A stretch of 64,000 bases of DNA from positions 5,080,501-5,144,500 of the forward strand of contig NZ_CP018632.1 in assembly GCF_002215215.1 (NCBI RefSeq). Reading direction: 5' to 3'. This document shows positions 1 to 64,000 of this stretch, piece by piece. A program made the translations under genes and the position numbers. This DNA comes from Granulosicoccus antarcticus IMCC3135 (lineage in GTDB: Bacteria; Pseudomonadota; Gammaproteobacteria; Granulosicoccales; Granulosicoccaceae). The first letter of the stretch is position 1, and each line of letters begins with the position of its first letter. The notes beneath the pieces were generated by a model that did no database searches, was not told the DNA's origin, and was given only the letters and a program-made list of their open reading frames with translations.

Positions 1-988
1 AGTCATCAGCGCTCTGCTGAATAACCAGCACCAGCAACACGATAAAGACCAGCGTTGTACCACCAAGAATGATGGCGGCTCGGCCTTTCTTGCCAAGCGA
101 CCCATAAAACCGGTGACCAATCATCATCAAAGCCAGGGAAGAGATGATCGATAGCGTAGTCGCACTACCCGTACTCCATGCGTTGAACATGACGACACCC
201 AGAACAAGCATCAGCCACATCATTTTTCTGGTTTTGAATCGCGTCTGGGACATTAATCCAAATGTGGCCCAGGCGGCCGCAATACAGACACCACCCAGTG
301 AGTTAGGGTTCCCAGCAAGACCGCTGTAACGTTGACCGTCGAGGATAGCTGCGATGGTGCCGTTCTCATGTGCGAAAAACAACAGAAAGCCTCCTCCCAG
401 GGTCAGCATCAAGGGCGCAATAGTGATAATGCAGGCACTGTAGACAACATTGCGTTGCCGACGTTCATCACTGAAATACAACCAGGTAGCAAAAATACCC
501 AGACTCAAATGAATCACGTTGATGATGACCCTGTCGGGGTAGTCACTGGCGACTGCGGTTAACAGCAGCACAAATATCAGGAATAAAAGCGTTCTTTCAC
601 GTTTGAAGAAGGCGATCATGTCCCTCATTCGAAACATCATCAGAAAAAACGTCAATAGATAGCTGAGTGCCTGAAGCTTCTGTTTAAACAATTCTGCAGA
701 CAATTCCGCACCGTCATCTGTGGCAGTATCTGGCACCCAAAACACGGTGTAGCTATTGATATCAGTCAAGCCTTGAATAACGGCCAGAAAAAACACCGAG
801 CCCAGAAACATATAGCTGAACAGTGGCAGAGCCGTCAGCGTCGGCCAATGAGAGATGGCTTCAAGTCTGCGCCATGTGCGAGAGAAGAATCCGAAACTCA
901 AAAATCTTGTGTACCAGGAACTCGAACGCTTCTTGCGACGACGCTGCCTGGAATCACCACTACCCTCTGAAGACTGCACGCCAGCCAT
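1..988 (-). CDS. O-antigen polymerase/ligase-like membrane protein (partial, cut by window edge)
   Basis: The reading frame opens with ATG at 988, immediately after the stop codon of the upstream glycosyltransferase gene, and stays open to base 1, giving about 329 visible residues. The N-terminus is basic and Arg/Lys/Ser-rich and presumably cytoplasmic. It is followed by several hydrophobic membrane segments. A SGLAGNPNSLG stretch lies in the middle; a Gly-rich loop with Asn-Pro-Asn is typical of Wzy polymerases and WaaL ligases of the O-antigen ligase family. Such proteins polymerise or transfer undecaprenyl-linked glycans at the periplasmic face. It abuts the GT2 gene with no spacer, so the two are probably co-transcribed. 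The C-terminus, including any long periplasmic loop, lies outside the window, so polymerase and ligase cannot be told apart. Confidence 0.8.
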   Translation of the reverse strand, partial: MAGVQSSEGSGDSRQRRRKKRSSSWYTRFLSFGFFSRTWRRLEAISHWPTLTALPLFSYMFLGSVFFLAVIQGLTDINSYTVFWVPDTATDDGAELSAELFKQKLQALSYLLTFFLMMFRMRDMIAFFKRERTLLFLIFVLLLTAVASDYPDRVIINVIHLSLGIFATWLYFSDERRQRNVVYSACIITIAPLMLTLGGGFLLFFAHENGTIAAILDGQRYSGLAGNPNSLGGVCIAAAWATFGLMSQTRFKTRKMMWLMLVLGVVMFNAWSTGSATTLSIISSLALMMIGHRFYGSLGKKGRAAIILGGTTLVFIVLLVLVIQQSADD

Positions 989-1918
989 TTATCCGTACAA
1001 CCTCTTGGATGGACGTATCAGCTTACCTAGATTGGTAAACCCTTTCTTGAGCCAGTAAGCAGCCATACCGCCACTCACGGGTAGAGCCAGCACCCCCAAT
1101 ACCAGACCCACTGGCGCTTGCACCAGAGCCTTTAGATTGAATACCAGTCGCTGGGATAATTCTGCCTCGCGCAGCACGACCCGTTTGAAATTCTGGCCTT
1201 GGGTCATACAACGAAAGATCATGTATCGGGAGCTGGTTCTCGACGCGGGTATGGTCTCGTGCACGATGGCATCCTCACGCCAGACGACGTGCAAACCACG
1301 CTCTGCCAATTGATCAAAAAAGAGACTATCGCTGCCGCCCGACAAACCAAACTCTGGATCAAAGCGCTGTGAACCGATTTGTTGCAGATCGAGCAAGCAA
1401 TTGCCAGTGGCAACATGGCGCACCTTATCACCTGTCTTCAAGCTTCCTTTGTTGTGAAGGTCCAGCAAAGCGACCCAGGCAGAAGTGCCCTGCGGGTAAA
1501 CCGGCTCAATGGGACCTGCGACCACGGCACTGCCAGACACCTGCTGCTGGGCATACAGTGCGCTGATCCATTCAGGCTTCGGAAACTCATCGTCATCGAC
1601 AAAGACAAGCCATCGCGTCTGCGTGTTTTCCAGAATCAGGTTGCGCCCGATTGATATGTTGTTTTCTGGCGAGTCGACTATTACGACCTCACACACATCA
1701 TTTATTGACGAATCATCCACAATCTGTTGCACTATCGGACGAGACTGCAACCCCGAGTTGTTGACGACCAGTAATGTGCATTGCCCACTTTCAAGATCCG
1801 CCGCCTGAAAATGATTCATCGCGATTTTCAAGTGCACTAGCAGATTGCCAAACAGCGTGGAACGGTCGTGTGTAATCACGCCCACGGTAAGCCCTGGCTG
1901 TTTCTCAGGAGTGTTCAT
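989..1918 (-). CDS. Glycosyltransferase family 2
   Basis: A GT-A fold glycosyltransferase of about 309 residues. It starts with a beta-alpha GVITHDRSTLFGNLL region, followed by a VVNNSG nucleotide-binding turn. The metal-binding acidic motif is WLVFVDDDEFPKPEW, and a GGSDSLFFDQLAERG segment matches the acceptor-side acidic loop of GT2 enzymes. Members transfer a sugar from a nucleotide-sugar donor to a lipid-linked acceptor on the cytoplasmic face of the membrane. I chose ATG at 1918 because a GGAG lies eight bases upstream; a GTG five codons earlier is also open. The C-terminal 40 residues contain a hydrophobic segment that may associate with the membrane. It sits directly upstream of the Wzy/WaaL-like gene, which supports a role in repeat-unit assembly. 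Donor and acceptor cannot be read from sequence. Confidence 0.88.
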   Translation of the reverse strand: MNTPEKQPGLTVGVITHDRSTLFGNLLVHLKIAMNHFQAADLESGQCTLLVVNNSGLQSRPIVQQIVDDSSINDVCEVVIVDSPENNISIGRNLILENTQTRWLVFVDDDEFPKPEWISALYAQQQVSGSAVVAGPIEPVYPQGTSAWVALLDLHNKGSLKTGDKVRHVATGNCLLDLQQIGSQRFDPEFGLSGGSDSLFFDQLAERGLHVVWREDAIVHETIPASRTSSRYMIFRCMTQGQNFKRVVLREAELSQRLVFNLKALVQAPVGLVLGVLALPVSGGMAAYWLKKGFTNLGKLIRPSKRLYG

Positions 1919-2208
1919 CTTGTCTTTCTCCACGAGAATGAGAGGTATGGAATACGAGCCAAAGGCATGGGTTTACAGCAGCAAAAATGTCCGGAAAGGG
2001 TATCACCAAAGCACGTGGAATGTCGCTGCGTGTTCACAGATCTCAAGGATTCCAGCTGGCTGATTCTGGCTACGGCATGGACAAATGTTTACATACGCCT
2101 TAATCCTACCATTGCTATCGTAACAGCTCTGGGTAACCTGACCCATTTTAGAGAGTTTCTGCGTGATAAGGTCAAAGTTTACATTCAAGATTTCGGGTAG
2201 AAGTTGAG

Positions 2209-3165
2209 ATGCGCAGATCACATCGCAAAAGACGTAGATCAAGCCGTAACAAGCGTAGGTTAAGAGTCGCCATGGCCTCTTCGCTTCTTTGTCTTGCACT
2301 GGGCTCCGTGTACGCGGTTCGCCATCCCCATATCGCAGATAACGTCGTAGGCCCCGGCTCACTACTGGAAAGTGCGCTTGCGAAGCTGCCCTTTGTTGAC
2401 AAGGCAATGTGCGTCGGCCTACCGCGATCGCCGATGCCATTCGACGTGATCAACAAGACAACACTTGAGCAATGGGTACCGTCCTTACGTTACACGACCA
2501 ATCCTCAACACCTCTCCATTGACACGGGACCTAAAGGTCACCCGGCCTTACGCCAGCGCTTTATCCCCTCAGAAAGAGGTAGTTTTCGAGTAGTCGCCTC
2601 GATCAACCTGGAGCCTCGCCGAAGCTACGAAGTGGAGCAATCTGTCATGTTCGAACCTGGCTTCCAGTGGGGTAGCGAAGTTGAAAGCGGCAAATTCGGC
2701 TTCGGCTTTGCTGGCGGCAGCGCCCCCACTGGCGGAAAAGTGGAGAACGATGGGTTCTCGGTCCGTTTGATGTGGAAAGGCAACTATGATGGTAGTGCCA
2801 GCGTCGGCGCCTATGTCTACTCCGTAGACCGAACAATGAACCTGCCTTATGGCGATGAGTTCGTGTTTCCGGATTTCACTATTCCGACAGGTGACTGGTT
2901 CCAGGTGAAGATGCGCTTGACCACCAACTCCAGCCACGAGGCTAGCGACGGACAACTTCAGGTCTGGATCAACGATAAACTTCTGTTTGATCGAAGCGGC
3001 ATTCAATGGCAGTCTGAAGGTGAACAACCCGTGATAGATGATCTGCTCTTCTCAACATTCCACGGAGGCAATACCGCGCAATGGTCCCCGCAAAACGTTG
3101 TCTATGCTCGATTCTCTGATATCTGCGTATTCAAGACCGACGCACCGACACCTGAAGAGCCCTAA
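2209..3165 (+). CDS. Secreted or membrane-anchored jelly-roll protein, polysaccharide lyase 14-like
   Basis: A 318-residue protein. The first 18 residues are almost all Arg/Lys/Ser, followed by one hydrophobic segment (about residues 20-36) that can act as a signal anchor. The rest looks like a concanavalin-type beta jelly roll: a GFQWG segment, KFGFGFAGG, and near the end LLFSTFHGGN followed by WSP. The STFHGG type of motif is characteristic of PL14-like and related glycan-cleaving jelly-roll families (GH131 and PL20 share it). I infer that it acts on a uronic-acid-containing polysaccharide outside the inner membrane. It is transcribed toward the wzc-like gene and ends at a hairpin between them. 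Catalytic residues cannot be assigned by eye, so binding without cleavage is possible. Confidence 0.6.
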   Translation: MRRSHRKRRRSSRNKRRLRVAMASSLLCLALGSVYAVRHPHIADNVVGPGSLLESALAKLPFVDKAMCVGLPRSPMPFDVINKTTLEQWVPSLRYTTNPQHLSIDTGPKGHPALRQRFIPSERGSFRVVASINLEPRRSYEVEQSVMFEPGFQWGSEVESGKFGFGFAGGSAPTGGKVENDGFSVRLMWKGNYDGSASVGAYVYSVDRTMNLPYGDEFVFPDFTIPTGDWFQVKMRLTTNSSHEASDGQLQVWINDKLLFDRSGIQWQSEGEQPVIDDLLFSTFHGGNTAQWSPQNVVYARFSDICVFKTDAPTPEEP

Positions 3166-3259
3166 GCCAAAGGGCCTCCAGTTCCATCGAATCTCTTTTT
3201 GCCAATCGCTTGAAAGAGCGCAAGACAATGACACTTTGAGCCAATATTCCTAGCGCACA

Positions 3260-3297
3260 AAAAAGGCCCGCTCTCAATACCTGAGGCAGGCCTTTTT
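3260..3297. terminator. Bidirectional intrinsic terminator
   Basis: A hairpin with arms AAAAAGGCC (3260-3268) and GGCCTTTTT (3289-3297) lies between two convergent genes. It has an A-run on one side and a T-run on the other, so it can terminate transcripts from both directions. Confidence 0.75.
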
Positions 3298-3344
3298 ACG
3301 TTGACGGAACTAGCAGCCAGGACTCAGTCCTGGCTGGCTATGGA

Positions 3345-6086
3345 CTACACGATATCCAGATCATCATCCATCTGAGTGGTAGACCTGCGACGTTGCCCAG
3401 AACCCTGGGCAGGACGCTGACCCGAAGCAGGTCGACCCAGATCAGAAGGATCGATTCTGGCAGTGAAATCGAACTCGTCAGTATCAGCAGCACTTGCCTG
3501 AGTGCTTGCACCGTTACCGTAATCCAGCCCCAGGTCCACTTCACTGCTATCTGTACGAATGTGCATCAACTCTTGCTGTGTCAGCCTGAGCTTGGAACCG
3601 CGCTTCTCCGAACGTTCACCCTTCTCACCTTTCTCGGTGTATCCGTAGTAATCGTAGTAACCCTGATAGTAATAATCACCACCATAAGCCGTGATCTTGT
3701 TGATATCCACTTGCGTGATCAACACACCAGCCAAAGGTGCATCCACCTGACGCAGACGCTGAATACCGCGTTTGATCAGCTCCATCGAAGTCTCATGTGA
3801 CTTGACGACGTAGACAACCGCGTCACTCAGTCTGGCAAGCACCAGTGCATCGGATACTGCCTGAGTAGGTGCACTATCAATAACGATTCGATCGTAGTGG
3901 TTGCCCAGTTGCTCCAGGATCTTCTCGAAACGCTTGGATGACAACAACTCCAGAGGCTGCTCTGGCAGTGGTCCGGAAGGCAGAATGTCGAAGGCACCTT
4001 CATAGACACCGCGAATAATGCAATCCCTGGCCGGAGCCGTATTGGCAATCAGATTGCTCAAACCCTTGACATTTCGATCAAAACCAGCCGCTTTGGCAAC
4101 CGTTGGACGACGCATGTCGCAATCGATCAGCAGCACACGCTCCAGCTGTGACAAGGAATAAGCCAGGTTGATCGACGCTGTTGATTTACCCTCACCTGGT
4201 ATGGATGAAGTAATCGTGATGACTTTTCGTACCGAATCCCTGTCATCCAGACAGATAGCTGTTCTGGCCGTGTTAACCGATTCTGCAAAGGTCCGATTCT
4301 TGTCCGGTATTTCCAGCGGGCTCAAAGGCAGATTCTGCTTGGCATTGAACAGACCGCCTTTGATCAGTGGCAGGATTCCCAGCAGTTTCAAGCCCAGAGT
4401 CTTTTCGATATCACTGGTGCCCTTGACCGTATCATCCATTTGCTCATACAAGAAAGCCATCAGCATTGACAGAATCAGAGAACCCAGGGCTGCCAGTGCA
4501 ATGATCAGCTGCTTCTTGGGCTTGAAAGGACTAACCGGTGTCTGTGCATAATCAGCGACTCGTGCGTTGGCTGTTTCCAGTCCATCCGCTGATTTCGCTT
4601 CAGTGATACGACTGAAGAACGTGTCATAGATAGTCCGGTTGGTTTGCACTTCACGATCCAGCGCATCCAGCTCAAACTTCTTGGTACCAATCGCCTGAAT
4701 CTCATTCTTGCCAGAGCTCAACTTGGCCTCGATAGACGCAACTCGTTGCTGGGCCAACTGATATTCCTTCGCAACACTGCCCACCACTCGAGCCACATGC
4801 CCTTCAAGAGTCAGATTCAAGGTAGCCAGCTGTGACATGGCATCAACAACACGTGGATGCTTGTCACCATAACGATTACGCAATTCATCCAGCTGACGTT
4901 GAGCCTGCCCCTGGTCGATCTTTACACCCTGCACCAGCGGATCGGCCTGAAATGCGGGAATGGAACCCAACAGGTTTGGCTGACCTTGCAAGGCTTGAAC
5001 CTCTCGATAAACGTCAGCTTTTGACGCCAGCTCACTACGTGCTTGGGCCAATTCAGCCGTCGCCAGCAACAACTCTTGCTCGTTCAAGCGACCAACACTG
5101 CCATCCACATCAACCAGACCATTTTCCTGTTTGAAAGTAATCAGGCGATTCTCTGAGTTATCGAGAACCGACTTCAGCTGCGTCAAACGTTCGCTCAACC
5201 AGGAAGAGGCCCGTGTCGTGAGCTCCAGTTTCGCATCCAGATAACTATCGATGTACTGCTCACTGACCGCATTAGCGATTTTTGCCGCATGCTCAGGATC
5301 TGACGAGGCGTAAGATACCTTGACCAGCTTGGTCTTTCTGACCGGTTCGATCGACAGACGTCCCATGAAATTGGCCAGCACGATTTGCTGACTCTGGCTC
5401 AACTGGCCATCAATATCATCACCAAAAGCCTCGTCGGTAAGATCTACGGAGAACTGAGGCAACTCCTCACCTGAGAGTACTCTGCGATCCATTTCAGCTG
5501 TAGCCGCACCGGAGAGTTGTGAACCGGACACCTCTGATGCCAATGAGGCTTCAGGGTTGTCAAGATCAACCACAACGCCTTGGTCACCCTCAGCCGAACT
5601 GCCCATACCCATGCCCAGTGTGTCACGAACACCATCAACCATGCCAGCAAGACCTGAAGAGCCAGTTGCCGCGGCATCCGACTCAGCGCCCTGATTCAGT
5701 GAAGAGAGTTCAGGATCTTTCCACAGCCCCATGACATCGACAACACGCTTGGCCAGGCCCCGAGACTTCAGCAACTCATACTGTGTCTCATAATAATCCT
5801 GCCCTTCTACCTCTGCACCTACCAGCTCTTCAAAAGAAATAGCAGTATTGGCTTGAGATTCAATAAGCAATGTAGAGGTCGCTTTGAACTCAGGTGTCGC
5901 TGTGTAGGCGTAGTACCCGGCCAAACCTGTAATCGCTGCAGTAAACAAGATGATCGGCAGCTTGTGCTTGCGCAGAATGCGGACATAGTGCTGCAGATCA
6001 ATTTGATCCAGGCCACCTTCAGCATCGTCTCTGTACTCAGAGTCGAAGCTGTCGGCGCCTGGATGGACATCCGTTGAACGTGCCAT
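3345..6086 (-). CDS. wzc: Wzc-type polysaccharide co-polymerase and tyrosine autokinase
   Basis: A 913-residue protein with the classical architecture. An N-terminal Wzz chain-length domain has its first membrane helix near residues 40-60. A long periplasmic coiled-coil region ends in a GNVR-type segment and a second helix near residue 530. A cytoplasmic BY-kinase domain follows. Walker A (IPGEGKST, around residue 630), Walker A' (LLIDCDMRRP, around 655) and Walker B (RIVIDSAP, around 735) are all present. A tyrosine cluster (YYYQGYYDYYGY, around 800-815) is the expected autophosphorylation tail. It is followed by an unusually long hydrophilic extension of about 90 residues ending in Arg/Asp-rich sequence. 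Wzc controls chain length and export through cycles of Tyr phosphorylation. Its start codon overlaps the stop codon of the Wza-type gene by one base, so the two are translationally coupled. Confidence 0.95.
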   Translation of the reverse strand: MARSTDVHPGADSFDSEYRDDAEGGLDQIDLQHYVRILRKHKLPIILFTAAITGLAGYYAYTATPEFKATSTLLIESQANTAISFEELVGAEVEGQDYYETQYELLKSRGLAKRVVDVMGLWKDPELSSLNQGAESDAAATGSSGLAGMVDGVRDTLGMGMGSSAEGDQGVVVDLDNPEASLASEVSGSQLSGAATAEMDRRVLSGEELPQFSVDLTDEAFGDDIDGQLSQSQQIVLANFMGRLSIEPVRKTKLVKVSYASSDPEHAAKIANAVSEQYIDSYLDAKLELTTRASSWLSERLTQLKSVLDNSENRLITFKQENGLVDVDGSVGRLNEQELLLATAELAQARSELASKADVYREVQALQGQPNLLGSIPAFQADPLVQGVKIDQGQAQRQLDELRNRYGDKHPRVVDAMSQLATLNLTLEGHVARVVGSVAKEYQLAQQRVASIEAKLSSGKNEIQAIGTKKFELDALDREVQTNRTIYDTFFSRITEAKSADGLETANARVADYAQTPVSPFKPKKQLIIALAALGSLILSMLMAFLYEQMDDTVKGTSDIEKTLGLKLLGILPLIKGGLFNAKQNLPLSPLEIPDKNRTFAESVNTARTAICLDDRDSVRKVITITSSIPGEGKSTASINLAYSLSQLERVLLIDCDMRRPTVAKAAGFDRNVKGLSNLIANTAPARDCIIRGVYEGAFDILPSGPLPEQPLELLSSKRFEKILEQLGNHYDRIVIDSAPTQAVSDALVLARLSDAVVYVVKSHETSMELIKRGIQRLRQVDAPLAGVLITQVDINKITAYGGDYYYQGYYDYYGYTEKGEKGERSEKRGSKLRLTQQELMHIRTDSSEVDLGLDYGNGASTQASAADTDEFDFTARIDPSDLGRPASGQRPAQGSGQRRRSTTQMDDDLDIV

Positions 6087-6700
6087 TAGAAGAACCCTTC
6101 TTTAATAGTAATGATATCGCCAGGAGCGATCCTTGAATTGAGATAAACCTTGGATTCTTCCTCCGACTTACCGCCGCCAAGACCCTTGGTCACAAACATC
6201 TTTCGAGTCGAGGCCCGATCCGTCAGCCCGCCGGCCAGGGCAATGGCCTTGTCCAGTGTCAGCCCTGGCTGATAAGGATAACTACCCGGTGTCCGCACTT
6301 CACCATTGATGTAGAACGGACGGTATTCCAGCACCGTGACATTGACCGATGGATTAACCAGGAAACCGTTCTGCAACATGCCGGCAATATGACGCTCCAG
6401 CTGCGATGGCGATTTGCCAACCACCTTGATGTCACCCAGATAGGAATAGTTGATGCTGCCGCTGGTACCGACAGCGGTAGACAGCGTCAGATCTGGCTCA
6501 TCGAAGACCTGGATGGAGATCGTGTCGCCCTGACCCAGAATGTAATCGTTCTGAATCTCAAACGGTGCGGCATCAACGTCTACTTCGTTACTGGCACCGG
6601 CAGTGGAAGGTGCTACCTCCTCCGAAATAGGGGTTGCTGTTCCGCAACCGACCATGCTCAGGCAAAGTAGAAATGCGGTTGGTAGGTGAAAAATTCTCAT
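6086..6700 (-). CDS. wza: Wza-type polysaccharide export lipoprotein (short form)
   Basis: A 204-residue lipoprotein. The signal peptide ends in the lipobox LSMVGC (Cys about residue 19). A Poly_export domain follows (YILGQGDTISIQVF, then LGDIKVVG) and then one SLBB domain (FYINGEVRTPGSYPY, and ALAGGLTDRAS). It is far shorter than E. coli Wza (about 379 residues) and lacks a second SLBB domain and the C-terminal amphipathic helix that forms the outer-membrane pore. Short proteins of this type are usually paired with a separate outer-membrane barrel, and a barrel gene is indeed directly upstream. Its role is to form the periplasmic conduit that contacts the Wzc-type protein encoded immediately downstream. 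Confidence 0.92.
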   Translation of the reverse strand: MRIFHLPTAFLLCLSMVGCGTATPISEEVAPSTAGASNEVDVDAAPFEIQNDYILGQGDTISIQVFDEPDLTLSTAVGTSGSINYSYLGDIKVVGKSPSQLERHIAGMLQNGFLVNPSVNVTVLEYRPFYINGEVRTPGSYPYQPGLTLDKAIALAGGLTDRASTRKMFVTKGLGGGKSEEESKVYLNSRIAPGDIITIKEGFF

Positions 6701-6860
6701 CTATAAAAACTCAAACAATTGATGGTGGCAAGATTACTAGGGTCGGGAATCGATCTACCTAACAGGGTTCTCAAAACGACAGTCGAGAGAAAGGTGTATT
6801 TGATTTATAAAGCCGGGGTCACAATTCAAAAAGAAAGACATATTCCACTTACCAAAGGCG

Positions 6861-8237
6861 TCAAAGTGTGGCCCGGATGTGCGCGCCGACGACAGAACGA
6901 TCGTATTCCAAGCCTTCAACGTCTATTGCCACACCGGAACAAGCAGTAACTGTGCGACTCACCTGAGCGCCACTGACTCCAACTTGCAACCACCGCCGAA
7001 GTTGGAGATTCAATTCAAGACCGGCTCCCATTGTCTGGTAATCGAAAGTCGGACAATCACGATCTTCGTTCTCGAAGCTCAAAGAGGCTACGGTCTGAAA
7101 TCGGCTAGACCAATCGTGCGTCCAGTTAAACAATAAATCGTCAGAAATCGTACTTCCAGCATTGTCAACACCTTGATCATCCGTCTGCAGTGATCTGTCG
7201 ATATCCAGACTGAACTTACTGTAGGAGACCGGTGAATAGACAAGCCCAACCTCTGCAATCAATGCCGTCGTATCTTCATCACTATTTTGATCATAGATTG
7301 CTTTGAGCACACCAATGCGAGCATCACCACTCAGTTTTGACGATGATGCCAGCTCGACACCTGTCAGTAGCGAAACTTCGTTTCTATCGCGACCGTCGTC
7401 ATCAAAATCGTAGATTCCATAACGAATTTCCGCCAAAACGCGAGTATCAGGAGAAAGACGCAAAGAAAACACGGCGTATGGTCGAATGTAACTGTAATCA
7501 TCACCATCAGTGAATTGCTCGAGATTGGAGTAGTTGACTGAGCCTAGAGCTATCCCAGCACTCAAATTACCGCGTGCATCCGCAGCGCCATATCTGAATT
7601 CAGCCCCGGCATTGATCACTGAAACCTCGACCTGATCATCCAGAATCCCCACGATGTTGGCTGCCTGTCCCGTGCCTTGTTCCTCAGCTGTCTTTCGAAA
7701 ATTGAGATTGGTAATCAGACGTTGCTTGCTGGAAAGATCACCGACAGCCCGGAGGTCAAGATTATGATTGTCATAGTCGAGACCATCTTCTGAAAAAACC
7801 CCATATTCACCGCTGTAGCTCGCAGTCAATGAAAGCAAACGACGATCTGCCCGCCACTCGAGTTCTGGTTTGACCAGCACCGCACTGCCAGACACCTCAT
7901 TTGCACCATCTCTGTACAGATTATCGATAGACACATAATCGACTCTCAAAGCAGGGGTTAGCTCAGTCTCACCCAACTTTACCGAGGCTGCTTCCTGCAC
8001 CGAGGCTGCTTCCTGCGCGAAGGCGTTGGCAGTAAAACAAAGGGTACTAACCGCTAACAAAGGGACCAAGCGTGGCCCGACCAGACGTTTACCGAGCTTG
8101 TCCGCTTTACAAGTACTGGAGCTATCGCAATAGAAATGACTCACTGAACCATGCACCAATGTCAAATTTGAACCTTTTATTATACCTGAGTCACTTGAAA
8201 GCTTGACAGCTGATAAGAAGAAGAATAAGACTCGCAC
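6861..8237 (-). CDS. Outer-membrane beta-barrel protein of the EPS export locus
   Basis: The frame gives 458 residues from a GTG start. A signal-peptide-like stretch (PLLAVSTLCFTANAFAQ) ends near residue 75, so translation probably begins downstream of 8237. A GTG near 8125 is possible, but no clear ribosome binding site decides it. The mature part alternates polar and hydrophobic residues with many aromatic and acidic turns, as in a transmembrane beta-barrel of 14 or more strands. An Ala-Ser-Val repeat (QEAASV twice) follows the cleavage site. Proteins like this (EpsL-type barrels) occur beside short Wza proteins and are thought to form the outer-membrane exit for the polymer. It lies 160 bases upstream of the wza-like gene on the same strand. 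Family assignment rests on context and barrel-like pattern, not a catalytic motif. Confidence 0.7.
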   Translation of the reverse strand: MRVLFFFLSAVKLSSDSGIIKGSNLTLVHGSVSHFYCDSSSTCKADKLGKRLVGPRLVPLLAVSTLCFTANAFAQEAASVQEAASVKLGETELTPALRVDYVSIDNLYRDGANEVSGSAVLVKPELEWRADRRLLSLTASYSGEYGVFSEDGLDYDNHNLDLRAVGDLSSKQRLITNLNFRKTAEEQGTGQAANIVGILDDQVEVSVINAGAEFRYGAADARGNLSAGIALGSVNYSNLEQFTDGDDYSYIRPYAVFSLRLSPDTRVLAEIRYGIYDFDDDGRDRNEVSLLTGVELASSSKLSGDARIGVLKAIYDQNSDEDTTALIAEVGLVYSPVSYSKFSLDIDRSLQTDDQGVDNAGSTISDDLLFNWTHDWSSRFQTVASLSFENEDRDCPTFDYQTMGAGLELNLQLRRWLQVGVSGAQVSRTVTACSGVAIDVEGLEYDRSVVGAHIRATL

Positions 8238-8333
8238 AGGTATTTTTACCGCCTAGCGTTAATGGGCGATTTGTCATATCACCCTGATTGAGCCTCTCTA
8301 CTCCTTGTTTATACTTTCGTCCAGGCAAGTTAC

Positions 8334-10481
8334 TCAGTCGACAGAGACCAGTTGCTCGTGAGCCTCGATAGATATTCGGGCCACTTCCATCAGCTCCTCA
8401 TAGGCAATAGGACTGGCACTACCGCCAGTCATTGCCGCAACGAAGGTCTGAACACAAGAGGCCTGGCCTTTATCCTGCCGAAGCAGATTCATTTTCTTGA
8501 ATCCTGGCCAACCAAACCCCTGAAGTTTCCTGAAGTTATCCAACTGCAGAACTGCATTACCCGCAAACACCTCAATGCGCTCTTTCGGGAACACCTTGCC
8601 CCCATTGGCCAGATAGTGAATGGTGCCGAACGAGCCATCTTCGAAAGACAGCGTTATTGAACACTTGTCCGTGGTTACATCCACGCCCGGATGACTCCCC
8701 ATACACACAGCATGCACCTTGGTGATAGGCGCTCCCACCAGAAAACGCATCAGATCGATGTAGTGACACGCTTCACCAATGATACGGCCACCGCCAACTT
8801 CCTCATCCTGAACCCAGCTATCGGCCTCGATAGCCCCGGCATTCATGGTCATGATCAAGGATTTGGGCGTCGATACACTATTCATCAGTGATTTCATTTT
8901 CTGCACCTGAGGTGCAAAGCGTCGATTGAAACCCACCATCAATACGGGTGCAGCCGCCTTGCTCTGACTGGCCTGGTAGGCCTTGTCAATATCTGCCAAC
9001 TGCTGGTGCGTCATGGCCAGCGGTTTTTCGACAAAAACATGCTTGCCAGCTTCGAGGGCCTGCTGAACATATCCTGCATGTGAGTTGTGACGCGTGACCA
9101 CACAGACCAGATTGATGCTTTCAGCTGAGATAACTTCATCAGCATCGGTACTAACCCGATTGAATCCGTTCTTTTCGCCGTGATGCGTCGCACTGACACC
9201 GCCTTTGGACACCACCGTGTCCAGTGTCACACCCGCACTCTTGAAGGCGGGTATGAGCGTACGCGAGGCGTAATTGCCCGCACCGATAAATCCACAGACG
9301 ATCTGACTCAAGCTGGCATGCTTTGACTTGACTGGTAACGACACAGTCTGCATGGATAAATCAACGGGCTCATCGGTTCTGTAATCCAGCAAGACGCCGA
9401 TTGCATTTTTGTCACTGGTCAATAAACCGTAGGCTTCAACTGCCTGATCAAAGGCATATTGATGCGTTAACAAGGGCGCTACATCCAGTCGCTGTTCTGC
9501 CATCATTTCCAGCACCGCCTGAAAATTTCGATTCTCAGTCCAACGGACAAAACCAATCGGATAATCCATGCCCTTGCCTTCATAGCGCGGATCGTAACGT
9601 CCGGGGCCATATGAGCAAGAGACTTGAAAGGTCAATTCCTTTTCATAGAACTCAGAACGATTAAGCGAGAGTCCGACAACCCCCACCAGAACTATTCTGC
9701 CGCGCTGTCGGCACATTCTGGCCGCATTACTGACCGGCTCATCCGATTTGGTTGAGGCAGTAATAATCACGGCATCAACCCCTTCGCCACCGGAGAAGCT
9801 GTACGCTTTTGCCAGCGGATCTTCGCCGGCTGCCAAGGAGACCGTCTCAGCGCCGAACTGCCGCGCCAGTGCCAGCTTGGACTCATCAAATTCAATTCCC
9901 AGCACTCGGCAGCCTTGTGCCCGTAATAATTGCACCGTCAGCAAGCCGATCACGCCCAGACCAATCACCACGATTCGCTCACCCAACGTAGGTGCCACCA
10001 GACGCAAGCCTTGCAATGCAATGGCGCTTAAAACCGTAAAGGTGGCTGACTCATCGCTGACATCATCGGGAATGGCTGCCACCAGGTTCTCAGGCACCGC
10101 CACCACCTCGGCATGATTACCATTGGAGACAACCCTGTCACCGGGTTTGAACCCTTTGACACCAGAACCGCACTGCAGCACCACACCCACATTGCTGTAT
10201 CCCAGCGGCATGGGCTGATCCAGTTTGCTTTTGACCGCCTCATAGGTCGCGGCCAGACCATCGGTACCGACCTTCTCTAAAACCATCTTGACTTTTTCAG
10301 GCTGCTGTCGCGCCTTGTCAATAAAGTTGGCTTTGCCAAATTCGACCATCATGCGCTCGGTACCGATGCTGATCAGACTACATTGCGTCCGGATCAGAAC
10401 TTCGCCGCTTGCCAGTGACGGTGCGGGTACTGTCGCCAGGCGAGTCTCTCCGCTGGACAGGTTTTGAAGTATCTGTCTCAT
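8334..10481 (-). CDS. Bi-domain oxidoreductase (zinc-type alcohol dehydrogenase fused to Gfo/Idh/MocA)
   Basis: A 715-residue fusion. Residues 1 to about 350 are a medium-chain dehydrogenase with a GroES-like N-terminal half and an NAD(P) motif (VIGLGVIGLLTVQLL). Residues about 390-715 are a Gfo/Idh/MocA oxidoreductase with a second Rossmann motif (GFIGAGNYASRTL) and the family signature VFVEKPLAM, whose Lys-Pro contacts the nicotinamide. A GEACHYIDLMRFLVG segment carries the usual catalytic His and Asp. Such fusions are recurrent neighbours of heparinase II/III genes in polysaccharide clusters and are thought to oxidise or epimerise sugar nucleotides or sugar acids, but the substrate is not known to me. 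The heparinase-like gene here is divergent, 129 bases away, so the two may share a regulatory region. Confidence 0.85.
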   Translation of the reverse strand: MRQILQNLSSGETRLATVPAPSLASGEVLIRTQCSLISIGTERMMVEFGKANFIDKARQQPEKVKMVLEKVGTDGLAATYEAVKSKLDQPMPLGYSNVGVVLQCGSGVKGFKPGDRVVSNGNHAEVVAVPENLVAAIPDDVSDESATFTVLSAIALQGLRLVAPTLGERIVVIGLGVIGLLTVQLLRAQGCRVLGIEFDESKLALARQFGAETVSLAAGEDPLAKAYSFSGGEGVDAVIITASTKSDEPVSNAARMCRQRGRIVLVGVVGLSLNRSEFYEKELTFQVSCSYGPGRYDPRYEGKGMDYPIGFVRWTENRNFQAVLEMMAEQRLDVAPLLTHQYAFDQAVEAYGLLTSDKNAIGVLLDYRTDEPVDLSMQTVSLPVKSKHASLSQIVCGFIGAGNYASRTLIPAFKSAGVTLDTVVSKGGVSATHHGEKNGFNRVSTDADEVISAESINLVCVVTRHNSHAGYVQQALEAGKHVFVEKPLAMTHQQLADIDKAYQASQSKAAAPVLMVGFNRRFAPQVQKMKSLMNSVSTPKSLIMTMNAGAIEADSWVQDEEVGGGRIIGEACHYIDLMRFLVGAPITKVHAVCMGSHPGVDVTTDKCSITLSFEDGSFGTIHYLANGGKVFPKERIEVFAGNAVLQLDNFRKLQGFGWPGFKKMNLLRQDKGQASCVQTFVAAMTGGSASPIAYEELMEVARISIEAHEQLVSVD

Positions 10482-10610
10482 TTTTGGAGTTGTTTCCTTG
10501 ATTCACGATGTAAATTGAGAGCAGAGTATACAGTCTGTGTTTGGCTGCACTGTTCAGCAGTGCATTTATACTGTCGCGTTTTGTGATATCACCCGATCTT
10601 CAGGCTAGCT

Positions 10611-12329
10611 GTGAAAAAAATTCTACTTCTGCTGCATACGCTCCGATATCTAAAACCCATTCAGATCTACGGACGAATCTGGTTCCGCCTGCATCACCCC
10701 CACGTTCGGCCGGTGAGCGGCGCACAAGTACGCACACACACGCGTCCCATGACGCGCTTCGTGCCTGCCAAACAGAGTATTTTCGTCCCCGACTCTGGCC
10801 TGGAAACAGCCCGCAGCGAGTCGACGTCCAGAGCGCTGCTAGCCGATTGCGTGTTTAAATTTCTGGGTGATGAGCACCAGATTCAACAGCCCAAAGACTG
10901 GAATTGTGAGACGAAGGAAAAGCTCTTTTTATATAATGTTCACTATTTTGACGACCTGAATGCCGTTGGATGGGCGCAACGCAGCTCGCATCACACCGCG
11001 TTGATTGAAAACTGGATTGCAGACAATCCGGGGTCTGGTCCCGAGCGCGGAGGAAACGGCTGGGAGCCTTACCCCCTCTCCTTGAGAATCATCAACTGGA
11101 TTCAGTTTTTCGAAAGACTGGAAACCGTGCCAGAGCATTGGTTGAATAGCCTGGCTACTCAAGCCCAATATTTATTCAAACGACTGGAATATCATCTTCT
11201 GGGCAATCACCTGTTCACCAATGCCAAGGCACTGGTCTACGCAGGCTGCTATCTGGAGCACCATGAGGCTTGCCTGAATAAAGGCCTGTCCATACTCCAG
11301 AAAGAAATACCCGAACAGATACTGGCGGACGGCGGACACTTTGAGTTGTCCCCCATGTACCACAGCATCGCATTGGCTGATTTACTGGATTTGATCAACC
11401 TGGCACGCAGCTACCCACAACAGATTCCTGATGCGTTCACCAATACGCTGACGAAAGTCGCTCAAGACATGTTTGCCTGGTTGCTGAATATGCAGCATCC
11501 AGACGGGCAAATCAGTTTGTTCAATGATGCGGCGATGGATATAGCCCCCGATTATCAGGAACTCGCCGCCTACGCTAAATCTCTGGATTTGGCGCTGCCT
11601 CTAACAGCCGGTACCGCTCACTATGCCAAACACTCCGGATACGTCACACTCCACAGTCAGGAACTGTGCTGCATCATGGATGTTGGCAATATCGGACCTG
11701 ATTACATTCCCGGGCATGCACACGCAGACTCACTGACCTTCGAACTCTCCCTGTTCGGACAACGCCTGCTGTGTAATTCCGGCACCTCTGTTTATGGCAC
11801 GGGTCCAGAGAGACTTCGCCAGCGGGGCACTGCCAGTCACAACACGGTTGTCGTTAATAATCGGAATTCAAGCGAAGTCTGGAGTGGGTTTCGTGTTGCA
11901 CGTCGTGCCAAACCGTTTGATGTCAAGGTGGATATATCCACGATCGGCTACAATGCCACGCAGGTGTTTGCGGCACACTCGGGTTATCGTCGTCTGGCGG
12001 GCAAAAATATCCATTCTCGACAGTGGTCTTTTGGACCTGGCTCACTCACAATTACCGATAAACTGACTGGGCCATTCGACTCTGCAGTCGCCTACTTCCA
12101 CCTTCACCCTGATATCCATGTCGACATTTCACCCACAGGCATCGAATTGAGAATGAAGTCTGGACAAACCGTGCAACTAAGGACTTCCGGTGGAATAATG
12201 CAGGTTGAACCCTCGACCTGGCATCCTTGCTTTGGCGCGTCCATCCCGTCAAACCGAATCGCCATCACTTTTAAAAAGGCACAGATCGTCACCCAAATTG
12301 CCTGGAAGAACGCCCCGCTCAACCCATGA
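10611..12329 (+). CDS. Heparinase II/III family protein
   Basis: A 572-residue protein starting at GTG 10611 with AGG seven bases upstream. The N-terminal two thirds is Trp/His/Tyr-rich and alpha-helical in character (for example GWEPYPLSLRIINW and GNHLFTNAKALVYAG), matching the alpha/alpha-toroid domain of heparinase II/III and alginate lyases. The C-terminal third (GHAHADSLTFELS, then GTASHNTVVVNN) matches the heparinase II/III beta-sheet domain with its conserved His residues. Known members eliminate or otherwise process uronic-acid glycans. No classical signal peptide is visible, which is common for EPS-cluster members and suggests either a cytoplasmic or an unusual location. It overlaps the following glycosyltransferase by four bases (ATGA), so they form one transcription unit. 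Confidence 0.88.
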   Translation: MKKILLLLHTLRYLKPIQIYGRIWFRLHHPHVRPVSGAQVRTHTRPMTRFVPAKQSIFVPDSGLETARSESTSRALLADCVFKFLGDEHQIQQPKDWNCETKEKLFLYNVHYFDDLNAVGWAQRSSHHTALIENWIADNPGSGPERGGNGWEPYPLSLRIINWIQFFERLETVPEHWLNSLATQAQYLFKRLEYHLLGNHLFTNAKALVYAGCYLEHHEACLNKGLSILQKEIPEQILADGGHFELSPMYHSIALADLLDLINLARSYPQQIPDAFTNTLTKVAQDMFAWLLNMQHPDGQISLFNDAAMDIAPDYQELAAYAKSLDLALPLTAGTAHYAKHSGYVTLHSQELCCIMDVGNIGPDYIPGHAHADSLTFELSLFGQRLLCNSGTSVYGTGPERLRQRGTASHNTVVVNNRNSSEVWSGFRVARRAKPFDVKVDISTIGYNATQVFAAHSGYRRLAGKNIHSRQWSFGPGSLTITDKLTGPFDSAVAYFHLHPDIHVDISPTGIELRMKSGQTVQLRTSGGIMQVEPSTWHPCFGASIPSNRIAITFKKAQIVTQIAWKNAPLNP

Positions 12330-13552
12330 AAATCCTTTTCCTTTCGGATAATTTTCCGCCCGAATCCAATGCCCCTGCCAGCCGTACTTTTGAGCACGCT
12401 CGGCAATGGGTGGCCGATGGGCATGAAGTGACCATCGTCACTTGCGCTCCCAACTTTCCTGCTGGCAAATTATTCGACGGCTATTGCAACCACTGGGTCC
12501 AGAAAGAGACCATGGCAGGCATGAGCGTGGTACGCGTCAAAACCTATATCACCGCTAACGAAGGATTTATCAGGCGGACACTGGATTATCTCTCTTTCAT
12601 GGTCATGGGAACCCTTGTTTCCCTGTTTCAGCCCAAACCTGATGTCATCATTGCGACCTCGCCACAATTTTTTACAACTCTCGCAGGCTATATGGTTTCA
12701 GTGCTGCGTCGACGCCCCTACGTGTTTGAGCTGCGCGACCTCTGGCCGGCATCGATAACTGCGGTCGGCGTCATGAAAAGCGGCAGAACCATCCGTCTAC
12801 TGGAACGACTGGAGATGTTTCTCTATCGCAAGGCAGCGCTCATTATCCCCGTCACAGAATCTTTCAAGCGCGAGCTGATTGAGCGTGGCATACCCGCCGA
12901 AAAAATAGCGGTCATTTGCAATGGGGTGGACTTGTCTCAGTACCTACCCAGACCCAAAAGCGAGAACCTGGTTCAAGAGTACGACCTGAAGGACAAGCTG
13001 GTTGTTGGCTATATCGGCACGCATGGTATGGCCCATGGCATCCCCAGCGTTGTTGCTACCGCCGCCCGCATGCAAGATGACCAGGACGTCGTGTTCCTGT
13101 TTGCAGGTGGTGGTGCCGCACGCTCGGCGCTGGAAGCTGATGTGCAGAGACGAAATCTGACCAACGTTCGCCTGATACCCATGCAACCCAAATCCTGCAT
13201 GCCAGAGCTGTGGAGTATCTGTGACATTGCACTGATTCCCTTGCGCAATCAAGACCTTTTTCGCTCCGTCATACCCTCGAAGCTGTTTGAATGCATGGGC
13301 ATGGGCATACCCGTCATCATGAGCGTGCCTGAAGGTGAGGCGACTCAGATTGTCCAGAATACCGGCTGCGGCCTGGTGGTACGACCAGAAGATCCCGAAG
13401 CCCTGCAGCAGGCGATCCTGCAACTGAAAGCCGACCAGGCGCACCGCCAGGAACTGAGCCAGAACTGCATTGCTGCAGCCCCGCTCTACTCCCGAGTCAT
13501 GTTGGCCAAGCAGATGCTAGAGAGCATCAGGCAGTTGGTTCGAGTGCCCTAG
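12326..13552 (+). CDS. Glycosyltransferase family 4 (WbuB-like)
   Basis: A 408-residue GT-B glycosyltransferase. The N-terminal acceptor domain starts MKILFLSDNFPPESNAPASR and contains the motif FELRDLWPASI, typical of WbuB-type enzymes. The C-terminal donor domain has VVGYIGTHGMAHG, IPLRNQDLF and the E-x7-E-like segment KLFECMGMGIPVIM that binds the nucleotide sugar. It would add a sugar to the lipid-linked repeat unit in the cytoplasm. Its last 70 codons are part of an imperfect direct repeat that reappears at 16475-16664 on the far side of the acyltransferase gene. Translation is coupled to the heparinase-like gene by a four-base overlap. Confidence 0.9.
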   Translation: MKILFLSDNFPPESNAPASRTFEHARQWVADGHEVTIVTCAPNFPAGKLFDGYCNHWVQKETMAGMSVVRVKTYITANEGFIRRTLDYLSFMVMGTLVSLFQPKPDVIIATSPQFFTTLAGYMVSVLRRRPYVFELRDLWPASITAVGVMKSGRTIRLLERLEMFLYRKAALIIPVTESFKRELIERGIPAEKIAVICNGVDLSQYLPRPKSENLVQEYDLKDKLVVGYIGTHGMAHGIPSVVATAARMQDDQDVVFLFAGGGAARSALEADVQRRNLTNVRLIPMQPKSCMPELWSICDIALIPLRNQDLFRSVIPSKLFECMGMGIPVIMSVPEGEATQIVQNTGCGLVVRPEDPEALQQAILQLKADQAHRQELSQNCIAAAPLYSRVMLAKQMLESIRQLVRVP

Positions 13553-13576
13553 GCACGCTCATGCTCACCGCCAATA
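13339..13576 (+). repeat. Direct repeat copy 1: 3' end of the GT4 gene plus a 25-base relic of the manC tail
   Basis: This stretch matches 16475-16664. It covers the last codons of the intact GT4 gene. After the stop it continues with a sequence that, read on the minus strand, gives GGEHERA and TAG, close to the real ManC C-terminus GDEYGRA at 16639. Similarity stops after CGCCAA near 13576. It therefore preserves an older convergent GT4/manC junction. Confidence 0.75.
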
Positions 13577-13670
13577 GGTGAAAAGCGTAGTCGGTAAGTT
13601 ACGAAAAGCCAGTGGATGTGGCTGGCTATAATTTGATCAGATTCGATATTCTTCTGTTGAACCTATGCTG

Positions 13671-14259
13671 CTATTTTGCCAGTCTTCTACTTAAGGCCAT
13701 CGTTGGTTTTTCAACCGCTAAAAACAAAACCCATGCAATAACGACAGAAAGTACAACTGTAGCAAGACTAATTGCCCAGTAGGACAGCAGACCATGAAAT
13801 TGATGTGCCAATGAAAGTAGAACAATGGCATGCACCAGGTAGAAGCTGTAGGATATTTTCCCAATAAACTGCAGGCTTGGATACTGTAATATTTTTCGTA
13901 AGCGCGTGTTCGCACAAGCCATCACGAGCAAGATAACCACACCTAGAGTCGTCGGCAATTGCCCTAAAACGCGTATTATCGCCTCTTGAGCCTCAGATGG
14001 GAAAAACGCATCGTATTGAATCAATGCAAATCCAAGTCCTAACAATGACCAATGCAGCGATGGCCTTAGTGAGGAAACTACAGTAAGAAGCATCCGATAA
14101 TGTCGTGCAAGAATCGCGCCCGCGAAAAACTGATAGACAAACATCAAGGTAAGTAAGTAATCATTTTCATAATTGAGGGAAGAGTTGGTGTACCAATGCC
14201 CCCCTCGCCCAACCACATACAAACCCATAGCGAACGCAAGGCATACCCAAGCGTTGTAC
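13671..14259 (-). pseudogene. Acyltransferase-3 gene, C-terminal half, separated by an IS66 insertion
   Basis: The open frame gives hydrophobic membrane helices (for example LLGLGFALIQYDAFF and ISYSFYLVHAIVLLS) and ends in a Lys/Arg-rich tail, as in membrane O-acyltransferases of the OafA/acyltransferase-3 family. The first ATG in this fragment is at 14228, but the true N-terminal half is encoded at 15873-16408 beyond an insertion element. Joining bases 16408-15873 to 14250-13671 (keeping one copy of the 9-base duplication) gives 1116 bases, exactly 372 codons including stop, with no frame change. The intact enzyme would acetylate or otherwise acylate the polysaccharide at the inner membrane. 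The fragment alone lacks the catalytic N-terminal helix pair. Confidence 0.88.
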
Positions 14260-15872
14260 GTAAGCGTTCACGGCGTTGGAATAGCGTTTTCTGACTATGT
14301 AGGCTATTCTGAAGAAAAGGCCCTGCGAGTTTATTAGCCATCATCGTGCCCGATCCTCATCTATTAAATCCACCCCAAACGCTTGATGAGGCTCGCACTC
14401 AGATCGAGCAATTGTGGGGTGTGGTCGGTCAGTTAGAATCGATAGTCTCAGAACTTAAAGCGCAAAATGAGGAGCTTGTTGAACAGGTTCGAGAGCTGAA
14501 CGAACGCATGGGCAAAAGCTCGCGTAACTCCTCCCGTCCACCCTCTTCAGACTCCACCTCGCAACGAGCCAACCGAAAAAAGAAACCCAAATCTACAAAA
14601 CGAAAGGGTGCGCAGCCGGGTCATGAAAAGCACGAACGCCCGCTGGTACCCGAAAGTGATGTCGATCAGATTCAGCGCTATTTTCCGACCGCGGCCTGTG
14701 GCTGTGGTGGCTCTATTTTTGTCGATCCCGAGCCACGCTGTCGTCACCAGGTGTTTGATATCCCGGTGGTGCGTTTTTCAGTGATTGAGCATCAGCTGTT
14801 CGGTGGGCAATGCAACGGGTGTGGCAAACATCATTGCGCCCAGACTCCCGATAGCGTGCCTTCGGGGCAGATGGGCCCCAATCTGGTGGCACTTATCGCT
14901 CATCTGTCCGGGCGTTATCATTTGTCGATTCGTAATATTCAGGATTATCTGGTTGAGCACTGGCAGTTGCATTTCAGTCTCGGTGCCCTCTCTCAGGCTC
15001 AGGCAAAAGCGACGAGCGCATTAGGCGACCCGTACCGACAGATTGGCGATTTTGTTCGCCAACAACCCGTGGCGCATGCCGATGAAACACGGCATTTTCG
15101 CGGCAATGAGTGCCGTTGGCTGTGGTCGTTAGTGTGTGTGCAAGCTTGCTATTTCCTGACACAGGCCTCGCGCGGCAAAGAGGCTGCCGATAGGCTGTTA
15201 GGCGAATTCACAGGGTATTTGGTCACTGATGACTACGTGGGTTATAACCGTGTACCGGAAAGTCGTCGTCAACTGTGTTGGCCGCACCTGATTCGAAAAT
15301 TCATCGATATTGCTGGACGGGTAAGCAATGGCGGCAAGATCGGACGCCGACTTTTATTACTTGCCCACGCGGTTATCCGCACCCGACATCGATGGCAAGA
15401 TCAACTCATCGACGAGGCCGTTTATTACCGGCGAATGCAGCGACTACGCCGCAGCTTTCACCAGACGCTGGAGCGAGGTGCCCGGCTACGAATCGATGGG
15501 CGAACCAAACGTCAATGCCAACATCTTCTCAAGCGAGAATCTATGTGTTGGACCTTTCTCAAAGATCACAGGATCCCGCTAGACAACAATAGCGCTGAGC
15601 GTGCGCTTCGGCCCTATGTGATCTGGCGCAAGTTGAGCTTTGCCACCCAATCTTATCAAGGCGATCAGTTTCGTCCCTTGATACTGAGCATCGTGGGCAC
15701 TGCACAACGGATAGGGATCTCAAGCTATCAGTTTATCCGCATCGCGTGTCACCAGTCGATGATTGAGGGCGAGGTGAAAGTGCGCTTTCCGTTTGATACG
15801 CCTCGGTTAGCGACTAGCTGAAAGAATCAGCTGCGGTTCCTACACCCCGCATGCGGGGCCGTGAACGGTTAC
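14260..15872 (+). mobile_element. IS66-family element (single-transposase type) inserted in the acyltransferase gene
   Basis: The ends are imperfect inverted repeats: GTAAGCGTTCACGGC on the left (from 14260), and on the right (ending 15872) the complement of GTAACCGTTCACGGC. They begin with GTAA as IS66 ends do. The flanks carry the same nine bases, GCGTTGTAC, at 14251-14259 and 15873-15881; IS66 elements usually duplicate 8 bp. The element is 1613 bases and carries only a TnpC-type gene, as in the ISBst12 subgroup, without tnpA and tnpB. The intact ends, full-length transposase and perfect target repeat point to a recent insertion. Confidence 0.9.
14346..15821 (+). CDS. tnpC: IS66-family transposase (TnpC type)
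   Basis: A 491-residue transposase starting at GTG 14346. Residues about 12-60 form a coiled coil (leucine-zipper-like, with QLESIVSELKAQNEELVE). A Ser/Lys-rich linker follows, and then a zinc-finger segment with paired cysteines (CGCGG and CNGCGKHHC). The DDE catalytic core includes VAHADETRHFRG (first Asp) and VTDDYVGYNRV (second Asp). The C-terminal IS66_C-type tail contains LDNNSAERALRPYVIWRK with the catalytic Glu. Length and domain order match intact IS66 transposases, so the element is probably still functional. Confidence 0.93.
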   Translation: MPDPHLLNPPQTLDEARTQIEQLWGVVGQLESIVSELKAQNEELVEQVRELNERMGKSSRNSSRPPSSDSTSQRANRKKKPKSTKRKGAQPGHEKHERPLVPESDVDQIQRYFPTAACGCGGSIFVDPEPRCRHQVFDIPVVRFSVIEHQLFGGQCNGCGKHHCAQTPDSVPSGQMGPNLVALIAHLSGRYHLSIRNIQDYLVEHWQLHFSLGALSQAQAKATSALGDPYRQIGDFVRQQPVAHADETRHFRGNECRWLWSLVCVQACYFLTQASRGKEAADRLLGEFTGYLVTDDYVGYNRVPESRRQLCWPHLIRKFIDIAGRVSNGGKIGRRLLLLAHAVIRTRHRWQDQLIDEAVYYRRMQRLRRSFHQTLERGARLRIDGRTKRQCQHLLKRESMCWTFLKDHRIPLDNNSAERALRPYVIWRKLSFATQSYQGDQFRPLILSIVGTAQRIGISSYQFIRIACHQSMIEGEVKVRFPFDTPRLATS

Positions 15873-16408
15873 GCGTTGTACCTCAATACTAGCCACATGA
15901 TGACCGGGAAGATCAGTGCAATTCTCATCTCCATAACCAGCGTCCAAAGAACGGGGTTGAAAACGTCGTTATCAAAGCTACCGACGAGTAACACATGACC
16001 AAGAATGTCTTTCGGCTTTATGGAGTCAGGCCAAATCTGGTGAAACCACTGGCTATAGTCGTCTACTGCGATTGAGGCGAACCCTATATAAGCCAGCCAT
16101 GACAGTGCTACTGCTACAATATAAGCTGGGTAGATACGAATAAATCGCTTTATCAAAAACGGGACTATTTTTACTGGACCGTGATAGAAAGGCATTGCCA
16201 GCACAAAGCCACTAAGCACAAAAAAGAACACGACCGCCTCGGAACCACCCCATAACGCACGAAACGGTGGCAATGAAACAATCTGAATGAACATGGAGTG
16301 TTTTGGCGAGGCATCACCAACCTCAGGCAGCATGACAAGAATATGCGAGAAAACAATTGCCAAGGCAGCTAGCCCTCGGAAAGCATCTAGTTCAATTATT
16401 CGTTTCAT
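15873..16408 (-). pseudogene. Acyltransferase-3 gene, N-terminal half, cut by the IS66 insertion
   Basis: It starts with IIELDAFRGLAALAIVFSH, the classical acyltransferase-3 N-terminus with a conserved Arg and the helix-1 His. It continues with VFFFVLSGFVLAMPFY (the LSGF motif) and KRFIRIYPAYIVA (the R-x10-type catalytic helix region). The frame runs into the insertion and stops after RYNA. With the fragment at 13671-14259 it rebuilds a 371-residue protein of normal family length. The substrate is presumably the polymer made by the surrounding genes. No other acyltransferase-3 gene is visible in the window, so the insertion may have abolished O-acylation. Confidence 0.88.
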
Positions 16409-16474
16409 GCCCAGCTAACCATATCGTTATTTTGCCCATTACAGTCGGATCTTCAATGCTGCGGTCCGACTTTT

Positions 16475-16664
16475 GGCGACTCAGATTGTCCAAGATACCG
16501 GCTACGGCCTGGTGGTGCGACCAAACACACCGCCAGAAGCTGAACCAGAACTGCATTGCTGCAGCGCCGCTCTACTCCCGAGTCATGCTGGCCAAGCAGA
16601 TGCTAGAGAGCATCAGGCAATTGGTTCGAGCGCCCTAGCTAGGCACGCCCGTATTCATCGCCAA
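16475..16664 (+). repeat. Direct repeat copy 2: decayed duplicate of the GT4 3' end joined to manC
   Basis: From GGCGACTCAG at 16475 the sequence repeats the end of the GT4 gene at 13339, including the stretch encoding NCIAAAPLYSRVM and MLESIRQLVR. It lacks about 60 internal bases and the upstream part is out of frame, so it is a relic. Its end overlaps the stop region of manC (CTAG shared on opposite strands), which is the arrangement expected of the ancestral convergent GT4/manC pair. Confidence 0.8.
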
Positions 16665-18072
16665 CACGCACGATGTCATCCTCACCCAGATAAGAGCCTG
16701 TTTGCACCTCGATAAGCTCCAATGCAATGGTGCCGGGGTTATGCAAGCGATGCATGGTACCTAAAGGAATATAGGTGGATTCGTTCTCCGTCAGCAATAT
16801 CTCCTTCTCGCCATTGGTCACTATGGCGGTACCGGACACCACCACCCAGTGCTCTGAACGATGAAAATGCTTCTGTAGTGACAGCTTCGCACCCGGCTTG
16901 ACACTGATGCGCTTCACCTGAAACCGAGGGTGCAGGTTCAGGCTTTCATAGTGGCCCCAGGGTCGATAGCAAACGGTGTGGGTATCTATTTCTGTTCGCT
17001 TCTGACTCTTGAGGTGTTCAATGGCAGCCTTGATACTTTGGGCATTGGAATGATCAATCACCAATACAGCGTCGGAGGTTTCAATCACAGAAATATTACG
17101 GGTACCTATCGCCACCACCAGACGCGAGCTGGAGTGCAGATAGGTATCTTGCGTGTCATGATGCAAGATATCGCCCACTCCTGAATTACCATCGGCATCA
17201 CGCTGGGTAGCTTTGTGTACCGCATCCCAACTACCAATATCGGACCATCCGGACTTGTAAGGCAGAACAACCACGTTATCGGCTCGTTCCATGACCGCGT
17301 AATCAACCGAGATGTTCTGGCATTGGTTAAAAGATTCGGCCTCCAGACGAACAAACTCCAGATCCAGAGTCGCATTTTCCACACAGACTCGGGTGTGCTC
17401 ATGCATCTCCAGCTCAAGCTTTTTCAGAGAATCCAGAAACACTGAGGCCTTGAAAATGAAGATACCGGCATTCCAGAAGCAATTACCGCTAGCGATCAGT
17501 CTTTGCGCCTCAATACGATCTGGCTTTTCGACAAACCGATTGACGATGCGAGGTGCATCCAGCGTGTCATCCATCGGATCACCCGACTGGATGTAGCCAT
17601 AGCCCGTTTCCGGTGATGTGGGCTCAATTCCCAGAGTTACCAAGGCACCATTTTGAGCGATGGTGACCGCTCTTTCGATACTGGCCAGAAAGTCTTCAGC
17701 ATCATCGATGATATGGTCCGCCGGCAGGACAACCATGACCGCATCGGGGTCGTTCTGCATCACCTGCCAGGCCGCCGAGGCAATAGCGGGAGCCGTATTA
17801 CGCGCAGCAGGTTCCAATACAATCGAGAACTGAGTACCCAGAACCTCGGTCAATTGTTCAACAGCGAGAAACCGGTGTCTTTCTGAACAAACTACCAACG
17901 GGGCTAATGCCTCTGAATTGGCAAATCGCGCAACGGTTGATTGAATGAGGGATAAATCTCTGCCCAATGTGAGGAATTGCTTGGGCTGGTCTGTCCGCGA
18001 GAGCGGCCACAAGCGCGTACCAGATCCACCGGCGAGTATGACGGGTACGAATGCGGACTTTTTTGTAGTCAC
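16639..18072 (-). CDS. manC: Mannose-1-phosphate guanylyltransferase / mannose-6-phosphate isomerase
   Basis: A bifunctional enzyme of about 477 residues, the usual length for the AlgA/ManC/CpsB family. The nucleotidyltransferase signature VILAGGSGTRLWPLSR is at the N-terminus, with FVEKP about 170 residues later. The C-terminal cupin (type II isomerase) has RPWGHYESL, GAKLSLQKHFHRSEHW with metal-binding His, and PLGTMHRLHNP. It converts mannose-6-phosphate to mannose-1-phosphate's precursors and makes GDP-mannose for mannose- or fucose-type sugars. I chose GTG at 18072 because GAGGAGAG lies seven bases upstream; the longer frame from 18120 adds a non-conserved segment. It converges on the decayed copy of the GT4 gene. 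Confidence 0.94.
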   Translation of the reverse strand: MTTKKSAFVPVILAGGSGTRLWPLSRTDQPKQFLTLGRDLSLIQSTVARFANSEALAPLVVCSERHRFLAVEQLTEVLGTQFSIVLEPAARNTAPAIASAAWQVMQNDPDAVMVVLPADHIIDDAEDFLASIERAVTIAQNGALVTLGIEPTSPETGYGYIQSGDPMDDTLDAPRIVNRFVEKPDRIEAQRLIASGNCFWNAGIFIFKASVFLDSLKKLELEMHEHTRVCVENATLDLEFVRLEAESFNQCQNISVDYAVMERADNVVVLPYKSGWSDIGSWDAVHKATQRDADGNSGVGDILHHDTQDTYLHSSSRLVVAIGTRNISVIETSDAVLVIDHSNAQSIKAAIEHLKSQKRTEIDTHTVCYRPWGHYESLNLHPRFQVKRISVKPGAKLSLQKHFHRSEHWVVVSGTAIVTNGEKEILLTENESTYIPLGTMHRLHNPGTIALELIEVQTGSYLGEDDIVRVGDEYGRA

Positions 18073-18262
18073 TGGACAACTCTCCTCAAAAATCACAAAT
18101 GGATAGTAAAGCACATGCATTGTAGAACACAGTGGCTATACGAAAGCTGCGTTACAGTGACCAGATTTCCTGCACATCAGCGATTGTCGCTCGTATTCGT
18201 CTGAACAATTTCAGGATACAACCCGATTATGGTTTAATTCAATCGGCCTCATTGCTTTCGAT

Positions 18263-18314
18263 TGACAAGTCGTTGACAATCTTGACTTAATTCCCTGCAA
18301 TCAGGAGCCTGCTT
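18263..18314 (+). promoter_or_regulatory. Candidate promoter and ribosome binding site of the lipoprotein gene
   Basis: Two TTGACA-like hexamers occur before the gene, one near 18263 and one near 18275. The second is followed after 17 bases by TGCAAT, a weak -10. A clear AGGAG lies seven bases before the ATG at 18315. The ribosome binding site is convincing, the promoter only suggestive. Confidence 0.4.
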
Positions 18315-19247
18315 ATGAACGTACGAAATCCTCAAGGTTGTAAAAATCCGTGGGCTCTTACCGCCTTGACGATCCTTCTAGCAAGCTGCAGTAGCTCAGA
18401 CGGCACGCCGGCAGTTGATGATGGCGATACACCTGTCGATCAGCCAGGCGAGGTCATTGACACGGATCCGACCGTCACCCCACTTATCATGGCGCTTAAT
18501 TCAAGAAACCTGGGGATTGATGTACTTGAGTTCATTGATACCCTGAACTACACGAGCATCGTGATTCCAGAATCGATCCTCACCTTATCGATTGGCGAGC
18601 AAGACTGCGCCAGCGGTGGTCGCTACACCGCCTTGGCTCAAGAGTCACAAACAGAATTCAACTTCTCGGACTGCTCATTGTCTGCGACGGGGTCAAGCCC
18701 CTTGACTGGTCAATTGTCAATCACTACAAATGGCAGTGATACCTCGGCTGAGACGAGGGATATCGACGTCCGTTACGAAAGCGGGTTTGCCATTCAAAAT
18801 GGGCAACGCGTAGTGACTATAGAAGGCAGATTCCTGACTGTATCGACGGACAATGAAGTGTCAGTCAGCTCCGACTCTTTGATCATCAATGACAACCAAG
18901 GCGATCTGACTGTAACAACGCTTCAATACGGCAAGACAGCAACAGAGAACGCCCAATCCACTATAAGTGTTGAATCCAACATCAACAGCTCTCGCTTTGG
19001 TTTCACGTTCGACTTGAGCACTTCACCGAACATGACAGCCAACCAGATATTCTGCCCAACAGCTGGAACATTGATTGTCACTGCAACAGATAGCTCCACC
19101 TTGACTGTCCAGGGTGCTGAAGGCGACAACGTGCTAATCGGTTCTGACACCGATCTGGATACTGTCAATTGCTCTGAGATAAGTTCTCTGGAAAACAACA
19201 GCAACCAGACCGTCGTCATAACCCCTCCCGCACCTCCGGGCGGTTGA
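18315..19247 (+). CDS. Predicted lipoprotein of unknown function
   Basis: A 310-residue protein with a lipoprotein signal peptide ending in the lipobox LLASC (Cys about residue 26). A low-complexity Ser/Asp/Pro linker follows. The mature part is rich in Thr, Ser, Asn and Asp with regular beta-strand spacing and a few Cys pairs (for example EQDCASGG, FSDCSLS and FCPTAG). I do not recognise a family. It has its own good ribosome binding site. Only three bases separate its stop from the end of the convergent matrixin gene. Given the neighbours it is probably an envelope or surface protein, but no function is supported. Confidence 0.75.
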   Translation: MNVRNPQGCKNPWALTALTILLASCSSSDGTPAVDDGDTPVDQPGEVIDTDPTVTPLIMALNSRNLGIDVLEFIDTLNYTSIVIPESILTLSIGEQDCASGGRYTALAQESQTEFNFSDCSLSATGSSPLTGQLSITTNGSDTSAETRDIDVRYESGFAIQNGQRVVTIEGRFLTVSTDNEVSVSSDSLIINDNQGDLTVTTLQYGKTATENAQSTISVESNINSSRFGFTFDLSTSPNMTANQIFCPTAGTLIVTATDSSTLTVQGAEGDNVLIGSDTDLDTVNCSEISSLENNSNQTVVITPPAPPGG

Positions 19248-19250
19248 TTT

Positions 19251-20969
19251 CTATGGGGTGGTTCGCTCGAGCGATGACATCGGATACCGGATAGCGTAAT
19301 CCGCGCCACCGGCAAAAACCCACGCTGCATCAAAGGCATCCAGAACGCCTGCGGCAGTGCTTAGCGTATCGTATCTCCCCGTTGTGTCGTTATATACGAA
19401 GGCATATTGTGCAACCTTGCAGTTCGCTGCCGGAGGCGATGTATCAGTGCATGCCGTACCACCGATAACACCGCTAGAAGCAGATGCAGCACCTCCTGCC
19501 ACGGCTGGATCTGCCTCATTCAGAAACAACACATCACCATTGGTATCCACGACCAGAGTATCTGCCCATACCACCGGAAAACGGAATGGGTTTCCGACCA
19601 TATTCCAACCTTGCGTACCCGGCTCTGATACATCAACGAAAAGGGGAGTGTCTACCTGAGAGCTGTACTCACCCTGTACATCAATTGATTTGCCGCTTTC
19701 ATTGGTAATGACCCAGTAGCCAATTCCATTTTTCAACGAGTCGGTTAAAGCAAGTTTCTCGTATTTACCAATGAGACCACCACTACTGCCATCTTCCAGG
19801 TATTCGTATTCGAATACAACCCAGTCAGTATCATAGTTGGTAGTACCATCAGGAAAGACAGTACCCAGATCATCGAAGAGCACATCCTGCACAGTATCCG
19901 ACGTCGACACTCCTACCAGGCAAGGTAATGACATCATTTTCCAGACAGTGGCGGTTAGTGCAACTGATTCATTACATGGCGAAGAATCGTTGAAATACCA
20001 ATCTACTTCCGTATTGAAATATATTTCAGCGCTGATTATTCTTGCATCCCCCGCAACCAGCGAGGCCGAGACCGAACAGACAGCCACGCCGGTTTTGCTT
20101 GAATCCATTGCCACTGAAATATCGCAATCGGGTGCAGCACTGATACCGCCGTATACCAGCTCTACCGTATAGTCGTCAGCACTACCTTGAACACCATCCA
20201 ACCCACTTCTGCCATAGCGCAGAGTCGAGACATCATCGTGACCCAGGGTCCTTTGTATCTCCGCACCGAAAGTCCCCTGTTGCATCGAAGCCTCCGTGAA
20301 CGGACTCCGATAGCGCGATAATGAAGAAACACTCCTATCCGCATTTGCAGGGAATAAATCACCTACGGGTAGGTCCGTCTCATCACGTGTGTAGGTAGAA
20401 GCGTCCACTATCCTGTTTTCGGCAAATGGATTATTGGTATCACGATTGAAATAATGCAAATTCACATCATCACCGCGCACATCATCTGCTGAACCTATTA
20501 CGTTATCCACTCCGGCACTGAAACCATAAACAGAATCTGCCCCTGTATTAGATTGCGTAAAGTCGGTGTCTGAGCCTGACACGGATGACGTTAATCCCAT
20601 ATTAGGATGCCCGAGGCCAACGCAGTGTCCCATTTCATGCAGTGACACTGACTCAAAATCAATGGAATTGGAAGGCAATGGCATATTACGCAGGTTGGAA
20701 CTTGTGGATTCCTGCTTATTCCAGATCGCGATGTTGTTCATTACAGGGCGAACCATCTCATTCGCATAAGCGGTGCCTGGTGTAATGCACACCTTGAGCT
20801 CAAGCGCGCCGCCATCGCCTGAGTATCCACTTGGATATGTCAAACCACCGGGAAGCTGATTTCCAAAAATATAGGATCCAGCTTGTGTTTGACAGGATAT
20901 GGCTGCAAGCATGGCGCCAAACAAGGCACCTCCTGCTATCTGAAGACTCTGCTTCGTTATGATGATCAT
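19251..20969 (-). CDS. Secreted matrixin-like zinc metalloprotease with C-terminal two-lobed module
   Basis: A 572-residue secreted protein. An N-terminal hydrophobic signal covers residues 5-30. The zinc motif HEMGHCVGLGH (residues 111-121) is the extended HExxHxxGxxH of metzincins, and the downstream Met-turn region is plausible around NMG. Residues about 342-565 match a module found in four other proteins of this window: WKMMSLP, WVVFEYEY, GIGYWVI, and in the second lobe WNMVGNPF and VYNDTTGRYDTL. This copy is the most divergent and ends with AAWVFA instead of a GFW motif. Its start lies four bases from the stop of the small secreted protein upstream, so they form an operon. Targets are unknown; a role in matrix or surface protein turnover is inference. 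Confidence 0.82.
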   Translation of the reverse strand: MIIITKQSLQIAGGALFGAMLAAISCQTQAGSYIFGNQLPGGLTYPSGYSGDGGALELKVCITPGTAYANEMVRPVMNNIAIWNKQESTSSNLRNMPLPSNSIDFESVSLHEMGHCVGLGHPNMGLTSSVSGSDTDFTQSNTGADSVYGFSAGVDNVIGSADDVRGDDVNLHYFNRDTNNPFAENRIVDASTYTRDETDLPVGDLFPANADRSVSSLSRYRSPFTEASMQQGTFGAEIQRTLGHDDVSTLRYGRSGLDGVQGSADDYTVELVYGGISAAPDCDISVAMDSSKTGVAVCSVSASLVAGDARIISAEIYFNTEVDWYFNDSSPCNESVALTATVWKMMSLPCLVGVSTSDTVQDVLFDDLGTVFPDGTTNYDTDWVVFEYEYLEDGSSGGLIGKYEKLALTDSLKNGIGYWVITNESGKSIDVQGEYSSQVDTPLFVDVSEPGTQGWNMVGNPFRFPVVWADTLVVDTNGDVLFLNEADPAVAGGAASASSGVIGGTACTDTSPPAANCKVAQYAFVYNDTTGRYDTLSTAAGVLDAFDAAWVFAGGADYAIRYPMSSLERTTP

Positions 20970-20973
20970 TCGT

Positions 20974-21561
20974 CTAATTCCCCGCCCTGCTGAAGAGCTC
21001 TATCATTTTTACGTGCAGCTCCTTGAGAGGCTGCATCGCAACACTAGCCGATGCAGCATTGGCTGTGGCAATGACATCATCAACCTGGATCGATTGCATC
21101 TCACTCGACACAGCTTCGCTGGCAGAGATCACCAGTTCACTGCCGCCTTGCAAGCGATTGAACTCAAATGTACTGGTTGTAGAATCTGAAATTGCTACGA
21201 GTTCGGAATCTGAAGCGTGTTTTTCTACGCCTGGCAAATTCTCCGATTCTGTCAATTTTGCAATTTCAGAGGATTGTGCCAGCTCTACAAGCTCTGTTAT
21301 TTCTGCATCATTCAAGACAAATTCATAGAGACCCGGATTTCGCATTCCCACTTCACGATTAACAACAACTCGCCCTCCGGCATAGACGCTGACCATTGGA
21401 CTGTCGCCTCCCTGCGCAATCAAGGGGTGACTCTGGTCAAACGTGATTATGGGCGTAGCGGTCTGATCTTGTGCGTGAACCTCTGCAGTTACCAGCACCA
21501 ACACACCGCTTACGCAAGCTGAGATTAATCGCCATGGCGACGCTGTAGTGTAAATCGTCAT
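20974..21561 (-). CDS. Small secreted protein encoded with the matrixin-like protease
   Basis: A 195-residue protein with a signal peptide (about residues 10-30, cleavage after VHA). AGGA lies seven bases before its ATG. The mature part has the pattern SVYAGGRVVVN, then LYEFVLNDAEITELV, and is rich in Ser and Glu. I recognise no family with confidence. The layout (small secreted protein four bases upstream of a secreted protease) is what a periplasmic chaperone, substrate or inhibitor partner would look like, but no sequence signature proves it. Confidence 0.7.
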   Translation of the reverse strand: MTIYTTASPWRLISACVSGVLVLVTAEVHAQDQTATPIITFDQSHPLIAQGGDSPMVSVYAGGRVVVNREVGMRNPGLYEFVLNDAEITELVELAQSSEIAKLTESENLPGVEKHASDSELVAISDSTTSTFEFNRLQGGSELVISASEAVSSEMQSIQVDDVIATANAASASVAMQPLKELHVKMIELFSRAGN

Positions 21562-21937
21562 ATTACTTTCCTGGATGAATGACCTCGTTCAACCAACCAC
21601 TGAACACAGATCAACTTTTTCATGCTGTTGATAGGTGCATCAATGGCCGTCAAAATATATTGTATCAAGCATCGAGACTTCTCTAAACAGGGTTCCGACA
21701 TGGAAACAGGACACCGAGACGTCGGACATGAATTGATTGACGAATTACAGACTTGCTCAACGTTGTCAGCCTGCAAGAGAAACTAGAGCTGCCCTAATCC
21801 ATAATGTGTTGATTCTTTACTGTGCCAATCCAGCTGGAAACCTGCTTTTCCCGTGCTTTCTGGAGTAATCTGCGGACAGGAACGGCATTCACGCCTCTTC
21901 CATTCATGTCGTTCAAACCAACGAGGTTTGCAAGAAA
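21562..21937. promoter_or_regulatory. Divergent intergenic region between two secreted protease units
   Basis: These 376 bases separate the minus-strand small-protein/matrixin operon from the plus-strand reprolysin-like gene and must hold both promoters. I see no convincing sigma-70 pair, no palindromic operator and no small gene with a clear ribosome binding site. Confidence 0.35.
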
Positions 21938-24565
21938 ATGTTCACGATGACAACTGTCGTTCGACGGTTACTTTTACCCTGTACGATGGTGATGCTCACC
22001 TCGATAGGCGCAGCCCATGCCGCAACGTCACCCGATGGCGTATGGGAAAGTGCCGCGCAGCTACAGGTTTCGGCAGCGGAAAATGGTTCCAGCAACACTA
22101 ATGTACAGCCTACGGAATACAGCGCCTTCAGCCTGAACAAGGACCTGTTGGAATCGACTCTGGCAACTGCATCAGGCGAACAGATAGAGGGCTCATCTGG
22201 CGCATCCGGCCAGACCCTGATTGTACATCTGCCGATGCCGGATGGTTCGTTCATGGCATTCAATGTCGTAGAATCATCCATCATGGAACCTGACCTGGCC
22301 GCACAATTTCCGGAAATCAAAACCTATGCCGGTACCAGTGTCGAAGATGCCGCCATACAGGTGCGTCTGGATCTCACCCCTGCAGGCTTTCATGCACAGG
22401 TCATGATGGTTGGTCAGCGCTGGTATATTGATCCGCTATTCAAGGACAATTCCGAACTGTACGCCAGTTATTATCGAGAGAATCTGGACGGTGAAGTCCA
22501 ACAGTGCCTGGTGGGATCGGCAAATGAGTCAAGCCCCGTGAGCACATCAGCCCAAGCCTCGGGCGATAAATTACGCACCTACAGAATCGCAGTGGCAACC
22601 ACAGGTGAGTACGGCCTGTTTCATGGTGGCACAGTCTCGCAAACCATGTCTGCGGTAGTAACGACCATCAATCGGGTGAATGGCATTTATCAGCGTGAAC
22701 TGGCTATCGGTTTTACCTTGGTTGCTGGCAACAGCCAGCTGATTTTCGTGGACCCGACGACAGACCCCTTCACGGGCAACTTCAATGGTGACACTTTAAT
22801 GGAGGAATCGCAGACAGTCATTGATGCAAGAATAGGGTCAGCAGGTTACGACATCGGTCACACCTTCAGTACAGGGGCTGGCGGCGTGGCAGGACTGGGT
22901 GTCGTTTGTACAGAAGGCACAAAAGGCCAAGGCGTCACCGGCGGCCCCTCCCCGGTTGGCGACGCCTACGATGTGGATTTTGTGGCCCATGAAATTGGCC
23001 ATCAATTCGGTGGTAATCACACGTTCAATAGCGGTTTGGGCAGTTGCGAAGGTAATCGTAACGCATCGACAGCTTATGAACCCGGTGGTGGCACAACGAT
23101 TCAAGCCTACGCAGGCATTTGCGAAAGCAATGACCTGCAGCAGAACTCAGATGCCATTTTCCATTCAGAGAGCTTTCGAGAAATAAGGGCGTATATGGCC
23201 AATCCTGGCGGCGGCGGTGCCTGCGGCGTGGAGACAATTCTGAACAATGCCACTCCGACGGCTAATGCCGGCGCTGATTACACCATTCCTCGCGCCACCC
23301 CATTTGTACTGACTGGATCGGGGGCTGACTCCAATGCGGGTGATGTGCTGTCCTACCTATGGGAACAACGTAGCTTGGGCCCAAAAGCGGCACTGTCAGC
23401 ACCAGACGACGGCGCGATACCTTTGTTTCGCGTATTTACGCCGAGCGAATCTCCAACCCGTTTTCTGCCTCGCCTGTCCACACTGGTGACCAATGTACCC
23501 AGCAGCGCAGAAAAATTGCCGAATTTGGCTAGAACCATGAACTGGCGCTTGACGGTACGTGATAACAAAGGAGGCGTGCAGTCAGAGGATGCAGCAATCA
23601 CTGTCAACGCCGGCGCTGGTCCATTTACGGTAACCAGTCCTAATGGCGGAGAGAACCTGCAGGGTCTGGTTAACGTCACCTGGGATGTCGCCAATACCGA
23701 TACGGCACCAGTGAATGCGACTTTAGTCGATATCTTCCTGTCCGTTGATGGCGGTTTGACGTTTGATTTATCCAATCCCCTGGTCACTGGCACGCCCAAC
23801 GATGGCTCATATGACTTGACACTGCCAAGCCAAACCCAGAGCCAGGCAAGGATCATGGTCAAGGGCCACAACAATATATTCTTCGATATCTCAAACGGCA
23901 ATTTCAGCTTCACCCCACACGATGTGGGCAAGGTCATTGCGACCAATACCTGGCAACAGATTTCGTTACCGGCGGTTGCTCCTGCTGGCTCCAATACGGT
24001 AGCGGCAATAATAGCCGATGACATGACGGGCACACACCAAGTCGACTGGATGCTATTTGGCTACGATCCTGTAACTGAAATGTATACGGAACCAGCGCTG
24101 ACAGAGGTTATGGCCACTGGCATTGGTTACTGGATCATTCAGGTAAGCGGCAGTGATAAAATCCTCGACATGCCTGCTGGCAGCACTCCATTATCAACGT
24201 CAGCAAGTGCTGGTGATCCGAGGTGTTCCGATGCAGAGGGCTGCTTCCGGCTTTCTTTGACGACCACGGCGGGAACGTTCCTGTGGAATATGATCGGTAA
24301 TCCGTTCTATCAGACGCCTTCAGTCAGTAGCATTCGAGTGTCAACAACCGGTGGAATTTGTGGTGATACCGATGGATGCAGCATGACCGAGGCAGCTAAC
24401 GAAGCTGGTGCCAATGTACAGCACAACCAGTTCTGGACCTACAACGGCACGACATACGATATAGCGGGCGAGTCCAATACCCTTAGCCCTTGGACTGGTT
24501 ATTGGAACCCGGTATTGTCAGGTGCGCATGGACTCAGTCCTGTCATGCACATGCCACGACATTAA
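21938..24565 (+). CDS. Secreted reprolysin-like (M12B-type) metallopeptidase with C-terminal two-lobed module
   Basis: An 875-residue exoprotein. The signal peptide covers residues 1-29 (cleavage after AHA). A propeptide-like domain occupies about 30-205, and the metzincin catalytic domain about 210-430. The zinc motif HEIGHQFGGNH is at 351-361 and a Met-turn candidate lies near AYM at 418-420. An Ig-like or proprotein-type beta domain (NATPTANAGADY, about 435-560) is followed by another (SPNGGENL, about 565-660). The C-terminal module at about 670-870 is shared with other proteins here: WQQISLP, WMLFGYDP, GIGYWIIQVSG, the pair CSDAEGC, WNMIGNPF, CSMTEAA and LSPWTGYW. The enzyme is expected to act outside the cell. 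A GC-rich hairpin follows the gene. Confidence 0.88.
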   Translation: MFTMTTVVRRLLLPCTMVMLTSIGAAHAATSPDGVWESAAQLQVSAAENGSSNTNVQPTEYSAFSLNKDLLESTLATASGEQIEGSSGASGQTLIVHLPMPDGSFMAFNVVESSIMEPDLAAQFPEIKTYAGTSVEDAAIQVRLDLTPAGFHAQVMMVGQRWYIDPLFKDNSELYASYYRENLDGEVQQCLVGSANESSPVSTSAQASGDKLRTYRIAVATTGEYGLFHGGTVSQTMSAVVTTINRVNGIYQRELAIGFTLVAGNSQLIFVDPTTDPFTGNFNGDTLMEESQTVIDARIGSAGYDIGHTFSTGAGGVAGLGVVCTEGTKGQGVTGGPSPVGDAYDVDFVAHEIGHQFGGNHTFNSGLGSCEGNRNASTAYEPGGGTTIQAYAGICESNDLQQNSDAIFHSESFREIRAYMANPGGGGACGVETILNNATPTANAGADYTIPRATPFVLTGSGADSNAGDVLSYLWEQRSLGPKAALSAPDDGAIPLFRVFTPSESPTRFLPRLSTLVTNVPSSAEKLPNLARTMNWRLTVRDNKGGVQSEDAAITVNAGAGPFTVTSPNGGENLQGLVNVTWDVANTDTAPVNATLVDIFLSVDGGLTFDLSNPLVTGTPNDGSYDLTLPSQTQSQARIMVKGHNNIFFDISNGNFSFTPHDVGKVIATNTWQQISLPAVAPAGSNTVAAIIADDMTGTHQVDWMLFGYDPVTEMYTEPALTEVMATGIGYWIIQVSGSDKILDMPAGSTPLSTSASAGDPRCSDAEGCFRLSLTTTAGTFLWNMIGNPFYQTPSVSSIRVSTTGGICGDTDGCSMTEAANEAGANVQHNQFWTYNGTTYDIAGESNTLSPWTGYWNPVLSGAHGLSPVMHMPRH

Positions 24566-24587
24566 TTACGGACTACGTTGAAGATAT

Positions 24588-24624
24588 CAACAGGCCGTCT
24601 GTGTGGATGGCCTGTTGACGTTTT
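24588..24624 (+). terminator. Intrinsic terminator-like hairpin after the reprolysin-like gene
   Basis: Perfect nine-base arms CAACAGGCC (24588-24596) and GGCCTGTTG (24609-24617) with a 12-base loop are followed by a short T-run (ACGTTTT). The T-run is only four bases, so efficiency is uncertain. Confidence 0.6.
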
Positions 24625-24784
24625 CCTGGTATTTATCTTTAACCTTTAAATCGTTACAACTTTCTAACAGTGCAAGCTGCACTTTTGGCTAATCTGTTGC
24701 GATTACAAGGTTACATACTGTTGACCTCGCCTCGAACTCCGTATAAATCTGTTTACGGTACCCAGACGACTTGTGCGACAGATT

Positions 24785-27484
24785 ATGATAACTATCCAGA
24801 CTCGATTTCATTCTCGGCCTAGATGGTGGGCCATTTTCAAAGTCCTGATTGCTTCCGCCTTCTTTATTACCGCCGATAATACGCTGGCTCAAGACCAGGC
24901 ATCCACAGTTGTGCCACACGATAGCTGGATGCAACTGGTGATTCCGGCAGATACGGCAGGACAAACAGTCGAACAACTATTCGCTGACGATCTGGATGCA
25001 GATTCATACAATCAAGATGGGGGCTGGGTTGTATTCACCTACGACCCGACAGAGAATGTTTACGACAATCCGGGGCTAAGCGGCACAATACCGCCAGGCA
25101 CAGGATTCTGGATGCTTCAGGTCACAGGCGTCGAAGTATCAATAGATGTCCCACTATCGTTGCCAACTCCAACAATAACGACATCCCTGCCTTGTATTGC
25201 AGCTGGAGGATGCTTCGCAAAGACACTATTATCGGGACCGAGCGTTACCAGCTGGAATCTACTTGGCTCACCATTCAAACGATTTCAGCCATTAGCGGGA
25301 CTCTTGGTCGGTAATGAGACTGCAGGAGGCCCGTGCTTTGAGGGCTGCAGTCTACAGGAGGCTGAAACAGAGAACTTATCATCAGCAGCTTTGTGGCACT
25401 ACGATTCAGAAAAAGAGAGCTATGTAGAATATGATCAAAGCTCTGGATTGGTACCGTGGCGAGGTTTTTGGATGGCAGCGCTTGAAGGTAGCAGTACAGG
25501 GACGACCAGACTCTACTTTCAAAATGTAATAGACCTTTATCAATTAGTCGCAAGCCCCACTGATTTTCTTACCAATACCCAAACCGAAGTTCGATTTCAA
25601 ATGCGCCTGTTACCCGGTGCTGAATTGCCTGGAAACGTTGCGCAATTATTTCGGACGACTGATGGCGTACCCTTCGGACAAGCATTGTGTACACTTAAGG
25701 ACGATGGAGCGCTGGATAACGGTGATGATCTTGCAGGAGACAAAGTCTACAGTTGTCTTTCACCGTTCATCGAATCATCTGAATCTACAGTTAATCTTGT
25801 AGTATCTGCGGAGATTGATGGTAATTTCAGCCCTGTTGCATCTATCGATTTGAACGCAATAGATCCGATAACCGATGAAGAAGCATCAATCGTAATCAGT
25901 GCCCAATCCTCAGCGCAACAGATTTGGAAGACCGAACTCGCTCAAGTCGGTGATACCGTGGCCGCTCGCGAGACTGCATCTGAAATTATCGCAAACCTGC
26001 CTGGAGTTCTTGATTCTGGAGTCGCAGAAGATGATACGACTATCTGGATAACCTACGAATCAGGTCTTACTACAGGCTTGATGCTGAACCCGGAAGGTAC
26101 TCGCGGATCGCAAGAAGATCGAGACTTCTACTCTACAACCGTAAATGTAGAAACCATTTCACCTGCAGTATTCGATCGACTCGACCCGCACGGTGAGCTC
26201 ACTCAGGGGCCGCTGGATGTGTATGCTGAGGAAACGGGGGAGAAGGTGGTAGGAAGCAGTCGAGTGCTTATCTGGGATGCATACAACTCTCAGTTCGCAC
26301 CTTTTGATGAAGGCCCTGATTTACGAACTCTATTTGAAGGCACCCAATGTCCGTTGTTTGATGTCAACTATCTTATTGACTCTCAAGCTACCGTAGACTC
26401 AGTTCGGCAATTCAATAAGTACGGCACTATCATACTGATCACACACGGAGCAGTAGACAAGGATGGGCAGGTAGTATTTCTAACCAGAGAGAACACTGGC
26501 GTATTTTCAATCATCGGCCATTCCATAGACTTACTGCTAGGTCGAATCTCCATCATGGGAGACGTGTACGCAATCAGACCAAGCTTTATTACATCCCTAC
26601 CCGGAAATTCTCCAGGCGCAATCATATACAACGGCTCATGCAGCAGTTCAGCCAACAGCTCGATGGCTGATGCTTTCGTCAGCGAGGGCGCTAGTAGCTA
26701 CTACGGGTATACACGCACAGTGAATTCCCCTTATGCCCAGAATGCCGCCAATCAACTCTTCGACAACCTAGTCAAGTCACTAGATACGACAGGCGATGCA
26801 TTCGCACCCGTCACACCAAAAATTGATCCAGTTACACCTTTTGCTACTTTTACGCTGACCAGCGATCCGACTACCAGTTATACCGGTGAGCTGACGAATG
26901 GCGAATTCGAGACGGGAGATCTGACAGGCTGGACTACTGAGGGAGATGGCCGGAGCATTGTCAATCTAGGCGAGTTCAGCCCACCCGGAGGCAATTTCAT
27001 GGGCATAATTTCTACTGGCCTGGGATTTACCACAAGCTCCGGGTCGTTGGCACAGAACTTTTGCCTTGCAGCTGACGCCACTGAGCTAACGTTTGATTGG
27101 AACTTCAATTCAGAAGAATTCGTAGAGTGGTGTGGACCTGAACATCCGTTCGACGATCCCTTCACAGTGGAAATGCTGACTGATTCAGGTACAGAGTTAT
27201 TGCTTTCCGAGACGATCGACACACTGTGCTCCACCGTCACGGCAAATTCGTTGGCTTTTGATGTCAGCGGGCCAGCTTGTGAAGTTTCTGAAGGCGTTGG
27301 CTTTGGCACGGGTGGCAATGATTGCACGGTCTACGGGACTGGGAATCTGATCCAAACAATAGACATCACCGCAATCGCAGCAAACAATGTTGGCAAGGGA
27401 GTAACATTGCGTTTCAGGAACTTTGATGAAGGCGATAGCCAGTATGACAGTGCAGTTCTAATCGACAATGTCAAGATCCGTTAA
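24785..27484 (+). CDS. Secreted protein: N-terminal two-lobed module plus caspase/CHAT-like domain
   Basis: About 899 residues from ATG 24785 (a GTG at 24773 is also open). The signal peptide ends near TLAQ, about residue 36. The two-lobed module follows at about 45-246: WMQLVIP, WVVFTYDP, GTGFWMLQVTG, the pair CIAAGGC, WNLLGSPF, CSLQEAE and LVPWRGFW. A beta-rich spacer leads to a region with ILITHG (His about 554) and NGSCSSS (Cys about 619). A His-Gly and a Cys 65 residues apart after a hydrophobic strand is how clan CD peptidases and CHAT domains look. The C-terminal 180 residues resemble a carbohydrate-binding or choice-of-anchor beta domain (NGEFETGDLTGW at its start, LIDNVKI at its end). 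Protease function is inferred from the dyad only. Confidence 0.72.
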   Translation: MITIQTRFHSRPRWWAIFKVLIASAFFITADNTLAQDQASTVVPHDSWMQLVIPADTAGQTVEQLFADDLDADSYNQDGGWVVFTYDPTENVYDNPGLSGTIPPGTGFWMLQVTGVEVSIDVPLSLPTPTITTSLPCIAAGGCFAKTLLSGPSVTSWNLLGSPFKRFQPLAGLLVGNETAGGPCFEGCSLQEAETENLSSAALWHYDSEKESYVEYDQSSGLVPWRGFWMAALEGSSTGTTRLYFQNVIDLYQLVASPTDFLTNTQTEVRFQMRLLPGAELPGNVAQLFRTTDGVPFGQALCTLKDDGALDNGDDLAGDKVYSCLSPFIESSESTVNLVVSAEIDGNFSPVASIDLNAIDPITDEEASIVISAQSSAQQIWKTELAQVGDTVAARETASEIIANLPGVLDSGVAEDDTTIWITYESGLTTGLMLNPEGTRGSQEDRDFYSTTVNVETISPAVFDRLDPHGELTQGPLDVYAEETGEKVVGSSRVLIWDAYNSQFAPFDEGPDLRTLFEGTQCPLFDVNYLIDSQATVDSVRQFNKYGTIILITHGAVDKDGQVVFLTRENTGVFSIIGHSIDLLLGRISIMGDVYAIRPSFITSLPGNSPGAIIYNGSCSSSANSSMADAFVSEGASSYYGYTRTVNSPYAQNAANQLFDNLVKSLDTTGDAFAPVTPKIDPVTPFATFTLTSDPTTSYTGELTNGEFETGDLTGWTTEGDGRSIVNLGEFSPPGGNFMGIISTGLGFTTSSGSLAQNFCLAADATELTFDWNFNSEEFVEWCGPEHPFDDPFTVEMLTDSGTELLLSETIDTLCSTVTANSLAFDVSGPACEVSEGVGFGTGGNDCTVYGTGNLIQTIDITAIAANNVGKGVTLRFRNFDEGDSQYDSAVLIDNVKIR

Positions 27485-27509
27485 GCTGTTCCAATCGAGT
27501 AAGTGCTAA

Positions 27510-27977
27510 ATGTGGAACAAATTGACTTTACTGACCAGCCTTGTCAGTGCTTCGCTAGTCCTTCTCATCAACTCCGCGTGCTCAGAACCATCAAATTCGA
27601 TACAAGTAAGATTGCACAATAAAGGACAAACTCACCAACTCGATGCTTCTTCGCGGACAATCTTACAAACTATTGCACAAATTGAAACAAGCCTTATATC
27701 AGCCGATAGCGTTCTTCGTCTGGCGGTAGATAAGCATTTCATCAATCGCATTATAAATGAACAAAGCGCACTTGAGATTCTCTATCCGACAATACGAGAA
27801 TTCGAAACAGCATTCAACGGTAAGTGGTTAACACTAGATCGCATTCTGGTTCCACTAAATGGTGAGTTCGCAGATAACGTTACTACAATATTCCATGGAA
27901 CTCGTAACTACACATCAGGACCGTTAAGTCACCAACGCCCTCTTCCACTTTCCGTAACTGAAGGCCTGCTGCTCTGA
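27510..27977 (+). CDS. Small secreted protein downstream of the caspase-like gene
   Basis: A 155-residue protein with an N-terminal hydrophobic segment ending at INSAC, which could be a poor lipobox or an ordinary signal peptide. The mature part is helical and polar with no recognisable motif. It starts 25 bases after the caspase-like gene on the same strand and is probably co-transcribed. A role as partner or inhibitor of that protein is a guess from position. No family recognised. Confidence 0.6.
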   Translation: MWNKLTLLTSLVSASLVLLINSACSEPSNSIQVRLHNKGQTHQLDASSRTILQTIAQIETSLISADSVLRLAVDKHFINRIINEQSALEILYPTIREFETAFNGKWLTLDRILVPLNGEFADNVTTIFHGTRNYTSGPLSHQRPLPLSVTEGLLL

Positions 27978-27986
27978 TTCTCTTGA

Positions 27987-28017
27987 CGCGCCTACACGGT
28001 AAATGCAGGCACGTTTT
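27987..28017. terminator. Weak terminator-like hairpin between convergent genes
   Basis: Arms CGCGCCT and AGGCACG (one mismatch) enclose a 13-base loop and are followed by TTTT. It sits between the plus-strand small protein and the minus-strand FN3 protein. Confidence 0.3.
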
Positions 28018-28098
28018 ACTGGTTAATCAGTCGGTAGACCTTAGGATACTAACTATGCATTTCCAAACCGAGCCATCCATGGCAGTCACAACATGAAA

Positions 28099-29799
28099 TT
28101 AACGACTTAGAAACTCATCATTGACAACAATAAAATTACCGACATCTGACAGACTTACTCTCAACATCCGATCATTATCCCCAGACTCTCTATCAACAAC
28201 AAATAATTGAATCTCGTCGAAATCGTCTGGCAGTCTTACTTGTCTTGCTGAGGCCTCGTTCACTTTAGGCCATATGGCCAATACTTCGTCACTAGAGACC
28301 AGCACTAAAATCTCAGCACTGTCATTCAGCAACCAGACTGTAGAACTACTATCAGCCTCAGAACCAGCCGAGAGCACCGAATCTATCAGATCACTGCTCG
28401 GAGTCGTCAAAGTGGCATCAGATGAAACGGATAAAGAGGCCGTTGAAAAATTGCCCCGAGCATCGAAAGCAACTAAATGATAATTATGCTCACCCGAGAG
28501 TGCCGCTTGATCAAGAAAAATCTGGTTTGAGGAAGTACCAATGTAAACGCTATCCCGATAGATATTATAACCAGCGACTCCCTCATCGTCTGCTCCCTCT
28601 GCCCACGTCAACAATACAGCAGGAAGCCCTTCTACCTGACGCAAGAGTATCGCAGGTGGAGGTGTCGGCTTGGCGTAGTCGGGTTGTGATGCCGCATCAC
28701 TGGCAATACTGATCAAGGATCCAGAAATAAGGGAATAATTTCCATTACCATCGAACGCAGAGACCGCATACTGATAAACACTGCCACTAGTTACCTGAAC
28801 GTCACTGTAAGAGGCATCTTCAACGGTATCCAGATAAATCCCATTTCTGTAAATATCATACCCTAAGACATTTCCACTACTCCCAGCCTCCCAATAGAAT
28901 GCAATCTCATCGGGTGACTCGATTGAAATCTCAAGACCAATCGGTGTAGAGATGGATTCAGCCGAATTATTGTTTGAGTTAGGAGATTCCGACTCAACAA
29001 TATCCGGGCTTTCATCGGGTGCTTCTGGCGTAGCCGGTATCACTGGCGTAGCCGGTATCACTGGCGTAGCCGGTATCACTGGCGTAGCCGGTACCTCTGG
29101 CGTAGCCGGTACCTCTGGCGTAGCCGGTACCTCTGGCGTAGCCGGTACCTCTGGTGTAGCCGGTACCTCTGGTGTAGCCGGTACCTCTGGTGTAGCCGGT
29201 ACCTCTGGTGTAGCCGATACCTCTGGTGTAGCCGGTACTGTTGGTACCTCTGACTGCTGGATAATCACATTGAAAAAGACAGCTTCCGTTCTTTGATCAA
29301 AACGACCAACCTCAGCGACTGCTAGCTCCACTCTCCGGTTGCCAGCTGCGGCCTGCCCATCGGCCATTATGATTAGCCGCCGCACCGAATCATTACCACT
29401 CAATTCGAATAAAACGCCATCAATAGCTATACTGCCTGAATCACTACCGTTGAGAACCCACACAATATCATCGTTATTTGCGTCAGCTGCGACGGAACAA
29501 ACATCGGGAAGAGCCTGCGTCAGCGATTTACCGGCCTCCAATACTTGGCTTGCTTCTAAGGTAGTATTTCCTGAATAAACAGGGGCTTGAGCTGAGATAG
29601 TGTTGTTGCCACTACCTCCTGGTGCTGGTGGCGGTGCAAACGGCCCAGAAGGCTCACTTTCGGTCCCACACACTGCGGCCTGAAGATTGATTACAGGCAC
29701 AGATGCAAAAATTAAAATAGCCAGTGCAGAGTAGAGCTTACTTCTCGGAAAACTTCTGCTCACATCACTGATGTGAGCTTGGCGACGGTCCTTTCTCAT
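28099..29799 (-). CDS. Secreted fibronectin type III protein with a PATPEV repeat linker
   Basis: A 566-residue exoprotein starting at ATG 29799 with AGGA nine bases upstream. The signal peptide is near residues 22-41. The N-terminal domain contains [16 protein letters not shown] linker of about 13 six-residue repeats (PATPEV, drifting to PATPVI) follows. Two fibronectin type III domains come next, each with a YDIYRNG or YNIYRDS strand and a Y-x-x-x-AFDxxGN strand. The C-terminal domain ([12 protein letters not shown]) resembles the N-terminal one ([22 protein letters not shown]), as if the protein began and ended with the same fold. It probably spans or decorates the extracellular matrix. 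No catalytic motif is visible. Confidence 0.75.
29024..29246. repeat. 18-bp tandem repeat array within a secreted protein gene
   Basis: About 12-13 head-to-tail copies of an 18-base unit (plus-strand form GGCGTAGCCGGTACCTCT with small variants) encode PATPEV or PATPVI on the minus strand. Two sub-types occur in blocks (GGTATCACT and GGTACCTCT, and GGCGTA and GGTGTA), so the array expanded in stages. Every unit is a multiple of three, so copy-number change alters linker length without breaking the frame. Confidence 0.92.
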
Positions 29800-29994
29800 C
29801 TAACTATTCCTACATACCCTGCCGAATGGCGTTCTCCACGTAAAGTAACATCTAATCGTCAAGACGGTCAAAATGAAAATGCGGTTTAAGCAACCATTTC
29901 ACACTTTAATTTTTATACAGGCCTGACACTCCACAGTGAGCTCAGAATAGTGCTGCCGCACGGCCTGACATCTGAAGCAACAGACCTGAATACG

Positions 29995-30558
29995 TTAGTT
30001 ACCAGGCGCTGCGGGAGGACTGAATTCGTCTGAGGTAGAGCGATTAGGATCACTAGGCCCCCCTGGAAAATCAAGCGGTGGCGGCCCACCTAAACGACCT
30101 GGACCTCGCTCCTCCTTTGGAATAAAATATTTCGCAGCATCAGTGACCGGATAGCTTTGAGGTACTGCAAGCGGAACACCCACTGACCCCTTATCCAGAA
30201 CTTTTTCATCAGGCGCAGAGGTTGACGAATTTGACACTGCAACATCGTCAGAATTCAGCACAGATGGTTGCAGCTCTTGTTCTGAGTCCGTTACTGTGGA
30301 AAATGGCGAAGTGATCAAGGAAGCATCCGCTCCCGAAGATTCGCTACCTTTCACCGGAGACTTGGGATTTTCAGCAACCGCAGGGTTCAGCCTCTGTGTT
30401 TCAATCGACGATTGAGCTTCAACTTTATTCAGTGGAGCATCGATGGCAATTGCTTCAATATCCACCCCCAAATCATGATCCTTCTCCCCTCCGACGAGGG
30501 CCCACCAGAAACCAGCCACAACAAAGGCCAAGACGGCGACTACAACTCCTAGCTTCAT
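29995..30558 (-). CDS. Single-pass membrane-anchored protein with a Pro/Ser-rich extracytoplasmic part
   Basis: I chose ATG at 30558 because GGAG lies five bases upstream, giving 187 residues; the longer frame from 30642 is probably not used. Residues 3-22 are one hydrophobic helix ending in a Trp-Trp pair. The remainder is hydrophilic and Ser/Pro/Asp-rich, ending with the low-complexity segment GRLGGPPPLDFPGG. No enzyme motif is visible. It lies 94 bases downstream of the GH16 gene on the same strand and upstream of the FN3 gene, so it may be part of the same secreted-protein unit. Function unknown. Confidence 0.65.
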   Translation of the reverse strand: MKLGVVVAVLAFVVAGFWWALVGGEKDHDLGVDIEAIAIDAPLNKVEAQSSIETQRLNPAVAENPKSPVKGSESSGADASLITSPFSTVTDSEQELQPSVLNSDDVAVSNSSTSAPDEKVLDKGSVGVPLAVPQSYPVTDAAKYFIPKEERGPGRLGGPPPLDFPGGPSDPNRSTSDEFSPPAAPGN

Positions 30559-30652
30559 GCTCGCTCCATTAATCAAGTAATACAATATTATGCAATTACA
30601 CTCTAGACCCCAGTAAAAAATACTCGGGAACACCTCGAACATGAACCCCTAC

Positions 30653-33067
30653 TCAGAGTACCGGTTTTTGCTGATACACCCTAACGTAGTCGATAATATA
30701 GTCCGCAGGTAGCTTTTGTTGATCTACAGGCTGAGTGTTGAATGACCCTCCCACTGCGAGATTTATAAGTACATACATGACCTGATACGCAACTGATGAA
30801 TCTCTGTAAGTGTGTTTTAGCTCTCCATCCACATACCAGGAAATGCTCTCATCGGTCCATTGCACTCCAAAAGTATGAAAATTATCACCAAAACCTTCTT
30901 CCTCACTCCCGCCCGTTGAGCGGAAGCTATTCTGAACAGAGACGCCATCGTCATTACGCCGATGATAGCTGTGGATTACCTCGCCAGGATTTTCGCCCAG
31001 AATTTCCATGATATCAATCTCGGGCTGCCGTCCAACGTAGTAGCGATTCAGTAACCAGAATGCCGGCCATAGCCCATCCCCAACTGGTATCTGTGCCTTG
31101 ATTTCAGCGTAGCCGTGCGTAAATTTGAACGAATCCCATGAGGTGATGATTCCAGATGTGTATTGCTTCTGGAAGTACCCTTCCTGAAAATAACTTGCAG
31201 GTTTGTTCGCCCAATAAGGGTCATTTCTGGGATATGCCGGTGGAGCTGTGTTGAGCGGAGTCTCTTCTCCTGCAATAGCACCACGTATCGTCAGATTACC
31301 GTTGGCCACTGTAAAGGGCGAATAGCCAGAGTTTGCATCTATCCCTAGAGCGTCTACGTAGTACTGCTCTTCCTTGTTAATCGTCAGGAAAGGCCCCCAG
31401 ATAAAACGTGTGTTCCACTTGGAAGCATCCAGACTTGCACCATTAAACTCATCGGAAAAAACCAATTCGTACTCATCCAGATCCAAAGGTACAGACATGT
31501 CTTTGGAATAAGCTCGAATGTAATCAATCTCGAATACTGCAGGAAATACCGTTGAACTATCCGGAGCCTGCGGCCATGAGCCACCCACGGCCAAATTAGC
31601 AATCAGGTACATTGCCTGATTGGCAATCTTGTATTCACTTCGATCGATGCGCCGGGTTTCCAATCCGTCTACATACCAGATTATCTGTGCCGGATCCCAC
31701 GACATGGAATACACATGAAAATCACGAGAAAAATCTGGACCTATAGTCTGGAAACTGGGAGTTCTGATTGCCTTCCAACCCGCCGGCACATCAAAGTAGT
31801 GGTAGGTATGATAAACCTCGTTGACATTCTGACCCAGAAATTCCATCACATCGATTTCGGGGACGTCTTCCACGTAGTGAGATGGCAATAACCAGAATGC
31901 AGGCCACAGACCTTTACCCGCAGGTACTTTCGCTCGTGTCTCTACATAACCGTGCGTGAATTTAAATGACTCATAGGAATTCAACAAACCCGACAAATAG
32001 TTGACATTGCTTTCAACGTATGGAGGATCACCTGCTTGGGGTGCACGGTATTCCAGATGCCGATCCCACACAGGGTCATCAGGATCAGGCATTGCTGGGG
32101 CAGCCCCTACTTCACTGGTCGCCGACGCCGTTATTTTCAATGTCCCTTCAGGTGTGAAGGAAAAGGGGTCATAGTTACTTCCAGCATGCATCCCCAAGGA
32201 GTCTATATAAACCTGTTCTTCCTGGTTGATAATCAGATACGGCCCCCATAGAAGACCCGTATTCCATTTATTGCTATCCAGCACCGGTCCATCAAATTCA
32301 TCACTGAATTCCAGCCGATACTGGGAAAGGTCTGGAATCTGACTTGGCGGCATCATCACTGGAACTTCCAATCGTGCGCCAATACCTTCAGCTCCCGGCA
32401 AAACAGCCACCCAAAATCCGGTCCAGGGCTGCGTCGTCATTCCTTCTGTTACAGTGTCGTAGCTGCCGGTTTCGTCAGTGTAGCTATATATACTGCTGAA
32501 CATGATGTCGGCTGCATAGGCCTCAGTCAATGTGCATCCTGCATTGCAAGCACCAGAGTCCGAAATCACTCTTAAACCTGAGATGTCCAACTCTGTTTCT
32601 CGAGGAAAACCGATCATGTTCCAAGCAACAGGGAGCCCTGCGATGGGCTTGAGTCCAACGACACTACAGCCAACAATAGAACTGCACCCCCGAACCTGGC
32701 GCGAGACCGGCGAATCCAGAGTTGCAGGCAACGTCAAGTTGACTGGAGAGCCTGTTGCCTGTATGAACCAATAGCCCTTTCCAGGCTCGAGTATCGTCTG
32801 GCGAGTCAACTCTACGTAGCCAAAGTCTCCCGTAGCCGGCAGTATCTCCCATCCAAACAACACCCAGGTCTTTGAGTAATCGTCTATGGAAAGATCATCG
32901 CCGAACAGGGATGCAATCGAACCCTCACTACCAGGATCTAACGGCAAACTGATCAAAGTCCAGCTGTCATCCTCGACAGTGTAAGCCGGGCTAGCGCTAG
33001 CCAGGTTCGAATAGCTGGATACTATGAAAATTACTGATAAAAACAACCAGGCTGACAACTTTCTCAT
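30653..33067 (-). CDS. Secreted tandem GH16 glycosidase with N-terminal two-lobed module
   Basis: 804 residues from ATG 33067 (an upstream in-frame TTG adds three codons). The signal peptide ends near SASA, about residue 27. The two-lobed module is at about 33-243: WTLISLP, WVLFGWE, GKGYWFIQATG, the pair CSSIVGC, WNMIGFP, CTLTEAY and TQPWTGFW. Two GH16 domains follow. The first starts LEFSDEFDGPVLD and has the catalytic motif EIDVME (E404, D406, E409). The second starts LVFSDEFNGASLD and has EIDIME (E683, D685, E688). Both keep the nucleophile and acid/base Glu of the E-x-D-x-x-E signature. GH16 enzymes cleave beta-1,3/1,4-linked glycans such as laminarin, lichenan, agar, or succinoglycan. 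Here trimming of the exopolysaccharide itself or degradation of an algal glucan are both possible. Confidence 0.92.
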   Translation of the reverse strand: MRKLSAWLFLSVIFIVSSYSNLASASPAYTVEDDSWTLISLPLDPGSEGSIASLFGDDLSIDDYSKTWVLFGWEILPATGDFGYVELTRQTILEPGKGYWFIQATGSPVNLTLPATLDSPVSRQVRGCSSIVGCSVVGLKPIAGLPVAWNMIGFPRETELDISGLRVISDSGACNAGCTLTEAYAADIMFSSIYSYTDETGSYDTVTEGMTTQPWTGFWVAVLPGAEGIGARLEVPVMMPPSQIPDLSQYRLEFSDEFDGPVLDSNKWNTGLLWGPYLIINQEEQVYIDSLGMHAGSNYDPFSFTPEGTLKITASATSEVGAAPAMPDPDDPVWDRHLEYRAPQAGDPPYVESNVNYLSGLLNSYESFKFTHGYVETRAKVPAGKGLWPAFWLLPSHYVEDVPEIDVMEFLGQNVNEVYHTYHYFDVPAGWKAIRTPSFQTIGPDFSRDFHVYSMSWDPAQIIWYVDGLETRRIDRSEYKIANQAMYLIANLAVGGSWPQAPDSSTVFPAVFEIDYIRAYSKDMSVPLDLDEYELVFSDEFNGASLDASKWNTRFIWGPFLTINKEEQYYVDALGIDANSGYSPFTVANGNLTIRGAIAGEETPLNTAPPAYPRNDPYWANKPASYFQEGYFQKQYTSGIITSWDSFKFTHGYAEIKAQIPVGDGLWPAFWLLNRYYVGRQPEIDIMEILGENPGEVIHSYHRRNDDGVSVQNSFRSTGGSEEEGFGDNFHTFGVQWTDESISWYVDGELKHTYRDSSVAYQVMYVLINLAVGGSFNTQPVDQQKLPADYIIDYVRVYQQKPVL

Positions 33068-33462
33068 GATAAACAATACGTCTTTATAGAAGTAACTGCG
33101 GCATAGACCTCACCGCTATTTGATTTGTAACAAGTTGCAACTAATGACCAAGAAATACTCATCTATGAATGCTCTAAAGATGGGTTTGAAGCAGCTAGTG
33201 AAGCGCTCATCATCTGCAAAAGTATCAGCGATACCCGACAAATTGTACTTGTTCTGTGAAACTAAAATTCAGGCAATTTTACAGAAACAGCTGCATCTAA
33301 CTAAAAATACAGGCGCCTGTCACAGGACAAAAATGCGATCCAACACGTGATGCCCTCAAAGAGGCTCGCAATGTGACTTGCAACACACAATTCCGGTCTG
33401 CAGAAATTATTGAACAAGCTTAATTGCCGTTGAAAAGCAACAATCACCTTTGAGTTGAAACA
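33068..33462. other. Intergenic region between the GH16 gene and the nucleotidyltransferase gene
   Basis: These bases divide the divergent GH16 and nucleotidyltransferase genes and must hold both promoters. A 76-codon plus-strand frame at 33120-33350 has no ribosome binding site and no protein-like composition. I see no hairpin or repeat of note. Confidence 0.3.
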
Positions 33463-34668
33463 GTGCCTCAAGCAAGCAACCATTCCAACATCCTACTGAG
33501 CGAGATTCTCAGAACATCTGAGAAGCATCGACTTCAGCCGACGCTGTGCGACTCGCGCATTGATTGGTCAAGCTTCCTGCAGGCTTCCGGCGATCGCCTG
33601 TTAACGCCCATCATAGCTAGAAAGATATGCACCCCGGAACTATCGTCATTCATTCCTGATGACGTAGTCGGTGCCTTGCAAATGATCCGCGACTACAACC
33701 TGACGAGGAATCAACGCCTGATTGAAACATTCGTGCGGATAGCCAGCGTCTTGAATCAGGGAAATATCCGTCCACTACCCTTGAAAGGCACCAGCCTTCT
33801 ACTGTACGGAATATACCCCGATCAGGCGGACCGCATAGTTAGCGATATCGATATCCTGATCCAGCCCAGCGAAGTGAAAAAAGCCTTACAGATACTTAAA
33901 CAACATGATTTCGTTCAACGAAGCAATCCGTTTTTAGGCGATAAGGGACACTGGGACGATCGATTTGAAACAATCGACATAGATGATTTTCGGCACAAAC
34001 CAAGCGAGCAAAACTATCACTTGCCGCCAATAAAGGAACATCAGGATGCTGAATTTTATATAGAAATCCACACCCGTCCTTGCAAGGGACACGGTTCAAT
34101 GGAAATGGAACTGACTAGATTGGCCGCTAATTCGACTGCGCTGGATTCAAAAAACGGCAGCTTGTTTCGCCGACCCGGATTAAGTTTCACACTGATGCAC
34201 ACAGCCCATCATATGTTGATACAAGACCGCCTGATGTACCTGGGGCTGACAGATCACCGACATTTACTGGATATCCATCACCTGATGGGACACATTGTGG
34301 ATAGCGGGGAAACCGCGGAACTCCAGGAGATGGCAGAATCAACGCATTTCAATGATTTATCCACTTTCGCGTTGTGGCAATGCCAACAAACACTGGATGT
34401 TGCTTATCAGTTTGACTTTAAAACCTCCCAAACAGGGAAGCAATGGATAGTCAACTTTACCGCAATTACAAAAAACAATGCCCTGCAACGGTTCAGGCGC
34501 GCGTGGTCAGCCATTAACACTACAATCACAAAATTTTTTAGCATAAAAGCGCTGCGGCACGCCTTCGGAGACATGCCAGTGACCAAGTCATTGCCACTTT
34601 ACACGCGCTATCAATGTCAACGAGCTGTACATGCTGTAACGCTAGCCGTCAAAAGAAAACGCGGCTGA
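33463..34668 (+). CDS. Nucleotidyltransferase family protein (NTP_transf_5 type)
   Basis: A 401-residue cytoplasmic protein from GTG 33463. The motif LPLKGTSLLLYG followed by RIVSDIDILI matches the G-S and D-x-D metal-binding signature of the uncharacterised nucleotidyltransferase family PF14907. The C-terminal part contains His-rich segments (FTLMHTAHHMLIQDR and DHRHLLDIHHL), also typical. Members of this family recur beside PqqD-like and HPr-kinase-like genes in EPS and peptide-modification clusters, though their substrate is not established to my knowledge. Here it converges on the small Tat-like peptide gene (80 bases between their ends), with the PqqD-HprK fusion beyond it. That neighbourhood suggests a shared role in modifying or tailoring a peptide or a glycan carrier. 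Confidence 0.82.
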   Translation: MPQASNHSNILLSEILRTSEKHRLQPTLCDSRIDWSSFLQASGDRLLTPIIARKICTPELSSFIPDDVVGALQMIRDYNLTRNQRLIETFVRIASVLNQGNIRPLPLKGTSLLLYGIYPDQADRIVSDIDILIQPSEVKKALQILKQHDFVQRSNPFLGDKGHWDDRFETIDIDDFRHKPSEQNYHLPPIKEHQDAEFYIEIHTRPCKGHGSMEMELTRLAANSTALDSKNGSLFRRPGLSFTLMHTAHHMLIQDRLMYLGLTDHRHLLDIHHLMGHIVDSGETAELQEMAESTHFNDLSTFALWQCQQTLDVAYQFDFKTSQTGKQWIVNFTAITKNNALQRFRRAWSAINTTITKFFSIKALRHAFGDMPVTKSLPLYTRYQCQRAVHAVTLAVKRKRG

Positions 34669-34748
34669 ACAACTACCGCGACTTCGGAACCATCACCTGG
34701 CTACTAAAGAGTGAGCCTTCGTAGAAAGATTGAAATGTGACAGTCTAA

Positions 34749-34940
34749 CTAGGGATTACAACCCTTTGGAGGACATGGTGGAGAGAATGCAAGCGACTTG
34801 TCACTGAACAAGATACCTGCGATGACTGGTGAAGCGTAAGCCAGCTTCGTAATTGCCTTTCGACGACTTTTTGACACTTCTGGCAAGCTAACACCAGACG
34901 GCTCGTCTTGATTGCCTTTCTTACCTTCTGCACTATCCAT
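34749..34940 (-). CDS. 63-residue Tat-like peptide with Pro/Cys-rich tail
   Basis: GGAG lies nine bases before the ATG. The peptide has a hydrophilic leader, then KSRRKAITKLAY, which resembles a twin-arginine signal. A hydrophobic stretch (ASPVIAGILF) follows. The tail after a possible cleavage site (SLAF) is short and ends PPCPPKGCNP with two Cys. It lies directly downstream (253 bases) of the PqqD-HprK fusion on the same strand. A short leader-plus-Cys/Pro-core peptide beside a PqqD-like recognition domain is how a modified peptide precursor would look. It could also be a small secreted structural peptide. No family recognised. Confidence 0.7.
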   Translation of the reverse strand: MDSAEGKKGNQDEPSGVSLPEVSKSRRKAITKLAYASPVIAGILFSDKSLAFSPPCPPKGCNP

Positions 34941-35193
34941 TTGTCAGAACTCCAACACTTAACACGGGGAATAAAAAGATAGGGAGATACTACCACCGAA
35001 CAAACAGATGTCAATCATCTCACAGCCTGAAAATGCTCAAGAAATTGCGTTTTGGATAACTACATCAAGTACCGATTGACGGACCACTATTCTGGGCAAT
35101 TCGTATTAGAGATCTACCACTAGACTCAAACAAAAAAACACCTCTCAAGCACCCTATCAAGCCAACTACAGCACTAAATTGAGTAGCCGTATT

Positions 35194-36345
35194 TTACCCA
35201 CACCACTCCCAGGAAGAGACGGACTGAAGCAACAAATCATCAATCACTGCTTCAACTTGTGACAATGAGGAATATGTCAACTTGTAGCAAGGCACCATAT
35301 TTACCCAGGACACCAGCGACTCCAGAATCTCAGGCTGCACAGGTTGCTCAACTGAACAACCACTTTTGATAATCCCTTCGAACACACTGACTTTTGATAA
35401 GCATTCAACCGCAACCGTTTTCTGTGCTTCACAGTACTCAGGGACAATCAAGAGCCTGCAGGAAACAGGACTTTTTTGAACCTGCCCATCTCTTGGCGAC
35501 AAATACCGGAACTGTCTTTCCTCGTTACCATAACGAGTCAAATGGCTTAGCTGCGGAAAATAATTCGCCAAAACAGGCCATGATCCAGCTTTTACTGACA
35601 AACTGACCGGCACTGGCAGCAACTCCGCGGTTTTAGCCAGCATAGGCACTGCATCGTCATTCAAAAATGCATAGCCACGATGCATCAGGTAAGCAGCCAA
35701 TGTTGTTTTACCGCTGCCCCCATGAGCAGGCATCAATATAGCGTCATTACCTCGTGCAACGGCCGAAGCGTGGAACATGATTGTTCCTGCATGACTGCGG
35801 GCCACTAAACCACTTATTTCCCGCAAGCATTTTATTGCCGTATCTGCAACTGTATACCCTGTATCCAAGGTCTCACCCTCACCCACGATAGGGAAATTAC
35901 GACCAGAAGAGTAAACATCAAGTTTTACAGTCCGCACACATGAACCTTCTGAGGATTCCAGGGTGAACATCTCATTCAGCAAATCACATAAACCGCAAAG
36001 CTCTGAGGCCACCTCAATTCGAACTCCCGGCAAATACAGACAAGTTCGCTCCTGAGCATCAATCTCTCTGGATACTGTAAAGCCAACATCTGGCAAATAG
36101 GACTCCGTGGCCTTCACAATCAAGCTGTCTGCGGAAGGTAGCGCTGCCAAAAATTGCACACTGTCTATCATCGCCGTCTCAATATCAACGTCGAATTGAT
36201 CAACGATCGAGCACGCGATCAGCTCAGCGCCAGCTCCGTCCAGCGCCAAGGACAGCATACTGGCAGCCACTTGATTCAAGACCCTGACCTGCCCCGTATC
36301 TTCGTCCAGACACACATAGTGATCTGCAAGTGAGAATTTTTTCAC
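35194..36345 (-). CDS. PqqD-like domain fused to an HPr-kinase-like P-loop domain
   Basis: A 383-residue protein. Residues 1 to about 75 (YVCLDEDTGQVRVLNQVAASM, then VDQFDVDIETAMIDSVQFLA) match the PqqD fold used by RiPP enzymes to bind leader peptides. Residues about 185-383 match HPr-kinase-related proteins: FHASAVARGNDAILMPAHGG leads into the Walker A GGSGKTT (209-215), and LNDDAVPM (228-235) follows as the acidic strand. Two Cys pairs (CGLC at 117-120) occur between the domains. HprK-related proteins with separate PqqD genes are known from EPS and peptide clusters; here both are one polypeptide. The partner peptide gene follows downstream. Kinase substrate unknown. Confidence 0.82.
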   Translation of the reverse strand: MKKFSLADHYVCLDEDTGQVRVLNQVAASMLSLALDGAGAELIACSIVDQFDVDIETAMIDSVQFLAALPSADSLIVKATESYLPDVGFTVSREIDAQERTCLYLPGVRIEVASELCGLCDLLNEMFTLESSEGSCVRTVKLDVYSSGRNFPIVGEGETLDTGYTVADTAIKCLREISGLVARSHAGTIMFHASAVARGNDAILMPAHGGSGKTTLAAYLMHRGYAFLNDDAVPMLAKTAELLPVPVSLSVKAGSWPVLANYFPQLSHLTRYGNEERQFRYLSPRDGQVQKSPVSCRLLIVPEYCEAQKTVAVECLSKVSVFEGIIKSGCSVEQPVQPEILESLVSWVNMVPCYKLTYSSLSQVEAVIDDLLLQSVSSWEWCG

Positions 36346-36692
36346 CGGCTATACCCGCACTGATTTCATATAAATATGCCACTACCAAAAATATAATAAA
36401 ACAGCCAATAAATCCTGCAATGCATGGCTACATTTTTTAAAATATAACAATATTACCAACAAGTATGGCAGGAGCAATTCTATGAAAAAAATAGCCTGCG
36501 CACACTACCTTCGTACAAAAAAACATGAAAGATCAGTACAAAATATAAAAGTGTAATTATCCCACTTTGAAAACCTGTGTTCCATTACTGACAATTCATT
36601 GAAATGATAACGGGTCGGAAAACATCTTCCTGCTGTCTGCCCGGTTGCAAACGACTTTATTGATCAATCGATTGCCCTCCTTATCATGAAGA
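36346..36692. other. AT-rich intergenic region upstream of the PqqD-HprK gene
   Basis: 347 bases lie between the wzx stop and the PqqD-HprK start. They are strongly AT-rich (repeated AAATATAA-type runs near 36390-36460 and 36540). A promoter for the minus-strand PqqD-HprK gene is expected here, but the composition makes any -10 assignment meaningless. No gene or clear hairpin seen. Confidence 0.35.
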
Positions 36693-37949
36693 TCAAGACA
36701 TCGTCCAGCCATCCGCCTTTAGCCTACGATAGGCATGATAAACCACAACACACGACAACAACTCGCTCAAAAAGATCGACATCGCAGCTCCCGTCGACGA
36801 TAGCCAATAAATCAATGGAATCCCAACAACAACTGACACCACAAAAGCAGCAAGTGCAGCATTTACCTGAGAACTATAATCACCAACACTTATCAAAGGT
36901 ATAAGCATGGAATTTTTCAATGCAAATACAGGGATTATCAAGATAAGTAGATTAAGAACGTGTATCTCACCAGCATAAGCAGCGCCCAGAAAAGTAACCG
37001 TGAAATAGCCCCCGGATAACAACAGTATCACCGAGGACAAGGTCGCCATTAGCGCCACAGACCAAACGAGCACCCCGTGAATTACCTCGAACGATTGTTT
37101 ATCTGTCTTATCATATTTCGACATCATTGGGAAAACAACCATAGGAATAAAATGCAACAAACCACAAAGTGATACAACTGGCCTGAAAAAAGCGTTGAAA
37201 ATACCTGCATCATAGGACCCGTAGATCGAAACCAAGGCGATCGAAGGGACCAAAAGGTACCCCATTCCGAATATTCCTGAAAGAAGAAACTTGATTGATG
37301 AGCGATACACCAGCAAGGCCTGGTTGGTACTGCATGTCATTCTGAGCAGCGGCAACAACCTTCCTTTCAAGATAATAAAAAGCACAAACGAATTCAGAAG
37401 GTAAGCAACCACGATAGCAATTGCAGCACGGAGCACATCACTTGAATCAGAAACGAATAAAAAAGATGAAAATACAACAGCAATTAACAGAAAATTCCCG
37501 ACAGCTATATAGGCATAGCGCTGCAGCCCTCTGAACACCCACTCCGTGGTAAGCGACATCGCCAAAATATAAAAACTGAAGATCATGAACACATGTTTAT
37601 ATTCGTCAGAGAACGTTCCGAAAAACATGAGTGTATTAATAGAAAAAAAGAGCAACAAACCTACGAAAAATCTTACCGTTATTATTGGATTTACAATATC
37701 TGATAACTGTTCACTCGTTGCACGCGACACCTCCCGAGTTCCATGCACCGACGAACCGACCTCCAGCAACAAGGCAATATATACGGTTAAGGAGAAGGCG
37801 ACTGAAAACACACCATAAGATGCCGGAAGCAAAGTTTTCGCAAAATATATATTAGCAAATAAAACACTCGCCTTGCCCAAAGCCTCCGCTAGAAAGGCCC
37901 AGACAAAATTCGAAGCAAACAATCGATACACAGCAATATTATATTTCAT
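36693..37949 (-). CDS. wzx: Wzx-type oligosaccharide flippase
   Basis: A 418-residue integral membrane protein with about 12 hydrophobic helices and short charged loops. The N-terminal part (FLAEALGKASVLFANIYFAK, then ASYGVFSVAFSLTVYI) has the pattern of the polysaccharide-biosynthesis/MATE-like flippase family. It would flip the undecaprenyl-linked repeat unit from the cytoplasmic to the periplasmic face. It is the last gene of the EPS/O-antigen run before the PqqD-HprK gene and is AT-rich compared with genes such as manC, as wzx genes often are. Confidence 0.88.
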   Translation of the reverse strand: MKYNIAVYRLFASNFVWAFLAEALGKASVLFANIYFAKTLLPASYGVFSVAFSLTVYIALLLEVGSSVHGTREVSRATSEQLSDIVNPIITVRFFVGLLLFFSINTLMFFGTFSDEYKHVFMIFSFYILAMSLTTEWVFRGLQRYAYIAVGNFLLIAVVFSSFLFVSDSSDVLRAAIAIVVAYLLNSFVLFIILKGRLLPLLRMTCSTNQALLVYRSSIKFLLSGIFGMGYLLVPSIALVSIYGSYDAGIFNAFFRPVVSLCGLLHFIPMVVFPMMSKYDKTDKQSFEVIHGVLVWSVALMATLSSVILLLSGGYFTVTFLGAAYAGEIHVLNLLILIIPVFALKNSMLIPLISVGDYSSQVNAALAAFVVSVVVGIPLIYWLSSTGAAMSIFLSELLSCVVVYHAYRRLKADGWTMS

Positions 37950-38409
37950 TTTCCATTACAGCTATTCAAACACTCTTTCCAGATACCATAATCAAGGTCT
38001 ATCTCCCCATACCGAGTGCCTTACTACACCTTGAATACCAGTCGAAGATACATATTTTTAGATATTCACAGCGCACGAATATATAGAATTCAACTTTAAT
38101 AATACGTCTTATTCTACAACAATATCAATGATTTCACTTCGACACTGCTGCATAGCTTTCAGGATGTAGATCAACAGTAAAACTTGCCAGGCCATACTAA
38201 GCAATTGGAACAACACACCAACGAGAGTATTTACGAAATAAAAAATCATATTTTTGTTCAGTGCAAACATTTCCAATCAACAAAAAAGCCGCCAACTGCC
38301 ATGTGAACCTGGTAGTTAAAGATGCAACTCAAGATGGGAAATTCAGAAAACAAGGGTGCTCATGCACTGGCAATTTATCAATTAATAAAATACTCACAGA
38401 TATCCATTC
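37950..38409. other. AT-rich gap between wzy and wzx
   Basis: 460 bases without a supported gene on the coding strand, unusually long for the middle of an operon where other gaps are mostly well under 130 bases. Composition is AT-rich. A plus-strand frame beginning at 38261 runs antisense into wzy and has no protein-like features. The gap may hold a promoter for wzx or the relic of a lost gene. Confidence 0.35.
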
Positions 38410-39756
38410 CTATCTGTTTCTTATCCGCGGATCACTTCTCAAATATAGAAACACTATCAAGATCCACGCAAAGCCGCCAAAGCCATTTATCGAGAACATG
38501 AATGCTTCGCCCATACCTAGAATAAAAATTGTCAAAATAAGCGATAACGCCCCCAGAGAACCATGCCTTGCAACTCTTGATATAATAAACCAGGCTAACA
38601 ACATAAACGCAGTAACCCCAGCAATTCCAGACTCCTCCAGCAGACCAATATAGATATTAGTCTTTTCAACTGGAGCGCTAATCGGAATATTGAAATACGG
38701 ATCATGGTAAACATCCATAAATGCAGGAATACTAGCCAGGCCAAAACCAATCCCGCCAACGGGGTGATTAAAAAAGTTGTTCAAGGAAATTCTCAATGCA
38801 TCCGAACGAGTCTCAACAGAATCTACAATTTGCATCGCACCTTCCCGCCCACCTTTGATCATGAAGTCGAACACGGCGGAACCGAGATCAACCCCGTATA
38901 CGAGAGTAACTACTGATAGAAACACGATTAATCCCAACATGACTATGGGTATTTTCTTGAAAACGCCCAATCTTGTACTTGCCTGGGTAAAAAATTTGTA
39001 GAAAACTGCAAAGAAAAACCCCAGAGCACAGGCCATGACACCTGTTCTTGACTCTGATAAAAACAAAGTGATGATCGCGGCAAGCAACATGAAAACGAGG
39101 AAGGCGGATATTCGCTTTTTTTCGATCAACTCACCGAACATGAAGGCTCCATAAACCGCTACGAACAAACCATACAACTGAGGCTGATTCAAGATTCCTT
39201 GAAACCCCCTTCCGTTCAAATAATATCCGACGTACAGCAAAGTCAACGGCAAACTGGATACGATAATAACCACGAAAACGGCGTTGAACCAAGCCCACCA
39301 ATACTCATACCGATAGAACGAATCGACAAAACACATTATGATAGCCAGCACTCCCAGTAGAAATGTAAATATTTTAAACATTGATACATCCAGGGCGTAG
39401 CTATTGAACAAGGAGGTCACTATCAAGCTCGACACAAAAAGAAGCAACGACCCTATTAACAATTTTATGCATCTACTGTACTTCCTGAATGCAAAAGTAC
39501 GAATACCGGAGATCAAGGCTCCCATCACAATCAACCATTTCAAGAAAACGAATGAGCCTGCTCCTGCGTAGAGTCCTGTGTTCAATGAAGAAACAACAGA
39601 TACCAATACTAGAGACTCTATCGCCATTTTGGTCCCACATAAAGACCAAACAAACAGTGACAAGTACACAACTGCAAAACCAGGACTTCCTGCCAATGGT
39701 AGTGTTAAGGCAACAATAATTTTCGGATAAATAGTCAGATAAATATTTTTTCTCAC
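38410..39756 (-). CDS. wzy: Wzy-type polysaccharide polymerase
   Basis: A 448-residue integral membrane protein with about 12 hydrophobic segments, similar in character to O-antigen polymerases/ligases. The motif GRGFQGILNQPQLYG in mid-protein is the Arg-Gly/Asn-Pro type loop of the Wzy/WaaL superfamily, and FLSESRTGVMA resembles the conserved S-R-T segment that follows. It would join repeat units in the periplasm. It lies between wbuB and wzx. Its poor conservation and AT-rich composition are normal for wzy. A second member of this superfamily is at 1-988, so the window holds two, belonging to different polymer systems or serving polymerase and ligase roles. Confidence 0.85.
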   Translation of the reverse strand: MRKNIYLTIYPKIIVALTLPLAGSPGFAVVYLSLFVWSLCGTKMAIESLVLVSVVSSLNTGLYAGAGSFVFLKWLIVMGALISGIRTFAFRKYSRCIKLLIGSLLLFVSSLIVTSLFNSYALDVSMFKIFTFLLGVLAIIMCFVDSFYRYEYWWAWFNAVFVVIIVSSLPLTLLYVGYYLNGRGFQGILNQPQLYGLFVAVYGAFMFGELIEKKRISAFLVFMLLAAIITLFLSESRTGVMACALGFFFAVFYKFFTQASTRLGVFKKIPIVMLGLIVFLSVVTLVYGVDLGSAVFDFMIKGGREGAMQIVDSVETRSDALRISLNNFFNHPVGGIGFGLASIPAFMDVYHDPYFNIPISAPVEKTNIYIGLLEESGIAGVTAFMLLAWFIISRVARHGSLGALSLILTIFILGMGEAFMFSINGFGGFAWILIVFLYLRSDPRIRNR

Positions 39757-39880
39757 CGATGATTCAAACCTAAAAATTCAGCTACGGAAAATCCCAAGAT
39801 GTATAACGCATCGATATTTTCTTGCGTCATTACAACCTTCATTTCTTCAAGTGACGAGTACTCTATATATTATTTATATA

Positions 39881-41071
39881 TTATTTTTTAAATGAATCGA
39901 CTATCTGACGCGCAGCCACACCAGGTGTAAACAATTTCATGAAAAGTGCACGACAACGCATTTGCGTTTCATTAGTTCCATCACTGCGACCTGCTAAATC
40001 GGTAGCCAAACACACCAGATTTTCAACAGAACCGTCCTCACTAACAAGGCCAACTTCCTCATGCCGAATCAACTCTGCAAGATCGTTTCCCGCGTTGATA
40101 CTGGCCAACACCGGCAGACCACTCTGCAAATAGGTTAAAAATTTTCCGGGAATATTGTGGGACTTATGCCTGGGATCAAGTACGACCAATCCAAAATGAC
40201 ATTGCGCATATAGACCAGGTATCTCACTCGGGTGAATTTCGTCACGAAAAATAACGTTGTGCAATCCTCGCTCATGGGCATCAAGCTTCAACCGGCAGAC
40301 TTCGCTACCTCGGCCGACAAATAGAAAACCTATATCCACACGTGATTTCAGACGCTCAGCCACATCCAGCAGTATATCCATACCTTGTGCAACTCCCATA
40401 TTGCCGGTATAGACAAACACTCTGCGTCCCGCTATTGGCGTCTCTTCCAGTGATATTGAACATTTCTTGACGGGCCCGTCGGCTAGCCAATTCTGCAACA
40501 CCTCCAATTTTCGCCCCTGCCTCCCAGCCCATTTGTGGAAATACCGAAGATTACCTTCTGACTGGACTCCTATCGAATCTGCAACGCTGTACTGATATCG
40601 TGCGACGGCATCAAAAAAATAAAATGGTGGGTTTCGTCCCATTAACTCCAAATCTACCGCCCAGTTGGGGAAAATATCTCGAATAATCAGATAGCTTTTG
40701 CACCCACTTGCTCGTTTAAGCCTACTTACTAATGGCCCATGAAATATGGAAGGCGAATACCACACTATTCCATCCCACTGCTGATGAGCAATGGGCGATT
40801 TACGCAAGTTCATCCACATGGAGAAAGGCATAAAAAATTCGTTGATTGAACGCTTCAAATAGCTGATATCCTTGGTCTTGGGCGCGTGTAATCGTACGAC
40901 CTGTATACCCTCGTCGCATTCCACCTGCCAAGGGCTGCTTAAATCTGCAGATGGCAAGATAATCGTTAACGAATGCCCTTGCTTTACGATCTCTCGAGAG
41001 AGATCGTAAAGCTGTACGGCTCCCGACGTCCGTAATGGAGGAAAGGTATCGGCGATCAGCAATAGGCGCAT
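39881..41071 (-). CDS. wbuB: WbuB-type glycosyltransferase (GT4), probable L-FucNAc transferase
   Basis: A 396-residue GT-B enzyme. The N-terminal domain (LLLIADTFPPLRTSGAVQL) leads to YLIIRDIFPNWAVDLELMG, a segment characteristic of WbuB enzymes that transfer L-N-acetylfucosamine in E. coli O26 and related clusters. The donor domain has RVFVYTGNMGVAQGMD and KFLTYLQSGLPVLA. It is directly downstream (seven bases) of the FnlC-like epimerase, which fits, since FnlA and FnlC make the L-FucNAc donor. Specificity is inferred from family and context, not from residues I can prove. Confidence 0.85.
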   Translation of the reverse strand: MRLLLIADTFPPLRTSGAVQLYDLSREIVKQGHSLTIILPSADLSSPWQVECDEGIQVVRLHAPKTKDISYLKRSINEFFMPFSMWMNLRKSPIAHQQWDGIVWYSPSIFHGPLVSRLKRASGCKSYLIIRDIFPNWAVDLELMGRNPPFYFFDAVARYQYSVADSIGVQSEGNLRYFHKWAGRQGRKLEVLQNWLADGPVKKCSISLEETPIAGRRVFVYTGNMGVAQGMDILLDVAERLKSRVDIGFLFVGRGSEVCRLKLDAHERGLHNVIFRDEIHPSEIPGLYAQCHFGLVVLDPRHKSHNIPGKFLTYLQSGLPVLASINAGNDLAELIRHEEVGLVSEDGSVENLVCLATDLAGRSDGTNETQMRCRALFMKLFTPGVAARQIVDSFKK

Positions 41072-41078
41072 GAACAGC

Positions 41079-42203
41079 TCACTTTGACCAAACTGTACGA
41101 TTTACATAGTCAACATAACTCATGACTATTCGGACAATTTTCATGGATACTTGCCCAGCATCATAGTCTGGGACTGTTCTAGCAATACGGTTGGCTTTGT
41201 TGTGCTGCGCAATTGTGACGCGTACAGCCTCCAGTACCTGTTCTTTCTTCAGGCCGCTCATAATAAGAGTACCAACATCCATCCCCTCCGGTCGTTCATG
41301 TGCATTGCGCAGTGTGACTGCCGGTAAATTGAGCAATGAAGCCTCTTCTGTAATTGTTCCGCTATCAGATATCACGCACAACGCTTCTTGTTGTAGCCGC
41401 ACATAATCACAGAATCCAAATGGCTTCAGGAATTGAATATTCGGATCTTGTAGTTCGAGTTTGAGATCCTCCAACCGGGCTTTCGTACGTGGATGCGTCG
41501 ATATGATGACAGGACATTGGTAGGTCGATGAAAGTGCACCAATGGTTTCCACAAGATCTGTAAGGTTGCTGCGCGAGTCAACATTTTCCTCACGATGTGC
41601 ACTGACAATAAAGAACTTACCCGATTCGAGCTGCATCCGTTGCAACACACTTGACTCCCGGATTTTGGGCATATAGTGATCCAGCACCTCTGGCATGTGA
41701 GAACCTGTCTTGATAATGGTCTCTGGCCTGATACCTTCTGCGATGAGATAACGACGGGCATGCTCCGTCAACACCAGATTTATATCACTCAGATGATCCA
41801 GAACCTTGCGGTTCAATTCCTCTGGGACGCGCTGGTCGAAACAGCGATTTCCGGCTTCCATGTGAAATACCGGTACTTTTCGTCGTTTGGCGGATATCAC
41901 AGCCAGGCAGGAATTTGTATCACCGTAGAGCAATACCGCATCAGGCTGCTCACCACTTATAACTCCATCTGACTTCTCGATGACCCTGGCAATCGTCTGC
42001 GCGGCATTGCCACCTTGGGCTTCCAGAAAATAATCAGGCTTTCTGATACCCAAATCATCGAAGAAGACCTGATTCAGCTCATAGTCATAGTTCTGTCCGG
42101 TATGCACCAACACATGTTGGGTGTATTCATCCAGAGCTGCTATGACACGGCTCATTTTGATGAGCTCTGGTCGTGTCCCGACGATGGTCATTACCTTAAG
42201 CAT
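41079..42203 (-). CDS. fnlC: UDP-sugar 2-epimerase (FnlC/WecB family)
   Basis: A 374-residue non-hydrolysing epimerase. The N-terminus LKVMTIVGTRPELIKMSRVI is the family signature. HTGQNYDYELNQVFF, GDTNSCLAVISAKR, HMEAGNRCFDQRVPEE and ISDSGTITEEASLLNLPAV follow in the expected order. WecB makes UDP-ManNAc from UDP-GlcNAc, and the FnlC/WbjD branch performs the last C2 epimerisation to UDP-L-FucNAc. Position next to an FnlA-type gene and WbuB favours FnlC. Its start overlaps the stop of the preceding dehydratase gene by eight bases, so expression is coupled. Confidence 0.92.
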   Translation of the reverse strand: MLKVMTIVGTRPELIKMSRVIAALDEYTQHVLVHTGQNYDYELNQVFFDDLGIRKPDYFLEAQGGNAAQTIARVIEKSDGVISGEQPDAVLLYGDTNSCLAVISAKRRKVPVFHMEAGNRCFDQRVPEELNRKVLDHLSDINLVLTEHARRYLIAEGIRPETIIKTGSHMPEVLDHYMPKIRESSVLQRMQLESGKFFIVSAHREENVDSRSNLTDLVETIGALSSTYQCPVIISTHPRTKARLEDLKLELQDPNIQFLKPFGFCDYVRLQQEALCVISDSGTITEEASLLNLPAVTLRNAHERPEGMDVGTLIMSGLKKEQVLEAVRVTIAQHNKANRIARTVPDYDAGQVSMKIVRIVMSYVDYVNRTVWSK

Positions 42204-43206
42204 GTAGCCGATCCTTGATGTAATCCAGGCTCAACAAAAGCTGTTTGGTTTTTTCGACATCTAATCGCACCGTGTTTTGTGATGTGTAATCCTCAGCTGT
42301 CGTTATTGTCTCCTCCCCATCACTGAAATACTTTGCGTAATTCAGATCACGATTATCAGCCGGTATCCGGTAATACTTGCCCAGATCAATGGCACGCGCC
42401 ATCTCCTCTCGTGAGATAAGTGATTCGTGGAGTTTCTCACCATGTCGTGTGCCGATGATTTGTAGCGGATTTTCATGTCCAAACAATTCATTCAGCGCCT
42501 GTGCCAAGTCTGCGACAGTTGATGCTGGTGACTTTTGTACAAAAATGTCCCCCTGCAAGCCATGCTGGTAGGCGTACATGACCAGATCCACTGAATCTTC
42601 GAGTGACATCAGGAAGCGAGTCATATTCAAATCCGTGACGGTAATCGCCTTGCCTGATTCAATTTGCGAAACAAACAGGGGTATCACAGAACCGCGGGAA
42701 GCCATCACATTCCCGTAGCGAGTTGCACAAAAGATTGTCTCCCCATCTTGCTGCATTCGTGACTTGGCAATGACGAGCCGCTCAGCCATCGCCTTCGATA
42801 TACCCATGGCGTTAATAGGATACACAGCCTTGTCAGTGCTCAATACCACGACCTTCTGGACTCCGTTGGCCGCTGCCGCAAGCATGACGTTTTCCGTCCC
42901 CATGATGTTGGTCTGTACGGCCTCCATCGGATAGAACTCGCACGATGGCACTTGCTTCAAAGCTGCCGCATGAAACACATAGTCAACTCCCTTCATTGCT
43001 TGATCAAGGCTATCTCGACTTCGAACATCACCGATATAGAACCGTATCTTGGGATTGTTCAATAGAATCCGCATCTCTTCTTGCTTCTTCTCGTCACGAC
43101 TGAAAACTCGAATTTCTCGCACATCCGTTGACAAAAAGTGGCTCAGGACTGCATGGCCGAACGAGCCAGTCCCACCGGTAATCATCAAACACTTGTCTTC
43201 AAACAC
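42196..43206 (-). CDS. fnlA: UDP-GlcNAc 4,6-dehydratase/5-epimerase (FnlA/CapE type)
   Basis: About 336 residues from GTG 43206, chosen because GAGG lies six bases upstream and the conserved Rossmann start (LMITGGTGSFGHAVL) follows directly; the longer frame to 43284 is not conserved. The Rossmann motif is followed by DYVFHAAALKQVP and STDKAVYPINAMGISK, which are the FnlA/CapE/WbjB forms of the catalytic Thr/Ser-Asp-Lys region. It converts UDP-GlcNAc to the 4-keto-6-deoxy-L-sugar, the first step to UDP-L-FucNAc. The RmlD-like reductase is upstream by 38 bases and the FnlC-like epimerase overlaps downstream. Confidence 0.92.
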   Translation of the reverse strand: MFEDKCLMITGGTGSFGHAVLSHFLSTDVREIRVFSRDEKKQEEMRILLNNPKIRFYIGDVRSRDSLDQAMKGVDYVFHAAALKQVPSCEFYPMEAVQTNIMGTENVMLAAAANGVQKVVVLSTDKAVYPINAMGISKAMAERLVIAKSRMQQDGETIFCATRYGNVMASRGSVIPLFVSQIESGKAITVTDLNMTRFLMSLEDSVDLVMYAYQHGLQGDIFVQKSPASTVADLAQALNELFGHENPLQIIGTRHGEKLHESLISREEMARAIDLGKYYRIPADNRDLNYAKYFSDGEETITTAEDYTSQNTVRLDVEKTKQLLLSLDYIKDRLHA

Positions 43207-43244
43207 AATGCACCTCAAATAGCACAATTCATCAGGAATAATTG

Positions 43245-44114
43245 TCAACCGAACTGCTGCATGCTGCTCACAAGTTCCGGCCAAGATGATGGCGTATACC
43301 CCACCGACTTTCTGAACAAGGACGAGTCTAATGATCTATTGATCACTAACGTGTTGTCGGGGACGATATTTATTTCTTTCTGGTAGACGCGTGCCAATAA
43401 CATCAACAAATCGAACTTGTTGATGGGCTCTGCTGATACGTGATAGAGACCCTGTAGTTGCGGATTAGGGATGACATAATCCCGAATAACACGTCCAACC
43501 TCCAGCGTTGGAAGACCGGAGAATATTGCACTTTGATAACCCTTGACCTCACCGTTTTGCGCCAGGAACCATGAGACAAGGCTTCGCGCCTCCTGAAGCT
43601 CTTGCCCAATAATAGAGGTTCTTAACGTAACCGCATGCGGGTAGTCGACCTCACCCAAAAACTTGGTCCGGCCGTACATATCTGTCGCATCGGGAAAATC
43701 GCCCTCAGTGTACATGCCTCGAGTACCCGAGAAAACGCAATCAGTGCTTATATGAATCAAACGCGCACCAGCTACTGCACACAGCCTGGCTAATCGGTGC
43801 GGCAGTATCGAATTGATTGGAAGTGCCAGTAGTGGGTCTGCAGCCTCTGCTTTTTGTTTCACGAGGCCGATACAATTGATCACTATTTGCGGATTAGTCT
43901 GACTGAACAAACCAGCCAGACTGTCGAAGTTCTCAACATCAATACAAGCAACGAGGCGCCTCTTGACTGATTGCGGTAGCAAGCCAGCAGCAGAGTGGGA
44001 GCGTACACTACCAAACACCAGGTAGCCCGAGCTTTGTTCGAACAATCGTAGCACCGCATTGCCCAACATGCCGCTCGCTCCGAGAACCAGAACCCTTATC
44101 CTTGTATCAATCAC
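43245..44114 (-). CDS. RmlD-like sugar-nucleotide reductase (probable FnlB role)
   Basis: A 289-residue SDR protein. The N-terminus VLVLGASGMLGNAVLRLF is the NAD(P) motif. INCIGLVKQKA, HISTDCVFSG (catalytic Ser/Thr) and MYGRTKFLGE (Tyr-x3-Lys) are all present, as in dTDP-4-dehydrorhamnose reductase. FnlB/WbjC/CapF enzymes carry an extra C-terminal cupin of about 80 residues, which this protein lacks, so it would be a cupin-less reductase. Its place next to the FnlA-like and FnlC-like genes makes the middle (4-keto reduction) step of UDP-L-FucNAc synthesis the best inference. A different 6-deoxy sugar cannot be excluded. Confidence 0.8.
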   Translation of the reverse strand: MIDTRIRVLVLGASGMLGNAVLRLFEQSSGYLVFGSVRSHSAAGLLPQSVKRRLVACIDVENFDSLAGLFSQTNPQIVINCIGLVKQKAEAADPLLALPINSILPHRLARLCAVAGARLIHISTDCVFSGTRGMYTEGDFPDATDMYGRTKFLGEVDYPHAVTLRTSIIGQELQEARSLVSWFLAQNGEVKGYQSAIFSGLPTLEVGRVIRDYVIPNPQLQGLYHVSAEPINKFDLLMLLARVYQKEINIVPDNTLVINRSLDSSLFRKSVGYTPSSWPELVSSMQQFG

Positions 44115-44143
44115 AATCCGTTTCTTCTGTATGAAAAATCAAT

Positions 44144-45208
44144 TCATATCTTGGGCCTATTGTCAATAAGCAACATTTCCCAAAAATTTCCAGCCGTCCG
44201 CATCTGCGACACGGGCCTCATTATGCCAAGAAAACGCTCAACGGCACGCGCAATTGACATCGCAGAGGCAGGATCAAAGGTTTCTGCAGGAGTGCATACA
44301 TCCCGGACATAATCCAATTCCGACGCGACAATCGGAAGACCAAGATTCGTAGCTTCAACGAGTGGCAGGCCCAAAGATTCGGACAATGAGGGATAGATCA
44401 ATGCTCGGGCATCATTGTATAGGCTTATCAAATCAGATGGCTGTACGTAGCCAAGATCACGAACGTTGAGCCCTTCTTTTCGAGCTAGAGCTTCAATTTC
44501 ACAACGCAGCGACTGGTCGCGATCGGAAAGGGTGAGCGCCAGAGTTGGCCTGACTCCAGAATCCGCCAGTATTTTCCAGGCACTCAGAAGCTTTCGATGG
44601 TTCTTGTGCGCTTCGCCATCAGCAACGTAGATGAAATCCCAGGCTGGACTCCGACTACTTATCGCAGAGGTGCTTTCCTGGTAACCAATGAACGGAAACA
44701 CCACTACATCAGGAAGCTTCTGAGCTCCCCCATTACGTGAATACCATTTTTCTACCGCCCTTGACATGGAAGGGGTTTGTACGATAAACCTCTCAACCCT
44801 TGACTTCAACTTGTCCAGGATCAGTCGCTCCAAGGTCAGCCTGCAGCGAGTCCATGTTTTAAACTCTTTCAATCGCGACTGATCTATGTAGAGTCTGTTC
44901 TGTAGAAAAACATAGCTTTTGGCACTGTTGGGTAGTAATGGTGGTAATCCGTGAAAGCAAAATACAATCTTTGTATATTTTGCAACTTTGCGTAATTTGT
45001 ACTCTGCATAAATGCGCGATACAGGGCTCGTTTTGACCCAGTGGACTGTGCAATTGGCGGGCATTGTCAATTCATTTCTTGCCCTGCAATCCAGAAATGC
45101 TGCGAAGCACCCATCTTCAGGAAAACTACCAATCAAGGCATTCAGCAAAACCAAGCCACCGCCTGAATGCACGTTTGGAGCAAATAACACAACATCAAAC
45201 GTACTCAT
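44144..45208 (-). CDS. Glycosyltransferase, GT4-like
   Basis: About 354 residues from ATG 45208 (AGGA nine bases upstream); a TTG two codons earlier is not needed. The N-terminus has FAPNVHSGGGLVLLN, like the GG loop of GT-B enzymes. The C-terminal half has IYVADGEAHKNHRKLLSAW, LGYVQPSDLISLYNDARALI and ESLGLPLVEATNLGLPIVAS, the E-x7-E donor-binding motif of GT4 family members. It probably adds one sugar to the repeat unit in the cytoplasm. It precedes the sugar-nucleotide genes in the same operon. Donor not determined. Confidence 0.85.
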   Translation of the reverse strand: MSTFDVVLFAPNVHSGGGLVLLNALIGSFPEDGCFAAFLDCRARNELTMPANCTVHWVKTSPVSRIYAEYKLRKVAKYTKIVFCFHGLPPLLPNSAKSYVFLQNRLYIDQSRLKEFKTWTRCRLTLERLILDKLKSRVERFIVQTPSMSRAVEKWYSRNGGAQKLPDVVVFPFIGYQESTSAISSRSPAWDFIYVADGEAHKNHRKLLSAWKILADSGVRPTLALTLSDRDQSLRCEIEALARKEGLNVRDLGYVQPSDLISLYNDARALIYPSLSESLGLPLVEATNLGLPIVASELDYVRDVCTPAETFDPASAMSIARAVERFLGIMRPVSQMRTAGNFWEMLLIDNRPKI

Positions 45209-45305
45209 AACCAACTATTCCTGAACCATTACTAGTGCTGCACTTGTTTGAGCTGCATAATTTCACTGATAAAACTACCCACAAACTTTACAAGTCAATA
45301 TGAAC

Positions 45306-46838
45306 TTATTTCGCGAACGGCAACAACAACCCTGCTTGTGTGCTGTTCACCCCCTCCAGCGCCCCTACCCAAAAACCCTGCCAAGGGCTGAAACTGTCAC
45401 CAACGCTTACTTCATCGTATAACTGAGTCTGAGAATTGTAGTTATAGAATACATCAAAAATCAACGACTTATCATAAGCCTCAGTCAATGAGCATCCAGA
45501 GTCATCTGCACAGATTCCACCCTCAGATTGTGCCCGCAACTCATCAAACTGGAGCTCCTCGCCATAGCTGAACGGGTTTCCCACCATATTCCAGGTGATT
45601 TCGGCATCAGCATTGCCGGAAAGCTCAATCTCATAACAGCCGTGTGAGTCAGCGCAAGCCGTGCTTGTCACCGGATGTAAATCATTGATTGAACGCGGCA
45701 GATCCAAAGTGACAACATTTCCAGAAATTTGCGTGATCCAGAAACCCTGTCCCGGCTCAAGTCGTCCGGATGCAGTTATATCGGTATAAGCATTGGGTAC
45801 AAGAGGATCATGGGTGTATACGATCCAGCTGGCGCCGTATTCGCCGGGTATGTCGTCGCCAAAAACATCATCCACCGTAAGATCCGGGGGCATTGGACAC
45901 GGCAGGCTCAACATCTCCCACACATTGTCTGCCAGAACGAACTCTGTCGGGGTGCTCATATAGTCAGGGATTGAGTCACGAGCATGCACGAACACATCCA
46001 ATTGACTATTTGTGTCGTTAGCTACCAGGGAAGCACTGCCACTGGTAAAAACAATCTCGCCTCCGTCATCAGAGATATCTTCAACCCCCGTCCTCATGAC
46101 TCTCCCTTCAGATTCGGTCCGCCCGAAGTCTAGCTGCCTGGTCTCGCCAGTCAGACGATCATGAACATACCCCATACTGCCAAACACCACAAAACGACCA
46201 TCGCCACTGACTTCTGGGTCATTACCCGGGAAAGTCTGTCCATCACAGGTAGATGTATTAACAGGAGAACTCGACTGACCTAGTTCGGTCACAGTGCGTA
46301 ACTCCTCACCTGCATAACTGCCTGTAAACGCAATGACGGAACCATTGGCACTAATATTAAAAGGATAACCACTCGCAGCACCAGCGCCTCCGCTCACGGG
46401 CTGTCCGTCTGTACCGACACTTGCAATTTGCGCCGTCAGCGTTGCAATATCATAGACAAATACATCGTAACCAGCAGCCCCTCCCTGCCCGCTGATGTTG
46501 TTGAAACCCGAATAAGCTATCTTGCGCTCCCATCACCACTGATTGTCGGCCAACGTGGATTGGTTCCACCACCGCCTAATGCAACCAATACCGGATTGGT
46601 GCTTATGGCCACAAGCTCACCAGAAGAGACAACAAACAGATACACAATTCCTGAGGACATAAAAACAATCTGATTGCCATCGTCTGACACATCAGGTGCA
46701 TCACCAGACAGCTGACCTGAAGGCAAATCACCAGCAACCAATACTGACCCGTATTGTTTCGTCAGCCATGCCATGGCTGGCAAACATGGAGCCGCTCAGG
46801 ATTAATCCGCCAATCAAGGTCTTTGGAAATGAATTCAA
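45306..46838 (-). pseudogene. PD40 beta-propeller protein with C-terminal two-lobed module, broken by two frameshifts
   Basis: Three consecutive minus-strand frames make one protein. Frame 1 starts near TTG 46838 (signal peptide NSFPKTLIGGLILSGSM, then ADETIRVS) and runs out near 46760. Frame 2 continues with AGDLPSGQLSGDAPDVSDDG (TolB/PD40 repeat) to a stop at 46517. Frame 3 continues with IAYSGFNNISGQGG and runs to 45306. Each break needs a one- or two-base change; the second is at GGGAGCGCAAGATAG near 46520. The C-terminal part (45309-45930) is the same two-lobed module as in the secreted proteins at 19-33 kb: WEMLSLP, WIVYTHDP, GQGFWITQISG, CADSHGC, WNMVGNPF, CSLTEAY and FSPWQGFW. Sequence error is possible but two errors in 250 bases would be unusual. 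Confidence 0.75.
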
Positions 46839-46865
46839 TGATCTGGTTCTCGGTTTTTACCCAGA

Positions 46866-48839
<1,974 letters not shown>

Positions 48840-49527
48840 ACCAAATTCTCTGTTTGCGTCCCGCACTACCAAGTGCGTTGAAAACTGAATACCATCGCCA
48901 CAAGATCAGGAGCGACGAATACCATCTGCATTCAATGATAACGTTCATCAAGAACTATATGCGCTGCACCGGTCGACAATAAAGGTAAAAGTGCCACTTC
49001 TGCTCACAGAGAATGCCGCGAAAGCTTAACTGAAAAAAACGTGAAAACAAAAAGCCTACGCCTAAGTATAGGCTGCAAGCGGCTCTGCCATTGCTACTTG
49101 CCATTTCATTTTCTATTACAGAGGTAGCCCGCTGCAGCGAGCTTCGCTCAATCAATGCTGTTTGGTACAGGCAAACAGCAACAAATATTAATGAGCAAAT
49201 GGCACGAATTACTACCGAATTTTTGTGAATACCCCTCCTCGTGCGAAAGATTACCAAATCTCCAACCTTGACAAGACACGGAATAGCCCAGCTCCTTAAA
49301 TGAAGATAGTCTGACTACATCCACTTCATCAATCCGCTTCCTCGCTATTACTGCCTATCCAAATTCTCTAGCGGCAGATCGATTGGCGTGTCCTCATGAG
49401 TACGGATAGCACCAGTGATAGCTCCTCATTAATTGTTTCGACAAGAGCCATCCTTTGTGAATAAATTGTTTAACAGACTGTAAATCCACAAACCAAGTTA
49501 ACTGAATTAATTGCACAAAACCGTATA
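48840..49527. other. Intergenic region between wbpM and the IS1634-like element
   Basis: 688 bases with no supported gene. A 100-codon minus-strand frame at 48955-49257 contains one hydrophobic stretch but has no clear ribosome binding site, and its C-terminal half looks non-coding. The promoter of the wbpM operon should be near 48850-48950. Confidence 0.3.
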
Positions 49528-50940
49528 ACCGACATTCCGAAGCCATTTTCGACACTTTTTCGAGTTATTTCGTCGAAGTTAGCGACAAATTGGCTCGCTG
49601 CAAGTGATTTTTCAAAAAGTTTGACTAAACTTATGACTGTGCATCATATGTCGAGTGAGCCTCATGTCCATTGCCGAACCCTGCGTCCACAGTGACACTT
49701 CAATTCAAAGTGAAAACATTGACCACTTGGGGATAGTTGCCGCTGTTGCTCGGGATCTCAATATCGCCGGTCGTATTAACGATGCGCTAAAACCCGCCGA
49801 CTCTCAGCGTGCGATCGATGCAGGTACTTGCGTGGTGGCTATGATTATTAATGGGCTCGGATTTACCCAAAGGCAACTTTATCTGACGCCTCAATATTTT
49901 GAAAACAAACCGGTGGGCAAACTACTGGGTAAAGGCGTGAAAGCCTCAATGTTGACCGATCATGCACTGGGACGTGCATTGGATGATATTGCCGAGTACG
50001 GTGCAACGGAGTTATTTGCCAAGGTGTCGTTTCAAATCGCCATGGAACATAATCTAATGGGACAGCTAAACCATCTGGATAGTACTTCACTGAGCGTCCA
50101 CGGTCGCTTTGAGGAGGCAGAGGATGATGTACCGTTGCTAACCTACGGTTATTCAAAAGATCACCGTCCTGATCTGAAGCAAGTTGTCATGTCATTGATC
50201 GTGAATGGTCCTGCCCAAATGCCGCTGTGGATGGAAGCGCTGGATGGCAATAGTTCTGACAAAACCAGTTTTCATGAAACGATTGCGACAGTCAACGAAT
50301 TTACCGCCCAATTAGAACTGGGAATACCTTGCAAATGGGTGGCGGATTCGGCTTTGTACAATAAGGATAATCTACTCGGTAGCGATTATTTGTGGCTAAC
50401 GCGCGTACCGGAAACGATCAAGGAGGCCAAAGTGTTAGTCAGCGCAGAGGATCAAACAGTTGACTGGAAAACACAGGATAATGGCTATAAAACGTGCAGT
50501 TATCGATCCAGCTATGGTGATTGTGAACAACGGTGGATGTTGGTTTATTCCCCAAAAGCACATCATCGGGAATCGGCAACATTTGAAAGAAAATTAGCCA
50601 AGCAAGCAGGGGAATTGGATAAAGAATTACGACGCCTTCAAAAAAGGCGATTCAATTGCCAGGACGATGCCCAGAAGGCTCTGAGCGAGATCAGCAAACC
50701 ACTACTTCGATATTTCACGGTTGATGTCACAATAGAGCCAATAAGACGCTATGTGTCCAAGGGACGACCTGGCGCAAACTCAGAAACCAAGCTGGTTGGG
50801 TATCAGGTCCAGGGGCATGCAAAGAGAAATGAGGCTGCCATTGAGAAGGCGCTCAATTCCAAGGGGCGATTTATTCTCGGCACCAATGATCTTGACGAAA
50901 AGGCCTATCCTGATGAACAATTGTTAAGAGGTAACTTATG
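49528..50940 (+). mobile_element. IS1634-family element, left part only
   Basis: The left boundary is placed at 49528 because the sequence ACCGACATTCCG onward is shared with a second, isolated 152-base copy at 61855-62006 (three differences) and the flanks differ. The right part is missing: the transposase frame is interrupted at 50941 by the terminal repeat of an IS110-type element, and the rest of IS1634 is not found on the other side of it. Confidence 0.75.
49655..50940 (+). pseudogene. IS1634-family transposase, C-terminal third missing
   Basis: The first 428 codons match IS1634 transposases: IDHLGIVAAVARDLNIAGR (DUF4277-type N-terminal domain), HLDSTSLSVHGRF with the first catalytic Asp, then KWVADSALYNKDNL with the second, and GRFILGTNDLDE as the lead-in to the third catalytic segment. 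At 50941 the frame enters the inverted repeat of the IS110-type element, and the next 58 codons to the stop at 51113-51115 are not transposase. The conserved E-containing part is absent, so the protein should be inactive. Confidence 0.88.
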
Positions 50941-50951
50941 TGGACTCCCCC

Positions 50952-51156
50952 TGTGTCAACAACAAAATTGCATAAATGAAGAAATAGATGCGTACTTATG
51001 TACGAGCTCTCGATTGAGTAGCGAACTCAGGCTCTGTGATATTTACGCGGGACGTGTTTTCAATTCTACTCAACGAGCTCAAGGCTCTTCGTTACTAACT
51101 GAGTTAACACGCTGATTTTTATCTTCGTTTTTGCATCTTCATCGTTGGAACGCTTT
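50952..51156 (-). ncRNA. Candidate bridge/seekRNA region of the IS1111-type element
   Basis: The 3' noncoding part of IS1111-type elements is known to encode a structured RNA that guides target choice. This stretch follows the transposase stop, is free of genes on the element strand, and holds several inverted segments (for example GAGCTC repeated near 51003 and 51080, and GTTAAC near 51104). I cannot fold it, so the RNA limits are unknown. Confidence 0.4.
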
Positions 51157-52194
51157 TTAGACGGCGACAGGATCCGCCTTATATTCGGTACCTTGTGTGA
51201 GCATGGCAAATGCCGTCCTCACGTTTTTGTTGGCCAGAGCAACCGCCGCGATTTTCTTGCCTCGTCGCGCGACCAGCTGCTGTATCCACACCTCTTTACT
51301 GGTGACCGCTGTTCTTTTGCACACCTGTGCAACGACTGCCATCGCTCCGGTAATAAGCTGGCTCCGCAACAAGCTGTTTTTCACATACCTGCCGATTGAG
51401 CCGAGCTTTACCTTGCCTCCCGATGTGTGCTGTATCGGAGTCAATCCGATGCATGCCGAGGCATCCTTACCTTTGCAAAACGAACCCAGGTCCGCGCAGC
51501 CCAGTGCTATATACAGGTTCACGGCATTGATTACTCCCACCCCTTCCAGCTTGAGCAGCCGCTTGCAATCTTCATGCTGCTCAACTAATTCCTCCAGGCA
51601 CCCATCGTATATAGCTATGGATTTGATGATGCTCAGGTGGTGTTGCCAGGCGGTATGCAACGCCTCTCTAAAAGCTGCCGAGAATTCATTCTCCGCATCT
51701 TCAAGCACAGATTCTATTACCCCTCCCAATCCACCATTTCTCGCGCTAACACGAATATTAAACTCTAATAATAGTGCTTTTAGCTGATTGCCAGAAGCGG
51801 TCTTTTGTTTCACAGATAACTCCCTTAAGCGCAAAATGGTTTGCAACTGCTGTTGCTCAATAGTCTTTCCCTTGATGAAACTTATGTCCGGCAACATGGA
51901 TGCCTGGACAATCGCCAATGCATCATTCTTATCTGTTTTCTGGTTCTGTCTGATCTTGGATACCAGATCTGCTGATATCAAATGTGCAGCATGGCCAGCC
52001 TCCGTGGCCTTCTGTTTCCAGTAATTTGATGTGCCGCAAGCTTCAAATACTACCGTCGTGCTGGAGCTCGTAAATAGCCATTCAAGAAATTCGTGGTGTG
52101 TCATTTCGGTGTTCGATTGCACTTTCTTGCTCGCGTAAACACACACTTGAATAACATCTTTTGCCAAATCAACACCAACAATAGTATTCTTCAT
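51157..52194 (-). CDS. IS110-family transposase (IS1111 type)
   Basis: 345 residues from ATG 52194, with GGAG seven bases upstream. The N-terminal RuvC-like domain begins IVGVDLAKDVIQVCVY with the first Asp of the DEDD set, followed by VVFEACGTSNYW (Glu) and KTDKNDALAIVQASM (Asp pair). The C-terminal Transposase_20-type domain has LEGVGVINAVNLYIALG and CIGLTPIQHTSGGK, the Ser/Gly region of IS110 enzymes. Length is normal and no break is visible, so the gene is probably functional. Confidence 0.93.
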   Translation of the reverse strand: MKNTIVGVDLAKDVIQVCVYASKKVQSNTEMTHHEFLEWLFTSSSTTVVFEACGTSNYWKQKATEAGHAAHLISADLVSKIRQNQKTDKNDALAIVQASMLPDISFIKGKTIEQQQLQTILRLRELSVKQKTASGNQLKALLLEFNIRVSARNGGLGGVIESVLEDAENEFSAAFREALHTAWQHHLSIIKSIAIYDGCLEELVEQHEDCKRLLKLEGVGVINAVNLYIALGCADLGSFCKGKDASACIGLTPIQHTSGGKVKLGSIGRYVKNSLLRSQLITGAMAVVAQVCKRTAVTSKEVWIQQLVARRGKKIAAVALANKNVRTAFAMLTQGTEYKADPVAV

Positions 52195-52277
52195 GCTGGA
52201 CTCCATTAATGTGAATTGTGTCGGAACGATTACATTAACCCACTTCCTAGAGGAGGTGGGGGAGTCCAATTATCTAC

Positions 52278-53234
52278 TCAGCCCACTGATGCGATAGCTG
52301 GATTGAAGGCCTGACCTTGGAAGCTTTCACGCAGGGAATCAAGTACATTGCGGCCCTGTTTTTTCGCTGTAGAAATATAGCCACGAATCCGGCAAAAGAT
52401 GTCAGCGCCTTGCTCGGAGCGAAAGCAGCCCGATCTCTTTAGTTTGGCCTTGATCATCCTCACATCACGCTCGGCCAAATTATTATCAAATGGCAGCGTC
52501 AGATCATAGAGAAACGCCAGCGTTTCAGCCTTGTATCTGAATAGTCGATCATGCAGGTTCTTCACCTTATGTTGTTTGGCTCGCCCCCGCTTCTTTGTCG
52601 TTGATATTGGCACCACCGGCAGTTCGGCGCGCCCCTCGCGCAGTATCCGACTGTAGCGTCGATCGTAGTGGTTGATGCGAGACTCATCGAGCATTAAGAC
52701 TCCCTTGGCCCGGGCCTCATCGGCCTCTTTCTTGGCATCCAGCAGGCAGGTGATCAACTTCTCGGCCCAGCTCTGTTGATGCTGCTCATGAGCATGGATC
52801 AGCTCACGCAGAAAGTGGGCGCCACACAGCACATGAAGGATGGCGAAGCGGAAATAGCTGGCCCAGCAGTCATGTACCGCGTATCCCTTGAATCCGTCAA
52901 GTATGCCCATCTCCATCATCGCCTCATGCCCACGTTTGACGTGCCGACGGTAATAGGTTGCGTGCTCGGTGGCGGCCACATGCAGCCACTGCAGCTGCTT
53001 GCCCACGCGCAGACCGCTTTCGTCAAAGTGGGCCACCCTGCTGTCAATGACCATGTCTTTGACCCAGGAATCGAATTGCGCCAGATGATGGTAGGCACGG
53101 GTCAGAATATTATTCACAGTCCCTTCGCTAAGATGAATCTGGAACAGGTCCGCCATCGCCTCTTTGAGTCGTGCATAGGGCAGCATCTGATACTGACTCA
53201 GATAGATCACTACACCCTGAACCTCGGTGCCGTA
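52278..53234 (-). pseudogene. IS66-family TnpC, N-terminal half missing
   Basis: The frame covers the catalytic and C-terminal parts of an IS66 transposase: YGTEVQGVVIYLSQYQMLPY, VAHFDESGLRVG (first Asp), GYAVHDCWASYF (second Asp) and FDNNLAERDVRMIKAK (Glu). The coiled coil and zinc-finger half are absent because the inverted repeat of another IS66 element starts at 53235. The apparent start at 53246 lies inside that repeat and is not native. The stop is ten bases from the IS110-type end. Confidence 0.88.
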
Positions 53235-53319
53235 GTAACCGGTCATCTAGAGGCGTCCTTCCGCACGGAGCATTGCCTCGCTACTCTGACAGCCTCACCA
53301 ACACCAAGAGGCAATCGAG

Positions 53320-53640
53320 ATGGCAACACGGCGCAACCAGGCTCAATGGCAGAAACTGATAGAGCAACAAGCTCGTAGTGGGCTAAGTGCGGCAGCCTTT
53401 TGTCGCCATGAGGATATCGGCTACCCCAGTTTTATGGCGTGGCGTAATCGACTTCGGGTGCCTGAGCGCGAGACGATTCCACAGCCTGTACCGGAGAGGT
53501 TTATTGAACTGACGCCGGCCTTGCACGAAAGCAATGAGAAGTTTCCAGGCATGCCTGCCAATGCCACGCCGACTAGCTCAACTTTCTGCGTCGAGCTATC
53601 ACTCGGTGATGGTATCAATCTGCGTATCAGCCGGAGCTAA
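53320..53640 (+). CDS. tnpA: IS66 TnpA accessory protein (element A)
   Basis: A 106-residue protein typical of IS66 orf1. Its N-terminal half is a helix-turn-helix-like segment: QWQKLIEQQARSGLSAAAFC, then IGYPSFMAWRNRLR. It starts with a Met-Ala-Thr-Arg-Arg N-terminus. TnpA is required for transposition of this class, probably as a DNA-binding helper. The stop is separated from tnpB by two bases. Confidence 0.92.
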   Translation: MATRRNQAQWQKLIEQQARSGLSAAAFCRHEDIGYPSFMAWRNRLRVPERETIPQPVPERFIELTPALHESNEKFPGMPANATPTSSTFCVELSLGDGINLRISRS

Positions 53641-53642
53641 CA

Positions 53643-54002
53643 ATGCTCAACCCTCATGGCAATGTGCGCGTCTGGTTGTGCACCACTGCCACCGATATGC
53701 GAAAGTCCTACAATGGACTCTCTGCCATGGTCAAACGCGACCTGGGTGCCAACCCTTTGTCAGGCGAGATGTTCGTGTTCGTGAATCGCAAGAAAACGCA
53801 GATGAAAATCCTGTACTTCGATGGTGATGGTTACGCCGTGTGGTGCAAGCGGCTTGAACAAGGCACGTTTGTTACTCCCGATGCGACATCGATCAAGAAG
53901 CCTATGAGCTACGGCGAATTGCAGTGTCTGCTGTACGGTATTGATTGGCAGAATGCCAAACGCTTCAAGCGCTTTTCCCTGTCCGACTCAAAGGTTGCTT
54001 GA
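53643..54002 (+). CDS. tnpB: IS66 TnpB accessory protein (element A)
   Basis: A 119-residue IS66 orf2 product. MRKSYNGLSAMVKRDLGANP and FVFVNRKKTQMKILYFDGDG are the family signatures, ending with WCKRLEQGTF. It acts together with TnpA and TnpC; the mechanism is not known in detail. It starts two bases after tnpA. A 117-base gap separates it from tnpC. Confidence 0.94.
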   Translation: MLNPHGNVRVWLCTTATDMRKSYNGLSAMVKRDLGANPLSGEMFVFVNRKKTQMKILYFDGDGYAVWCKRLEQGTFVTPDATSIKKPMSYGELQCLLYGIDWQNAKRFKRFSLSDSKVA

Positions 54003-54119
54003 ATATGTCAGAGGCCAGGCACTCAGTGGTATCAGTGAAGCTGTCAATACACTACTATACAAGGCATAAATGCATTCACGGAGATTCTCGCACTGCAACT
54101 GTAGGGTATAATCAATATC

Positions 54120-55676
54120 ATGGTTGATACCAACACATCACAGACTCATTCCGATCCTTACCAGGATCAGTCTCGCGAAGAATTGTTGGTGACGGTCAAC
54201 AAGCTTGCACAGGAGCTCAATCAATCCAATCATCAGCTGAACTGGTTCAAACGACAGCTGTTTGGCGAGAAGAGCGAAAAGCGCTTTATCGACAGCCCGA
54301 ATCAGTTGAGCTTTGGTATCGGTATTTTGGGTGCATTGCCAGACGAGGATACTCGCCCCGAACAGACGATCAATTACACACGCAAGAAAGGTCCGAAGCA
54401 ACGTCCGGAAGACTGTGTCACCGACAGCGGCCTTCGTTTCGATGCCTCAGTGCCGCTCAAGACCATCCGGCTCACACCGCATGAGATCGAAGGCCTGGAT
54501 GAAGACCAGTACGAGATCATCGACATTGATAAAACCTACCGCCTGGCGCAACGTCCAGCCAGTAGCGTTGTGCTGTGTTATGAACGACCGGTGGTCAAGC
54601 TCAAACAGAACGGTTCATTGTGCCGGGCTCTGGTACCGGTCGGTGTTATCGAGCGCAGTGTAGTTGATGTCTCCTTTATTGGCGGCATGCTGGTGGACAA
54701 GTTCGAATACCATATTCCGCTGTACCGTCAGCACCAGAGGCTGGGCCATGCCGGTATCACACTGTCGCGCACAACATTAACCAATGTGGCCAAGAAATCT
54801 ATCGAGCTGTTGCGTCCCATCGTGGCTGCGCAGCTTGTATCTGTACTGGAGAGTCAAACGTTGGCCATGGACGAGACGCCCGTTAAGGCGGGGCCCAGCA
54901 AGAAACGCCCGGGAAAGATGCAGCAAGGCTACTTCTGGCCAATGTACGGCGACAAGGACGAGCTATGTTTTCCCTTTGCCGCCAGCCGGGGCATGAAAGT
55001 CATCGAAGAGCTGCTCGGTGTGCATTTCTCGGGCACTCTGATTGCCGACGGTTACGCAGCCTACGCTGCCTGGGTGAAGGGCAATTCGCAGGTCACGTTG
55101 GCACAGTGCTGGACGCATTCAAGACGCCAGTTCGTTGAGGCGCGTGATGGAGAAGAACAGCCGGTGGATCAGGCACTAGAGATCATAGGCAGGCTTTATC
55201 GGATCGAGGCAGATGCTCGTGAGGCGGCATTGCAGGATGAGGCATTACGCACCCATCGTCTGACGCATGCCAAGCCGGTAGTCGACGAACTGTATGCGTG
55301 GCGTCGGTGGCAATGCACACGGCAGGATCTTCTGCCAAGCGATCCGTTCACCTTGGCGTTGAAATACATTGGTGAGCGTGAGCCCGCCTTGCGCGTATTC
55401 CTGGCAGATCCGCAAGTTCCACTGGATACGAATCACGTAGAGCGTGGTCTGCGATGTATTCCCATGGGAAAGAAAAATTGGCTCTTCTGTTGGACAGAGC
55501 TAGGGGCAGAACACGTTGGATTGATCCAGAGCCTGATTGCAACCTGTCGTCTACAAGGCATCAACCCGTACACCTATCTGGTAGACGTGCTGCAGCGAGT
55601 CAGTATTCATCCGGCAAGTCGGGTGGAAGAGCTCACGCCACGATTGTGGAAGGAGCACTTTGCAGATAATCCGTGA
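54120..55676 (+). CDS. tnpC: IS66 TnpC transposase (element A), tail trimmed by insertion of element B
   Basis: A 518-residue transposase. A coiled coil (VNKLAQELNQSNHQLNWFKR) leads to a Lys-rich segment and the DDE core: LAMDETPVKAG (first Asp), LIADGYAAYAAW (second Asp) and LDTNHVERGLRCIPMGKK (Glu). Element B entered at its last codons. The native reading continues beyond the insertion at 58412 with LRSDIYDSG and a TGA, but the inserted end supplies TGA directly after ADNP, so only nine residues are lost. The enzyme could remain active. Confidence 0.93.
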   Translation: MVDTNTSQTHSDPYQDQSREELLVTVNKLAQELNQSNHQLNWFKRQLFGEKSEKRFIDSPNQLSFGIGILGALPDEDTRPEQTINYTRKKGPKQRPEDCVTDSGLRFDASVPLKTIRLTPHEIEGLDEDQYEIIDIDKTYRLAQRPASSVVLCYERPVVKLKQNGSLCRALVPVGVIERSVVDVSFIGGMLVDKFEYHIPLYRQHQRLGHAGITLSRTTLTNVAKKSIELLRPIVAAQLVSVLESQTLAMDETPVKAGPSKKRPGKMQQGYFWPMYGDKDELCFPFAASRGMKVIEELLGVHFSGTLIADGYAAYAAWVKGNSQVTLAQCWTHSRRQFVEARDGEEQPVDQALEIIGRLYRIEADAREAALQDEALRTHRLTHAKPVVDELYAWRRWQCTRQDLLPSDPFTLALKYIGEREPALRVFLADPQVPLDTNHVERGLRCIPMGKKNWLFCWTELGAEHVGLIQSLIATCRLQGINPYTYLVDVLQRVSIHPASRVEELTPRLWKEHFADNP

Positions 55677-55759
55677 GCTTCCGGCAGCCCAGTAAAATTT
55701 CACCCTGATTGTCTGGTTCACTGTGTCTCCACCAGCAACCGATTCTTTGGAGACAGTCG

Positions 55760-56200
55760 ATGAACGCAGCCGTAGTTGATTTCAAACCTTCACTGAGAAG
55801 CGCTCAGCACGCTTTCGAACAATGGCGCAGCAGCCGGACACGACGTGGACCGACACCGATGGCATTGCGCCACTGTGCGGTGGCGTTGCTTGAGCAACAC
55901 TGTGCCTTCCATGTTTGTCGGGCATTGCGCATTAACGCCAATGCACTCAAACAATGGTCTGGTACGCAGCCTGCACCCCATAGTACTTCCCCGGAGTGTC
56001 CTGTTGATGCCGAGCATCCAGCTGGCTTCGTTCGGTTACCCCACGTTGAAAAGGCTTTGGTTGAGCCGGCTCCGCCAATCACTGAAAGTCTGATCATCGA
56101 GCTACCTAACAAGGCCGTGATTCATATCCATCGTGCATTCACGCTCGACGAGGTGTTCCAGGCGGCCGCCCGGGTTGGCGGCAACACGAGGGCCTGCTGA
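55760..56200 (+). CDS. TnpA-like protein of element B
   Basis: About 146 residues from ATG 55760 (GGAG eight bases upstream). The central part (TPMALRHCAVALLEQHCAFH, then LRINANALKQW) looks like a helix-turn-helix DNA-binding region, as in IS66 orf1 proteins. Its stop overlaps the start of the next gene by one base, giving translational coupling. Divergent from TnpA of element A, so element B belongs to a different IS66 subgroup. Confidence 0.8.
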   Translation: MNAAVVDFKPSLRSAQHAFEQWRSSRTRRGPTPMALRHCAVALLEQHCAFHVCRALRINANALKQWSGTQPAPHSTSPECPVDAEHPAGFVRLPHVEKALVEPAPPITESLIIELPNKAVIHIHRAFTLDEVFQAAARVGGNTRAC

Positions 56201-56637
56201 TGATTCTGCTTACCCATCAAAGCCCGATACTGCTTGGGGTGGCTCCTTCGGATTTCAGGCGCGGAATTGACGGCTTCGTTGCTCAGTGCCGGAACACGCT
56301 GGAACAAGATCCAAGTGATGGAACGATTTTCGTGTTTATCAATCGCGCAAGGACCATGATTAGAGCCTTGAGTTATGACGGTACTGGCTATTGGCTGATG
56401 ACGAAAAGACTCTCGCGTGGCAAGTTCACCGGCTGGCCTACTGGCCATGAAGCCCTGTCACCGGCCAGTGCCCGGCAACTGCGCTTGTTGCTCAGCGGCG
56501 AGTGGTTCTCAGCGGGTCAACCCACGTCAGAACCCGGTGATTGTCATGCAACGCCCCTTGCGTCTTCACAGGTATCCGCTATGCTTTGTCCCACTCCCGC
56601 AACAACACCCCGTGCTCCCCAATCCCCTCGACCATGA
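56200..56637 (+). CDS. TnpB-like protein of element B
   Basis: 145 residues with the IS66 orf2 signature in weaker form (DFRRGIDGFVAQCRNTL, FVFINRARTMIRALSYDGTG). The last 30 residues are Pro/Ala-rich and overlap the start of the next gene by four bases (ATGA). As for other IS66 elements it is an accessory protein for transposition. Confidence 0.87.
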   Translation: MILLTHQSPILLGVAPSDFRRGIDGFVAQCRNTLEQDPSDGTIFVFINRARTMIRALSYDGTGYWLMTKRLSRGKFTGWPTGHEALSPASARQLRLLLSGEWFSAGQPTSEPGDCHATPLASSQVSAMLCPTPATTPRAPQSPRP

Positions 56638-58349
56638 GCGTGCAAGCCCCCAAGTCCCCAGCCAAGGGTGAGAAAACCACCGGTTTCATCGACCTGAGCG
56701 AGGCCCAGCTCGATGAGCTGATGGCACGCATTACCGAGGCGCGCGAGCATGGCATGGCGCTTAGTGCCGATGACTATGACCTGCTTAGCAGTGCCATGTT
56801 GACACTGGCCAGCTTGCAAGAGCGCATCAGTCACAACGATCTCACCATTGTGAAGTTGCGAAAGCTGCTGGGCATGATTAATCCGTCCGAGCAGTTGAAA
56901 AACCATCCCGGTAAGAAGAAAAGCAACGGTGCCGATGGCAACACGAAAGCCGATGCTGACGGACAGCCCGACACAGCACGCCCGCGTACCGGCACCGACA
57001 AGAAGGACAGGCGCAAGAAGAAGGACAAGAAGCCTGCCATCAAACCCACGGTCCATCATCATGGCATCGAGGGCTTGAACAAGGGTGATGGTTGCCCCAG
57101 TTGTCAGGCTGGCAAGGTGTACAAGTACCATCCAGCCCAGTTGCTGCGCATTGTCGGGCACTCGCCCTTCAGTGCCGAGCAGCATGTGAGCGACCAATTA
57201 AGATGCTCGGCCTGTCATGAAATTTTTACTGCCGAACTGCCACCTGAGGTGCGTGCCGATGGACGGCCCGATCAGATGTATGGCTACTCGGCCTGCGCCC
57301 TGATGGCGATCTACCGGTACTTTGCCGCTACCCCGTTCTACCGCCAGGAGACACTGCAAGGGTTGCTCGGCTCACACCTGAGCGCCTCCACGATCTTCGA
57401 TCAGTGCCAGAAGCTGGCCGATCACTTGACGCCGGTGTTTGTGGCCATGATATCGATGGCAGCCAACGCTGAGTTGTTCTATCTGGATGACACGACGCAC
57501 CGAATTCTGATTAAACAGGCAGCACCCAAGGGGCGCGAACACCGCTCAGGGGTTTACAGCTCGGCCTGTCTGGCTATTTTGCCAAAAGAGGGAAATAGTG
57601 CAACCACGGATCCTCCGACACTAATGCCGGCACAACGATTGGTGCTGTATCAAACCAGCGTGGGTCACGCTGGCGAATGGTTCGATGAGATTCTGGGTAA
57701 ACGAGAATCCGGATTGCCGGTGCCCATTCTGATGAGCGATGCCTTGAGCTCCAATCACGTGACTGACAAGGACTTTGTGGTCTCACTTTGTAACTCGCAT
57801 GGTCGAAGGGGCTTTGCCGAGCTGGCCTTGCAATGCCCCGAGGAGAGCCTGTTTGCACTGGAGCTTTACGCCGGAATATGGGTCAACGACGATCATTGCA
57901 AAGAACAGGTGTTCGATCCCCAGCAGCGCCAGGCCTATCATCACGCGCATTCACTTCCATTGATGGCTCAGATCAGACAGTGGTGCCAGGCACAGACCGT
58001 AGAGGGTGGTCCGGTGGAGCCAAACAGCAATCTGGGCCGTGCCATGGCGTACTTTGATCGACACTACGACGGATTGTGTGCTTTCTGCCATACCCCCGGG
58101 GCGGCATTGGATAACAACGAGTGCGAAAGAATCATCAAGTTGATGGTCAGAGGCCGCAAGAATTCTCAATTCTTTAAGACAGAGAACGGCGCGCAAGTCT
58201 CAGACACCATCACCTCGATACTGGCCACCTGTATGGAGTCAAATGTCGATGCCTTAGCCTACTTGATAGCGGTACAGAGAAATCAGCTAGCCGTGCGTGC
58301 CGCCCCGCAGAACTGGATGCCCTGGAACTACCCCAGCCAGCAAAAGTGA
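56634..58349 (+). CDS. IS66-type transposase of element B
   Basis: 571 residues from ATG 56634, chosen because it overlaps the preceding stop by four bases. A coiled-coil stretch (SQERISHNDL region) and a Lys/Asp-rich linker lead to a zinc-finger segment (CPSCQAGKVYKYHP, then CSACHEIF). The DDE core has LFYLDDTTHRILI, PILMSDALSSNHV, and DNNECERIIKLMVRGRKNS with the catalytic Glu. Length and order match IS66_Tnp proteins of this larger subgroup. Confidence 0.9.
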   Translation: MSVQAPKSPAKGEKTTGFIDLSEAQLDELMARITEAREHGMALSADDYDLLSSAMLTLASLQERISHNDLTIVKLRKLLGMINPSEQLKNHPGKKKSNGADGNTKADADGQPDTARPRTGTDKKDRRKKKDKKPAIKPTVHHHGIEGLNKGDGCPSCQAGKVYKYHPAQLLRIVGHSPFSAEQHVSDQLRCSACHEIFTAELPPEVRADGRPDQMYGYSACALMAIYRYFAATPFYRQETLQGLLGSHLSASTIFDQCQKLADHLTPVFVAMISMAANAELFYLDDTTHRILIKQAAPKGREHRSGVYSSACLAILPKEGNSATTDPPTLMPAQRLVLYQTSVGHAGEWFDEILGKRESGLPVPILMSDALSSNHVTDKDFVVSLCNSHGRRGFAELALQCPEESLFALELYAGIWVNDDHCKEQVFDPQQRQAYHHAHSLPLMAQIRQWCQAQTVEGGPVEPNSNLGRAMAYFDRHYDGLCAFCHTPGAALDNNECERIIKLMVRGRKNSQFFKTENGAQVSDTITSILATCMESNVDALAYLIAVQRNQLAVRAAPQNWMPWNYPSQQK

Positions 58350-58597
58350 TTCTGACGTAGCACAGTTGAGCCTCGAATTTTACTGGGCTGCCGGAAGCTC
58401 ACGATAATCCGCTGAGATCGGACATCTACGACTCCGGCTGAACCCCGCAGAAAGTCAAAAGCTACCCGCAATCGAATCCATGATGCTTATCCGGCAGAGT
58501 CGTCGTGCGCTGAATGATCGTATCTGGCGAGGCTCAATTGCGCTTGCCGTACCAGAATACTCGCAAGAAGGCTATACGCCCTCAAATGACCGCTTAC

Positions 58598-59155
58598 CTT
58601 GGATGCACTCATGCCGTGGAATATGAAATAAGGGAAGGTTAAAACGCCCGATACCCTGGTTCTTTGGCGCTTACGATCAATACGCTGTACAGGCTCGAGC
58701 GCCAGATGAAGGAACAGGCGCTCAACGACGAACAGCGTAAAGTCTTTCGACAGCTGCATGCCGTGCCACAACTGGACGCCTTGCATGAGTGGTTGCAGGA
58801 CAATGTCTCGACGGTGCCCCGCAAATCTCTGACCGGCAAGGCTATCCGCTACACGCTCAACCAGTGGGACAAGCTGATCGTCTACTGCGAGCATGGGCAA
58901 CTGCACATCAGCAATGTGCTGGCAGAGAATGCCATACGACCCTACGTGATTGGGCGCAAGGCCTTCCTGTTCTGTAACACACCTGGAGGGGCAAATGCAT
59001 GTGCCACCTTTTATACCCTGGTGGAGAGTGCCAAGGCCAACAGCTTGGACCCTTACGGCTACGTGCTGCATTTGTGCAGACACATTGCCACAGCGCAGAC
59101 GGTCGAAGACATCGAAGCCTTGCTGCCCTGGAACGTCAAAGCGCAACTGCCGTAG
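58598..59155 (+). pseudogene. IS66 TnpC, C-terminal relic
   Basis: The frame gives NTLYRLERQMKEQALNDEQR, then LSVLAENAIRPYVIGRKAF-like sequence with the catalytic Glu region (VLAENAIRPYVIGRK) and a normal C-terminus (LLPWNVKAQLP). The catalytic Asp residues and the whole N-terminal part are missing. It begins at the end of element A. The inner end of this relic element, GCTTAC, is at 59351-59356. Confidence 0.85.
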
Positions 59156-59618
59156 CCAGCAGGTAGTCAGCAAGGCTTGTTGAGTCTGCTGCCGCAGTGC
59201 CTGCAACCGTCACACGCTATGAATCCCTTTTACCTGGTTGGCGCTGGAGGGCAATGAAATCGATAGTGAGCATCGGGTTCTGGCTCTTTCTGATAGTACG
59301 CACAGGGTCGCGCGCGCGAGACCGCTAGTCAATAACGCTGATTTAAGGACGCTTACGATAATTCCATGGCATCCATTTCTCGTGAGCTTCCGGCAGTAGC
59401 GCTCAAAATTTTGACATTTATCTGATTAACTTGTTCTCTAGGTCATGGCCAACCGCACCGGAGAAATTCATGGGTCATTCCCACCGTAACCGCTCGAAGT
59501 AAAACTATTGCTCCAGTATCCAGAGGGCGTGGCAAAGCGGTCTCAATGACTGAAATCGTTGGTCTCGATCAAGGAAATGCGCTATCGGAGCTACTTGCCA
59601 AGATAATTAACGTTCGGC
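59156..59618. other. IS66 relic end and stray terminal repeat of element B type
   Basis: GCTTAC at 59351-59356 (complement GTAAGC) is the end of the IS66 relic. CGTGAGCTTCCGGCAG at 59381-59396 repeats the left end of element B, so a second copy of that element once touched this site. The remaining 220 bases contain a plus-strand open stretch ending at 59630 without a start codon or recognisable protein, possibly the relic of a lost gene. Confidence 0.5.
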
Positions 59619-60254
59619 CTACAAATTTTTAATAATCTGGGTGGGCGTTCCGACGGCAAGTACATTCTTTGGAATATTGCGAATAACTGTTGCTCCGGCA
59701 CCGATCACGGTATTTTTTCCTATATGTATATTATTTATGACAGAAGACCCGACACCAATCCAGCAGCCATCTCCAACAGTAACTGTGCCTGCTAGTGTCG
59801 TCCCCGGGCTGAGGTGCACCGCATTGCCTAAAAGACAGTCATGATCTACGCTAGTGCAGGTGTTGATGATGCATGCGTTGCCAATATTGGTGCCCGAGTT
59901 TATGACTACTCCTGCCATTACAACCGTCCCCACTCCGATATGGGTGTGTTGGCTTATAGTGGCTGAAGGATGGATAACCTTGGTAATTTTCCAGCCAGCT
60001 TCGCTGAATCGTTCTTGTAAGGTATATCTACGCTGGTTACTTCCAATAGCAATTATGACTTGGCTGGTGTTCTCGGGTTTTTGTTCCAGTAAGTTGTGGA
60101 TAGTTCCTGTAATGGACCAGGTTCCGCTCGTTTTCAGTTCTGGCCATGCGTCATCATATAGATTGATTAAGTCCCATTCTCCAGATTCTGTGGCCGAGTC
60201 GGCTATAACTCTTGCGTGGCCCCCTGCGCCAATAATCAACAAAGTTTTTTGCAT
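59619..60254 (-). CDS. NeuD/PglD-like sugar O- or N-acetyltransferase
   Basis: A 211-residue protein of the left-handed beta-helix family. The N-terminus is a small Rossmann-like UDP-binding domain (LLIIGAGGHARVIADSA). The C-terminal half is a run of hexapeptide repeats (VVINSGTNIGNACIIN, VHLSPGTTLAGTVTVGDG, TVIGAGATVIRNIPKN) including the conserved His in CTSVDHDCLLG. It would acetylate an amino sugar nucleotide or the polymer using acetyl-CoA. The TviB-like dehydrogenase upstream and the 6-deoxy-amino-sugar genes at 42-49 kb are compatible with an acetylated diamino or uronic sugar. Confidence 0.88.
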   Translation of the reverse strand: MQKTLLIIGAGGHARVIADSATESGEWDLINLYDDAWPELKTSGTWSITGTIHNLLEQKPENTSQVIIAIGSNQRRYTLQERFSEAGWKITKVIHPSATISQHTHIGVGTVVMAGVVINSGTNIGNACIINTCTSVDHDCLLGNAVHLSPGTTLAGTVTVGDGCWIGVGSSVINNIHIGKNTVIGAGATVIRNIPKNVLAVGTPTQIIKNL

Positions 60255-60431
60255 CTAACTTGTAGCTCGGGTAAGAATATCGGGGATTTGTGTTGGTTAA
60301 AGTCTTTTTTCTGCTTTTTTAAAAGCACTGATTTGTGGGGAATAAATTCACTCCAAAAATGAGTGAGTTTATTGAATATTCATAAGTAGACATAATACGG
60401 TAGTGTTTTTATTGGTAATGCAAGGCTGTTC

Positions 60432-61712
60432 TTATAGTCGAGCGTCAACGGACTCTTTGGGAAGAATACTTTTTATGTCATAGAGTACATTTTCGGGCTT
60501 GCCAAGTTTACGAATTTCTTTGCTTCCTAGAGTGATGAATTGATGGTGTGCAACGGCTAGAATAATTGCGTCGTAGCTTGCTTTTGCGGGTGACTCTATC
60601 GGCGTGATGCCATACTCGCGTTGTGCTTCACTGGCATCCACCCATGGGTCATAAACATCAACATTTGCATGATAATGCTCAAGTTCTTCGACGATGTCAA
60701 CGACTCGAGTATTGCGCAGGTCAGGGCAGTTTTCCTTAAACGCCAGTCCCAGAATCAGAATGTTGGCTCCAACTACGTGGATGCGTCGACGTGTTAGCAT
60801 TTTCACAACACGTTCGGCTACGTATGCGCCCATGCCGTCGTTGATCTGCCTCCCAGAGAGGATAACCTGAGGGTGGTAGCCTATCTCCTGTGCCTTATGC
60901 GTTAGGTAATAAGGATCGACGCTAATGCAATGACCGCCTACGAGGCCTGGGCGAAAATTCAGAAAATTCCATTTGGTACCAGCAGCTTCAAGGACTTCTA
61001 GTGTATCTATGTCTAGGCGGTCGAAAATCAGGGCCAGTTCGTTAATAAGGGCAATATTGAGATCGCGCTGTGTATTTTCGATTACCTTGGCTGCTTCTGC
61101 GACCTTGATAGAGCCTGCCTTGTGTGTTCCTGCGGTAATGATGCGACGGTACAGGCCATCTACGGCATCGGCGACTTCAGGCGTTGAGCCAGAGGTGACT
61201 TTCATGATCGTGCTGACACGATGTTCTTTATCACCAGGGTTGATTCTCTCCGGGCTATAACCTGCAAAAAAATCGGTATTAAAAGTCATGCCAGATACGC
61301 GCTCCAGAATGGGAACACAAACTTCTTCCGTAGCGCCTGGGTAGACGGTGGATTCGTAAACAACCACGCTTCCCTTCTGCATGACTTTGCCAATGGATTC
61401 GCTGGCACGTATAAGCGGTGTGAGGTCAGGTTGCTTGTGCTTGTTGATAGGGGTCGGTACAGTGACGATAAAAACTTTACATTTGGCTAGATCGTCAAGA
61501 GAGCTGGTGTAAGAGAGTAGAGGAGAGCCCTGCATTTCTTCTGCAGAGACCTCTAAAGTGCGGTCATGCCCGTTCTGCAATTCTTCAATACGTGCAGTGT
61601 GTATGTCGAAGCCGATAGTTTTAGTGTTTTTACCAAACTCTACAGCCAGAGGAAGCCCTACATACCCCAAGCCAATTACTGCAATCGTATCTTTGTCACT
61701 GATTTGAAACAT
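60432..61712 (-). CDS. tviB: Nucleotide-sugar dehydrogenase (TviB/WbpO-like)
   Basis: 426 residues, normal length. The N-terminal NAD motif is [44 protein letters not shown] and the catalytic-Cys region [15 protein letters not shown] follow in the family order, with [17 protein letters not shown] at the C-terminal domain. TviB/WbpO enzymes oxidise UDP-GlcNAc or UDP-GalNAc at C6 to the uronic acid (UDP-GlcNAcA or UDP-GalNAcA). It precedes the NeuD-like gene (177 bases) in the same direction and could supply the acidic sugar of the polymer. UDP-GlcNAc or UDP-GalNAc specificity cannot be decided here. Confidence 0.92.
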
Positions 61713-62172
61713 TTAGCGTTCCTGATTTGCTGCAGCTAATGCTGCTCGCAGTGGGTTTTAAAGCGCATTATACTGACTTGCGCGTTGAAGGTTTACAATC
61801 CGACAAGTAGATCACTGATGTGGTCAAGTAAAATTGGACACTTTTCTACATTGCACCGACATTCCGAAGCCATTTTCGACACTTTTTCGAGTTATTTCTC
61901 CGACGTTAGCGACAAATTGGCTCGCTGCAAGTGATTTTTCAAAAAGTTTGACTAAACTTATGACTGTGCATCATATGTCGAGTGAGCCTCATGTCCATTG
62001 CCGAACAGCAATTCCCGGTCTAACCCTCAATTCGTATAGGTATGGCTGACTCTTTGTTTACAGGCGCGCGGATCCTTTCCGCTGAATTGTCGGAATTAAC
62101 TGTGCGCTTATGAGGTTGCTTTCTGAATGTCCAAGTTGAGTGTGCCGATGGTTTGGGGTGAATAGGATATAT
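61713..62172. repeat. Mobile-element debris, including a 152-base copy of the IS1634 left end
   Basis: 61855-62006 matches 49528-49679 with three differences and includes the start of the transposase gene, then stops. A TGGTCAAGTAAAATTGGACA segment at 61821-61840 looks like the end of an IS3-type element, but nothing else of it remains. No other gene is supported between tviB and the transposase at 62173. Confidence 0.8.
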
Positions 62173-63519
62173 TCAACCAGACGTGGGGTCAGGCAGATCC
62201 ATACGAAAGGCACTCGGATTAGCCAACGCTCTCATCAGCGATTCCCAGTTTTTAATATCGAATGTGAAAAACAGGGCTCGCAGCTTTTCCCATAGAACAA
62301 TTCTCGCATGGTAGGTCCCACGGGCCGCCTGGAACAGGCGACAAGCCAACTCCTGAATCTCATCAATCAGAAAGGCCAGCAGCATCAATCCACCCAGTGT
62401 ACTGCACAGATACTGCTTTCCATGACCGTAGGAATGTTCCAGGTTGTAGCCCTTGTTCTTTATGACGTTGAATAGCTCGTTTTCCACCTTCCAACGCGTA
62501 CGTCCTGCGCGCGCAATCTCATAAGCGTTGTCGGCGCTGAGCGGCAAGTTCGTCACCCAGGCAAAGATGGTTTACTTGCCCTTCTTGTCAAACTCCCAAT
62601 ACTCGATGAAATTAACTCGTAAATCTGGGTGAGTACCATTCAACCCGATATCGTTGGTGAATCGAAATCCACAACTTAAACCTTTCTCATTCAGATCATC
62701 CGGTGCTGACTCTATGCACTCGGAGCGGTTGAGCCGCTCGGCTACCTCCTCGAACAACGCCGCACTGCTGCCCGGCTTCGCGCCGATGATAAAATCCATC
62801 TTGTGGCGTAGCAGTTCCTGGATATGCGGCCCATTGGCAGCCAGCGCGTCTTCGAGTACAACGAACTTGCGATCCGGGTATTGTTGCTTGATGCTATTCA
62901 GCAGACGTTTACCCGCGTTGCGTTCACAATCGTTCTTTGTGTTGCCGTCACGCAGCGTAATGGGTTCGAAGTCCAGTGGCAGTGCACGCTTGAGTTGCGG
63001 ATGCACGATGGCGGCAGCCAGGAGCTGGTGATAGAACTCGTCGCCACTTTTGCGCTTTTTCACGCAGCAGTGTTTGCAGCGGATTTTGCTGGAAGCAAAC
63101 AGGCCAGTGCCATCCATCGAGAGCAAAATTTTGTCATCGTTCCAGGCAAATTTCTTGAGCACATTGCCGCGCTGCAGGGCGCTATGCAAAGCGCGGAAAG
63201 CGGGTCGCAGTGCAGACGGATCGACTGGATCCAGAATGTCACGCATCTGACTATCACTCGGCGCCTGAGCGACGCCGAAGAGCGTTCTCAGATTGTGTTG
63301 CACGGTTCCTGCATCGGCTCGCACCTCGGTATCAAATTGCAATAGCGAGCTGTACTTGAGGCTGAACACGGCCAAGGCAGAGCTTAAGGTGTCACTCATG
63401 GTGAATTTCACACTCCCCGCTTGGCGAATGTCGGGAACGTTGTCGAAAGCCCCACGGACTTTGCTCAGCAGGCCCTCCATCGACAAATCCTTGCGTGGTT
63501 GTGGAGCGGGAGCAGCCAT
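62173..63519 (-). pseudogene. DDE transposase with an in-frame stop codon
   Basis: One frame of 449 codons is interrupted only by TAA at 62572-62574; after FDKKGK the same frame continues TIFAWVTNLPLSADNAY. Motifs typical of IS4-like DDE transposases are present: ILLSMDGTGLFASS (first Asp), VLEDALAANGPHIQ (second Asp), and WKVENELFNVIKNKGYNLEH with the catalytic Glu region. The stop leaves the third acidic residue untranslated unless it is read through, so the protein should be inactive. A single C-to-T or G-to-T change could explain the TAA. No terminal repeats were identified. Confidence 0.85.
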
Positions 63520-63589
63520 TGGGAGATTCCGGTAAGAAGCGATTGACCGGATAAGAATAGGCTACGAGGAGCTAAACACCAGTTGTGCG

Positions 63590-64000
63590 CTATCTTATTG
63601 ATTCTATTGGAGTCTCAAATCGACCGGGAATTGCTGGGCCACTGCTGACACTGTGTGATGGTGTTGGATCAATACGGAATATCACCACCACTTCCTCCTT
63701 GTAGATCTCAACTCGTTTGACTAGTGCTCGGATGGTATCGCGTTTGGTGATGAAGTCCGTAGTCGATAGATTCACGTTGATGGTTTTAGCAAATTCCTCC
63801 AAGTGGTTGATAACCAGAAACAGCTCACGCTGTGCGGATTGGGACTGATCCCCTTGCTCGATTTGCTCTTCGATTTCCGTGATACGTGCCTTTATCTGTT
63901 TGATCTTGGGCTCAAAATCCTGTTGATCTATGACATCACTGGCATAGCTGTCAATCAGGCGTGACGCACCCTTTTTCAATTGTGCTTTCTGCTGTTTCAG
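63590..64000 (-). CDS. Serine recombinase, C-terminal part (cut by window edge)
   Basis: The frame is open from the right edge to a stop at 63590, about 136 residues. It contains a coiled-coil-like stretch (LIDSYASDVIDQQDFEPKIK, KARITEIEEQIEQ) followed by TIRALVKRVEIYKEEVVVIFRIDP, which is the C-terminal end of large serine recombinases (after the zinc-ribbon domain). The catalytic N-terminal resolvase domain would lie beyond the window. It may belong to a phage, a transposon or an integrated island. The ATG/TTG-like starts inside the fragment are not real. Confidence 0.8.
   Translation of the reverse strand: MKQQKAQLKKGASRLIDSYASDVIDQQDFEPKIKQIKARITEIEEQIEQGDQSQSAQRELFLVINHLEEFAKTINVNLSTTDFITKRDTIRALVKRVEIYKEEVVVIFRIDPTPSHSVSSGPAIPGRFETPIESIR

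Follow-up and report, generated by a model that had tools for sequence, protein, structure and literature searches.

A 64,000-nucleotide stretch of the Granulosicoccus antarcticus IMCC3135 genome (hereafter the window) carries a fusion kinase, a 63-residue peptide and a nucleotidyltransferase (NTase) that we read, with a probability of roughly 0.58, as a self-contained peptide-modification system: the RRE of the fusion would hold the peptide's leader, the same chain would phosphorylate the peptide, the NTase would cap it, and the product would be exported. The observations behind this reading are the domain make-up, the intact catalytic residues, the co-occurrence of the genes, a common leader and a Ser register. 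The features are:

33463..34668, + strand: PF14907 nucleotidyltransferase, 401 aa, with K108-G-T, D128-x-D130 and E201
34749..34940, − strand: precursor-like companion peptide, 63 aa, assigned from its open reading frame, leave-one-out leader models and family co-occurrence
34752..34787, − strand: peptide tail FSPPCPPKGCNP, residues 52-63, with Ser53 (candidate phosphosite, from sequence and the Ser register in companions), Cys56 and Cys61
34788..34871, − strand: peptide leader, residues 24-51, with KSRRK and a hydrophobic core containing Pro38 (YASPVI), ending in SLA
34950..34953, − strand: GGAG, 9 nt 5' of the peptide ATG
35194..36345, − strand: RRE(PqqD)-HprK-like fusion kinase, 383 aa, GTG start, with PF05402, TIGR04352 and PDB profile matches
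35233..35808, − strand: HprK-like kinase domain, residues 180-371, with H192, G210-S-G-K213-T-T, D230-D231 and K252
36139..36318, − strand: RRE/PqqD domain, residues 10-69, by PF05402 and, by profile, TbiB1 and TfuB1
36693..37949, − strand: Wzx-type flippase (PF01943), adjoining the kinase; context
38410..39756, − strand: Wzy-type O-antigen ligase/polymerase (PF04932); context

The original prediction, that the 383-residue protein joins a PqqD-like N-terminal part to an HprK-like remainder, is borne out by the family models. PF05402 (PqqD) matches residues 10-69 with 25.9 bits, above its gathering score of 23.4, and TIGR04352 (HprK_rel_A) matches residues 180-371 with an E-value of 4e-24 and 85.1 bits, below the curated cut-off of 200; the match to TIGR00679 (HPr kinase/phosphorylase) reaches 12.7 bits against a cut-off of 240. 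When a profile of 14 kinases was compared with the PDB, its N-terminus matched the lasso B1 proteins TbiB1 (5v1u, 6e-11) and TfuB1 (6jx3, 4.5e-8), and its P-loop region matched the HPr kinases 3tqf (3e-6), 1jb1 (7e-5) and 1ko7 (1e-4), in a score range that other P-loop proteins (midasins, 1e-5) reach as well. Residues H192, G212, K213, T215, L216, D230 and K252 (window numbering) are invariant across the 14 aligned kinases. H192, K213, D230 and D231 form a His-Lys-Asp-Asp motif with the H-K-D spacing printed for BsfK, and Ala207 occupies the position of BsfK G163, which is important according to the authors of the BsfK study (PMC10368454). The fusion is the sole match at E≤0.001 in the 7.78-Mb, one-contig genome. 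As a query against 143 genomes, its own included, it returned 21 other matches, none of which covered the RRE part: one (G027) begins at residue 110 and the remainder from residue 155 on. One of these 21, in G122, was later found to be a fusion (L105). A search of a genome-contig collection with the window fusion gave no match, nor did a search of viral contigs with the kinase of locus L066. An AlphaFold model of the fusion from two sequences had a pLDDT of 31 and was discarded.

The NTase had been assigned to the PF14907 type, and this is confirmed by an E-value of 1.8e-32 and 113.3 bits against the gathering threshold of 31.2 (NTP_transf_5). No second PF14907 match turned up genome-wide at E≤0.01. 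The NTase residues K108, R124, D128 and D130 are invariant in the four proteins compared; no PDB match was found for the enzyme. The gene is oriented opposite to that of the peptide, so that the two stop codons face each other.

The peptide itself, with its KSRRK motif and PPCPPKGCNP tail, is encoded as originally described. Pfam and NCBIfam, TAT models included, gave no match to it at E≤1. Two leader models made without the window peptide rank it first among the 668 open reading frames of the window (E 5e-4 and 7e-4), the next-best frame in the second model having an E-value of 0.002. It is the most divergent of 18 aligned companions, with 16% identity to the first row, and is three residues shorter ahead of the proline; a genome-wide search at E≤0.05 with the A9 companion profile missed it in its own genome.

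That the peptide should accompany the fusion in other genomes had been set as a test of the prediction, and the outcome clearly favoured it. A leader model, frozen beforehand, was run on 40 fresh loci not used in model building. At E≤0.01 it detected an RR-leader reading frame in 23 of the 40, none of them outside the 1-kb zone upstream of the kinase on the same strand, compared with a single one of 40 random regions. With the threshold relaxed to E≤5, the top match lay inside this zone in 35 of 40 loci (about 2 expected by area), a count that includes a weak match in L111 that is not its companion and excludes L123, whose companion tied for best; 30 more weak matches fell outside the zone. 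Accepted companions were present in 37 of the 40 loci, 35 by the model (L123 in, L111 out) and two by eye (L111 and L117), with the RR position assigned by hand in L113. Of the remaining three loci, L106 and L138 sit close to the ends of contigs and L137 lacks a companion. Among 385 genomes of the class of G308, taken as Alphaproteobacteria solely from gene resemblance to Ensifer, the companion family occurs in 10 of 10 genomes with the fusion versus 6 of 375 others, and after removal of the four genomes that supplied query rows it occurs in 6 of 6 fusion genomes (p 2e-10). Besides the window's own locus, the first locus list sampled the 33 top-ranked places and 7 chosen from lower down; the second sampled the 40 best, omitting G240 and G160, which had already been sampled, and G686.

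The NTase is similarly linked. In a table of 102 loci, which includes those that built the models, 28 of the 32 fused loci have it within 3 kb of the kinase, as do 61 of the 70 split loci (89 of 102 overall), and it occurs in 0 of 40 random regions; L170, whose alignment to the fusion model starts at position 17, is not classed as fused in this table. No leader match was found within 2 kb in 8 of the 32 fused loci, the table also counting L173 as lacking a companion although one was found at its contig end. In L025 the fusion is present with both NTase and companion absent nearby, in G174 and G501 the companions are tens of kb or more away from the kinase, and three genomes in which the companion matched strongly (G889, G896 and G1053) gave no kinase at 1e-30. 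Elsewhere the parts are joined in other one-chain arrangements, namely NTase-RRE-kinase (L171, whose kinase domain has lost its P-loop), kinase-NTase (L074) and GT2 (glycosyltransferase)-RRE-kinase (L106), and these fusions link the NTase, RRE and kinase to one another. HprK-related systems with a separate PqqD recur, as had been stated originally, and they too have an RR-leader companion, mostly a reading frame of about 130-300 aa, these lengths being upper bounds since the longest frame was taken. Because the same gene set recurs in many distant bacteria, the 63-residue peptide is very probably, as judged from sequence, the substrate of the fusion enzyme.

These observations suggest the following course of events. 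The N-terminal RRE would bind the leader of the peptide, and the HprK-like domain fused to it would phosphorylate a hydroxyl residue just past the leader, most likely Ser53; the union of leader binding and phosphoryl transfer in one chain, proposed originally, fits the domain assignment and has a published two-protein precedent in BsfB1 and BsfK (PMC10368454). The PF14907 enzyme may then add a sugar or nucleotide to the peptide phosphate, as is reported of the nucleotidyltransferase-like PsmN in the case of pseudomycoidin. Given a leader with Tat-like features and an AxA-like end, the modified product would probably be exported and cut to the tail of about 12 residues, in which a Cys56-Cys61 disulfide may close. 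By analogy with BsfK, Ser53 is a likely phosphosite. It lies 15 residues past Pro38, and 23 of 25 fused-type companions (a set omitting L064, which nearly duplicates L063, and L168, truncated at the end of its contig) have a Ser at Pro+15 to Pro+19, where shuffling expects 13.2 and none of 5000 shuffles reaches 23. With a single companion per group, chosen by us, the count is 15 of 17. Ser is common throughout this stretch, occurring also at Pro+10 to Pro+14 in 19 of the 25. Phosphorylation of a C-terminal Ser, as in paeninodin, was rejected, the window peptide ending in Pro.

The companion leaders have RR, a hydrophobic core and an AxA-like end, and the companion could thus be an ordinary small protein exported by Tat or Sec, with the RRE-kinase acting as a chaperone or checkpoint that keeps hold of the leader and times export and the kinase's true substrate being another protein, for example of a polysaccharide pathway. 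The mean best 15-residue hydropathy is indeed similar, 1.52 in 25 companions versus 1.48 in 14 Tat signals of this genome (L154, the sole Tat match with a core proline, was dropped); the window peptide, with RR at 26-27, scores 1.47 versus 1.13-1.74 in the Tat signals. In addition, the gene set is located inside a sugar-coat (polysaccharide-type) gene cluster; we take the PF01943 protein to be Wzx and the PF04932 protein to be Wzy. Genes of this type neighbour 6 of the 30 fused loci and 15 of the 64 split loci, as against 1 of 40 random regions. The two lists of loci were made by hand and differ slightly from the 102-locus table, and the random regions are 16 kb long, with many of the compared loci shorter. 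Of the EPS association stated originally, recurrence was thus upheld, in a minority of loci. A core proline, however, is found in 61 of 67 companions versus 1 of the genome's 15 Tat signals, a count that is partly circular as the first companion search pattern demanded a proline; in the fresh set the proline is found in 32 of 37, being absent from 4 of the 35 model matches and from L117 and present in L111. This proline, together with the lack of a TAT model match, led us to set aside the reading as an ordinary Tat substrate, and the export-timing scheme as a whole, which leaves the tightly linked NTase and the post-leader Ser unexplained, we consider unlikely.

We see still less room for the other explanations. 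That the NTase makes the main mark, nucleotidylating peptide or kinase while the kinase domain is regulatory, would agree with its proximity to the kinase in most loci and with the existence of the L171 chain, in which the P-loop is broken but the NTase domain exists; yet 17 of 19 kinases checked have the GxGK[ST] loop, all 17 with His and Asp in place, which makes this improbable. Very improbable, in our judgment, is a lasso-like or otherwise cyclised RiPP with the kinase as a mere tailoring step and protease and cyclase elsewhere. The RRE is closest to lasso B1 proteins and the leaders of the window, L024, L097 and L103 contain YxxPx[LIV], but the B2 leader peptidase family PF13471 has no match in the genome at E≤0.01, for which reason a lasso peptide system was set aside, and does not figure in the 25 most frequent of the 114 Pfam families in 99 fused-locus neighbours; moreover, the companions of split systems are mostly the long frames described above. 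Of the 62 families in the window, the 25 most frequent do not include an asparagine-synthetase-like cyclase. We give equally little credence to the three genes being remnants or independent and the peptide an incidental reading frame, as its divergence and the opposite strand of the NTase might suggest, against which stand the GGAG ahead of its ATG, its first rank in the leave-one-out models, and a single NTase and a single kinase lying side by side with their catalytic residues intact.

An extension of the preferred reading, in which the RRE-bound peptide is phosphorylated, capped and exported, is offered more tentatively and with considerable doubt. Here the loci would form a class of RiPP-like systems and the leader would serve twice, its proline-marked core being held by the RRE of the one-chain kinase during Ser phosphorylation and PF14907 capping, and the twin arginines then routing the finished peptide via Tat; the exported phosphoglycosylated peptides might serve at the cell surface, in some of the cases along with a polysaccharide. 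The window leader does resemble twin-arginine signal peptides in its RR, hydropathy and AxA-like end, and differs from them in its mid-core proline and in matching no family model.

Several known systems are related, and the chemistry of HPr-rel-A and lasso kinases is known already; what is new is the one-chain enzyme with a short peptide. The HPr-rel-A system (TIGR04352 with TIGR04353, PqqD_rel_X) has a homologous kinase, a PqqD domain, and an adjoining NTase and RR-leader companion. In the window, however, RRE and kinase form one chain, no separate small PqqD gene (TIGR04353) lying beside the kinase, and the companion is a 63-aa peptide, not a 130-300 aa frame. Among split loci, TIGR04353 scores 51.1 bits in L087 against a cut-off of 35 and just below it, 33.1, in L117. 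The association of PF14907 with the HPr-rel-A kinase was measured here and lies outside the NCBI models.

In the Bsf system (PMC10368454), the RRE BsfB1 greatly accelerates the HprK-like lasso-peptide kinase BsfK; the residue that BsfK phosphorylates is core Ser3, located 16 residues past the leader Pro. The motif spacing, the Ser shortly after the leader and the leader YxxPx[LIV] are shared with the window; Bsf, in contrast, uses two proteins, a lasso precursor (BsfA) and a B2 protease, where the window has an RR leader. Substitution of the Y, P and L in the YxxPxL motif of BsfA did not abolish phosphorylation, so the shared Pro need not be an RRE contact. According to two reviews (PMC8498205, PMC9266682), PsmK and PsmN act on one peptide, pseudomycoidin, as a kinase followed by a nucleotidyltransferase-like protein reported to add a sugar or nucleotide to the phosphate, and PadeK of paeninodin shares the His-Lys-Asp-Asp motif. 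These systems differ from the window in their C-terminal Ser, lasso fold and occurrence in Firmicutes, and PsmN is likened to the window NTase by its function.

We found no study of the HprK-related-kinase/PqqD/PF14907 cassette in the open-access literature. This widespread cassette now gains a concrete candidate substrate family open to testing. If the preferred reading is true, lasso-peptide kinase chemistry would reach numerous proteobacterial proteins and short peptides that look exported, and it would become testable whether peptide modification is linked to surface polysaccharides. The enzyme, as one polypeptide that both binds the leader and phosphorylates, would also make a handy tool.

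The same fusion is found in WP_238199978.1, annotated as a "PqqD family peptide modification chaperone" on plasmid pMt-1 of Methylobacterium tardum, which is 24.8% identical to that of the window. This locus, too, has an NTase, with an RR-leader reading frame, absent from the listed annotation, between NTase and fusion; it differs from the window in having an extra, separate PqqD gene.

The fusion kinase lies within a polysaccharide locus, where the following genes are found.

33463-34668, plus strand: nucleotidyltransferase (NTase), 401 aa, PF14907, facing the peptide ORF
34749-34940, minus strand: peptide ORF, 63 aa, with GGAG nine bases 5' of the ATG
35194-36345, minus strand: fusion kinase ORF, 383 aa
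36693-37949, minus strand: flippase, PF01943
38410-39756, minus strand: ligase, PF04932

The PqqD-HprK fusion, the adjoining peptide, and the NTase had been recognized correctly in the original prediction; the fusion matches PF05402 and HprK-related kinase A, and the NTase matches PF14907. PF05402 covers kinase residues 10-69 with 25.9 bits (Pfam gathering score 23.4); HprK-related kinase A covers residues 180-371 with an E-value of 4e-24, yet its 85 bits fall short of the 200-bit cut-off. The N-terminus of a 14-kinase profile matches the solved lasso-peptide B1 proteins TbiB1 (6e-11) and TfuB1 (4.5e-8), and the region around the P-loop matches HPr kinases (3tqf, 3e-6), with unrelated P-loop proteins in a similar score range. 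Kinase and peptide are 253 bases apart. Across the one-contig genome of 7.78 Mb, the fusion is the single kinase match and the window NTase the sole PF14907 match; the lasso B2 protease PF13471 gave none.

The best reading, to which we assign a probability of roughly 0.58, is a kinase that binds the leader within the same chain, paired with a short substrate of its own and an NTase that finishes the product, the chemistry being predicted. On this reading the system is a variant of HPr-rel-A (TIGR04352/TIGR04353) and lasso-kinase chemistry, and is new in that variant form.

Seven columns are invariant among 14 kinase sequences (H192, G212, K213, T215, L216, D230, and K252). A GxGK[ST] loop is present in 17 of 19 kinases checked, and all 17 have His at −21 and Asp at +17 relative to the P-loop Lys, the spacing printed for H148, K169, and D186-D187 of the lasso-precursor kinase BsfK (PMC10368454). 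One difference is Ala207, which stands in the window kinase in place of G163, described as important in BsfK in the same source. The window NTase retains K108, R124, D128, and D130, invariant across four aligned proteins, and its Glu201 sits in an EIH stretch.

In an alignment of 18 companions, the RR-leader ORFs that accompany such kinases, the leader commonly reads RRxFLxKxGKFAxxTPPAVTLLL, with a single Arg and a single Pro unchanged throughout. The window leader, RRKAITKLAYASPVIAGIL, is an outlier with three residues fewer before the Pro: the companion profile for genome-wide searching misses the window peptide in its own genome, yet leader models made without this peptide place it first of 668 window ORFs. 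Companion leaders resemble Tat signals in the twin Arg, hydropathy, and an AxA-like end, but a Pro 8-18 residues past the RR occurs in 61 of 67 companion leaders versus 1 of the 15 Tat signals that TIGR01409 matches in this genome; the former count is partly circular, the first companion search pattern having required the Pro, and is 32 of 37 for the new set (below) alone. At least four leaders contain YxxPx[LIV] (YASPVI in the window, YTAPVL in L024, YVAPTL in L097, YTPPAV in L103). Bsf lasso leaders are published with the motif YxxPxL, whose replacement there reportedly did not abolish phosphorylation (PMC10368454).

Among companions of fused loci, 23 of 25 have a Ser at +15 to +19 from the conserved Pro; shuffling of the stretch gave a mean of 13.2 and never reached 23 in 5000 rounds, which overstates the enrichment because the 25 companions are related. 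Ser is common before this position (Pro+10 to +14, 19/25) and rare behind it (Pro+20 to +24, 8/25). The phosphorylated Ser3 of the lasso precursor BsfA is reported 16 residues after the Pro at −14 (PMC10368454); by analogy, Ser53, 15 residues after Pro38, is the likely candidate phosphosite of the window peptide. Past the Ser, tails vary widely between clades and are similar within some. A GWGDKNHxHxGPPG-like tail marks a rhizobial group (L027, L058, L062, L159, L160, L161), and two-Cys tails occur in the window, L060, L066, L067, and L104.

Co-occurrence of the peptide with the fusion had been named as a test, and it was observed. Surroundings of plasmid-borne fusion homologues were inspected, and an NTase and a small RR-leader ORF lie beside the fusion in Methylobacterium tardum (L024), Parasedimentitalea (L026), and Ensifer (L027), where the ORF is missing from the listed annotation (incomplete for the plasmids, empty for L027), and likewise in Sinorhizobium chiapasense, Rhizobium sp. 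007, and Rhizobium sullae (L159-L161). The Methylosinus fusion (L025) has neither nearby. Five fusions used as queries on 398 genomes of the phylum gave 40 regions, 36 with an NTase-like ORF and 27 with an accepted companion.

A leader model built from 28 companion ORFs was frozen and run on 40 new regions from a 369-genome sample of the window's class. At E≤0.01 it matched 23 loci, all 23 in a zone reaching 1 kb upstream of the kinase on the same strand, with no matches outside that zone; applied on the same scale to 40 random regions of 16 kb from first-set genomes, it matched one locus, and the NTase model none. At E≤5 the best match fell in the zone for 35 of 40 new loci, where area alone predicts 1.97, and 30 weak matches lay outside. 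The model supplied 35 accepted companions; with L111 and L117 added by eye, 37 of 40 loci have one, L106 and L138 are close to contig ends, and L137 has none. In a 102-region tally that includes training loci, an NTase lies no more than 3 kb away in 28 of 32 fused and 61 of 70 split loci, the latter having a separate PqqD gene, and a leader match (E≤0.05) no more than 2 kb away in 24 and 46, respectively.

In the reverse direction, 385 genomes from the same class as G308 were covered, the class being taken as Alphaproteobacteria. Of these, 10 encode the fusion at full length (E≤1e-30), in one case broken by a contig end, and 16 have a companion match at E≤0.001, including all 10 fusion genomes; without the four genomes that gave query rows, the companion is present in 6 of 6 (p 2e-10). 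The six companion genomes lacking such a fusion comprise three with weak companion matches (G893, G944, G1032) and three with strong ones (G889, G896, G1053). Several genomes have multiple companions (G858 four, G1135 and G174 three each). In G174 and G501 the companions lie away from the kinase, so a single enzyme may act in trans on several peptides.

Kinase, RRE, and NTase belong together and are joined otherwise elsewhere. L171:4081-6282(+) encodes 733 aa in the order PF14907 NTase-RRE-kinase, its HprK-like domain having lost the P-loop and its PqqD part scoring 22.2 bits, slightly below Pfam's 23.4 (1e-15 with our RRE model). L074:7468-9588(+), 706 aa, joins an HprK-like kinase to a PF14907 NTase and is preceded by an RR-leader ORF, and L106:728-2656(+), 642 aa, is a family-2 glycosyltransferase-RRE(PqqD)-HprK-like kinase. 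By reported activity, the fusion and NTase can be likened to the pseudomycoidin pair: phosphorylation is carried out by PsmK, and the phosphoserine then receives one or two hexoses from the nucleotidyltransferase-like PsmN or is first nucleotidylated by it, the reviews being undecided between the two (PMC8498205, PMC9266682). The genome of L171 also encodes a normal fusion with companion (L170), and the M. tardum plasmid carries, besides its fusion, a lasso-type PqqD gene, missing from the listed annotation, directly upstream of the NTase (L024:6124-6477(-)).

Split-kinase companions (L107-L142, e.g. L130:6493-7140(-)) are mostly ORFs of 130-300 aa, and none of five scanned (L069, L077, L079, L081, L097) reaches a Pfam or NCBIfam cut-off. 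Many share CTxSGxxSGNLS...SPGYWK...HAVAALLNA; SCWxS(F/L) stands at or near the end in L077, L081, and L090, and GFTC(Y/F)ASLQMPR in L079 and L087.

Relatives of the window's polysaccharide-type proteins occur near 6 of 30 fused loci (p 0.04) and 15 of 64 split loci (p 0.004), versus 1 of 40 random regions. This association is real yet partial, so the system does not belong obligatorily to polysaccharide synthesis. With four window proteins matching IS66, mobile elements interrupt the polysaccharide locus. ORF reading gave transposase-like ORFs at 14346-15821, 52278-53246, 54120-55676, and 56541-58349. By eye, a DSWxxISLP...GYWI...WNMIGNPF-type stretch seems to recur in several secreted-looking window proteins (19251-20969, 21938-24565, 24773-27484, 30653-33076, 45306-46397), diverse carriers that include a GH16 enzyme and a metallopeptidase. 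Inside ORF 28099-29799(-), a tandem repeat at 29024-29238 (18-base unit, 11.9 copies, 96% matches) encodes ATPEVP repeats.
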